A stretch of DNA of 34,586 nucleotides from Gelidibacter japonicus (GTDB lineage: Bacteria; Bacteroidota; Bacteroidia; Flavobacteriales; Flavobacteriaceae), in assembly GCF_010725055.1 (NCBI RefSeq), contig NZ_BJKB01000027.1, positions 1 to 34,586 of the forward strand. The letters are read 5' to 3'. Each line of letters begins with the position of its first letter. The first letter of the stretch is position 1. Shown here piece by piece: positions 1-34,586 of this stretch. Under the pieces are notes generated by a model. The model saw only the letters and a program-made list of their open reading frames with translations. It was not told the DNA's origin and did no database searches. The translations under genes and the position numbers were made by a program.

Positions 1-41
1 TGTGGTAAAGCCTAATCAGCTTCGTCAAAACAGATCCAAAA

Positions 42-85
42 AAAGAAGCGATAAAATAAATTTCGGTTTATTTTATCGCTTCTTT
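42..85. terminator. Perfect 19-bp inverted repeat, terminator-like hairpin
   Basis: The arms 42-60 and 67-85 are exact reverse complements (19 bp) around the 6-nt loop TTTCGG. The outer ends are A-rich on the left and T-rich on the right (TCTTT), so transcripts from either side would end a stem in U-rich sequence. This fits a bidirectional intrinsic terminator, probably for a gene to the left of the window. No coding region overlaps it. Confidence 0.6.
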
Positions 86-166
86 AAAGTAATCACTAAA
101 AATGAGATGCTTTTTCAGTGGCCTCAAGTAAACTTGGCGTTTTTTCTTATTTAATGATTTATTCGT

Positions 167-190
167 GACCTCGACAGGATTCAAACCCAT
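167..190 (-). other. tRNA 3'-end-like fragment (T arm plus acceptor half), possible att remnant
   Basis: On the minus strand this reads as a T stem-loop with GGGTTTGAATCC at its core, closed by a 5-bp stem of which two pairs are G-U, followed by the acceptor-like heptamer CGAGGTC. The matching 5' acceptor strand (GACCTCG) is not found at tRNA distance, and no D arm or anticodon arm is visible, so it is not a complete tRNA. Such 3' tRNA pieces are commonly left by site-specific integration of mobile elements, and an IS remnant lies immediately next to it. A chance match is possible. Confidence 0.3.
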
Positions 191-429
191 TCCGGCAAGC
201 CGCATATTTGTTGAGTTTTTATGATTGGAAGACGTATTACTAACCGAATAACTACCTTTTTTATTAATAGCATTTGCTGTTATTTGACTTCAATCTTAAG
301 GTAAAGATAACATTCGAACTACTAATAACAAAACCAATTCATAAAAACCTGATTCTAAACAGCTAACTGAGAGGACATTTGCTAATATATAAAATAGACC
401 TAGATCCGATAACTTATATCACTATAATT

Positions 430-1167
430 ATGAACAACAATCAAACTGTTGAAAAACTAAAACAAATGCGCCTGGGCGCCATGGCAGACCTGCACCTCCA
501 GCAGATCAGGGAAAACCGCACCACGGACCTTACGGCCGATGAATATCTGGCACTGCTCACGGACCATCAGTGGGAGGACCATAAGAACCGAAAGATCCAA
601 AGGCTCCTCAAGCAGGCAACTTTCCGGGGACAGGCAGCCCTGGCGGAAGTGGATTATGCCCAACAGCGCAACCTTGACAAAAATATGTTCCTGCGCCTGG
701 GGTGCCTTGATTTTATAAAACGAAAGGAAAACATCATCATGACAGGTGCTTCCGGAGTTGGAAAAAGTTACCTGGCCCAGGCCCTTGGGCACCAGGCGTG
801 CATGATGGAATATCGTACCATCTATGCCAACACCGCTCGTTTGCTAAAAAGACTGAAGCTCAGCAAGGCCGATGGAACCTATCTAAAGGAACTGGCAAAA
901 CTCTTAAAGGCAGATCTGCTCATCTTGGATGACTTTGGACTGCAGGGCTTTGACGGCCATGCAAGAGAATCGCTTATGGATATAATCGATGACCGCTACA
1001 ACCGATCCTCGACCATCATCCTGTCCCAGATACCGGTCTCGGCATGGTATGATATCATTGGAGAGGGGACTATTGCCGATGCTATCCTCGATCGGATCGT
1101 AAACTCCTCCCACAGGATCGACCTCAAGGGCGAATCCTTAAGAAAAGGAGCTTTGAAGAACGAATAA
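430..1167 (+). CDS. istB: IS21-type IstB-like ATP-binding helper protein (orphan)
   Basis: This is a 245-residue AAA+ ATPase of the IstB/DnaC-like family, the helper that works with the IstA transposase in IS21-family transposition. It shows a Walker A loop (GASGVGKS) and a Walker B strand (LLILDDFG), and its length is normal for IstB. The open frame extends 5' to a TTG at 379, but the ATG at 430 begins the normal N-terminal segment (MNNNQTVEKLKQMRLGAMAD), so I place the start there. istA normally lies directly upstream; here 1-429 has no reading frame for it, so the element is incomplete. Base composition is visibly more G+C-rich than the flanks, which suggests a foreign origin. The identification is firm. 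Activity is doubtful unless an istA elsewhere supplies the partner. Confidence 0.9.
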   Translation: MNNNQTVEKLKQMRLGAMADLHLQQIRENRTTDLTADEYLALLTDHQWEDHKNRKIQRLLKQATFRGQAALAEVDYAQQRNLDKNMFLRLGCLDFIKRKENIIMTGASGVGKSYLAQALGHQACMMEYRTIYANTARLLKRLKLSKADGTYLKELAKLLKADLLILDDFGLQGFDGHARESLMDIIDDRYNRSSTIILSQIPVSAWYDIIGEGTIADAILDRIVNSSHRIDLKGESLRKGALKNE

Positions 1168-1202
1168 CATTAATTTTTTATATCATTGCAGTATCTTTCA
1201 AA

Positions 1203-1253
1203 GTGGCACGGTTTGACCGAAACAGGTGGCACCATCACTCCGAAATAGCCACC
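1203..1253. repeat. Putative IS21-type right-end repeats
   Basis: Directly 3' of istB are two copies of GTGGCAC (1203-1209 and 1226-1232), and an inverted pair GGTGGC (1225-1230) / GCCACC (1248-1253). Multiple short repeats at the termini are typical of IS21-family elements. No matching opposite end is visible in 1-429, so the left end together with istA appears deleted. The exact outer boundary and target duplication cannot be set from this sequence. Confidence 0.5.
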
Positions 1254-1430
1254 AAGTAGACTGCATCTAAAAACTACAAAGCCTGAGCCTAAAACTATAT
1301 CTCCAGGGCAACCTAAGGATAAGAAATAGATCTATTGAGTGGTTTTAAGTCTTGTCCGTAAGAAATTTACACTAAGATTTTGACTCTTTCGCATTCCTAG
1401 GTTCTCATAAAAACCTTAAAATGAAATGAT
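1254..1430. other. Non-coding stretch, nothing recognised
   Basis: I see no gene, tRNA or clear repeat here. It separates the IS remnant from the terminator of the minus-strand operon. Confidence 0.5.
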
Positions 1431-1462
1431 AAAAAAGGTCATCCAATTATGGACAACCTTTT
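1431..1462 (-). terminator. Intrinsic terminator of locus A operon
   Basis: The arms AAAAGGT (1433-1439) plus TCCA (1442-1445) pair with TGGA (1450-1453) plus ACCTTTT (1456-1462), around a symmetric CA/CA internal loop and a 4-nt apical loop. On the minus strand the stem is followed by a run of Us, from the A run at 1431-1436. It sits about 90 nt after the stop of the last gene of locus A, as expected for its transcript end. Confidence 0.7.
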
Positions 1463-1550
1463 AAGGCTTGAAGACTAACTCAAAAAAATAAAAGTTTTAT
1501 AAATAGTACACAACAATTATTTCTATTTCATAAAAAATAATAGGTGTTTG

Positions 1551-2639
1551 TTAAATTTTTATAGCTTCCTGATTTCTTGCAACCAAGATATAATCCGTAT
1601 AAATTGCCAAGTTTTTCAACTCTCTATTGAGTTCTATGAGGCTAAAATCAGAATCCATTTTATCATAGATTAATTTATGATAATTCTTCCATGGCTTTTT
1701 ATCCTTAACCTCAAAAAGCGTAATGGTTTCTTTAAAACCTTTGCCCCATTGTTCGGAGTTTTCATGCAATATCAAACCACTCAAAGTTGTAAAATCGTGT
1801 TCTCTCTTCAGTAATTTGGCCAATCTAGTTCTGTCATCGTAAATGGGTTGTATATAAGCATGGTCTCTTCCAACGAGCATTAGAAAGTTCCTCTGATCGG
1901 AGGAGTCGATATAATTGACGATGTTTTCTGTGATATCTTCCTCTCGCGTCCCTCCAAAACCAGTTGCCTTATTGTTCATAAGTAGGGAAATGACCTTTAA
2001 GTCCCTTTCTGAAACTGTGGCAGTAATCTTTAACATCTCCTTTTCCAAGAGTTTCTTGGTATGCCTCACAAAGCTTCGACCCTCTTCCGATGGGTGATCT
2101 ATTGTGTATGTTTTAAAAAACTTATCACTCCGGATGACATTTAATAAAGAATCGATAGAAGATGTTAGCCCTTCCTTTTGATAGGGCTGAAGTATGCTAT
2201 ACAGGGTATAACCAAATGTTCGAGTTCTGTCAAAATCTACACCTACAACTTCTAAAGGATGATCCAAAGTCTGATTATACTCATATATCTCTTTCCAGGC
2301 TTCCTTCCAATCGGAATAGAAGCCCCCATAAATCGTATAGCCAAGCAAAGATTCATCCCCTGTGGCTAAATATTTATTATAGAAGTATGCTTCTGCAGGC
2401 CCAAATTCGATTATCAAAGTTGTAAGTCCAGCTTTTTTATTAAAGGATTTTATCAAATCCGGATAAATGGTTGAAGCCACTGATGATGCATGATTTTCAC
2501 CAAGCAACAATAAGTTTTGTCCTTCCTGATCAAAAAAGGAATCAAAATAGTTTTGATTACTTATTCTGATACTGTCTTGAGCCTGACCCTCACCAAGTGT
2601 GAAAAAATATAAGATACTTACTAAAATTTGAATGCGCAT
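1551..2639 (-). CDS. Exported EreA/ChaN-like protein of unknown substrate
   Basis: 362 residues. A short hydrophobic N-terminus ending near GQAQD (about 16-22) looks like a signal peptide, so the product is probably periplasmic. A GENH motif at 47-50, an acidic segment IIEFG around 75-79, GVDFDR near 133 and a late VGRDHAY are the spaced Glu/His/Asp motifs of the erythromycin-esterase-like / ChaN-Tiki fold, which includes hydrolases and haem-binding proteins. I cannot tell which activity applies and do not propose macrolide resistance. It is the last gene of locus A, 3 nt after the TlpA-like gene, so it is surely co-transcribed with that uptake system. The start ATG follows the upstream stop directly and gives a good signal peptide. 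Confidence 0.6.
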   Translation of the reverse strand: MRIQILVSILYFFTLGEGQAQDSIRISNQNYFDSFFDQEGQNLLLLGENHASSVASTIYPDLIKSFNKKAGLTTLIIEFGPAEAYFYNKYLATGDESLLGYTIYGGFYSDWKEAWKEIYEYNQTLDHPLEVVGVDFDRTRTFGYTLYSILQPYQKEGLTSSIDSLLNVIRSDKFFKTYTIDHPSEEGRSFVRHTKKLLEKEMLKITATVSERDLKVISLLMNNKATGFGGTREEDITENIVNYIDSSDQRNFLMLVGRDHAYIQPIYDDRTRLAKLLKREHDFTTLSGLILHENSEQWGKGFKETITLFEVKDKKPWKNYHKLIYDKMDSDFSLIELNRELKNLAIYTDYILVARNQEAIKI

Positions 2640-2642
2640 GGA

Positions 2643-4151
2643 CTATAGGTTATGCTTTTTAAATAAATTCACCAACATTGGATCCGAAGGATAAGGCGCT
2701 GTCGCATCAATAATCTTACCCTCTGGATCTAAAAAAATAAATCGTGGAATCATTTTAATATTATAAGTTTTGGAAAGTATATTATTGGTTTCTTCACTGG
2801 CAAATAATTGATGGCCCGTTAGATTTTTTTCTTTAACAAAATCCAGCCACTTTTGGTGGTCTTTCTCCTTATCAAATGAAACACTCACAAATTGTATGTT
2901 TTTACCATGATATTCTTTTTCAAGCTTTTGAAGGCTTGGGATTTCCTTAATACAGGGGCCGCACCACGTTGCCCAAAGATCAATGTAAGTGTACTTTCCT
3001 TTAAAATCACTTAAGTTGACGATATCACCTTGAGTATTTTCAAATTGCACATTTGGAGCTTCACTTCCTTCAAGCATGGCTTCGAGATGTCCATATTTTT
3101 CTCTAACCACTTTAGACATTTCTGGATACTTACTTGCCGTATCAAATTGAGAATAGAGGCGGTTGGAAAAATCACTACTTAAAGAATAAGCCATATACTC
3201 GTATCTAACCTTTTCTGAAAGCTCTCGTTCCAACCAATCATAGAATTCCACAGGGTTGGAATCATCAGCAAAGGCCAATTCATATTTTTTCTTCAAAATG
3301 GCACTTAGATTATAAAAATATCCCATTCCATGATCTCCAATCGAATAATCCAAAGAAACCCCGTTTAAAAAATCATAATAATCATCAGGAAGGCTTAGTT
3401 CCTTATCTTTATTGTATAATTCATGAATCTTAGGGTAATTGACTTTCGAACTTATCCAAGAAGAATAATTATTTGTTTCATAAAAACTCACTAAAACAGG
3501 GCTCAACTGATGAGAGGATTTATAATCCTTCAAAAAAGCCATTTTTTCTTGATACAGTTTATCTGCATTTTGCTTAAAATCATTTGGCTCTCTTTGACTG
3601 ACGTCATACCAATTTTTTAAATATTTATGCTTGTAATCGTTAAAGGTTTGTTCTTCTTCAATAACAAACTGGATATCATCATCTGAAGTTCCTTTAAATG
3701 ACAATGAATTTTTAATATCCTGTGCATCCAAGCTCATTGAGATACTATCTCCTGGTTTTAGAAAAAGGTATACCATCTTAAAGTCAAAAGTTCCCGTTTT
3801 CATGATGGTATCGGTACCATTAACGGTTGTATAGCTAAACTCTTCAACGATAGGCTCTTTTCCAAAAGAAAACCATCCTTTTAAAGGGTTCTCAACTTGT
3901 AATTTCATTTTAAAATTCCCCACGGAATCAAATTCAACAGAATGATTCGTCAGATCCTTCAGGAACCTATATTCATAATAAGAAAAATTTATTGTTGTGT
4001 CCTTAATGTTTTCAACTTTACCTGTAACGACAACTTCATTCTTATTACCATTTATATTGTTGTCGATAGACACCGCATTTTCTTTACAGCTTAAAGCAAA
4101 ACTCAAGAGCAGAGCAAATAATATATAATTTCTAAATTGCAAGTACTTCAT
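2643..4151 (-). CDS. TlpA/ResA-like thioredoxin-fold lipoprotein
   Basis: 502 residues. The signal peptide ends in a lipobox (ALSC, Cys22), so it is a lipoprotein facing the periplasm. Residues about 40-130 form a beta-rich segment (GKVENIKDT...) resembling the DUF4369-type N-terminal domain common in Bacteroidota TlpA-like proteins. The middle is helical and unassigned. The C-terminal AhpC/TSA-thioredoxin domain (about 365-502) has the redox motif WCGPC with Cys397 and Cys400 and the cis-proline in MIPRF (Pro469). Such proteins reduce disulfides or act on imported substrates in the periplasm. It sits 5 nt after the metallohydrolase-like gene and 3 nt before the EreA/ChaN-like gene, so it belongs to the locus A operon. 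The fold is certain; the substrate is unknown. Confidence 0.85.
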   Translation of the reverse strand: MKYLQFRNYILFALLLSFALSCKENAVSIDNNINGNKNEVVVTGKVENIKDTTINFSYYEYRFLKDLTNHSVEFDSVGNFKMKLQVENPLKGWFSFGKEPIVEEFSYTTVNGTDTIMKTGTFDFKMVYLFLKPGDSISMSLDAQDIKNSLSFKGTSDDDIQFVIEEEQTFNDYKHKYLKNWYDVSQREPNDFKQNADKLYQEKMAFLKDYKSSHQLSPVLVSFYETNNYSSWISSKVNYPKIHELYNKDKELSLPDDYYDFLNGVSLDYSIGDHGMGYFYNLSAILKKKYELAFADDSNPVEFYDWLERELSEKVRYEYMAYSLSSDFSNRLYSQFDTASKYPEMSKVVREKYGHLEAMLEGSEAPNVQFENTQGDIVNLSDFKGKYTYIDLWATWCGPCIKEIPSLQKLEKEYHGKNIQFVSVSFDKEKDHQKWLDFVKEKNLTGHQLFASEETNNILSKTYNIKMIPRFIFLDPEGKIIDATAPYPSDPMLVNLFKKHNL

Positions 4152-4156
4152 ATCAC

Positions 4157-5047
4157 TTAATGATTTTTGGGGTTAAACATACTCTCTTGCCAGTTCTGGT
4201 TCACGACATCGAGATCAATCCCTTCTTGTTTGAACATGGACTTAACTAGATCATACTTACGTTTTACCAAAGAGGAAACATTAAACACGCTGTCTTTGAT
4301 ATGTGGGGGTGTAGTTGCCGCCCACGCAGCGAATAAATCGAAGTCTTGTTGATCTGATTTAATTAAATTTTGATTGGCGCTTAAAAAGCCTTTCTCATAG
4401 GCTTGTTCAAGAGAATTAACTTGCCAATAATAAACCGCTGCATCTGTTTTGATATCTACAAATGGACTATAGAATGAACTATTATTAACGGGATCATTTC
4501 TTAATATATTAGAAAGTCCGTAGTAAAATGTTTGTTTCATTTTCACACTGTCCAGACCAACATTTTTTAAGCTTCCAACCGTTAGGTCACCATTGGAGTT
4601 GTACCAAAGTTTTGAAATATACTCATAACTATTCGATGCACTTGTCCCGGCAACTAAATCATTTTTAAACAAATAGAAATTTCGAGGAATAACATGGGCT
4701 TTATCAGAAGGCAAACTGCTGATAAATTCCTTTTCAATCATGTCCATATAAATCAGTGCCGCAACAGTATCGGCCGGCATTCTTTCCGAAGCAATATTTA
4801 GAGCTTCTTCAGAAACTAAATCTTTATACATTCTAGGATCTGTGACGTCGGTGTAAACTACAATGCCAAAGTCATTATATAGTTGAAGAATTCGATCCGT
4901 CAATGGTGTACCTGCAACTATATTATCAGGAAGCTCATTTGGAGCCACATAGTCCGCCTCAAGAGTGGACTCACTGCTACAGGATGCCAAGTAAATAGTA
5001 AAAACGACGAGTATAGCTAAACGGGTTATTTTTATAGTATTTTTCAT
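4157..5047 (-). CDS. SusCD-associated metallohydrolase-like lipoprotein, catalytic motif lost
   Basis: 296 residues with a lipobox at Cys23 (LASC). By position and sequence pattern it matches the substrate-import-associated zinc metallohydrolase lipoproteins usually found just after susD. Recognisable blocks are LTDRILQLYNDFGIVVYTD (49-67), LWYNSNGDLTVG (147-158), GFLSANQN (220-227) and the C-terminal KRKYDLVKSMFKQEGIDLD. In the family these frame a HExxH zinc site with a downstream glutamate. Here the aligned stretch reads YYGLSNIL (175-182) and the second site reads QDFDLFAA (234-241), so the histidines and catalytic glutamate are absent. I infer a non-catalytic, probably substrate-binding surface lipoprotein. 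It lies 11 nt after susD. My alignment is by eye, so family membership is likely but not certain. Confidence 0.6.
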   Translation of the reverse strand: MKNTIKITRLAILVVFTIYLASCSSESTLEADYVAPNELPDNIVAGTPLTDRILQLYNDFGIVVYTDVTDPRMYKDLVSEEALNIASERMPADTVAALIYMDMIEKEFISSLPSDKAHVIPRNFYLFKNDLVAGTSASNSYEYISKLWYNSNGDLTVGSLKNVGLDSVKMKQTFYYGLSNILRNDPVNNSSFYSPFVDIKTDAAVYYWQVNSLEQAYEKGFLSANQNLIKSDQQDFDLFAAWAATTPPHIKDSVFNVSSLVKRKYDLVKSMFKQEGIDLDVVNQNWQESMFNPKNH

Positions 5048-5058
5048 AATCTTATATT

Positions 5059-6498
5059 TTATCTTTGATTTCTTTGCATCAAAGGATTATAATCTAATTC
5101 TATTTGAGGAATCTGAAGGATATAACGAGGATCATTTTCAGTTAGGGTATAAGTCTGGTTATCATATACATGATTAATTTCAGGCATCCCATAACGCCTT
5201 AAATCATACCATCTATGAAACTCTCCGAAGAGTTCTCTTCGTCGTTCGTCCCTTACCACTTGAATCACTTTATCTTTTGTATCATAAGTAAGTGTGGCGT
5301 ATTTATAATAATCAGGATTAACATTATAGCTAGCGTCAAACTTTGTTTTCCTAATAGTGTTTAAATCCTCCAAAGCTTTTGAAGGCTGGTCTAAAAACGC
5401 ATATGCTTCCGCCCTATTGAGGAAGGCCTCCTCAACTCTAAAACCTCTTATAGGCTCACCCAAACGGTTAGGGTGAGGTCTGAATTTAAAATAAACCCTT
5501 CCCAAAGAGCCTTTGATGTAGGTGAAGTAATACAACCTCAAATCTCCCGGTTCATAGAGATCGATTAGATCGTCAGATATAGCCAAAGCACCTGGGATAT
5601 GCACATAGTAGTACATTTCATTAGAACCATATTTGAATATGACATTGTCATTAACATCATTGAAATAGTGAATACCCTGTCCATAGCCCCATCTAGTCAT
5701 CGCAAATTCCATTGTGTTATTTGATATATCAAATAAGCTATTGTTCAAACCAATAGTTCGGTCAGCATAGGTTATGACATCCTGATATCTTTTTTGATAC
5801 AAGGCAACCCTAGAAGCCAACAAATTGGCAGATATTGGGGTTAATTTAAACTTCGAGGTAACTCTTTGGTCATTTTCAGTCATTAATTTGATACCCATTT
5901 CCAAATCTGCATTGATTTGATCATAAATTTCCTGTACAGACTGACGGGTATAGGATTCAGATTGGACGGTTGGATCAAGTTTTAAAGGAACTCCCAAATC
6001 GCTGCTGGCAGTGTTTTCATTATAAGGAGCTGCATATAAATTTACGAGTTTAAAATATGAGAATGCCCTAAGCACCATAGCTTCACCCTTAGTATACGCA
6101 ATAGCCGCCGCATTACCATCCGCCTCATCAACGTTCTCAACAACCACATTGGCATAATAAATAGCTTTATAAAGGTTTTTCCACGCCTGATCGTAGCCAT
6201 TAAACATAGAGCTGTGTTCATGGGTATCTTCAAATGTATAAGGATGTAACGGATATTCACCTCGATCTACATTAAGGTATCTGATATCTTGATCATCTGT
6301 CATCATCTCAACATAATAATCCAACGCTACAATAGTTCCATAATCCTTAGTAGTAGGATATCCATAATTTAGCAATTCAACATAATCACTAATTGTTTGA
6401 GGTTTTAGTTTATTCTGTGGCTCTTCTTCTAAGGCTTTATCACATGATGAAACAAACAGCAATAACAAAAAAGAAAGTTTTATATATATAGATTTCAT
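5059..6498 (-). CDS. SusD/RagB-family nutrient-binding outer-membrane lipoprotein (locus A)
   Basis: 479 residues with a lipobox at Cys19 (SSCDK). Typical SusD features are the N-terminal LEEEPQNKLKP segment after the lipid anchor, TPR-like helices including the GEAMVLRAFSYFKLVNLYAAPY block, and the C-terminal VVRDERRRELFGEFHRWYDLRRYG block followed by ILQIPQIELDYNPLMQRN. SusD caps its SusC partner and delivers substrate into the channel. It starts 17 nt after the susC stop. The substrate cannot be deduced from sequence; the neighbours (thioredoxin-like and metallohydrolase-like, no glycosidases) argue against an ordinary polysaccharide. Confidence 0.93.
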   Translation of the reverse strand: MKSIYIKLSFLLLLFVSSCDKALEEEPQNKLKPQTISDYVELLNYGYPTTKDYGTIVALDYYVEMMTDDQDIRYLNVDRGEYPLHPYTFEDTHEHSSMFNGYDQAWKNLYKAIYYANVVVENVDEADGNAAAIAYTKGEAMVLRAFSYFKLVNLYAAPYNENTASSDLGVPLKLDPTVQSESYTRQSVQEIYDQINADLEMGIKLMTENDQRVTSKFKLTPISANLLASRVALYQKRYQDVITYADRTIGLNNSLFDISNNTMEFAMTRWGYGQGIHYFNDVNDNVIFKYGSNEMYYYVHIPGALAISDDLIDLYEPGDLRLYYFTYIKGSLGRVYFKFRPHPNRLGEPIRGFRVEEAFLNRAEAYAFLDQPSKALEDLNTIRKTKFDASYNVNPDYYKYATLTYDTKDKVIQVVRDERRRELFGEFHRWYDLRRYGMPEINHVYDNQTYTLTENDPRYILQIPQIELDYNPLMQRNQR

Positions 6499-6515
6499 AA
6501 TATTCAGTATTTAGA

Positions 6516-9500
6516 TTAAAAAGTCACATTAAAGCTCAACATAAACGATGTTGGAAGCGGTAATGATTTATAAGGAAATGTTTCAGGGTCATAGCCATTT
6601 AAGTCCTTATCCGCAAACAACAGTAAGTTATTACCTTCCAGTTGTACATAAGCTCGGGACAACTTGAGTGCTTTGAGAATATTTTCTGATAAATTGTATT
6701 GCAATGTCACATTGCTCAATCTCAAGAAGTCACCTTTAACAACTCGTAAATCACTTTTGTTCCAATAAAACTTGTGGTTATTTGCGCCTGTCTCATTTTT
6801 AAGATGTGGAATATTTGTAGTGTTCTCATCACCAGGCTCCTTCCATGCATTTAGTAATTCTTTATTTAAATTTTGATCAGGAGAGTACATCCATGAAGCC
6901 AAAATTTCTTCTTTTCTAAAATAATTTCCAAAACCATAGGTTAAAAGTGCAGAAAGTTTGAAGTTTCCATATTCAAATAAGTTGCTAATCCCACCTTGAT
7001 AGGGCGCTTCAATAGGTCCATTATATATAAGATCTTCAACTCCAAACTCCAAATTCCTAGGGCCCACGGTAGTTTCCCCATTTGCCAAATTGAAGTGTGC
7101 CACACCCTCATCATCGAGATGGCTGAAGCCTACAGAATACAATGAATTTAATGGTTTACCAACAATTGCAGCATCTGGCTTATATGGGAACGGAGACAAC
7201 ATTCTCGATACGTTAGGGTCAATATTAACCTTCTCTACTTCATTCTTATTATAAGCAAAGTTTATTGTTGTGCTCCAATTGAAATTAGGTTTCGGCGCTC
7301 TTATATTTCTTGTCGTCAATCCAAATTCGACACCCTTATTGGAAACATCAGCAAAATTAATTGGCAGGGTAGAAAAGCCATTAACTTCAGAAATTCTCGT
7401 GTTTGTAATTAAATCTTCACTAAATCTGTTGTAAACATCTACAGCTCCTTGAATTCTGCTATTAAATAAAGCAAAGTCCAATCCAAAATTCGTACTATAC
7501 GTTTTTTCCCATCTTAAGTTAGGATTGGCTGGAGAAGAAATGGTTAATAGATCTAAATCTGACCAATAAGCAGGATTCAGAAATGAAGCCACAATCTGCG
7601 GCGTGTTTTGTGAATTGGTAGAGCCCTGTAATCCATAGGAAGCACGTAGGGCTAAATTATTGAATACACTCTTCTCCATAAACTCCTCTTCCATTAGGTT
7701 CCATCTTCCTGAAACTGACCAGGCCGGCTCCCATCTATATTTAGGGCTCGACCCAAACAGATTCGATCCGTCATATCGTATATTCCCATTAATCACATAT
7801 TTATTGAATAGGGAATACGTTAATACACCAAAATACGAAGCCGATTTAGTCTTATAATCACGAATGGTCAAATAGGGAGCACCAGCTAATTCCTCGCCAA
7901 TATTCTCGCTTGTAGATATTACCCTTCCCCTCTCATGAAGATAACCCCATCCGACAACATTATCACCTCGGTAACTATTTAAACGGTATTCACCTCCGCT
8001 GTAAAATTTCAAATAATGAACATCGGTATCCAATGGCGTATATTCCAATGCCATACGTGTCATATAATACTCTTGGAAATTGGAGTTTGAAAAAATTACC
8101 CCTCCTCTCGGCAAATTACTATCGGCCGGAGCTGGTTCACCATAATTTGATCGTCTAATTCCGGCAACTTGATTGGTGTTTTCAGTATAATAGGTCTCGT
8201 TAAGTTGACTACTCTTTGTATAATTGACAACTCCAAAAACTTTCAAATTATCTAAAACATCAAAATCCAATGAAACTCTAGAACTTGTACTATTGGTATT
8301 TGTTTCTTGATTGGAGTTTGTGTATTCATTCATAATGTTGAATAAATAAAAGTCACTATGTCCACGGTACATGTTAGGGCTCCCATCCATATTATATATT
8401 GGGAAAGTCCTACTTGTATTGATCGCGTAATCAAAAGGTGTCGGTGTAGCCCTTGTGAAATTGGATATGCCAGCAGGCACATAACTGTAAGGGTAAGAAT
8501 TTCTATTGGTGGTGAATGTTGAAAGATAAAATTCCAAATTAAATTTATCCGATAGCTGAGTATTTAACTTTACGGAACCATTATATCTTTGATTTTTAGT
8601 AAGAATATCTGTACCGTCTTGATGTAAGTATGATAAACTAGCATAGTAATTTACATGCTTACTACCTCCTGAGACGTTGAAGCTCGTTGTTGTACCAACG
8701 GCATCCCTAAAGAGTTCATCAAACCAATCTGTATTATAGGATTGTGCCAATCTCACCTCATCCTCAAATTGTTGCCAATTTTGCAAGTCTCTATTTTTAT
8801 AGCGTGCATAAGCCCCCGCAAGCCCAACCGAATTAACATTTGCATCGGCATTGTAATACTGCAGCCCAGAATCAAAATAAAATTGTTCAATTTCAATTCT
8901 CTCTTTTGAATTCATCAGGTTAAAATCGCTGTATCTCGGTCTTTGGGTTACACTAGTTCCAACATTGATATTTATAATAGGCTTTCCTTCCACACCTCTC
9001 TTGGTTGTCAGTACAATAACGCCTCCTGCCGCACGTACGCCATAGATGGCAGATGCGGAGGCATCCTTTAGAACGGTTATTGATTCTATATCCTGGGGAT
9101 TAATGCCCGAAATTGAATTCCCAATCCTGTTTACCAAATCCGGAGTATTTAATTCTGCAGGCGTCAATGGAACTGGGTCTTCCAACACAACCCCATCAAC
9201 AACCCATAAGGGAGATGTGTTTCCTGTTAAGGTAGAGGTCCCTCTAATTTTCACTATGGGAACGGAACCCACCTCACCAGAGCTTTTCACTACTGATAAT
9301 CCTGGAATCTGGCCTTGGATTAAATTGTCAATTTGAGGATTCCATGCAGGAATGTCCTTGGTCTTAACAGTGCTAATAGCCCCAGTACTTTTTTTCTCAA
9401 TAATAGTGTTATAACCAGTTAAAATAACCTCAGTCAAGGAGGCTACATCAGATACCATCTGAATATTGATTTGTGTTTCATCACCTACCAATACGCGCTG

Positions 9501-10052
9501 GGTTTCAAAGCCTATTGAAGAAAAAACAAGATAGTCTCCATTTTTCGCACTAATGGAGTAATTTCCATCAAAATCAGTGAAGGTTCCTTTGGTAGTGTTT
9601 TCAACTAAGATGGTGACACCTGTCAAAGGCATGCCATTTTCGTCTGTGACCTTGCCTTCTATCGATTGTTGAACACGGGATACATTTTTTTTACCGCCTA
9701 TGATTATAGTATTTGTATCTGAAATTTCGAATTTGAAGTGATTGTTCGAAAGACTTTGTTTCAATAATTCAGAAACTAGGATTTCACCCTTATTTAAGTG
9801 GATTTTAGGAGCGTCTTTAAACAGACTTCGAGGATAAATAAATTCAAAATCTGTCTGGTTTTTAATTATTTTAAATACTTGATCAATTGTTGCAATTTGA
9901 TCCTTAGAGATTCTCACTTTTTCCTGTGAGAATGTGTTTTCTGATGTAAAGCTAAAAACAGTAGTACACAGTAAGAAAATAAAGGTTTTCATAATTGTAA
10001 GACATAGCGGCCTTTTTAAGGACAAACAAATCGTCGTTAATTTAATTTTCAT
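6516..10052 (-). CDS. SusC/RagA-type TonB-dependent receptor with STN signalling domain (locus A)
   Basis: 1178 residues. After a signal peptide ending near FSQEKV (about 43) comes an STN/secretin-like domain (about 50-105), a carboxypeptidase-regulatory-like beta domain (about 130-200, GKVTDENGMPLTGVTI), a TonB plug (about 210-350, with IRGTSTLTGNTSPLWVVDG and YGVRAAGGVIVLTTKRG), and a long outer-membrane barrel ending in aromatic SFNVTF. The STN domain marks a transducer receptor that contacts FecR to control a sigma factor, and both regulators are directly upstream. I kept the first ATG (MKIKLT), which is conserved in the second receptor of this window. Met21 (MKTFIFLLCT) is an alternative start with a more ordinary signal peptide. 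Confidence 0.95.
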   Translation of the reverse strand: MKIKLTTICLSLKRPLCLTIMKTFIFLLCTTVFSFTSENTFSQEKVRISKDQIATIDQVFKIIKNQTDFEFIYPRSLFKDAPKIHLNKGEILVSELLKQSLSNNHFKFEISDTNTIIIGGKKNVSRVQQSIEGKVTDENGMPLTGVTILVENTTKGTFTDFDGNYSISAKNGDYLVFSSIGFETQRVLVGDETQINIQMVSDVASLTEVILTGYNTIIEKKSTGAISTVKTKDIPAWNPQIDNLIQGQIPGLSVVKSSGEVGSVPIVKIRGTSTLTGNTSPLWVVDGVVLEDPVPLTPAELNTPDLVNRIGNSISGINPQDIESITVLKDASASAIYGVRAAGGVIVLTTKRGVEGKPIININVGTSVTQRPRYSDFNLMNSKERIEIEQFYFDSGLQYYNADANVNSVGLAGAYARYKNRDLQNWQQFEDEVRLAQSYNTDWFDELFRDAVGTTTSFNVSGGSKHVNYYASLSYLHQDGTDILTKNQRYNGSVKLNTQLSDKFNLEFYLSTFTTNRNSYPYSYVPAGISNFTRATPTPFDYAINTSRTFPIYNMDGSPNMYRGHSDFYLFNIMNEYTNSNQETNTNSTSSRVSLDFDVLDNLKVFGVVNYTKSSQLNETYYTENTNQVAGIRRSNYGEPAPADSNLPRGGVIFSNSNFQEYYMTRMALEYTPLDTDVHYLKFYSGGEYRLNSYRGDNVVGWGYLHERGRVISTSENIGEELAGAPYLTIRDYKTKSASYFGVLTYSLFNKYVINGNIRYDGSNLFGSSPKYRWEPAWSVSGRWNLMEEEFMEKSVFNNLALRASYGLQGSTNSQNTPQIVASFLNPAYWSDLDLLTISSPANPNLRWEKTYSTNFGLDFALFNSRIQGAVDVYNRFSEDLITNTRISEVNGFSTLPINFADVSNKGVEFGLTTRNIRAPKPNFNWSTTINFAYNKNEVEKVNIDPNVSRMLSPFPYKPDAAIVGKPLNSLYSVGFSHLDDEGVAHFNLANGETTVGPRNLEFGVEDLIYNGPIEAPYQGGISNLFEYGNFKLSALLTYGFGNYFRKEEILASWMYSPDQNLNKELLNAWKEPGDENTTNIPHLKNETGANNHKFYWNKSDLRVVKGDFLRLSNVTLQYNLSENILKALKLSRAYVQLEGNNLLLFADKDLNGYDPETFPYKSLPLPTSFMLSFNVTF

Positions 10053-10147
10053 AAATTTGCAAAGTTTAGTTAGACATAAGTTTAATTAACAGGATAGAGG
10101 GACGGAGCTGAGACATCGGGAAATGATTGGCTTCGTTCTCTCTTTTT
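10053..10147 (-). promoter_or_regulatory. Conserved fecR-susC spacer: hairpin plus mini-ORF leader (locus A)
   Basis: Between the fecR stop and the susC ATG lies a hairpin with arms 10096-10108 and 10130-10143 (core CGGAGC/GCTTCG with a G-U pair, outer AGAG/CTCT). Then comes ATG-TCT-AAC-TAA at 10077-10066, and 13 nt later the susC start. The same arrangement, with closely matching sequence, occurs in locus B. It may hold the sigma-dependent susC promoter, an RNA processing or stabilising hairpin, or a translated leader. The sequence does not decide among these. Confidence 0.5.
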
Positions 10148-11308
10148 TTATTTTAAAATCACATTTCTATCATTTATTTCATAACTTTCAATTGTTCCCA
10201 CACTTTGGATATTCTTTAGAATACTCTCAATGCTTCGATCTTTATAAAGCACACCAATAAACTCTTCGTTTTCGATATCCTTATTTTCAAATTTTACGGT
10301 CATATCATACCATCTGGATAGCACCGTCATAATTTCTTTTAACGATTTATTTTCAAAACTAAATACGCCATTCCTCCAAGAGACCTCATTATATACATTA
10401 ACATTGGCTATGGTCGAGGTTTTGTCAATTATGTTATAAGCATATTGTTGTTCGGGCAGTAAAACCTGACTTTTGTCCTGATGTGAAACAAGCACCTTGC
10501 CTTCAACTAAGGTCGTGTACATTGTTGCTTCGTCCTTATAGGCCTTTAAATTAAATTGGGTTCCAATAACCTCAATATTTTGATCCTTCGAATGCACTTG
10601 AAACGCCCTTCCATCGTGCAAGGAGCTCGGCGTAACATCAAAATATGCTTCTCCATACATAAGCTCAACCTTACGTGGTTGTCCTGCCATAAAGTGTGTG
10701 GGATATTTTAACTGGCTTTCTGAATTGAGCCACACGGTTGTACCATCTGACAATTTGACCACGAATTGTCCTCCTCGAGGGATTGTTAAATAGTTAAATT
10801 CAATCTCACTGTCCATCTCTTTGCCCTGTTGGTCAGCATAAACAATTTCAACACCATCACTGTTCACATTAGGGCTTTTGTACACTTTCCCCTTCTCCAA
10901 TAAAATTTGGGAACCATCCTTTAAGGTCAATGTTGCCTTATTCGTGCCTGTTTCAATATTGTTTTTGACAACTTCTATATCTTGAATTGGAGATGGTACT
11001 TCATTCTTAAAATAGACATAGCTAATTAAACCTCCCAATAGGATCACCGCAGCATATTTCAGTAAATTATTTTTTAAGAAAATCGACTTCGTATTTCGTA
11101 CTGAACCTTTATCACGTATTTCATTTTGTATATTGTGGAATATTCTTTTTTCTACCGTTTTTCTATCTCCTAATTCCTCTTCCCAAGTAGTCATGCTCTG
11201 ATGGCTTTGGAAGAAATTAAAAAGCTTGGTAATCTCCTTTACACTGGCTTTTCCAGAGAATAGGTTTTCGATAAGAGTCAGCAGCTTTTTTTTATTATTT
11301 GTATTCAT
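10148..11308 (-). CDS. FecR-family anti-sigma factor / signal transducer (locus A)
   Basis: 386 residues. A cytoplasmic N-terminal part (1-80) would bind the sigma factor. One membrane segment lies at about 82-100 (NLLKYAAVILLGGLISYVYF). The periplasmic FecR domain follows (TIPRGGQFVVKLSDGTTVWLNSES and the VELMYGEAYFDV block), and a C-terminal domain with SWRNGVFSFENKSLKEIMTVLSRWYD would meet the receptor STN domain. It lies between the ECF sigma gene and susC, the standard order for these trans-envelope systems in Bacteroidota. Family assignment is firm; the partner assignment rests on gene order. Confidence 0.93.
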   Translation of the reverse strand: MNTNNKKKLLTLIENLFSGKASVKEITKLFNFFQSHQSMTTWEEELGDRKTVEKRIFHNIQNEIRDKGSVRNTKSIFLKNNLLKYAAVILLGGLISYVYFKNEVPSPIQDIEVVKNNIETGTNKATLTLKDGSQILLEKGKVYKSPNVNSDGVEIVYADQQGKEMDSEIEFNYLTIPRGGQFVVKLSDGTTVWLNSESQLKYPTHFMAGQPRKVELMYGEAYFDVTPSSLHDGRAFQVHSKDQNIEVIGTQFNLKAYKDEATMYTTLVEGKVLVSHQDKSQVLLPEQQYAYNIIDKTSTIANVNVYNEVSWRNGVFSFENKSLKEIMTVLSRWYDMTVKFENKDIENEEFIGVLYKDRSIESILKNIQSVGTIESYEINDRNVILK

Positions 11309-11382
11309 TTTGTTCTTTAAGTAGGGTCATTTACAACAATGACGTAAAAAAAGACTCGAACACCTGCTTAGAAAAAAAAAAA

Positions 11383-11979
11383 TTATAGATGGATATAGTA
11401 TATGACGAAAATGATAAAAAAAATAGTGGAGATAGAACTCAATGATTTTCTCAAAACTTTAAGGGCTTTGGTAATATGACCTTCAACTGTACGTGTTGAA
11501 ATGTTTAATTTAACGGCAATTTCCTTATGGCTGAGCTGTTCATTCCTACTTAAGTTATAAACAACACGGCATTTTTCCGGTAATTCATTAATAACCGCTT
11601 CAAGATAATCCTGCAATTCCTTATCCATTAGCTTTGTCTCTGGATTGGAATTCTGCACACGTTCATTGAAATTTTCCAATAGATCAACCCTTATAGCAGA
11701 TTTGTTTTTTCGAAAATAGTCATATGTTTTATAAATAGTACTGGTATACAGATAACTCCGTAATGACACCTTAATTTCAAGGTCTCCCCTCTTTTTCCAT
11801 ATATTCACAAACACATCTTGAACAATATCCTCACTGACCTGTTTGTTTTTGACAAGATTATATGCCCCAAGGTACATTATTTCCCAGTATTCATTATAAA
11901 TAGAAGCTAAGGCTAATTCATCATTATTGTTAAGTCGCTGTATTAATTCTCTCTCTTTTAAACTAATTTCTGAGGACAT
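11383..11979 (-). CDS. ECF RNA polymerase sigma factor (locus A)
   Basis: 198 residues with sigma region 2 (VSEDIVQDVFVNIWKKRGDL..., Arg/Tyr-rich YLYTSTIYKTYDYFRK) and region 4 (INELPEKCRVVYNLSRNE then the helix-turn-helix HKEIAVKLNISTRTVEGH). No region 1 or 3 is present, as in ECF (FecI-like) factors. A hydrophobic C-terminal tail (ISTIFFIIFVIYYIHL) is unusual for a soluble factor and might keep it near the membrane-bound FecR. It starts the locus A operon and is expected to be held by the FecR encoded 74 nt downstream. A TAnnTTTG-type -7 box lies 20 nt upstream of its ATG. Confidence 0.93.
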   Translation of the reverse strand: MSSEISLKERELIQRLNNNDELALASIYNEYWEIMYLGAYNLVKNKQVSEDIVQDVFVNIWKKRGDLEIKVSLRSYLYTSTIYKTYDYFRKNKSAIRVDLLENFNERVQNSNPETKLMDKELQDYLEAVINELPEKCRVVYNLSRNEQLSHKEIAVKLNISTRTVEGHITKALKVLRKSLSSISTIFFIIFVIYYIHL

Positions 11980-11998
11980 GAACTTTAATTTATCCTAA

Positions 11999-12006
11999 CA
12001 AAGTTA
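11999..12006 (-). promoter_or_regulatory. Putative -7 box TAACTTTG of locus A sigma gene
   Basis: On the minus strand TAACTTTG matches the Bacteroidota housekeeping -7 consensus TAnnTTTG, 20 nt before the sigma ATG. No clear -33 TTG is seen at the right distance, so this is a moderate call. Confidence 0.4.
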
Positions 12007-12692
12007 TAAGAATTAACGAATTTGTTGTATTAAATTCGGAAAACCTCTTTCTCCGCAGAAAACTTTCTTTTATTGAAAAACTTAGTTTTCACAACAGCTG
12101 TAATTTGCATCTCTAACGCATTTTCATGATTGAGTCTGCGCAAAAGAATACAATCTTTATAAATTTAAACAAACTTAAAACATGGCCAATATTCTTGTCA
12201 CACAAGGCTCATGATGTTTATTCGATTTTGTCAAATATTCAGGACAACTCAATTCTTACACATCAAACAGGTAAGGAGTTTATCACAAGTCTCTTTCTTC
12301 TATTTAAGGAGCTCTAATAAAACAACAACTTACATTTCTTTTCTCTCATAGTTAAGGCAAACATAGAAAGAGCCAACTATTAATTATGAGAAGTCAGAAA
12401 CGACAGATTATGTATGTAGTCTACCTTGAGCTAAATTTTGATCTCTATGGAGAAATGGAATTTTAATTGCCTATTTATGTGGACACTATTCCAAAGCTGA
12501 CCATTCTAAATCTTGAGATAGAATATTAAAAAACATTCACGAATTCTTTACTCAGCAAATCCTAAACTTTGGAAAAGTATCGAGGCCGTTACAAATCGAG
12601 CATCTCACTCCAAATGAAGTCTTTCGCGAAATGATATGGCAATTTTGAGCTTAACATTTATTTTAAACCTTGTATGTATAGCAACAAAAAAT
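12007..12692. other. Long intergenic region between loci A and B
   Basis: About 690 nt without a convincing gene. The plus-strand frame 12126-12317 (63 codons) has no recognisable domain. A short frame at 12517-12648 (+), lacking a start codon and ending in LTPNEVFREMIWQF, reads like protein sequence but is too short to name and could be a gene remnant. No strong terminator hairpin follows locus B at 12600-12692. Confidence 0.4.
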
Positions 12693-14044
12693 CTATAGTG
12701 TGGTATCGAACTTTATATCATTTAATAAGTTCTTATATACTTTGCCGTCTTTCATTATCAAGAGTAAATTATCTTCTGGGTTATTAAGTAAATCAAAGTC
12801 TCTTAATGGATTACCTTTCACAATAATTAAATCGGCATAAGCACCTTCAGTTAGTTCCCCCAACTTTCCTTGTTGATAAGGATTACGTGGTCCACTCAAG
12901 CGCAGCATTTCGGCGTTTGTGGAAGTAACCATCTTAAGGGCTTCATAGGGTGAGAACCATTTTTTCAATCCGACCAATCGCGTTAAATCATTTCTACTAT
13001 CAATCTTCTGTTTTCCCGTAAGGTCAGTACCCATGCAGTTTTTACTTTATATTTTTTAGCTATTTTATAGACCTCATCGGTATGTCCATATACATAATCA
13101 CGTTTTTCCCTGCTTGGGGAATCTATGGGATAATCATTTTGTTCTTCAATCATGAAAGGTTGAATACTTAACCAAACTCCTTTTTCTGCCATTATTTTAG
13201 CGGTCTCTTCATCCAATAAGTGTCCGTGCTCTATAGTTCTAACGCCAGCTTCTATTGCTATTTGTATTGCCTGTGGTGTATAGGCATGAACACCTACGTA
13301 GGTTCCAAAATTTTCAGCAGCTAAAACTGCGGCCTCGAATTCCTTTAATGAGTATTGTGTCACATCAATGGGATCATAAGAAGAACCGATTCCACCACCT
13401 GCCATGAGTTTTATTTGGGTTGCCCCCTGTCTTAATTGTTCGCGTGTACGTTTTAATACTTCATCTGCCCCATCGGCAATTGCCGAAATACCTTGTCTTT
13501 CTGAATATGACAAATTATCTGAAGTTCGAGGCACCGCTGTTATATCGTCAAAATCACCATGTCCCCCAGACTGAGATATAAAAGCTCCACTGGGATAGAT
13601 CCTTGGGCCTGGAACTGTCCCTTTATCAATCTGTTTGGCTAATGGAATAGCATTTCCCCCCATATTTCTGAGAGTCGTAAACCCATGTAATAGACGATGT
13701 TTTGCAGCCTGAGTGGAAATAATATTGACTGTTCCCCAATCTACCATAGCAGAACCAATTGGTATTCCTTCCATACTAATATGAGTGTGAGCATCAATCA
13801 AACCAGGCATCACAAACTTCCCCTCTCCGTCGATAACCAAAACATTTTTAGAAGTGGAAGAAATATTACTTTTAGAAATTTTAGAAATCTTATTCCCTTC
13901 AATAAGAATATTTCCATTAATGGTTTTTTGATTAATGCCATCAAATATCTCCACATTCTTTATTAAAATGATTGGTAAATCCTTTTTCTGAGAAGTAACA
14001 CTGAAGGTTATGAGGAAAAAAATGAAATATAATCTATTTTTCAT
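12693..14044 (-). pseudogene. Exported amidohydrolase (imidazolonepropionase-like), 1-nt frameshift
   Basis: Two frames together make one metal-dependent amidohydrolase of about 450 residues. The N-terminal part (14044-12983) has a signal peptide ending near SVTSQ, the metal motif DAHTH (84-88), KLMAGGG, a VHAYT histidine and EHGH. The C-terminal part, in the other frame (up to 12693), begins GTDLTG and ends in the usual GKLGELTEGAYADLIIVKGNP block. They join at a GGG run (13030-13032 on the plus strand, CCC). Restoring one G gives TGG-GGT-ACT-GAC, hence WGTD, the conserved catalytic Asp of the family. The span is 1352 nt, exactly one short of a multiple of three. Relatives include peptidases acting on Xaa-Pro or acyl-amino-acid substrates. 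It is the last gene of locus B, 47 nt after the racemase homologue. It is either a recent pseudogene or a sequencing error. Confidence 0.85.
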
Positions 14045-14091
14045 GGTTGCAAATGATTTTATTTGTACTTAGAATGGCCTATAAAATTCGG

Positions 14092-15555
14092 TTAATCCTG
14101 AGATTTAAACTGTTTAATGAGCCGAAAAGTGAAAGGAAGTTGGTTTTCCAATCTTAAATAAATGTCTTGCGATATATTCTTATCACTAAAAGGCACAACT
14201 TTAATATATTCCTGTATTTCACCCTCAATTCTACCATATTTATAATCATAGGTAAAATCGCCAGTCTCGTCTATCTTGATTTTGGGATTGTTCTTGTTCG
14301 GAACGCTTATATAGAATTTGCTATTATAAATATCACCTTCCTGCCCGAAAAGATCTGACTCCTTGAGATGTTCAAAAAGTTCCTTGGCAGTATTCTGGGC
14401 AGGATCAACAAGAATAATATTTTCCATCATATATGGTTGATATCTAAAAGAACCATCCTGTTCCTTATAATTATACAGTTCATTCAAAACGGTCTTGATT
14501 TCATTTGAGAGATAAGGATAATGGGTACAGCCTAAAATTATAGACTTTAGAGGCGATGTCACCTTCGATTTACGAATATCTTCCAAAAGCGAAACCAGAT
14601 GATAACGTACATAATTCTCTGCATCATTAATTTGAAGAACCTGACATTCATCGGTATTCTGAGTATCGCAAAGCATTCGATTATTGCTGAAATCAAAGTT
14701 GTAAATCTCCATTAAGGTTTTATCTATTTTGGTATTACCATTAATACTCGGTCCTTTATAACTCTCTCTTGGAGCATTTAAGGTCGTATTAAAATAAGCT
14801 GTATCCTCATCAACGGCCTCTGCAATTCCCAATCCGCCCTGTTGAAAGACCTGAACATCACCTTCATAACCTAAGTTTTTAAGTTGTTTATTTAAGGTAT
14901 TCACATACCCTTTAGAGGTTACGGTTCCTACGGTCGCCATCACCGCGATGGTGGCATTTTCGTCTTTTTCCAAATGTTCCAATGCTCCCCGTACGCCAGC
15001 ATCGATGACTCCGATCACTTTAATGTTGAGACCTGCATTTTTTATAAAGGCTTCAATACTTTCCTTGCCATAAGCAGTTGCGGTATTGCATGCAATGACC
15101 AAGGCCTTAATATGCGATTTATCTTTATTAGGAGCAATCGCGTGATCTGATTTATAATATTTATTTCCAAGCATAAATTGAACATCCTTAATAATATGCT
15201 CTTTTAATAATTCATTTTTATTTTCAGCTGAATAATTTCCATAAGGCATATTTGCTTGGTCGGCCAAGTAAATGAACTCCTCTTTTTCAAAATCAATAAT
15301 GCCATCTTTTCCCGGTTGCATGGTTTCATTATTGTTCTTGTCGTAGTTCACAATAGCATCCAAAACAGTGAGGCCTCCAATTCCCGAATCAAAAATACCG
15401 ATAGGAAGTGAGCGGTCCGATTTGGGATAGTTTTTTACATCGAGGTAGTAAAAGCTATTTTTATTGTATAATATAGAATCTTGTAAAACTTGTTGTCCGT
15501 AGCTTCTGATACCAGATACCACTATAAGAGCAACTATTAATTTTCTAATTTTCAT
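14092..15555 (-). CDS. Exported glutamate/aspartate racemase homologue (MurI-like), enlarged
   Basis: 487 residues, against about 260-270 for cytoplasmic MurI. The N-terminus (MKIRKLIVALIVVSGIRSYGQQ) is a signal peptide, which suggests export to the periplasm. The racemase signatures are intact: GIFDSGIGGLTV with Asp56, the first catalytic cysteine in ACNTAT (Cys156) and the second in LGCTHYPYL (Cys343, His345). Extra sequence lies between the first strand and the YLADQANMPYG block (about 72-92), around 130-150, at about 255-312, and at the C-terminus (about 375-487). MurI interconverts L- and D-Glu for peptidoglycan synthesis in the cytoplasm. An exported, enlarged form inside a SusCD operon suggests a catabolic or recycling role on extracytoplasmic D-Glu or a Glu-containing peptide. 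It sits 42 nt after the D-aminoacylase gene. Confidence 0.82.
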   Translation of the reverse strand: MKIRKLIVALIVVSGIRSYGQQVLQDSILYNKNSFYYLDVKNYPKSDRSLPIGIFDSGIGGLTVLDAIVNYDKNNNETMQPGKDGIIDFEKEEFIYLADQANMPYGNYSAENKNELLKEHIIKDVQFMLGNKYYKSDHAIAPNKDKSHIKALVIACNTATAYGKESIEAFIKNAGLNIKVIGVIDAGVRGALEHLEKDENATIAVMATVGTVTSKGYVNTLNKQLKNLGYEGDVQVFQQGGLGIAEAVDEDTAYFNTTLNAPRESYKGPSINGNTKIDKTLMEIYNFDFSNNRMLCDTQNTDECQVLQINDAENYVRYHLVSLLEDIRKSKVTSPLKSIILGCTHYPYLSNEIKTVLNELYNYKEQDGSFRYQPYMMENIILVDPAQNTAKELFEHLKESDLFGQEGDIYNSKFYISVPNKNNPKIKIDETGDFTYDYKYGRIEGEIQEYIKVVPFSDKNISQDIYLRLENQLPFTFRLIKQFKSQD

Positions 15556-15597
15556 AATGATGTATTGTATTAAAGAGTCATTTTTTTATCCTAAAAC

Positions 15598-17178
15598 TTA
15601 TTTCTCTTGAGCTTTTAACAACAAGCGGCCGTTTCGATTATTGGTTAATTGACCATTATCAATAGTGACTACTCCATTGACGATTACATAGTTTATGCCC
15701 GCAGGATATTGATGGGGGTCCTCAAAAGTGGCCATATCTTTAACAGTTTTAGGATCAAACAGCACCAAATCCGCATAGTAATTAATCGCGATACTACCCC
15801 TGCGTTTTAGCCCTAAAAGATCAGCAGGCATAGAGGTCATTTTCTTGATGGCTTCTTCCAATTTTAATAAGCCTCGATCTCGTACATAAACGCCCAAAAC
15901 ACGTGGAAATGTTCCATACGATCTCGGATGTGGATGACTGACCCCGATTTGGGATAATTTCCCATCAGAAGCAATCATTGTTTTTGGATGAATCATTATA
16001 CGATCTACGTCTTTCTCATCCATAACATGATAAATCATTTGAGCGCCTCCATTGAGCTCTGCTTCAATTACCAGTTCTGCGGCATTTTCCGGTGTAGGTT
16101 CAAGACCTTCCATTTCAGTCCAGGTCAGCATGGTTTGACCCTCCAATTCTCTTTTCAACGGAAAATTTCGAAATTGTAACCGCTCAATTTCATGCCCCAC
16201 TCTAACGTGAATGATGTTGTAAATTATTCCTTGCTTAATACTATCCCTCAATTTGGGATTAGCAATTCGATCTTTAAAAGCTTCAGTTCCTCCGGCTTTT
16301 GCCCAAGAAGGAACTAGAGCTGCCAAAGAGGTAGAGCTTGCAGTATATGGATATTGATCGAGCCGCACATCGAGTCCGGTAGAATTTGCCGAATCAATCA
16401 TTTGAAGAGTTCTTTCACTCGCACCCCACATAGGAGCGCCCAACGCTTTATGATGCGTTAAAACAACTGTAATATCTGCTTGATCAGCAATCGTTATGAC
16501 CTCCTGTACAGCTTCAATAAGATGTAAACTTTCATCACGAATATGCGAGGTGTAAAAGCCTCGATGTGTAGATGCCACTTTGGCAAGTTCTATAATTTCA
16601 TCAGTCTTGGAAAAGGTTCCTGGTAGATAAGTAAGTCCAGTACTTAGCCCAAACGCTCCGTAATCCATGGCCTCATCAACCAAGGATTTCATTTGCTCTA
16701 GTTCCTCTGGGCTCGGTATTCTATTCTCCAATCCCATAACCTTCTTTCGGATAGTATTGTGTCCAATTTGGTAGCCGATATTAGGACCAAGTGAAAGTTG
16801 AGCAAGAGAATCCAAATAACTTATAAAATGGGTTGGTCCTCCTCCATCTGGGCCTCCAAGCAACAAAGTGACGCCCTGTCTTAAGGCACTTTCCGCAGTC
16901 GGCATCTGAGGCAAATCTGAAATATGGGCATGAAGATCTATAAAGCCGGGTGCAACCGCTAAACCTTTGGCATCAATAACTCTTTTTGCTTTCGCACCAT
17001 TCAAATCTCCTATAGCTTCAATTTTATCCCCAATAACCCCAACATCTGTTTTTATGGGGACACTTCCTGAGCCGTCATAGACCATTCCGTTCTTAATAAG
17101 AAGGTCATAATCTTGGGCACTTAGTTTGGAAACCAAGGATATTAATATTAAGAAAAAACATGTTTTAAATGAGATCAT
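15598..17178 (-). CDS. N-acyl-D-amino-acid deacylase (D-aminoacylase), exported
   Basis: 526 residues with a cleavable signal peptide ending at KLSAQ (about 17-21). It belongs to the amidohydrolase superfamily, D-aminoacylase branch. Seen are DLHAH with metal ligands His83 and His85, GLSTGLTYLPG (177-187), SHIRDES (211-217), THHKA (241-245), ASDG in the C-terminal half, and HPHPRSYGTFPRVLG, all in family order. These enzymes hydrolyse N-acyl-D-amino acids to free D-amino acids, and some act on N-terminal D-residue peptides. The canonical length is about 480-540. The gene is 5 nt after the serine hydrolase gene and before the racemase homologue, so a D-amino acid released here could be racemised. 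The substrate side chain is not predictable by eye. Confidence 0.9.
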   Translation of the reverse strand: MISFKTCFFLILISLVSKLSAQDYDLLIKNGMVYDGSGSVPIKTDVGVIGDKIEAIGDLNGAKAKRVIDAKGLAVAPGFIDLHAHISDLPQMPTAESALRQGVTLLLGGPDGGGPTHFISYLDSLAQLSLGPNIGYQIGHNTIRKKVMGLENRIPSPEELEQMKSLVDEAMDYGAFGLSTGLTYLPGTFSKTDEIIELAKVASTHRGFYTSHIRDESLHLIEAVQEVITIADQADITVVLTHHKALGAPMWGASERTLQMIDSANSTGLDVRLDQYPYTASSTSLAALVPSWAKAGGTEAFKDRIANPKLRDSIKQGIIYNIIHVRVGHEIERLQFRNFPLKRELEGQTMLTWTEMEGLEPTPENAAELVIEAELNGGAQMIYHVMDEKDVDRIMIHPKTMIASDGKLSQIGVSHPHPRSYGTFPRVLGVYVRDRGLLKLEEAIKKMTSMPADLLGLKRRGSIAINYYADLVLFDPKTVKDMATFEDPHQYPAGINYVIVNGVVTIDNGQLTNNRNGRLLLKAQEK

Positions 17179-17183
17179 AAGTA

Positions 17184-18542
17184 TTACTGATTATCAGATT
17201 TAACAAAATTAGTAATGATATCGACCAATGCTGCCTTATCCTCCAAACCAAGCTTTGTGTACTGTTTGGAAAGAGATTCTAAATCGGTAACATGCCATTG
17301 TGCGTCCAGGGATTTTTCATACCAGGACTTCATTTTTTCTTTATTCAAATGACAAATTTCCTTTTTCAAGATATCAATCCCTATTTGCTGAGGGAATTGT
17401 AATGGCTTGCCATTTAAATAATCATCAACAGCTTTTCTGATTTTTTTGATATACGGCGAATACGTATTATTTAAGATAACCACTAAACTTTTGTCATCCA
17501 AATACCTTTTAATATATGCCAAATTTCCAGCCCAACTCCCGGTGTGATACACCACTTTTCCAAGACTATCGTTTTCAACAATATGCCAGCCAAATCCATA
17601 ATCTGATGGGTCTTCTTTTGGTGGATAAGCTTGAAACGTCAACTCTTTCCCTTTATCGTGCAACAAACGATTTGTATATAAAATACTATCCCATTTGATA
17701 AGATCGTCCACACTGGATGACAATCGGCCCGATCCCAATCTTCCACTTAAAAAATGGTAATAGTATTTGCCTGCTTGATCCTCAGGTCTATCATATTGAC
17801 AGGTCTCAGGATTGATTAAATAACCAGGGGCATAATCGGTCAATTTCCAAATCTCATCACGATCATAAAAGGCGGTATTCTTCATCTCGGCCACATCAAA
17901 AACCTGATCCTTTAAGTACTCATCTAATGGTTTTCCACTAACGGCATGGACGATTTCTGCCAGTAATATATAACCAGAATTGGAATAATGGTATTTTGTA
18001 CCAGGTTGACTTATCAACTGCGGCTTATCAAGTTTAAAATATCTAACAATATCGCTATTTGTGGCAATTTTGGTGGTATCCCAAGTTTTTCGGAAATGGC
18101 TTTCGTAATCAGGAAGTCCCGAGGTATGTGTAAGAATATGTTTAATGGTAATGTTAGCGTATGGAAAATCGTCTCCGAGATATTTTTGAAGATGATCCTC
18201 TAAAGATAATTTTTTCTCCTGTTCCAGAAGAAGAATGGCGAAGGCAGTAAACTGTTTAGATACCGATGCAACCTCCATAGCGGTTTCAGCAAGGAAAGGC
18301 GTTTCCATTGAAAAATTTGCTGTTCCATAACCCTTTTTCAAGATTAACTTACCCTCCTTCTTTACCCCGACGGCACCATTGAACATACCTTTGTCATGTA
18401 ACGCTTTAAAAAAAGAGTCAAGAACAATATCAGTTTTGATCTCAACGGATTGTGGTATTTCTTTCTTTTTTGTGTCACCGCATCCGATAATAAATCCCAA
18501 AAACATCAATACTAAAGAAAATCTAACTATCGTGTTGTTCAT
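17184..18542 (-). CDS. Serine beta-lactamase-fold hydrolase lipoprotein (class C / DD-peptidase-like)
   Basis: 452 residues. Lipobox IIGC at Cys21 marks it as a lipoprotein. The beta-lactamase/transpeptidase-like domain shows the SxxK motif ASVSKQF (Ser93, Lys96), the YSN motif (Tyr186, Asn188) and a late HTGS motif. A C-terminal region of about 75 residues (after NDYLNGKP) follows. Family members include D-Ala-D-Ala carboxypeptidases, D-aminopeptidases and esterases, and the YSN/HTG pair is shared by all, so the exact reaction is open. Between a dipeptide epimerase (4-nt gap) and a D-aminoacylase (5-nt gap), a D-residue-specific peptidase is the simplest role. No sign of true beta-lactamase function is visible. 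Confidence 0.8.
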   Translation of the reverse strand: MNNTIVRFSLVLMFLGFIIGCGDTKKKEIPQSVEIKTDIVLDSFFKALHDKGMFNGAVGVKKEGKLILKKGYGTANFSMETPFLAETAMEVASVSKQFTAFAILLLEQEKKLSLEDHLQKYLGDDFPYANITIKHILTHTSGLPDYESHFRKTWDTTKIATNSDIVRYFKLDKPQLISQPGTKYHYSNSGYILLAEIVHAVSGKPLDEYLKDQVFDVAEMKNTAFYDRDEIWKLTDYAPGYLINPETCQYDRPEDQAGKYYYHFLSGRLGSGRLSSSVDDLIKWDSILYTNRLLHDKGKELTFQAYPPKEDPSDYGFGWHIVENDSLGKVVYHTGSWAGNLAYIKRYLDDKSLVVILNNTYSPYIKKIRKAVDDYLNGKPLQFPQQIGIDILKKEICHLNKEKMKSWYEKSLDAQWHVTDLESLSKQYTKLGLEDKAALVDIITNFVKSDNQ

Positions 18543-18546
18543 AATT

Positions 18547-19575
18547 TTAGATACTTGACCAGTTAGGCTTTATTAGACCTATTCCTGGTTCATTATTTAA
18601 TTGAATCGTTCCATTTTCAACTTTATGGGCCTGATACGGATCATTGGTCACTCCCAAATTACCGTCAAGATCAATCCATTCTGCTAAATCACCCAATTGG
18701 CATGCTGCCGCAATAGCACAAGAGGTTTCAGACATACAGCCTAACATCACCTTTAAACCAATAGTCTTAGCCATAACCGCCATATGATAGGCTTCCCTTA
18801 ATCCCGTTGCTTTCATCAATTTAATATTTACACCGTGATAATAGTTACTTGCGGATTTTAAGTCAGACAAGCGCTGGAGGCCTTCATCCCCAATAATTGG
18901 CAATGGGGAGTGGGCAGCGAGCCATTCCATGTCCTTATAAGCAGCCTTTGGCATAGGTTGTTCAATAAGCTGAACGTTCTCATTTTTCAACCACTGAATT
19001 TTATCTAAGGCAAGGTATTTATCCGTCCATCCTTGATTTGCATCAATAAACAAAGGCTTTTGGGTAGTGCTGCGGACGGTGGAAATAATATCTTCATCAT
19101 TGTCCGCACCCAATTTTATTTTTAAAATCTGAAAACTCTCGGCCTCTTTTACCCTTTTAAAAATAATATCTGGCGTATCGATTCCTATGGTTTTACTGGT
19201 CAAAAGATCTTTAGCTGGCAATCCAAAATAAGAATGAATAGGCAATTGGATCATTTTTCCAATCAAATCATGCAAAGCAATATCAATTGCAGCTTTAATG
19301 GCCGTGTTACCAGGGGCTATCCCATCGATAGTCTGCAAGATGTGTTCTAAGTCAAACGGATCCTTGAATTGCGACATATCAATACGCGTTATAAATTTAG
19401 TCGCGCTTATCACACTTTCTCCATAAACGGGAGGCATTGACGCTTCGCCATATCCGCTATAGGCATCGAAATCTATTTTTATAAGAACAACCGGGGTCGA
19501 GCTTCTAACGCCCCCGGCAATTCTAAACCTATGTTTTTTTATTAAGATGTAAGGTTTAAAGCTTAAGGTAAACAT
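18547..19575 (-). CDS. Dipeptide epimerase (enolase superfamily, L-Ala-D/L-Glu epimerase-like)
   Basis: 342 residues, the full length for the family. Catalytic residues of the muconate-lactonizing-enzyme subgroup are present: KIK (Lys152, Lys154), metal ligands Asp178 (IDAN), Glu205 (IEQP) and Asp230 (GDE), and the opposite base Lys252 (NIKLMK). The DxD motif IDLDG (Asp302, Asp304), which in dipeptide epimerases binds the substrate ammonium group, is intact and separates it from muconate enzymes. It epimerises the C-terminal residue of dipeptides such as L-Ala-D-Glu. It has no signal peptide, so it is cytoplasmic, unlike the exported enzymes beside it. Its ATG overlaps the susD stop (TAATG), which indicates translational coupling. 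Specificity (Ala-Glu, Ala-Ala or other) cannot be read by eye. Confidence 0.9.
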   Translation of the reverse strand: MFTLSFKPYILIKKHRFRIAGGVRSSTPVVLIKIDFDAYSGYGEASMPPVYGESVISATKFITRIDMSQFKDPFDLEHILQTIDGIAPGNTAIKAAIDIALHDLIGKMIQLPIHSYFGLPAKDLLTSKTIGIDTPDIIFKRVKEAESFQILKIKLGADNDEDIISTVRSTTQKPLFIDANQGWTDKYLALDKIQWLKNENVQLIEQPMPKAAYKDMEWLAAHSPLPIIGDEGLQRLSDLKSASNYYHGVNIKLMKATGLREAYHMAVMAKTIGLKVMLGCMSETSCAIAAACQLGDLAEWIDLDGNLGVTNDPYQAHKVENGTIQLNNEPGIGLIKPNWSSI

Positions 19576-20987
19576 TAATATCCTGGGTTCTGTTTCATGT
19601 CAGGATTTGCATTTAATTCGCTCAAAGGAATAGGTAAAATAAATTTATCATTTGGATAGCTCTCTTCAGTTTTGTTGTCACTCTGAATCATCGTGACATT
19701 GCGCTTATTTCTGTTAAGGTCAAAAAGTCTATGTCCTTCAAAGGCAAGTTCCTTTCTTCTTTCCAATAATATCAAATCCATTAAATCCTCTCCCGTTTCG
19801 GTGACTGGTACAGCAGTAGGTTTTGCTCTTTTCATGACGGTGAGTAAATCCTCTTGAGCCAATGTAGGCTGTTCAGTTTTAGCATATGCTTCTGCACGGA
19901 TAAGGTATTGCTCAGCCAAACGAAAAATCCTGAGGTTATCATCATGTTCAGTTCCCTTTGGAAATTTACCCACAAAATTGGCATCTTGCTCCGCACCAGG
20001 TTTGGCTCCTTGGATAATCGCATTTAACCTGATGTCATCTGGATCGTAGGTATTAATTATATCCAGAGGCACCAAAGCATCAGCATAACCTTTGACGTGG
20101 AAAAAATGTCCCAATCCATTGGTACCCGAATTATCTGAAACCGTATTTACAATTTCAAAAATCGATTCCGAATTAAAGTCGTTTGCCCATAAGTCGGCAT
20201 ATTGATCGTGATCAATGAGTTGAAATGTTCCACTGTTAATGACTTGGGTACTATATGTTATTGCCGCATCATAATCCTCTTGATACAAAGCAACTCTTGC
20301 AGCCAAGGCTTTTGCTCCGCCCACCGAAAATTTACCATTCTTTTTAGACGCTGACATTTTATTTATAGCCGTCTCTATGTCACTATTAATTTGCTTATAA
20401 ACATTTTTTACATTATCTCTTGGAGGAGAAATTCGTTCGTTATAAACCTGGTTAATTATTGGAATGCCTAAATGGCTTGCATCAGAGGTGAAATTATAAG
20501 GTTGTGCAAATAGCCTCACCAAGTCAAAATGTGCAAGCGCTCTTAAGGCATAGGCTTCACCTACCAATTGATCAAATAACGCTTGTTGCTCGGTTGAACC
20601 CGATTTCAATTTCTCTCCTCCTTCAATTACACGTGATGCGTTTGCCAATACAGAATACAATTTGATCCACAAGCCTTCGACATACGAATCTCGTTCACTT
20701 ACGACAAAGTTGTCAAAGTCAAGATATCGACCCGTATTTCGCGAGCTCAAAAATAAGTTATCCGCCATTAACTCGGGAATTACATAAATACTCCGTCCAT
20801 AATAATTGCTACTTTGCAATTCGCTATAGACACCATTTAATGCTGTTTTTAGTGTGTTCTCGTCAATTACCGCATTCTCTGCCGGTACATTCTGTTCCGG
20901 ATCTATTTCTAAAAAGTTATCACTACAAGAAAATATTGTAATACTCATTAGGATGCTTAGTGCTATATATTTTAGTTTCTTATACAT
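19575..20987 (-). CDS. SusD/RagB-family binding lipoprotein (locus B)
   Basis: 470 residues with a lipobox at Cys21 (IFSCSDN). SusD hallmarks are NFLEIDPEQ after the anchor, the VGEAYALRALAHFDLVRLFAQPY helix block, the LAARVALYQEDYDAAITYS TPR-like repeat, and the C-terminal LILLERRKELAFEGHRLFDLNRN block with FILPIPLSELNANPDMKQNPGY. It starts 10 nt after the susC stop, and its own stop overlaps the epimerase start, so receptor, binding protein and epimerase are tightly linked. It is the surface binding partner of the locus B receptor; the substrate is inferred from cargo to be a D-residue-containing peptide. Confidence 0.93.
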   Translation of the reverse strand: MYKKLKYIALSILMSITIFSCSDNFLEIDPEQNVPAENAVIDENTLKTALNGVYSELQSSNYYGRSIYVIPELMADNLFLSSRNTGRYLDFDNFVVSERDSYVEGLWIKLYSVLANASRVIEGGEKLKSGSTEQQALFDQLVGEAYALRALAHFDLVRLFAQPYNFTSDASHLGIPIINQVYNERISPPRDNVKNVYKQINSDIETAINKMSASKKNGKFSVGGAKALAARVALYQEDYDAAITYSTQVINSGTFQLIDHDQYADLWANDFNSESIFEIVNTVSDNSGTNGLGHFFHVKGYADALVPLDIINTYDPDDIRLNAIIQGAKPGAEQDANFVGKFPKGTEHDDNLRIFRLAEQYLIRAEAYAKTEQPTLAQEDLLTVMKRAKPTAVPVTETGEDLMDLILLERRKELAFEGHRLFDLNRNKRNVTMIQSDNKTEESYPNDKFILPIPLSELNANPDMKQNPGY

Positions 20988-20997
20988 ACTTTTAATT

Positions 20998-23900
20998 TTA
21001 TAATGAAATATTCAACCCTATTAAAAACTGGCTCGATACAGGAATCCTTAAATCGGATTGGCCTCCAATGCCGACCTCTGGATCAACTTCAATGTTTTTG
21101 TCTTTTACCCAAGTCAACAAATTACTGGCTTTTAAATAGATTTTAAATTCGTTAACAGCCATCTTTTTAGTTATGGCATCAGACAGTGAATACCCTAAAC
21201 TGACATCTCTTAAACGCAAATAGGTACCGTCATATAAAAATCGCGTAGAATGCTGACTTGAAAGCCCTGATTGTTTGTTTCCATAAACCACTTTTGGAAC
21301 ATTGGTCACATCACCTGGTTTTTGCCAGCGATTATTATAAATGTTTCTGGTCATATTCCCTCGATCATTTAAACGTGCACTACCATCACTGCTGGTATAT
21401 CGGCCCCAAGGATCATATACTTTATTGCCATAATTTAGATATAATAAGAAGGAAAAACTTAAATTCTTATAGGTAAACGTATTGGTAAGTCCTGCAAAGA
21501 AATCCGGTAAGGCGCTCCCCTGATTATAAGGCTGCGCCTCACTGTATTGATTTGTTGTCTGAGATTCCGAACTGTCAACATACCAAAGAGCGTCGCCATT
21601 GTCAGGATCTGCACCAGCAAAGCCTGGCATATAGAAAGTATAAAAATCACCACCTATCTCTCGGATATAATTATCGTCAACTATCGCTTGTCCATCTTTT
21701 AACTTGGTAATTTCATTGGAATTGGAAGTAAAATTAAAATTCGTCAACCAACTGAACCCATCCTGATTATCAAAATTGATTGTATTTAAGGCCAGTTCGA
21801 TTCCTGAATTTGTCATCTCACCGATATTATCAAAATAGGTCGTGAGACCGTTTGTAGCTGAAATTGGAACTCTAAATAACAAATCGGTAGTGGTACGGTG
21901 ATAATACTCAACGGTTCCACTAATTCTATTAATAAGATTAAAGTCGATTCCTACGTTAAACGGTTTGTTTTTTTCCCAAGTAAGATTTTTATTAATCTGC
22001 TGGCTATAAATATAGCCTGGCTCACCATCATAATCAGCACCTGTTGAATAAAGTCCTCGGGAAGCAAAATCCCCAATTTCTTGATTCCCGTTAATTCCAT
22101 AACTCGTTCTCAATTTTAAATTCGTTATGACATTAGAATCTTCCAAAAACTTCTCTTTAGTAATATTCCATGCTAATCCCACCGATCCAAAATTGGCATA
22201 CCGAACGTCAGATCCAAATCGGGAAGATCCATCTCTCCGCGCCGTCGCATTAAAATAATATTTATTCATTAAGGCGTAGCTGACATTAAAGAAGTAGGAG
22301 GAAATGGAAGAAGCTGTTTTTGTACTGGATGCCTCTCTGTATACAGAGGCATTGCTTAATGTGGTCAATCCAGGCGCACCATAATTACTGGCAAAGGCAA
22401 ACAGTGAACTTTCATTGATTTTCTGAGCTTCCTGCCCTAATAGAAAATTAAAATTATGATCGTTGTTAAGCCTTAAGTTATATTTCAAAAGGTTGGTAAT
22501 ATTATAATTCAGTATTTTGTTGTCAAATGCCCTACCGCGACCACCATCGTTTCTACCTTCTCCAAAATCAGGATTGTCAAATCGAAATTCATCCGCAAGA
22601 TTAAAATCAAAATTGCCTTTTGTCTCAAAACTCAAGTTTTTAGTCAAATCATACTTTAAACTTAAATTGGCCAATACGCCATATAATTTTGTTTCTCTTA
22701 TATTCTTCTCAACCAATCCCACAGGATTATAGGTTAATAATATATCTGTATTATAAGAACCATCTTCATTATAGACTGGTTCCCACGGAACAGTCCTTAA
22801 CATAGCTCTAACCGGGTTGGCTGCATTACCTGCATCACTATTAGAGTGAAGAATTTGATGACTTAACCCAACGCCGAAATCGATATTAAACTTATCGGTA
22901 GCTTGATGGTTAATATTGACCCGCGAATTGAACTTTTTATAGTCAATACCAATGACCACAGCTTCCTGGTCATAGTATCCCACGGAGGCATAAAATTTGG
23001 TGTTTTCGTTTCCTCCATTTGCACTCAAATTATATTGTTGGTACAAGCCTTGTCGGGTAATTACATCTACCCAATCCGTATCAACATTAGGATCTACATT
23101 ATTTAAGATAAAATCAGTAGCATCTGCCATTGATTCACCGGTATTTACCCTACTTTCAATCAACAATTCAATATGTTGCTTAGAATTTAACGGGCGCATT
23201 CTATCTGGCAAAATCACATTACTGATTCCACTTTGAACGTTCACGTCAAATCGGGTTTTGCCTTCTTTACCTTTTTTGGTGGTGATCAATATAACTCCGT
23301 TACCACCTCGCGATCCATATATAGCAGTTGCCGATGCATCCTTTAAAACCGTAATATTAGCAATATCATTGGGGTTAAGACCTGCAATAGTATTGGAGTT
23401 AGTACCAATATTGGCAATATTCCCCGAAACCACTGGAATTCCATCAATAACATATAAGGGATCAGAACTTGCGTTGATGGAGCCAATCCCTCTGATTCTG
23501 ATATCGGGCGCAGAGCCTGGTTGTCCACTTTTAGTTGACATTTGCAATCCAGCCACATTTCCTTGTAAGCTTTCCTGAAAAGATGCCAAAGGTGTTTCTT
23601 CTACCGCCTTAAGATCAACCTCAACAGCTGCACCAGTATAAGATGACTTGCTTTGCCTATCATAAGCTACGATGATGACTTCATCAAGATCCGCAGCACT
23701 TTCGTTCAATACAATAGTAATTTGTGACATTCCTTTTACGCTCATCTCTTTAGTGACATAGCCCAAATAGGATATGACCAATATCGCATTATCATCTGTC
23801 AAGCTTATTGAGAAATTCCCATCAAAATCAGTTTGTGTTCCATTTGTTGTTCCCTTTTCAATAATATTGGCTCCTATCATCGGTTCCCCTTGATGATCGG

Positions 23901-24324
23901 TTACAGTGCCGGACACCTTGTAGTTCTGAGTCGCCATTGGCCCAGGCAATATCATTTTGGGAATTTCAGTTATCACAATGGTGTTGTTTTGTGATACTTC
24001 AAACTTGACATCACTATGGGCAAAACTTTGTTTTAATAACCGAGAGATCGGAATAATCCCTTTTTTTAATTGCACTTTTGGTGCGTAGGTAAATAAATCT
24101 TGTGGGTAGAGGAAGCGATACTTGGTTTGATTCTGAATGATATTAAAAACCTCGTCCACAGAAACCTCCTTGTCCATGTCTATAGTTACCTGTTCTTGAG
24201 AAAACGAATCTGTTGTTGTGAAGCTAAATACCGTTGTACATAATAAGAGGATGAATGTTCTCATAATTAGAAATAGCAGCCGCTTTGGTACGTTAAAACC
24301 CAGCTTGGTTAATTTAATTTTCAT
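20998..24324 (-). CDS. SusC/RagA-type TonB-dependent receptor with STN signalling domain (locus B)
   Basis: 1108 residues. The signal peptide ends near FSQEQV (about 43). An STN domain (about 48-105, DEVFNIIQNQTKYRFLYPQD), a carboxypeptidase-regulatory-like domain (about 130-210, VSGTVTDHQGEPMIGANII), a plug (about 215-350, IRGIGSINASSDPLYVIDG and YGSRGGNGVILITTKKG), and a barrel ending FLIGLNISL follow. The first 45 residues closely parallel the locus A receptor (MKIKLT start, internal Met21, LLCTTVFSFT), and the upstream leader is conserved too, so the two are paralogues. Energised by TonB, it would import the SusD-delivered substrate to the periplasm and signal to FecR through STN. Confidence 0.95.
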   Translation of the reverse strand: MKIKLTKLGFNVPKRLLFLIMRTFILLLCTTVFSFTTTDSFSQEQVTIDMDKEVSVDEVFNIIQNQTKYRFLYPQDLFTYAPKVQLKKGIIPISRLLKQSFAHSDVKFEVSQNNTIVITEIPKMILPGPMATQNYKVSGTVTDHQGEPMIGANIIEKGTTNGTQTDFDGNFSISLTDDNAILVISYLGYVTKEMSVKGMSQITIVLNESAADLDEVIIVAYDRQSKSSYTGAAVEVDLKAVEETPLASFQESLQGNVAGLQMSTKSGQPGSAPDIRIRGIGSINASSDPLYVIDGIPVVSGNIANIGTNSNTIAGLNPNDIANITVLKDASATAIYGSRGGNGVILITTKKGKEGKTRFDVNVQSGISNVILPDRMRPLNSKQHIELLIESRVNTGESMADATDFILNNVDPNVDTDWVDVITRQGLYQQYNLSANGGNENTKFYASVGYYDQEAVVIGIDYKKFNSRVNINHQATDKFNIDFGVGLSHQILHSNSDAGNAANPVRAMLRTVPWEPVYNEDGSYNTDILLTYNPVGLVEKNIRETKLYGVLANLSLKYDLTKNLSFETKGNFDFNLADEFRFDNPDFGEGRNDGGRGRAFDNKILNYNITNLLKYNLRLNNDHNFNFLLGQEAQKINESSLFAFASNYGAPGLTTLSNASVYREASSTKTASSISSYFFNVSYALMNKYYFNATARRDGSSRFGSDVRYANFGSVGLAWNITKEKFLEDSNVITNLKLRTSYGINGNQEIGDFASRGLYSTGADYDGEPGYIYSQQINKNLTWEKNKPFNVGIDFNLINRISGTVEYYHRTTTDLLFRVPISATNGLTTYFDNIGEMTNSGIELALNTINFDNQDGFSWLTNFNFTSNSNEITKLKDGQAIVDDNYIREIGGDFYTFYMPGFAGADPDNGDALWYVDSSESQTTNQYSEAQPYNQGSALPDFFAGLTNTFTYKNLSFSFLLYLNYGNKVYDPWGRYTSSDGSARLNDRGNMTRNIYNNRWQKPGDVTNVPKVVYGNKQSGLSSQHSTRFLYDGTYLRLRDVSLGYSLSDAITKKMAVNEFKIYLKASNLLTWVKDKNIEVDPEVGIGGQSDLRIPVSSQFLIGLNISL

Positions 24325-24432
24325 AAATTTGCTTTGTATTAGTTAGACATTAGTTTGATTACTACACTATAGAGGGACGAAGCCGAGTCACCGCAAAATG
24401 TTTCGCTTCGCTCTCTCTTTTTATTATTTATT
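24325..24432 (-). promoter_or_regulatory. Conserved fecR-susC spacer: hairpin plus mini-ORF leader (locus B)
   Basis: The hairpin arms are 24371-24383 and 24405-24418 (core CGAAGC/GCTTCG, outer AGAG/CTCT with a small bulge). ATG-TCT-AAC-TAA lies at 24350-24339, then 14 nt to the susC ATG. The run GCAAATTTATGAAAATTAAA at the start is shared with locus A. In both loci the stem core differs by G/A opposite T, so pairing is kept through G-U. The role is unproven: promoter, RNA-processing hairpin or leader peptide. Confidence 0.5.
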
Positions 24433-25557
24433 TTATTTTAAAATCACTGTTTTATTATTGATTTCATAATTTTCGATAATTCCAAAGTTTTTGATAGCTT
24501 CTATAATTTCTTCTATATTCTGATCTCTTCCCAAAACTCCATTGAAGCCCGCATTTTCAAGCTTCTTATTTTCAAAAATCACCTCAATATCATACCAACG
24601 TGATAACACTTTCATAATCTCTCCCAATGGTTTTCTACGGAAACTAAAAATACCATCCTTCCATGATATTTCATTGTAAACGTTCACCTCCATAACCGAC
24701 ATATTGCCATTTGAAATATTGAGAACCATTTGTTGGCTCGGCGCTAATTTTTCTTCAACAGCCCCAGCAATAAACAAAACTTCACCCTCAACTAAAGTGG
24801 TATAGATATGTTCCTCATCCTTATAGGCTTTAACATTAAACTCCGTCCCCAACACCTCTATAATCTGAGATTTATTGTTGACTCTGAATCCACTTCCGGC
24901 ATGTTCAATACTTGAAGAAACATCAAAATAAGCCTCTCCATATACAAGTTCAACTTGTCGGGTTTCTCCTTCCACAAAACTTACAGGATATTTTAGTTGT
25001 GAATCGGAATTCAACCATACTTGTGTACCATCGGACAAAACAACATTATACTGTCCACCTATTGGAACAGTTATATAATTATAAGTGAGACTTTTGCGTG
25101 TGTTTGTGGTTTTATTGTAGATTATTTCTTCACCATTACTACTTGCATTCTGTGTTTCATATTTTTTCCCCTTTTCCAATACCACCACGGAGCCATCTTC
25201 TAATGTCAAAGTAGCCTTGTCGGTACCAACTGAAATGTCACTATGTACAACGGTTGGTTCAGAGTTCTGAAGCGAATCTCTATTAAACATAATGGTAAGT
25301 GCGACCAAAAGCGCAATGGATGCAGCAACGCCAAATTTCCAATAAGCTTGGGATTTCTTTCTTTTAGATATTTTCTGAGATAACTTTTGCCATGCTTTTT
25401 CAACATCAATGTTATCTAGCTCTTGGGAATAATTATCTTTAAGACGATTAAAATAGGATCTATGAACAGCGGATTCGTGATACCATTGATTAAAGATTAT
25501 AGCTTCTTTTTTAGTAAGCTTACCGTTGAGTTTTTTAATTAAAATTTTAAAGTCCAT
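24433..25557 (-). CDS. FecR-family anti-sigma factor / signal transducer (locus B)
   Basis: 374 residues. The N-terminal cytoplasmic part carries a helical FecR_N-like region (about 5-45, FNQWYHESAVHRSYFNRLK). The membrane span is about 74-91 (KFGVAASIALLVALTIMF). The periplasmic FecR domain (YITVPIGGQYNVVLSDGTQVWLNSDS; VELVYGEAYFDV) and C-terminal STN-contact domain (EISWKDGIFSFRRKPLGEIMKVLSRWYDIEV) follow. It resembles the locus A FecR throughout the periplasmic half but differs in the N-terminal part, as expected if each binds its own sigma factor. It lies between the sigma gene (112-nt gap) and susC (108-nt gap). Confidence 0.93.
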   Translation of the reverse strand: MDFKILIKKLNGKLTKKEAIIFNQWYHESAVHRSYFNRLKDNYSQELDNIDVEKAWQKLSQKISKRKKSQAYWKFGVAASIALLVALTIMFNRDSLQNSEPTVVHSDISVGTDKATLTLEDGSVVVLEKGKKYETQNASSNGEEIIYNKTTNTRKSLTYNYITVPIGGQYNVVLSDGTQVWLNSDSQLKYPVSFVEGETRQVELVYGEAYFDVSSSIEHAGSGFRVNNKSQIIEVLGTEFNVKAYKDEEHIYTTLVEGEVLFIAGAVEEKLAPSQQMVLNISNGNMSVMEVNVYNEISWKDGIFSFRRKPLGEIMKVLSRWYDIEVIFENKKLENAGFNGVLGRDQNIEEIIEAIKNFGIIENYEINNKTVILK

Positions 25558-25669
25558 AATGATCCTTTTGCCAGGTCTTTATTAAATAGACAACGGAACA
25601 TTAAGAATGGGTGACAAATTTTTAGAAAAAAGAAAAGATTTCATGAAAATCCTCAGCTAAGTGTGAGAA

Positions 25670-26227
25670 TTATTGATACAATTCTAATAGAATAAGGATG
25701 CAAGTTAATGAGTCAGTAATTTTTATCTTTGCTCTTTTTAACTGTGTCTTTACGGTATTCACAGAAATGTCAAGTTCTGCAGCAATGTCCTTGTATTTAT
25801 AATCATGTAGAAATTTAAGTCTTACAATTTGTTGCATTTTATCAGGAAGTGAATCTACAATTTTAAGAATTTGATGATAAACAATTTCCTTGTCGTCTTC
25901 TGAAGCCGAATCAAAAACATGTTCAGTGATTAGACTAATATTGAATTCTAAAATCTCAAAGTTGCCAGTTATCTTTAAGGATTTTAAGAAATTTAGACAA
26001 CGATTTCTAACCATTCGATAAACATAAGCCTGTAACGACGAGGTGATGTTAATCTTATCCGGTTTTTCCCAAATATAAATAAAGACTTCTTGAACGACAT
26101 CCTCGCTTGATTGTTTATCAAATAGATATCCATTGGCGTAAATAACCAAATCCTCATAATTCTTGTTGAAAAAGTTTTTGAAAACCTGTCGGTTTCCTTT
26201 TTTTATTTCATCAATGATTAGATTCAT
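25670..26227 (-). CDS. ECF RNA polymerase sigma factor (locus B)
   Basis: 185 residues. Region 2 reads QSSEDVVQEVFIYIWEKPDKI with YVYRMVRNRCLNFLKS. Region 4 reads VDSLPDKMQQIVRLKFLHDYKYKDIAAELDISVNTVKTQLKRAK, with a clear helix-turn-helix. It is the first gene of the locus B operon, with the partner FecR next, and is expected to drive susC and the D-peptide cargo when the receptor is loaded. A TAGATTTG -7-like box is 26 nt upstream of its ATG. A second, broken ECF sigma gene diverges from it 109 nt away. Confidence 0.93.
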   Translation of the reverse strand: MNLIIDEIKKGNRQVFKNFFNKNYEDLVIYANGYLFDKQSSEDVVQEVFIYIWEKPDKINITSSLQAYVYRMVRNRCLNFLKSLKITGNFEILEFNISLITEHVFDSASEDDKEIVYHQILKIVDSLPDKMQQIVRLKFLHDYKYKDIAAELDISVNTVKTQLKRAKIKITDSLTCILILLELYQ

Positions 26228-26253
26228 CAGTTTAATAAAGTTTTAGTATTTGA

Positions 26254-26261
26254 CAAATCTA
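26254..26261 (-). promoter_or_regulatory. Putative -7 box TAGATTTG of locus B sigma gene
   Basis: TAGATTTG on the minus strand fits TAnnTTTG and lies 26 nt before the sigma ATG. No convincing -33 TTG is seen. The placement resembles that in front of the locus A sigma gene. Confidence 0.4.
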
Positions 26262-26336
26262 TAAAAAAGAAGTTGACCGCGAGTTTATTGTGCAAAAACA
26301 TTCTGCCTTCTTTTAAATCTATATCCGCTGAATATT

Positions 26337-27005
26337 TTGGGTATTGAACCCAAATTATTCAAAATACCTACATCAAATAGAGAAGCAAAGGTGGGCAATG
26401 AACACTTGATCTCCACATTAATGGAAGGCAATAGGAATGCCTATAATTTTCTAGTGGAAAATTACCATGATAGGATTTTCAACTACGCATTATCGTTAAC
26501 TAATAACTATGCTCTAACCCAAGATTTGATTCAGAATGTTTTTTTAAAAACCTGGGAACACCTAAACAAGTTAAATCCAATCTACCCCATTAAAAGTTTT
26601 CTTTACAAAGCGGCTTACAATGAGTTTGTAAATCTGTATCATAAAAACTTAGCCATTTCTAAAGTTGAATCCAAATTCATTGAAGCTATTGATAGTATGA
26701 CTTCAGAAGAAAATGAAGAGATTATGGAAAAGAAAAAAGCTATTGTCTTTTAAGAAATACATAAACTTCAACCAAAGTGTAGAGAGGTGTTTTTGATAAG
26801 CAAAACAGAAGGACTTACAAATCCTGAAATCGCCACTCATATGGGTATTTCTATAAAAGCTGTAGAAGCTCAAATCACTATGGCTTATTCCACCCTCAGA
26901 AAAAATTGTATTGCAAAGCATCATACTATTGTTTTTTTTAGTATTCGGATATCAGTTAAGGTCAAAGGGCTAATATTTAGCCAAGAACTCAGTCCTCTTC
27001 TTTAG
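26337..27005 (+). pseudogene. ECF sigma factor interrupted by an in-frame TAA
   Basis: One reading frame holds region 2 (LVENYHDRIFNYALSLTNNYALTQDLIQNVFLKTW) and then, after an ochre codon at 26751-26753, KLQPKCREVFLISKTEGLTNPEIATHMGISIKAVEAQ, the usual region 4 with helix-turn-helix. No shift of frame is needed: both halves are in phase and only the TAA separates them. The nominal first codon at 26337 is TTG; a GTG at 26391 or the ATG at 26424 are alternatives closer to the domain start. The two halves would be non-functional as separate peptides. It diverges from the locus B sigma gene and has no FecR neighbour. The tail after TLRKN is degenerate, which adds to the picture of decay. Confidence 0.8.
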
Positions 27006-27007
27006 AA

Positions 27008-27199
27008 GTGATTTTATATAAAAAAAAGAACATAAAACTTGTAGTTATTTTAATTTACTCCTCATTCTTTGTGCACACTGATTGCAAACAAGTGCCAGTA
27101 TCAATTATTTTCGGCACAATTGTAGATATTAAAGCTGAAAAACTATATTTTCGTCCTTCTAAAAATTTAAAACTCAAATCTTATGAAAGAACTTATTGA
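27008..27199 (+). pseudogene. Truncated lipoprotein-like N-terminal fragment
   Basis: A 63-codon frame starting at GTG. It has a signal-peptide-like segment (IKLVVILIYSSFFVHTDC) and then VSIIFGTIVDIKAEKLYFRPS, which recalls the first strands of the DUF4369-type domain found in TlpA-like lipoproteins. It then runs into unrelated residues and overlaps the start of the H1-like gene by 17 nt. It follows the broken sigma gene by 2 nt. I read it as the stump of a gene lost by deletion; a spurious frame is possible. Confidence 0.3.
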
Positions 27200-27359
27200 A
27201 AACATGCAAAGCACTTACGAATCGTTTGAAAGTGACGCTAAATTACAATTGGAAAGCGGAAATAAATCAGCGGGAACAAGAGCGAGAAAAGCGTCATTGG
27301 CCTTAGAGAAATTATTGAAGGAATTCCGTAAGGTTTCAATTGCGGAATCAAAGAAATAA
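27183..27359 (+). CDS. Small histone H1-like DNA-binding protein
   Basis: A 58-residue Lys-rich protein (MKELIENMQSTYESFESDAK at the start; GNKSAGTRARKASLALEKLLKEFRKVS in the core). It matches the pattern of the short histone H1/Hc1-like proteins widespread in Bacteroidota: an amphipathic helix followed by the GTRARKxSLxLxKLLKEFRK block. It probably binds DNA and contributes to nucleoid structure. The ATG at 27183 is the only sensible start. A terminator follows about 70 nt later. It is intact, unlike the two fragments before it. Confidence 0.85.
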   Translation: MKELIENMQSTYESFESDAKLQLESGNKSAGTRARKASLALEKLLKEFRKVSIAESKK

Positions 27360-27431
27360 CCATTAAGTATCCAGTAGGAATTCTACTCAAAACGGTTATA
27401 GTTTAATGCTTATAATAACCCAATTAAATCA

Positions 27432-27459
27432 AAAACCCCTTCAACCTTGGAGGGGTTTT
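27432..27459. terminator. Bidirectional intrinsic terminator between H1-like gene and hsdM
   Basis: AAAACCCCT (27432-27440) pairs with AGGGGTTTT (27451-27459) over a 10-nt loop. A and T runs on both sides allow function for the plus-strand H1-like transcript and the converging minus-strand hsdM transcript. Confidence 0.85.
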
Positions 27460-27498
27460 ATAATATATTTGATATTCTATAGTTTTAAATAGTCAGCC

Positions 27499-29022
27499 TC
27501 ATTCCGCCTCCCCATTAATCGTTTCCATGATTTCCCTAAAACTGTTCAGTCCAGCTTCAATATTCTCGATGATCTCGGCGGCAAGGATATCCGGGTCTGG
27601 AAGGTTGTCCAAATCGGTTAGGCTTTTGTCCTTTAGCCAGAAGATGTCCAAACTGGTTTTATCCCTTGTAATAATATCATCATAGCTATATTTACGCCAT
27701 CTTCCGTCTTCATTGTCCTCACTCCAGGTTTCTTCACGTTTGTGAATGTTTTTACCATTATAAAGCTCGATAAACTCTTCCAAGTTTTCCTGGCGCATCG
27801 GATTCTTTTTAGGCGTATGATGCACATTGGTCCTGTAATCATAAAACCAAATATCTTTGGTCCAGGCCTCTTTACTTGCTGGTTTGTTATTGAAAAACAA
27901 AACGTTTGCTTTGACACCTTGTGCGTAAAAGATACCTGTTGGCAATCTCAGAATTGTGTGGAGCTCTGTGGTTTTTAGCAATTGTTTTCTAACCTCCTCA
28001 CCTGCGCCACCTTCAAACAACACATTGTCAGGAAGTACGACTGCTGCCTGACCATCTATTTTTAATTGCGTTTTTATATGCTGCAGAAAGTTTAACTGCT
28101 TATTGGAGGTTGTTTCCCAAAAGTCCTGACGGTTATAACTCAGATCCTCCTTGACGATATCACCCTGCTCATTGGTAAAGGTCATGCTGCTTTTTTTACC
28201 AAACGGCGGGTTTGCCAATACATAATCATATCTGTTGCCATCGTCGGCTATAAGGGCATCATTTGGATTGATGAACGATTCGCCGTCAATTTCCCCTATA
28301 TTATGCAAGTACATATTCATTAAACACATTCTACGGGTGTTGGCTACAATCTCGTTGCCATGAAAGGTTTTATTTTTTAAAAACTCCTTCTCTTCTCTGT
28401 CTAATGCGTTATTGTCTACAATCCAGTCGTAGGCAGCCAAAAAGAAGCCCCCCGTACCACAGGCTGGATCTACAATGGTTTTCATGGGTTTGGGCTGCAC
28501 ACAGGCCACCATGGTTTTGATCAACGCCCTCGGTGTAAAATACTGTCCAGCACCACTTTTTGTGTCTTCTGCGTTTTTCTCCAAAAGACCTTCGTAGATT
28601 TTACCTTTGATATCGGCACCCATCAGGGACCAATCTTCTTTGTCAATGAGGTTGATGACTTTAAGCAGTTTGGCTGGATCTTGGATTTTATTCTGACTCT
28701 TGGTGAAAATCTGACCCAATGTGCCTTTTTCCGTGGACAGCGTTCGCAAAAGCTGACTATAAAAAGATTCTAATTCTGCACCTCTCTTCCCTGATAGTGT
28801 TTCCCAATTGGCGGTCTCACCATCTTCAATTTCATTGCCATCAACATCCTTTAGCTTTGGGAAGAGCAAGCCTTTATTATAAGGTGGTTTATTGAGCTCA
28901 TCTGCCATTTTAAGGAATAGCAAATAAGTGATTTGTTCTAAATAATCACCATAACCTACACCATCGTCACGCAGTACGTTGGCGAGGTTCCATATTTTTG
29001 AAATGATACTTGAATCTGTCAT
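27499..29022 (-). CDS. hsdM: Type I restriction-modification N6-adenine methyltransferase subunit
   Basis: 507 residues, full length. The N-terminal HsdM domain (about 5-140, WNLANVLRDDGVGYGDYLEQITYLLFLKM) precedes the N6_Mtase domain. The SAM motif is DPACGTGGF (185-193), and the catalytic motif IV is NPPFG (271-275). GQYFTPRALIKTM (159-171) is the usual helix before motif I. It methylates adenine with HsdS, and with HsdR makes the restriction complex. It is the last gene of the island on the minus strand and follows the decayed hsdS copy by about 10 nt, so the gene order is R-(TA)-S-Fic-S'-M, not the common M-S-R. Confidence 0.95.
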   Translation of the reverse strand: MTDSSIISKIWNLANVLRDDGVGYGDYLEQITYLLFLKMADELNKPPYNKGLLFPKLKDVDGNEIEDGETANWETLSGKRGAELESFYSQLLRTLSTEKGTLGQIFTKSQNKIQDPAKLLKVINLIDKEDWSLMGADIKGKIYEGLLEKNAEDTKSGAGQYFTPRALIKTMVACVQPKPMKTIVDPACGTGGFFLAAYDWIVDNNALDREEKEFLKNKTFHGNEIVANTRRMCLMNMYLHNIGEIDGESFINPNDALIADDGNRYDYVLANPPFGKKSSMTFTNEQGDIVKEDLSYNRQDFWETTSNKQLNFLQHIKTQLKIDGQAAVVLPDNVLFEGGAGEEVRKQLLKTTELHTILRLPTGIFYAQGVKANVLFFNNKPASKEAWTKDIWFYDYRTNVHHTPKKNPMRQENLEEFIELYNGKNIHKREETWSEDNEDGRWRKYSYDDIITRDKTSLDIFWLKDKSLTDLDNLPDPDILAAEIIENIEAGLNSFREIMETINGEAE

Positions 29023-29032
29023 TTATTATTTT

Positions 29033-29399
29033 TTATTTTTTTTCTGCTTTAATTTTTTCCAACAACACACTTGCAGGTTCGTGATTTTTATCTTCTTTAC
29101 AGGTTACAATTTCTTCTTCACTTAACAAGGTGCCTTCCAATTTTTTTAAGAATGCTTTGACGAAGCGCTTCTACTTCTAATAAACTTTCTTTTATGCTTT
29201 CTTCTATTTTATCGTTGACGGATAAACGGGATTCTATTTCTTGGACGATCTGGTGTTGTTCATGAAGGTCTGGAAATGGAACAAAAGTTTCCTTTATAGA
29301 TTTCACTCCTTCACAACCTTGTCCAGTATTTCCTATTTCCGAACCAAAAAACTGCTGGGCTACCAGCCATTTAACCTTATAGTTTTGTAACTTATATTT
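29033..29399 (-). pseudogene. Second, decayed hsdS 3' end
   Basis: The open part (29399-29118; the obvious start in it is GTG 29306) reads KVKWLVAQQFF...EIESRLSVNDKIEESIKESLLEVEALRQSILKK, the end of a specificity-subunit TRD plus conserved helix. After LRQSILKK the frame shifts, but EGTLLSEEEIVTCKEDKNHEPASVLLEKIK continues in another frame to a TAA at 29033. Against the intact hsdS (30650-30850) the DNA is about 80% alike by eye, with two bases missing in the AAGCATTTGAAGG/AAATTGGAAGG stretch. The rest of the gene is absent at the Fic side. It is a remnant of an extra hsdS. Confidence 0.85.
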
Positions 29400-29410
29400 T
29401 TAATAATGTA

Positions 29411-29450
29411 AGTTGCAAATTGTTTTGTGGCTCATAGATGATTTGCAACC
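29411..29450. repeat. Copy of the fic operator-like repeat, 3' of fic
   Basis: CAAATTGTTTTGTG and its flanks match the element upstream of fic (30606-30646) with a few differences, in direct orientation. The fic gene is therefore bracketed by imperfect direct repeats of about 40 bp. Confidence 0.55.
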
Positions 29451-29457
29451 TCATTTG

Positions 29458-30549
29458 CTAATCATTTACTATAGACAGTAATCTTTTAAAAGCATAAATA
29501 GTTGGTCTCCTACCTGCGCCCGCTTCTGCAATAACAAGAATATTTTCTTTCACTAAAATATCTAAAAGCCGTGTTGTACTCGATTTTGGAATACCAGAAT
29601 TTTTCGAAAAATAGTTGGAGGAAAATATGGGTTGAATAAAAATAGTATCCAAACAATGAACCGCATATTGGCTATGGGTGCTTTCTATTATTTCTTTTTT
29701 AACCTCCTCGTATAGATTGATAATTGCTCTTGTTTTGTTTATATTCTTTTCCGCCTGAACAATAATAGCATTTAGAAAAAACCGAATCCAATTTGTCCAA
29801 ACCCCACTATCTGTAATATTTTTTAAGGCATCATAATACTCAGACCTGTGATTTTCCAAATAATCACTGAGATAAAAAACAGGTTCATGTATTATTTTTT
29901 TATGATACAAGAATAAGGGAATTAGGATCCGTCCCATTCTACCGTTTCCGTCCAAAAATGGATGAATTATCTCAAACTGTGCATGTACAATCGCCAATTG
30001 AACAATCACATCCAATTCTTCATGATGCATATATTTTTCCCAGTTGCCCAGTGCCTCCATCATAACTGGAACTGTTGGCGGTACAAATCTGGCATCATCT
30101 ATAGTAGACCCTGGTGTGCCAATAAAGTTTTGAATACGTCTAAAATTACCTGGATCAGCACTGCTACCTCTAACGTCACGCATTAAAGTTTCGTGCATTT
30201 TACGAATTAGGTTTAGCGTAAGTGGGATACTTTGCATCTGCTCTCTTCCTTCCTTTAAGGCAATACGATAATTTATAACTTCATAAATATCGTCTTTCTT
30301 GTATTCTTCAACATCTTGTTCTCCTTCAAACTGCAAAACATCTCTTAAAGAGGCTTGAGTCCCTTCAATTTTTGATGAGTGTACAGCTTCTTGTGTGCGT
30401 AATGGTGCTAAAAGCACATCGGGGTTGATAACTGATTGTAGAAGACCGTCATAACGGGCTATATATCTGTTCGCTTTGCCCATAAGGTCTATGAGCTTAT
30501 GCCATTCTATATCCTCAATCGGTAATGTATGCGGTATGTAGGGTTTCAT
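29458..30549 (-). CDS. Fic-domain AMP-transferase with N-terminal inhibitory motif and wHTH
   Basis: 363 residues. The Fic core motif HPFLDGNGRMGR (196-207) is complete, with the catalytic His196. An N-terminal inhibitory helix SSKIEG (58-63, SxxxE(G/N) type) marks a self-inhibited class II Fic protein. The C-terminal 80 residues (FSKNSGIPKSSTTRLLDILVKENILVI) form a winged-helix-like domain, as in Fic proteins that bind DNA. Fic enzymes usually AMPylate a target Ser, Thr or Tyr; the target is unknown. It lies between intact hsdS and the decayed hsdS copy. Repeats upstream could be its own operator. Confidence 0.92.
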   Translation of the reverse strand: MKPYIPHTLPIEDIEWHKLIDLMGKANRYIARYDGLLQSVINPDVLLAPLRTQEAVHSSKIEGTQASLRDVLQFEGEQDVEEYKKDDIYEVINYRIALKEGREQMQSIPLTLNLIRKMHETLMRDVRGSSADPGNFRRIQNFIGTPGSTIDDARFVPPTVPVMMEALGNWEKYMHHEELDVIVQLAIVHAQFEIIHPFLDGNGRMGRILIPLFLYHKKIIHEPVFYLSDYLENHRSEYYDALKNITDSGVWTNWIRFFLNAIIVQAEKNINKTRAIINLYEEVKKEIIESTHSQYAVHCLDTIFIQPIFSSNYFSKNSGIPKSSTTRLLDILVKENILVIAEAGAGRRPTIYAFKRLLSIVND

Positions 30550-30605
30550 TTTTGTGACTTATGTATGAGCAACAATAATCTTTGCGACCCAAATATAGTG
30601 AAATA

Positions 30606-30646
30606 TGATTCACAAATTGTTTTGTGATTCACAAATGAGTTACAAA
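30606..30646 (-). promoter_or_regulatory. Putative operator of fic: three tandem repeats
   Basis: TGATTCACAAA occurs at 30606-30616 and again at 30625-30635 (19-bp spacing). A variant TGAGTTACAAA follows at 30636-30646. CACAAATTGTTTTGTG within it is also an imperfect palindrome. The position upstream of the fic ATG and the wHTH domain of Fic suggest autoregulation, which is an inference. Confidence 0.45.
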
Positions 30647-30649
30647 TTT

Positions 30650-31921
30650 TTAATTCTTATTCCCTGCTTTAATTTTCTCCAACAACACACTTGCCGGCTC
30701 ATAGTCTCTATCTGCTTTGCAGGTTGCTATTTCTTCTTCACTTAACAAGGTGCCTTCAAATGCTTTTTTAAGAATACTTTGACGAAGCGCTTCTGCTTTT
30801 AACAAGCCTTCTTTAATGCTTTCTTCTACTTTATCGCAGACGGATAAGCGGGATTCGATTTCTCGGATGATATTTATTTGTTGTTTACGTTCTGGAAATG
30901 GTATTAACGTATTTTTTATGATTGATAAGTTTAAATTCGGTTGTACCCCTCCACTTGACAGCAATCTTATCTCTTCATAATTTTTGACAAAAAACCACTT
31001 TACAAATTTCTTTGAATCTTGATATTCTTCAAATAATGTAATGCCTGCGAGTGCTTGATTAGTGGCGGTATCAATATTTAACTCTGAGCATTTTCCACGT
31101 GTTTTTCCTTCACCATACATTGCAATTAATAAAGACCCTTTCGGAATTAATTTACAATTTGTCTGTTTAATGGCTTCTTCAGTAATTAATTCTGACGGCT
31201 CATTTACAAATTCGTTGTTAACAACTGTACTTGTAACCCAAGAAATTGTTCCATTTTCCCAAAATTTTGAATTCCCTCTTTTTGGAGTTGCACCAGTATT
31301 CACATCAGCTATTTCATTTATCTTTTTTGTAGTATAATCTCCCTCAAACGCTTTTTTCAACACCGCCTGTCTATAAATCACCAATTGCTCTTGTGCTTTT
31401 TTAAGGTCGGCAATACCGCTATCTAAACTGCTGAAGAGTTCTTCTATTTTGTTGACGATGAACTTTTGTTCGACTAATGGTGCAACAGGTATAATAAGTT
31501 TCTTTAATATTGTTTGACTAATGTTTGGTTGCGCACCGCCAATTCCTTGTTGTATTAAAAAATTTTTCTGAAAGAATAAAAAGTGATATAAATATTCCGA
31601 TTTAAAAACCGAACTTTTATAAATCCCACAAATTGCTTGATTAGTAGCTGCATCAACACCTAAGGTGGCCATTTTTCCAATAGTTGCGCCATATAGAGCA
31701 AAAAGTAAAGTGCCTTTTGGAAACACCTTGGCACTCGAATTTTTTATTGCTTCTTCAGTGATATGTTCTTCTGAATCATAAATCACACCTCTGTCTAATT
31801 CACCTGATTTCACCCAAGGAATGTCGCCTGTATAATACGATTTATTTGCTCTACTTGGTGTTCCTCCGGACGTGGTAAAGCAAACTTCTCCCAACGGACT
31901 TTCAATCCAATCTTTTCTCAT
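30650..31921 (-). CDS. hsdS: Type I restriction-modification specificity subunit
   Basis: 423 residues with two target-recognition domains. TRD1 is about 1-150 (TSGGTPSRANKSYYTGDIPWV), with central conserved helix 155-195 (ELFSSLDSGIADLKKAQEQLVIYRQAVLKKAFEG). TRD2 is about 200-340 (NTGATPKRGNSKFWENGTISWV), with C-terminal helix 345-390 (EIESRLSVCDKVEESIKEG...LRQSILKKAFEG). The repeated halves and matching helices are the normal internal symmetry of HsdS. It follows the DUF5615 gene by 2 nt and precedes fic by about 100 nt. It determines the recognition sequence of HsdM/HsdR; the sequence itself cannot be predicted here. Confidence 0.93.
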   Translation of the reverse strand: MRKDWIESPLGEVCFTTSGGTPSRANKSYYTGDIPWVKSGELDRGVIYDSEEHITEEAIKNSSAKVFPKGTLLFALYGATIGKMATLGVDAATNQAICGIYKSSVFKSEYLYHFLFFQKNFLIQQGIGGAQPNISQTILKKLIIPVAPLVEQKFIVNKIEELFSSLDSGIADLKKAQEQLVIYRQAVLKKAFEGDYTTKKINEIADVNTGATPKRGNSKFWENGTISWVTSTVVNNEFVNEPSELITEEAIKQTNCKLIPKGSLLIAMYGEGKTRGKCSELNIDTATNQALAGITLFEEYQDSKKFVKWFFVKNYEEIRLLSSGGVQPNLNLSIIKNTLIPFPERKQQINIIREIESRLSVCDKVEESIKEGLLKAEALRQSILKKAFEGTLLSEEEIATCKADRDYEPASVLLEKIKAGNKN

Positions 31922-31923
31922 AT

Positions 31924-32340
31924 TTATATAATCCGCTTCATTTTTCTATTTAAACTAAACTCATAACCAAATGGCTTTTTGTGAGTAGTTGCGATTTTAC
32001 AAATTTCATCCCAATTTTTAGCTAAAGCTTGTGTCATTTCCCAAATGCTTAATCCATTTTTTTTACTCGGTCCTTTTAAGAAAAAAATGCCAACGTTATT
32101 CTTCTTAAATAAATCTAACTCATTTTTTCTTTTCGAAATTTTAATATCTTGGGTGATAACACAACTTCCTTCTTTTCCGATTTTTGGAACCCATTCCGTA
32201 TCCTTCGATCCGCGTCCAAATGTATCTGGTAAGAATTTAACTTCTATATTTAGATTGGTTTTAAAGCCTTCAGGAAATTGAATGATTTGGAATCCCCTGG
32301 CTAAATGAGGTGGCATATTTTCGTCCAAGTATAAAATCAT
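31924..32340 (-). CDS. DUF5615 PIN-like protein, VapC45-like toxin candidate
   Basis: 138 residues. The start MILYLDENMPPHLARGF and the middle GSCVITQDIKISKRKNELDLFKKNNVGIFFLK match the PIN-like DUF5615 fold: an acidic DEN early, the ITQD aspartate, then R/K. PIN-like proteins are RNA-cleaving toxins in VapBC-type pairs. Its ATG overlaps the stop of the upstream DUF433 gene by 4 nt, the classic coupled arrangement of antitoxin and toxin. It lies inside the RM operon between hsdR and hsdS. The family call is good; toxicity is inferred. Confidence 0.75.
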   Translation of the reverse strand: MILYLDENMPPHLARGFQIIQFPEGFKTNLNIEVKFLPDTFGRGSKDTEWVPKIGKEGSCVITQDIKISKRKNELDLFKKNNVGIFFLKGPSKKNGLSIWEMTQALAKNWDEICKIATTHKKPFGYEFSLNRKMKRII

Positions 32341-33053
32341 GCCGCATTACAATATTCTAAAGCATGAGTCACCTCTTCTTCAGATAATTGATAAACATGT
32401 GCAATATATTTGATTGGATCTCCGGCTTTATAATGATTGTGAATTATTTCAGGCTCAATATTTTTACCATCAATAATAGGGTGACCAAATTTTCGATTGG
32501 GATCAACCAAAATGGATTTATCTTTTCCGATAGGCCAAAAGCGTGACGCTAAATTGTCTTTGTCAAACTCGAGATTCACAAAGAACATTTGAATGATTTC
32601 AAGATTAAGCTGCTTTGTACCATTCAATATAATAATCCCATGTTTCGATTTTAGATAGATTTGCTTTCCATCGCTATGAATTCCCTCTATAACTTCTTTC
32701 AGAGCAAAGGGGAATGCCGTATTATACATTTGCGACAATTCGGAATGGGCTTTTAATACATTTTTAGTAGGAACCCCAGCTTCAGAAAATCTCATCATTA
32801 TATAAAACTCGATGAATGTATGAAAGCTTACTGCTCTAGTACCATTCATCTGCCAAGAATATTGGGTGTCATATTCCCTGCCTAATTTACCATCCCAGTA
32901 TTTGTTCATCCAAGTATAAACCTTTCCGTAAGGCACACGAAGAATCTGTGCAATTTCTGTTGCAGTATAAATCCCTAATCCTAATTTTGGTTTATTCTCG
33001 AAGTTCATTTGGTTTGAAGTATAGTTCAAATTTACGAGATTTTCCTTGTTCAT
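32337..33053 (-). CDS. DUF433-domain protein with MerR-like N-terminus, VapB45-like antitoxin candidate
   Basis: 238 residues. An N-terminal helix-turn-helix (YTATEIAQILRVPYGKVYTWMNKYW, about 29-53) resembles MerR-like domains. A middle helical part (SFHTFIEFYIMMRFSEAGVPTKNV) follows, and the C-terminal DUF433 domain begins at FGHPIIDGKNI and runs through YKAGDPIKYIAHVYQLSEEEVTHALEY. The DUF433 plus DUF5615 pairing is that of VapBC45-type toxin-antitoxin systems, with DUF433 as the antitoxin that also represses its own promoter. Start codon: the first ATG (33053) or Met16 are both possible. It sits 15 nt after hsdR. Confidence 0.75.
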   Translation of the reverse strand: MNKENLVNLNYTSNQMNFENKPKLGLGIYTATEIAQILRVPYGKVYTWMNKYWDGKLGREYDTQYSWQMNGTRAVSFHTFIEFYIMMRFSEAGVPTKNVLKAHSELSQMYNTAFPFALKEVIEGIHSDGKQIYLKSKHGIIILNGTKQLNLEIIQMFFVNLEFDKDNLASRFWPIGKDKSILVDPNRKFGHPIIDGKNIEPEIIHNHYKAGDPIKYIAHVYQLSEEEVTHALEYCNAA

Positions 33054-33068
33054 TCGTACAAATTAACA

Positions 33069-34526
33069 TTATGCGGCCAACACTTCATTAAGTTCATCAA
33101 TAATCTCGTTCATTTGGTTGCCAAATAGCTGATACATTTTTCCTTTTCCGCCTTGGGAATCAAAAGGTGTATAATCCAAATCGTCTATTTCAATATGGTA
33201 ACTACTTACCACGTGATCTTTGATCATGCGTAGCCAGTCCAATTGTTCAGTTGTAAAACGGTTATGCTGTCCTGCGTTTTGTTTAAAAATCCACTTTCTG
33301 AAATTTTCGTCAATGGTTTTATCGTAGGCTTTTAATTCGCTGTCAATACCACATGCTCTTCTAATCAAGGAGACCAATGCGGTTAATTCATCTTGAGGTT
33401 GTTTGCTTTTCACCTCTTCCAATGCTGAATAGGCATCCCACACGTAATCTGGTGCCAAGAGTGGCTTTTCAAGTTTGAGTTTCTCCATCACCTCTTTGAT
33501 CATTTTAAATGTGATGTCTCTACGATTGTACGGTTGGTCGTAAAAAATACTCAGGGCTTTAATCTCGTCTTTGTTGGCTTCAAGGTATTCGGTAAAATCT
33601 TTTACCACTTGGGTGGCTTTATCTACCGATGTGGTATCCCATTCGCTTTTAATAATAGTGTCTATATTATGACTGTCTATAATTTGTTCGTGCTGTTTAC
33701 GCACATTTTCCACATAGTCGTTAAAGGCGCCATTAAACGTTCTACTGGCTTCTAAAATTAACTGCCCCTGAGCTTTCTCTTTGGCTTCCTCAATCAGATC
33801 TGGTGTTCTGTCTTGAATAGGGATTTTATCTATCTCAATTTGCGCTTTGGCTTCAATGTCATCCTGGTCGAAAGCCGTAATCAACTCCTTGGTAATCTGT
33901 TTTAAGTTTTTACCTCCAGAAAACTCCAGGATTTTGTCCTTTTCCTTTTCTGTAATCTGTTTTTCCAATCGGATGAGTCGGTTGGCTAAGGACAAAAATA
34001 AATCTTCATCAACCACGCCCATGGCTACCGCTCCCAATAAATCTTTCATTGGCACCGTCGGTTTACGTTCCAGAGGTCTGCTATCTGTCTTTTTGGATTT
34101 GGTAGCACCTACTGCATCTACAATAACGAAGTGTGTTTTGCTTTTCGCCGTTCTTGTCACTAATTGTAAGGAATCAGTATTAATGGTTCGCGTACCACGC
34201 CCTTTCATTTGTTCAAAATAGTTGATGCTTTTAACATCTCGCATAAACAACAGCACTTCCAAAGGTTTTACGTCCGTTCCAGTAGCAATCATATCGACCG
34301 TTACCGCAATCCGTGGATAATAGGAGTTTCTAAAGCGGTTCAATACCGATTTAGGATCTTCTTCGATTTTATAGGTTACCTTTTTACAAAAGTCATTGCC
34401 TTCGTCAAATTCTTCACGAATAATTTTTATGATATCATCGGCGTGGCTGTCCGTTTTGGTGGATAGGACGGATAAAGTGAGCCACTCGCAGCGGATGAAA
34501 GTGAGCATAGCAAAGTAAGTGCTCAA
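33069..34526 (-). pseudogene. hsdR: C-terminal half of type I restriction endonuclease HsdR, 5' truncated
   Basis: The frame is 485 codons, but HsdR-like sequence begins only at about residue 24 (KTDSHADDIIKIIREEFDEG, about 34457 downward). It has helicase motif V (ATGTDVKPLEVLLFMRDV), motif VI (QMKGRGTRT), the long linker and the EcoEI_R-type C-terminus (LDYTPFDSQGGKGKMYQLFG). The preceding 23 residues (STYFAMLTFIRCEWLTL...) do not resemble HsdR, and stops lie just upstream in this frame, so the nuclease and the first helicase lobe (normally several hundred residues) are missing. HsdR without these cannot restrict. A rearrangement or insertion at about 34455-34465 is likely. Confidence 0.8.
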
Positions 34527-34586
34527 AATCGATTCATCTGTGGTTAAATTTAGTGATTATTTTTTAGTTTTTTACGCATGGATTCT
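34458..34586. other. Foreign-looking segment abutting truncated hsdR
   Basis: This stretch is not HsdR-coding. It holds an inverted repeat TGAGCA (34502-34507) / TGCTCA (34520-34525) and two near-direct copies of the block GCTCACTTT(C)ATCCG on the minus strand. No gene is visible. It may be the edge of an insertion or a rearrangement joint that continues beyond the window. Confidence 0.4.

Follow-up and report, generated by a model that had tools for sequence, protein, structure and literature searches.

Related systems

SusCD pairs bring their ligand into the periplasm, and the loci encoding them are usually, almost by reflex, read as glycan systems. The operon described here lies in a window of 34,586 nucleotides (the whole stretch of DNA analysed) from Gelidibacter japonicus. 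Like a canonical polysaccharide utilization locus, it joins a sigma factor and FecR, SusC, SusD and exported enzymes in one operon, but differs in having no carbohydrate-active enzyme family among the matches listed. SusCD pairs that bind oligopeptides, not glycans, have been described as RagAB and B. theta Bt2261-64, and D-residue enzymes go unmentioned in the excerpts of that description (PMC7782687).

The L-Ala-D/L-Glu epimerases YkfB and YcjG, for which excerpts of two papers report a proposed role with peptidoglycan peptides (muropeptides; PMC5808125, PMC3605383), belong to the same family as the window epimerase. Compared with their operons, the window operon adds SusCD, a D-aminoacylase and an exported glutamate-racemase homologue, whereas the NlpC/P60 gene of the YkfABC-type muropeptide operon and of the NlpC/P60–epimerase clusters of relatives is absent. 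A DgcA route from D-Glu to N-acetyl-L-Glu is named in excerpts of PMC11747546; no D-Glu N-acetyltransferase was present in the window operon among the matches listed. The Ong oxidised-chitin cluster has a D-aminoacylase-family deacetylase within an uptake cluster, as does the window, but its hexosaminidase, sugar kinase, D-amino acid deaminase and RidA (excerpts of PMC9537276) were absent from the Pfam matches of the operon, and Ong-type chitin oxidation was set aside for the lack of these partner genes. No paper joining a dipeptide epimerase with SusC and SusD, or with Bacteroides, was found in the open-licence literature.

The best explanation of the locus, to which we assign a probability of roughly 0.57, is a sigma/FecR-controlled SusCD nutrient locus for small D-residue peptides, above all those with D-glutamate, and most probably for foreign peptidoglycan stem fragments. 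Recycling of the cell's own wall was set aside as less likely, since SusCD points to import from outside.

Gene content and order

The nine genes of the operon were found where the earlier note had placed them, all on the minus strand, and their content and order are established directly; the operon exists as described, with its last gene split. It begins with an ECF sigma factor of the Bacteroidetes Sig70_bacteroi1 type (25670..26227; TIGR02985 133.3 bits, cut-off 126.4; Pfam sigma-70 regions 2 and 4) and a FecR-type anti-sigma factor (24433..25557; PF04773 and PF16344 above cut-off). These lie directly upstream of adjacent susC and susD genes, encoding a TonB-dependent outer-membrane transporter of 1108 aa (20998..24324; TIGR04056 820.5 bits) and its lipoprotein lid (19575..20987; PF07980, PF14322). 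SusC carries a 136-aa N-terminal extension ahead of CarbopepD_reg, in which a search for signalling domains gave a sub-threshold FecR_C match and nothing else. SusD matched RagB weakly (32 bits).

The tight spacing claimed from susC through the D-aminoacylase gene was borne out: the gaps are 10 nt between susC and susD, 4 nt between the epimerase and serine hydrolase genes and 5 nt between the latter and the D-aminoacylase gene, and the epimerase start overlaps the susD stop by 1 nt. Gaps of 42 and 47 nt precede the racemase homologue and the amidohydrolase, which are thus coupled less tightly than the upstream genes. Also the claimed absence of glycosidase, sulfatase, polysaccharide-lyase and inner-membrane-transporter families held in the Pfam and NCBIfam matches of the nine genes (the best 25 NCBIfam matches for four of them); no carbohydrate-active enzyme family appeared in any Pfam match or among the NCBIfam matches listed. 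Neither did Pfam and NCBIfam show an NlpC/P60, M14 or gamma-glutamyltransferase (GGT) enzyme in the operon that could release D-glutamate or L-Ala-D-Glu, which counts against a reading centred on D-glutamate peptides; four NlpC/P60 matches are present elsewhere in the genome.

Signal-like stretches, judged by eye and for the racemase homologue also with a hydropathy script, were present at the N-termini of the D-aminoacylase and racemase homologues and absent from the epimerase; like the motifs given below, they are direct observations. The activities of all enzymes in the operon are ones that we infer, and the best NCBIfam match fell below its cut-off for all four of the epimerase, serine hydrolase, D-aminoacylase and racemase, which counts against the functions assigned.

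Dipeptide epimerase and serine hydrolase

The epimerase (18547..19575), a member of the enolase superfamily without a signal peptide, has 3iji/3ijl/3ijq as its best solved relative (366 bits) and is 49% identical to 3iji. When aligned with 26 relatives, 3iji and 1jpd, it keeps the KxK, D/E/D, KxxxxG and DLDG motifs, which we take to be the catalytic and metal residues, and an Arg at residue 24 of the capping domain that presumably binds the Glu side chain. The scores were below the curated cut-offs for L-Ala-D/L-Glu epimerases (NF011708, 142.7 of 343 bits; NF041118, 129.3 of 500). From the motifs and best relatives we infer a predicted dipeptide epimerase of the L-Ala-D/L-Glu type. The best NCBIfam model was DgcA, an N-acetyl-D-Glu racemase; this identity was set aside because the score, 203 of 400 bits, is about half the cut-off, and the protein is closer to 3iji.

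Of 20 sampled loci with wider orthologues of the epimerase, eight have an NlpC/P60+SH3 gene next to it (Pfam was run on three of these eight NlpC proteins), and four contain AmpG, NAG kinase, NagZ or S66 genes. Eight of the 20 loci have no recognised partner, which counts against the preferred reading. A twin-arginine motif was detected in 12 of the 20 sampled relatives and is lacking from the window epimerase.

The serine hydrolase (17184..18542) is a lipoprotein of the PF00144 (S12/beta-lactamase-fold) family (177.8 bits), in which inspection by eye shows the motifs S-x-x-K, Y-x-N and H-x-G. Its best NCBIfam match was D-aminopeptidase (88.7 bits, cut-off 443), and it is predicted to be a D-specific peptidase. 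The solved relatives include alkaline D-peptidase, D-amino acid amidase, D-aminopeptidase and ClbP, as would fit general scavenging or detoxification of D-peptides or non-ribosomal peptides, in which a D-stereospecific peptidase opens (lipo)peptides and the D-aminoacylase strips the fatty-acyl cap. A more distant SusCD locus (L139), in which a PF00144 hydrolase accompanies a peptidase of the M81/MlrC type, points the same way. We nevertheless consider this decidedly unlikely: it leaves unexplained the glutamate themes, namely the MurI fold family, the match of the epimerase to the L-Ala-D/L-Glu type and the symporters near the racemase of relatives, and SusCD points to nutrition.

D-aminoacylase homologue

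The next gene (15598..17178) encodes an exported homologue of D-aminoacylase/N-acyl-D-amino-acid deacylase, with D-aminoacylase as the best solved relative (298 bits), followed by matches to a solved N-acyl-D-glutamate deacylase (239 bits) and PpOngB (215 bits); the curated model NF006560 (PRK09061) gave 233.6 of 340 bits. The metal-site His residues are kept in the motifs GFIDLHAH, SHIRDE, LTHHK and SDG, presumably comprising the amidohydrolase metal ligands (HxH and two more His) and the catalytic Asp. The NCG motif, whose Cys we take to be the bridging Cys of the A. faecalis D-aminoacylase, is replaced by PDG, and NDG or PDG occurs in all but one of the aligned Bacteroidota relatives.

OngB, a sugar-acid deacetylase of this family acting on GlcNAc1A, has little or no activity on N-acetyl-D-glutamate according to excerpts of PMC9537276, which counts against reading the window protein as an N-acyl-D-glutamate enzyme. 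Together with the PpOngB match and the varying dipeptide specificity among AEE-family enzymes (excerpts of PMC5808125), it favours ordinary dipeptide or amino-sugar-acid catabolism, with an OngB-like deacetylase, an epimerase acting on other dipeptides and D-residues merely incidental. We regard this as very unlikely, as the hexosaminidase, sugar kinase or deaminase families of an Ong-type pathway are missing from the Pfam matches of the operon and the racemase neighbour would be unexplained. Furthermore, window-type D-aminoacylases lie near D-amino-acid-transaminase homologues (two other genomes) or an Asp/Glu-racemase-family gene, at three loci elsewhere in all. The D-aminoacylases adjoining the racemase in relatives form a clade distinct from that of the window, which counts against the preferred reading.

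Exported glutamate-racemase homologue

The MurI homologue (14092..15555) is a protein of 487 aa with inserts, scoring 97.3 bits with TIGR00067 (cut-off 146.65). The motif FDSG and the two-cysteine motifs ACNT and GCTHYP are kept in all 19 exported homologues, the window copy included, and all 19 have a hydrophobic signal-like N-terminus (hydropathy script and eye), which argues against a cytoplasmic enzyme of wall synthesis. An early lipoprotein-like Cys was seen by eye in the other exported homologues and not in the window copy. Structure prediction from two sequences gave a mean pLDDT of 34.3. A separate MurI of usual length is present in the genome (C17; TIGR00067 217.7 bits, above cut-off), so the exported copy is additional. 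A contig scan with the racemase as single-sequence query gave one relative (L001). We could not find a description of this family, or of any exported glutamate racemase, whether periplasmic, secreted, extracellular or a lipoprotein, in the open-licence literature, which is weak evidence of absence, and none is described in excerpts of PMC11044484.

In 20 loci with the exported racemase, compared with 20 control stretches taken at arbitrary positions in 14 studied genomes, a D-aminoacylase was present in 12 (controls 0), SusD in 10 (1), M14 in eight (0), an SDF symporter in five (0) and GGT in three (1); most anchor proteins for these counts were chosen after inspection, out of the very loci being tested, so that only the counts based on the window's own D-aminoacylase, SusC and, in part, SusD come near to being free of bias. 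Three of the 14 genomes have no exported racemase match, and several racemase genomes, that of the window included, contribute no control stretch. Two of the 20 loci come from the window genome, and in one (L024; cf. L012) all that is left of the racemase is a remnant interrupted by stops. Two loci lack any recognised partner, which counts against the preferred reading. AmpG, NagZ or NAG-kinase neighbours occur in four loci, and the racemase adjoins AmpG/NagZ salvage genes also where the D-aminoacylase is absent.

The M14, GGT and symporter neighbours could mean that the locus, or at least its D-aminoacylase–racemase half, serves gamma-glutamyl polymers (poly-gamma-glutamate) and not peptidoglycan; gamma-linked D/L-Glu would be cut outside, N-capped D-Glu deacylated, and free D-Glu imported after racemisation in the periplasm. 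In line with this, a GGT gene (L022; TIGR00066 585 bits) adjoins the genome's second exported racemase. This reading is nonetheless unlikely, if worth serious attention: GGT also appeared in a control stretch, the window genes tested gave no M14 or GGT match, and both the AmpG/NagZ genes near four other racemase loci and the NlpC/P60 genes near epimerases point to peptidoglycan.

Two modules in other genomes

The earlier note had treated the five cargo genes as one unit. Comparison with other genomes instead shows two joined modules, as judged from homologous loci, and the conservation of each is directly established. Module A (sigma–FecR–SusC–SusD–epimerase–serine hydrolase) recurs in the same order in four further genomes, which belong to three genera, and this makes the arrangement more than chance. 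From SusC onward the identities are 53–69% (epimerase 63–69%, SusC 63–66%), while the sigma and FecR of these loci match either of the two sigma/FecR pairs of the window at only 31–36%. The SusD orthologues, at 62–64% identity in four other genomes of the family, each lie directly beside the epimerase, and in the family sample a SusD of at least 62% identity always adjoins the module A epimerase (4/4 other genomes). With more distant SusDs (34–43%) the cargo is mixed or absent, eight of the 17 fetched loci (L142–L149) having none, which counts against the D-residue reading.

Module B, the D-aminoacylase and exported racemase, is found elsewhere beside other SusCD pairs, M14 carboxypeptidases and glutamate symporters. 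Each module occurs without the other, which counts against reading the operon as a single unit. A close epimerase and an exported racemase co-occur only in the window genome among 299 family and 395 phylum genomes. In the phylum sample an epimerase was present, at different loci, in six of the seven other racemase genomes against 62 of the 387 racemase-free ones (Fisher p 1e-4), most of the six belonging to one family.

The single co-occurrence and the broken last gene would fit enzymes accreted by chance behind an unrelated SusCD with no common pathway. We consider this highly improbable, given the close packing of the genes from susC to the D-aminoacylase (-1 to 10 nt apart), the separate conservation of two D-residue-themed sub-modules, and an equivalent in another family. 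In that cluster (L113), SusCD, epimerase, serine hydrolase and D-aminoacylase stand together with a D-amino-acid-dehydrogenase homologue. A search for the same cargo beside SusCD thus yielded an independent counterpart, although the five genes are not conserved as one unit. The D-residue theme proposed earlier was upheld by this cluster and by D-amino-acid or peptidoglycan neighbours in part of the epimerase, D-aminoacylase and racemase relatives.

Proposed function

The claim that the operon imports and dismantles D-residue peptides is partly supported: it stands as to the theme, and the substrate may be peptidoglycan stem peptides (the most probable), gamma-glutamyl polymers or generic D-peptides. 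Under the preferred reading, SusCD would carry a D-residue peptide to the periplasm, where the serine-hydrolase lipoprotein may trim D-residues and the exported D-aminoacylase may deacylate N-acyl-D-amino acids such as N-acyl-D-glutamate. The exported MurI homologue would racemise D-glutamate released in the periplasm, and the resulting L-glutamate could then enter through an ordinary glutamate symporter whose gene lies elsewhere. L-Ala-D-Glu-type dipeptides would reach the cytoplasm, probably via a DUF819 or PTR2 carrier, and the epimerase, judging from its best-matching relatives, would convert them to L,L-dipeptides for ordinary dipeptidases.

The guess of a transporter encoded elsewhere fits the window genome, which has one DUF819 gene together with PTR2-family and SDF symporter genes outside the operon; in relatives DUF819 lies within it. 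At each of the four other module A loci the serine hydrolase is followed by a DUF819 membrane protein, and at one of them the two form a single fused protein, which makes DUF819 a candidate for the missing inner-membrane transporter.

If the preferred reading is true, a SusCD lineage with D-stereochemistry cargo adds peptidoglycan or other D-residue peptides to the known imports and gives a genetic handle on consumers of D-amino acids, a pool often considered resistant to degradation. For a glutamate racemase, a site of action outside the cytoplasm would be out of the ordinary. More tentatively, and with rather more doubt than confidence, Bacteroidota of several families may convert D-glutamate, derived from foreign peptidoglycan or from gamma-glutamyl polymers, to L-glutamate in the periplasm with exported, mostly lipoprotein-like MurI homologues, together with D-aminoacylases, gamma-glutamyl-cleaving enzymes and SusCD, symporters finishing the import; Tat-exported epimerases might act likewise on L-Ala-D-Glu.

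Split amidohydrolase

The fifth cargo gene, described earlier as an amidohydrolase, is present on the minus strand but is not one open frame. Three-frame translation, with no base restored, placed its continuation (12693..13045, upper limit approximate) in a different frame from the start-bearing N-terminal part (12983..14044; PF01979). In the assembly a frameshift interrupts the gene, so that it is either broken or mis-assembled. The N-terminal part is prolidase-like and matches positions 12–265 of the 398 in the Xaa-Pro dipeptidase profile NF051886 (176.3 bits, cut-off 500).

Organization of the operon

The genome containing the window is 4.67 Mb in size, and the window lies on contig C27. 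Nine genes make up the operon, all on the minus strand between 26227 and 12693. They encode, in order, an ECF sigma factor, FecR, SusC and SusD, followed by a dipeptide epimerase of the enolase superfamily, a serine-hydrolase lipoprotein (PF00144), homologues of D-aminoacylase and MurI, and lastly an amidohydrolase. The intergenic spacing from susC through the D-aminoacylase gene is 10, -1, 4 and 5 nt, and the gaps before the MurI homologue and the amidohydrolase are 42 and 47 nt. The amidohydrolase gene is split: the frame with the start stops at 12983, and the C-terminal part continues in another frame down to 12693. Signal-like N-terminal stretches, judged by eye, are present on the D-aminoacylase and the MurI homologue. 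The epimerase has none; its open frame is only 350 codons long and starts in overlap with the stop codon of susD, leaving no room for an upstream signal.

The operon as observed in the earlier note was confirmed, with two additions. Its interpretation there as a SusCD operon dedicated to D-residue peptides, with a cargo of five enzymes, held in part: the D-residue theme was largely borne out, but the operon is formed by two joined modules, one reaching from the sigma factor to the serine hydrolase and the other including the D-aminoacylase and the exported MurI homologue (below, the exported racemase), and its last gene is broken.

Sequence matches of the enzymes

We infer the function of every enzyme of the operon. 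The top NCBIfam match falls under the curated cut-off for the epimerase (DgcA, 203 of 400 bits), the serine hydrolase, the D-aminoacylase and the MurI homologue alike, and the four therefore count as homologues, not as certified members. The closest solved relative of the epimerase is 3iji/3ijl/3ijq (366 bits, 49% identity), of which 3iji is presumably B. thetaiotaomicron BT_1313. The catalytic and metal motifs are present, as is an Arg at position 24 common to E. coli 1jpd, which we take to bind the Glu side chain. The top solved relatives of the serine hydrolase are a PBP-related protein (2qmi), an alkaline D-peptidase, a penicillin-binding protein and a D-Ala-D-Ala carboxypeptidase, and a D-amino acid amidase and a D-aminopeptidase are also among its solved relatives. 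The D-aminoacylase matched 1rjp (298 bits), presumably the A. faecalis D-aminoacylase, N-acyl-D-glutamate deacylase (239) and PpOngB (215), and retains the metal-site motifs except for PDG in place of the NCG motif. The motifs FDSG, ACNT and GCTHYP and an N-terminal hydrophobic stretch were found in all 19 exported MurI homologues counted, the 20th locus (L024) being only a remnant and left out. Elsewhere in the genome, C17 carries a further MurI, of usual length, and C14 a second exported homologue.

First module and DUF819 in relatives

Epimerase matches (E 1e-20 or better) occurred in 127 of the 299 genomes of the same family. Copies at least 56% identical were restricted to five of these, including that of the window (six copies), the next match being 35%. 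The order of the first module was repeated in four loci (L055–L058) of four genomes and three genera, with identities of 63–66% for SusC, 62–64% for SusD, 63–69% for the epimerase and 53–58% for the serine hydrolase. In the SusD search, SusDs of at least 62% were found in exactly these four other genomes, each with the epimerase beside it. The remaining close epimerase copy (L059, 56%) belongs to another SusCD locus, one that has two serine hydrolases.

In all four loci a DUF819 protein follows the serine hydrolase (assigned by Pfam in L055 and by 75–82% identity to that protein in the others), and in L058 (12197–14794) the hydrolase (residues 14–441) and DUF819 (449–865) form a single 865-aa frame, a natural fusion. 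PMC8396727 places DUF819 in the CPA/AT clan alongside a glutamate symporter family, with N-out topology, which would be compatible with a periplasmic hydrolase attached to it. The window operon lacks a DUF819 gene; elsewhere the genome carries one copy (C25), PTR2-family matches on C1 and three SDF symporter matches.

Wider epimerase relatives

In the phylum sample, epimerase matches (E 1e-80) were found in 69 of 395 genomes. Of the 75 listed locations other than the window, 20 were fetched. An NlpC/P60+SH3 gene adjoins the epimerase in eight of the 20 (three proteins assigned by Pfam, the rest by similarity); two of the eight also include AmpG and NAG kinase and one an S66 carboxypeptidase homologue. 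In one further locus, homologues of NAG kinase and NagZ are present. No recognised partner was found in eight of the 20, and only a distant match in two. The epimerase family and its NlpC/AmpG/NagZ neighbours are in keeping with peptidoglycan stem peptides as the substrate.

The closest counterpart of the window operon is L113, with the order sigma, FecR, SusC, SusD, DUF4843-like, epimerase (58%), serine hydrolase, D-aminoacylase, FAD oxidoreductase (D-amino acid dehydrogenase model, 279 of 383 bits) and an antiporter-family membrane protein.

Twelve of the 20 epimerases (L114–L122 and L125–L127, counted from an inner start in L122 and L126) have an RRxF twin-arginine motif close to the N terminus, so that many of the relatives look Tat-exported, unlike the window clade. 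The twin-arginine epimerases often adjoin NlpC/P60.

Exported racemase and D-aminoacylase

Exported racemases were detected in 11 of the 299 family genomes (E 1e-20), one as a remnant with stops, and in eight of the 395 phylum genomes (E 1e-40), while a contig scan gave one relative (L001). Twenty racemase loci were read (the window, L001, L014–L024 and L070–L076). In neighbour counts against 20 control stretches, with anchor proteins that except for the window's own were chosen from the racemase loci under test, D-aminoacylase was present in 12 loci vs none (Fisher p 2e-5), SusD in 10 vs 1, M14 in 8 vs 0, SDF symporter in 5 vs 0, AmpG in 4 vs 0, NagZ in 3 vs 0 and GGT in 3 vs 1. D-aminoacylase directly adjoins the racemase in 11 of the 20 (counting the window and the L024 remnant) and is absent from the racemase loci with AmpG or NagZ. 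No themed neighbour was found in two of the 20 loci (L072 and L076), and in L073 a transaminase-like match was the sole one. The M14 and GGT neighbours of the racemase match the alternative that the substrates are gamma-glutamyl polymers.

In L014, L016, L018, L019 and L020 the racemase has as its neighbour a conserved protein some 440 aa long; the one tested (L014) has an fn3 domain.

In the phylum sample the epimerase was present in six of seven other racemase-bearing genomes, most from one family and hence not independent, vs 62 of 387 without the racemase. In these six the two genes were never close, lying on other contigs or 2 Mb apart.

The racemase-adjacent D-aminoacylases of the relatives form a clade distinct from that of the window enzyme. 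Members of the window clade lie near a D-amino-acid-transaminase homologue in L082 (251 of 277 bits, two genes off) and L083 (234, adjoining). Another is in a second D-amino-acid cluster of the window genome (L079/L080, C9), where two D-aminoacylases and two serine hydrolases are combined with another SusCD, an SDF symporter, an S58 peptidase, a gene of the Asp/Glu-racemase family and one that by eye is MocR-like. L081 continues with another D-aminoacylase and an M20 homologue, and in L084–L087 no such partner was recognised except a GGT-like gene in L087.

More distant SusD loci

For the SusDs ranked next (34–43% identical), 17 loci were fetched. Two further SusDs of this rank lie in D-aminoacylase clusters (L080, and L083 on C51 of genome G297). 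An M19 dipeptidase and two amidohydrolases are encoded in L133, which L134, L136 and L138 resemble; the Pfam assignments cover L133 and a single RidA-family protein of L136. L139, which L140 resembles, has M81, M19 and PF00144 proteins. The cargo of L135, L137 and L141 was ambiguous, and in L142–L149 D-residue or peptidase-type cargo was not found. As these loci are mixed or cargo-free, the D-residue theme does not reach the whole SusD family.

At L139:14903–16441 an M81/MlrC-type metallopeptidase, presumably as in microcystin breakdown, stands beside the PF00144 hydrolase near a SusCD.

Proposed mechanism

The SusCD would act as the importer and the serine hydrolase would trim peptides in the periplasm. 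Deacylation and periplasmic D-Glu racemisation would be followed by symporter uptake, and imported dipeptides would be epimerised in the cytoplasm. PMC5808125 and PMC3605383 give the epimerase family a role in the use of murein peptides, and PMC7782687 describes peptides as the ligands of RagAB and Bt2261-64. Among the open-licence papers searched, none was found that deals with SusCD combined with these D-residue enzymes or with a glutamate racemase that is exported.

Other genes of the window

A second, separate sigma–FecR–SusC–SusD locus (1551–11979, minus strand) also encodes an AhpC/TSA-thioredoxin protein, along with two proteins that look exported and have no Pfam match above cut-off. 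Divergent from the operon is a 138-aa frame (26337–26753, plus strand) in which sigma-70 region 2 is the only such region; it is probably what is left of a sigma gene that was truncated or split. Type I restriction-modification genes (27499–34526, minus strand) encode HsdM, HsdS and a protein with a C-terminal EcoEI R domain; a Fic protein and a PIN_10 and DUF433 pair lie between these genes. At the window edge (379–1167, plus strand) lies an IstB-like ATPase of an IS21-type element.
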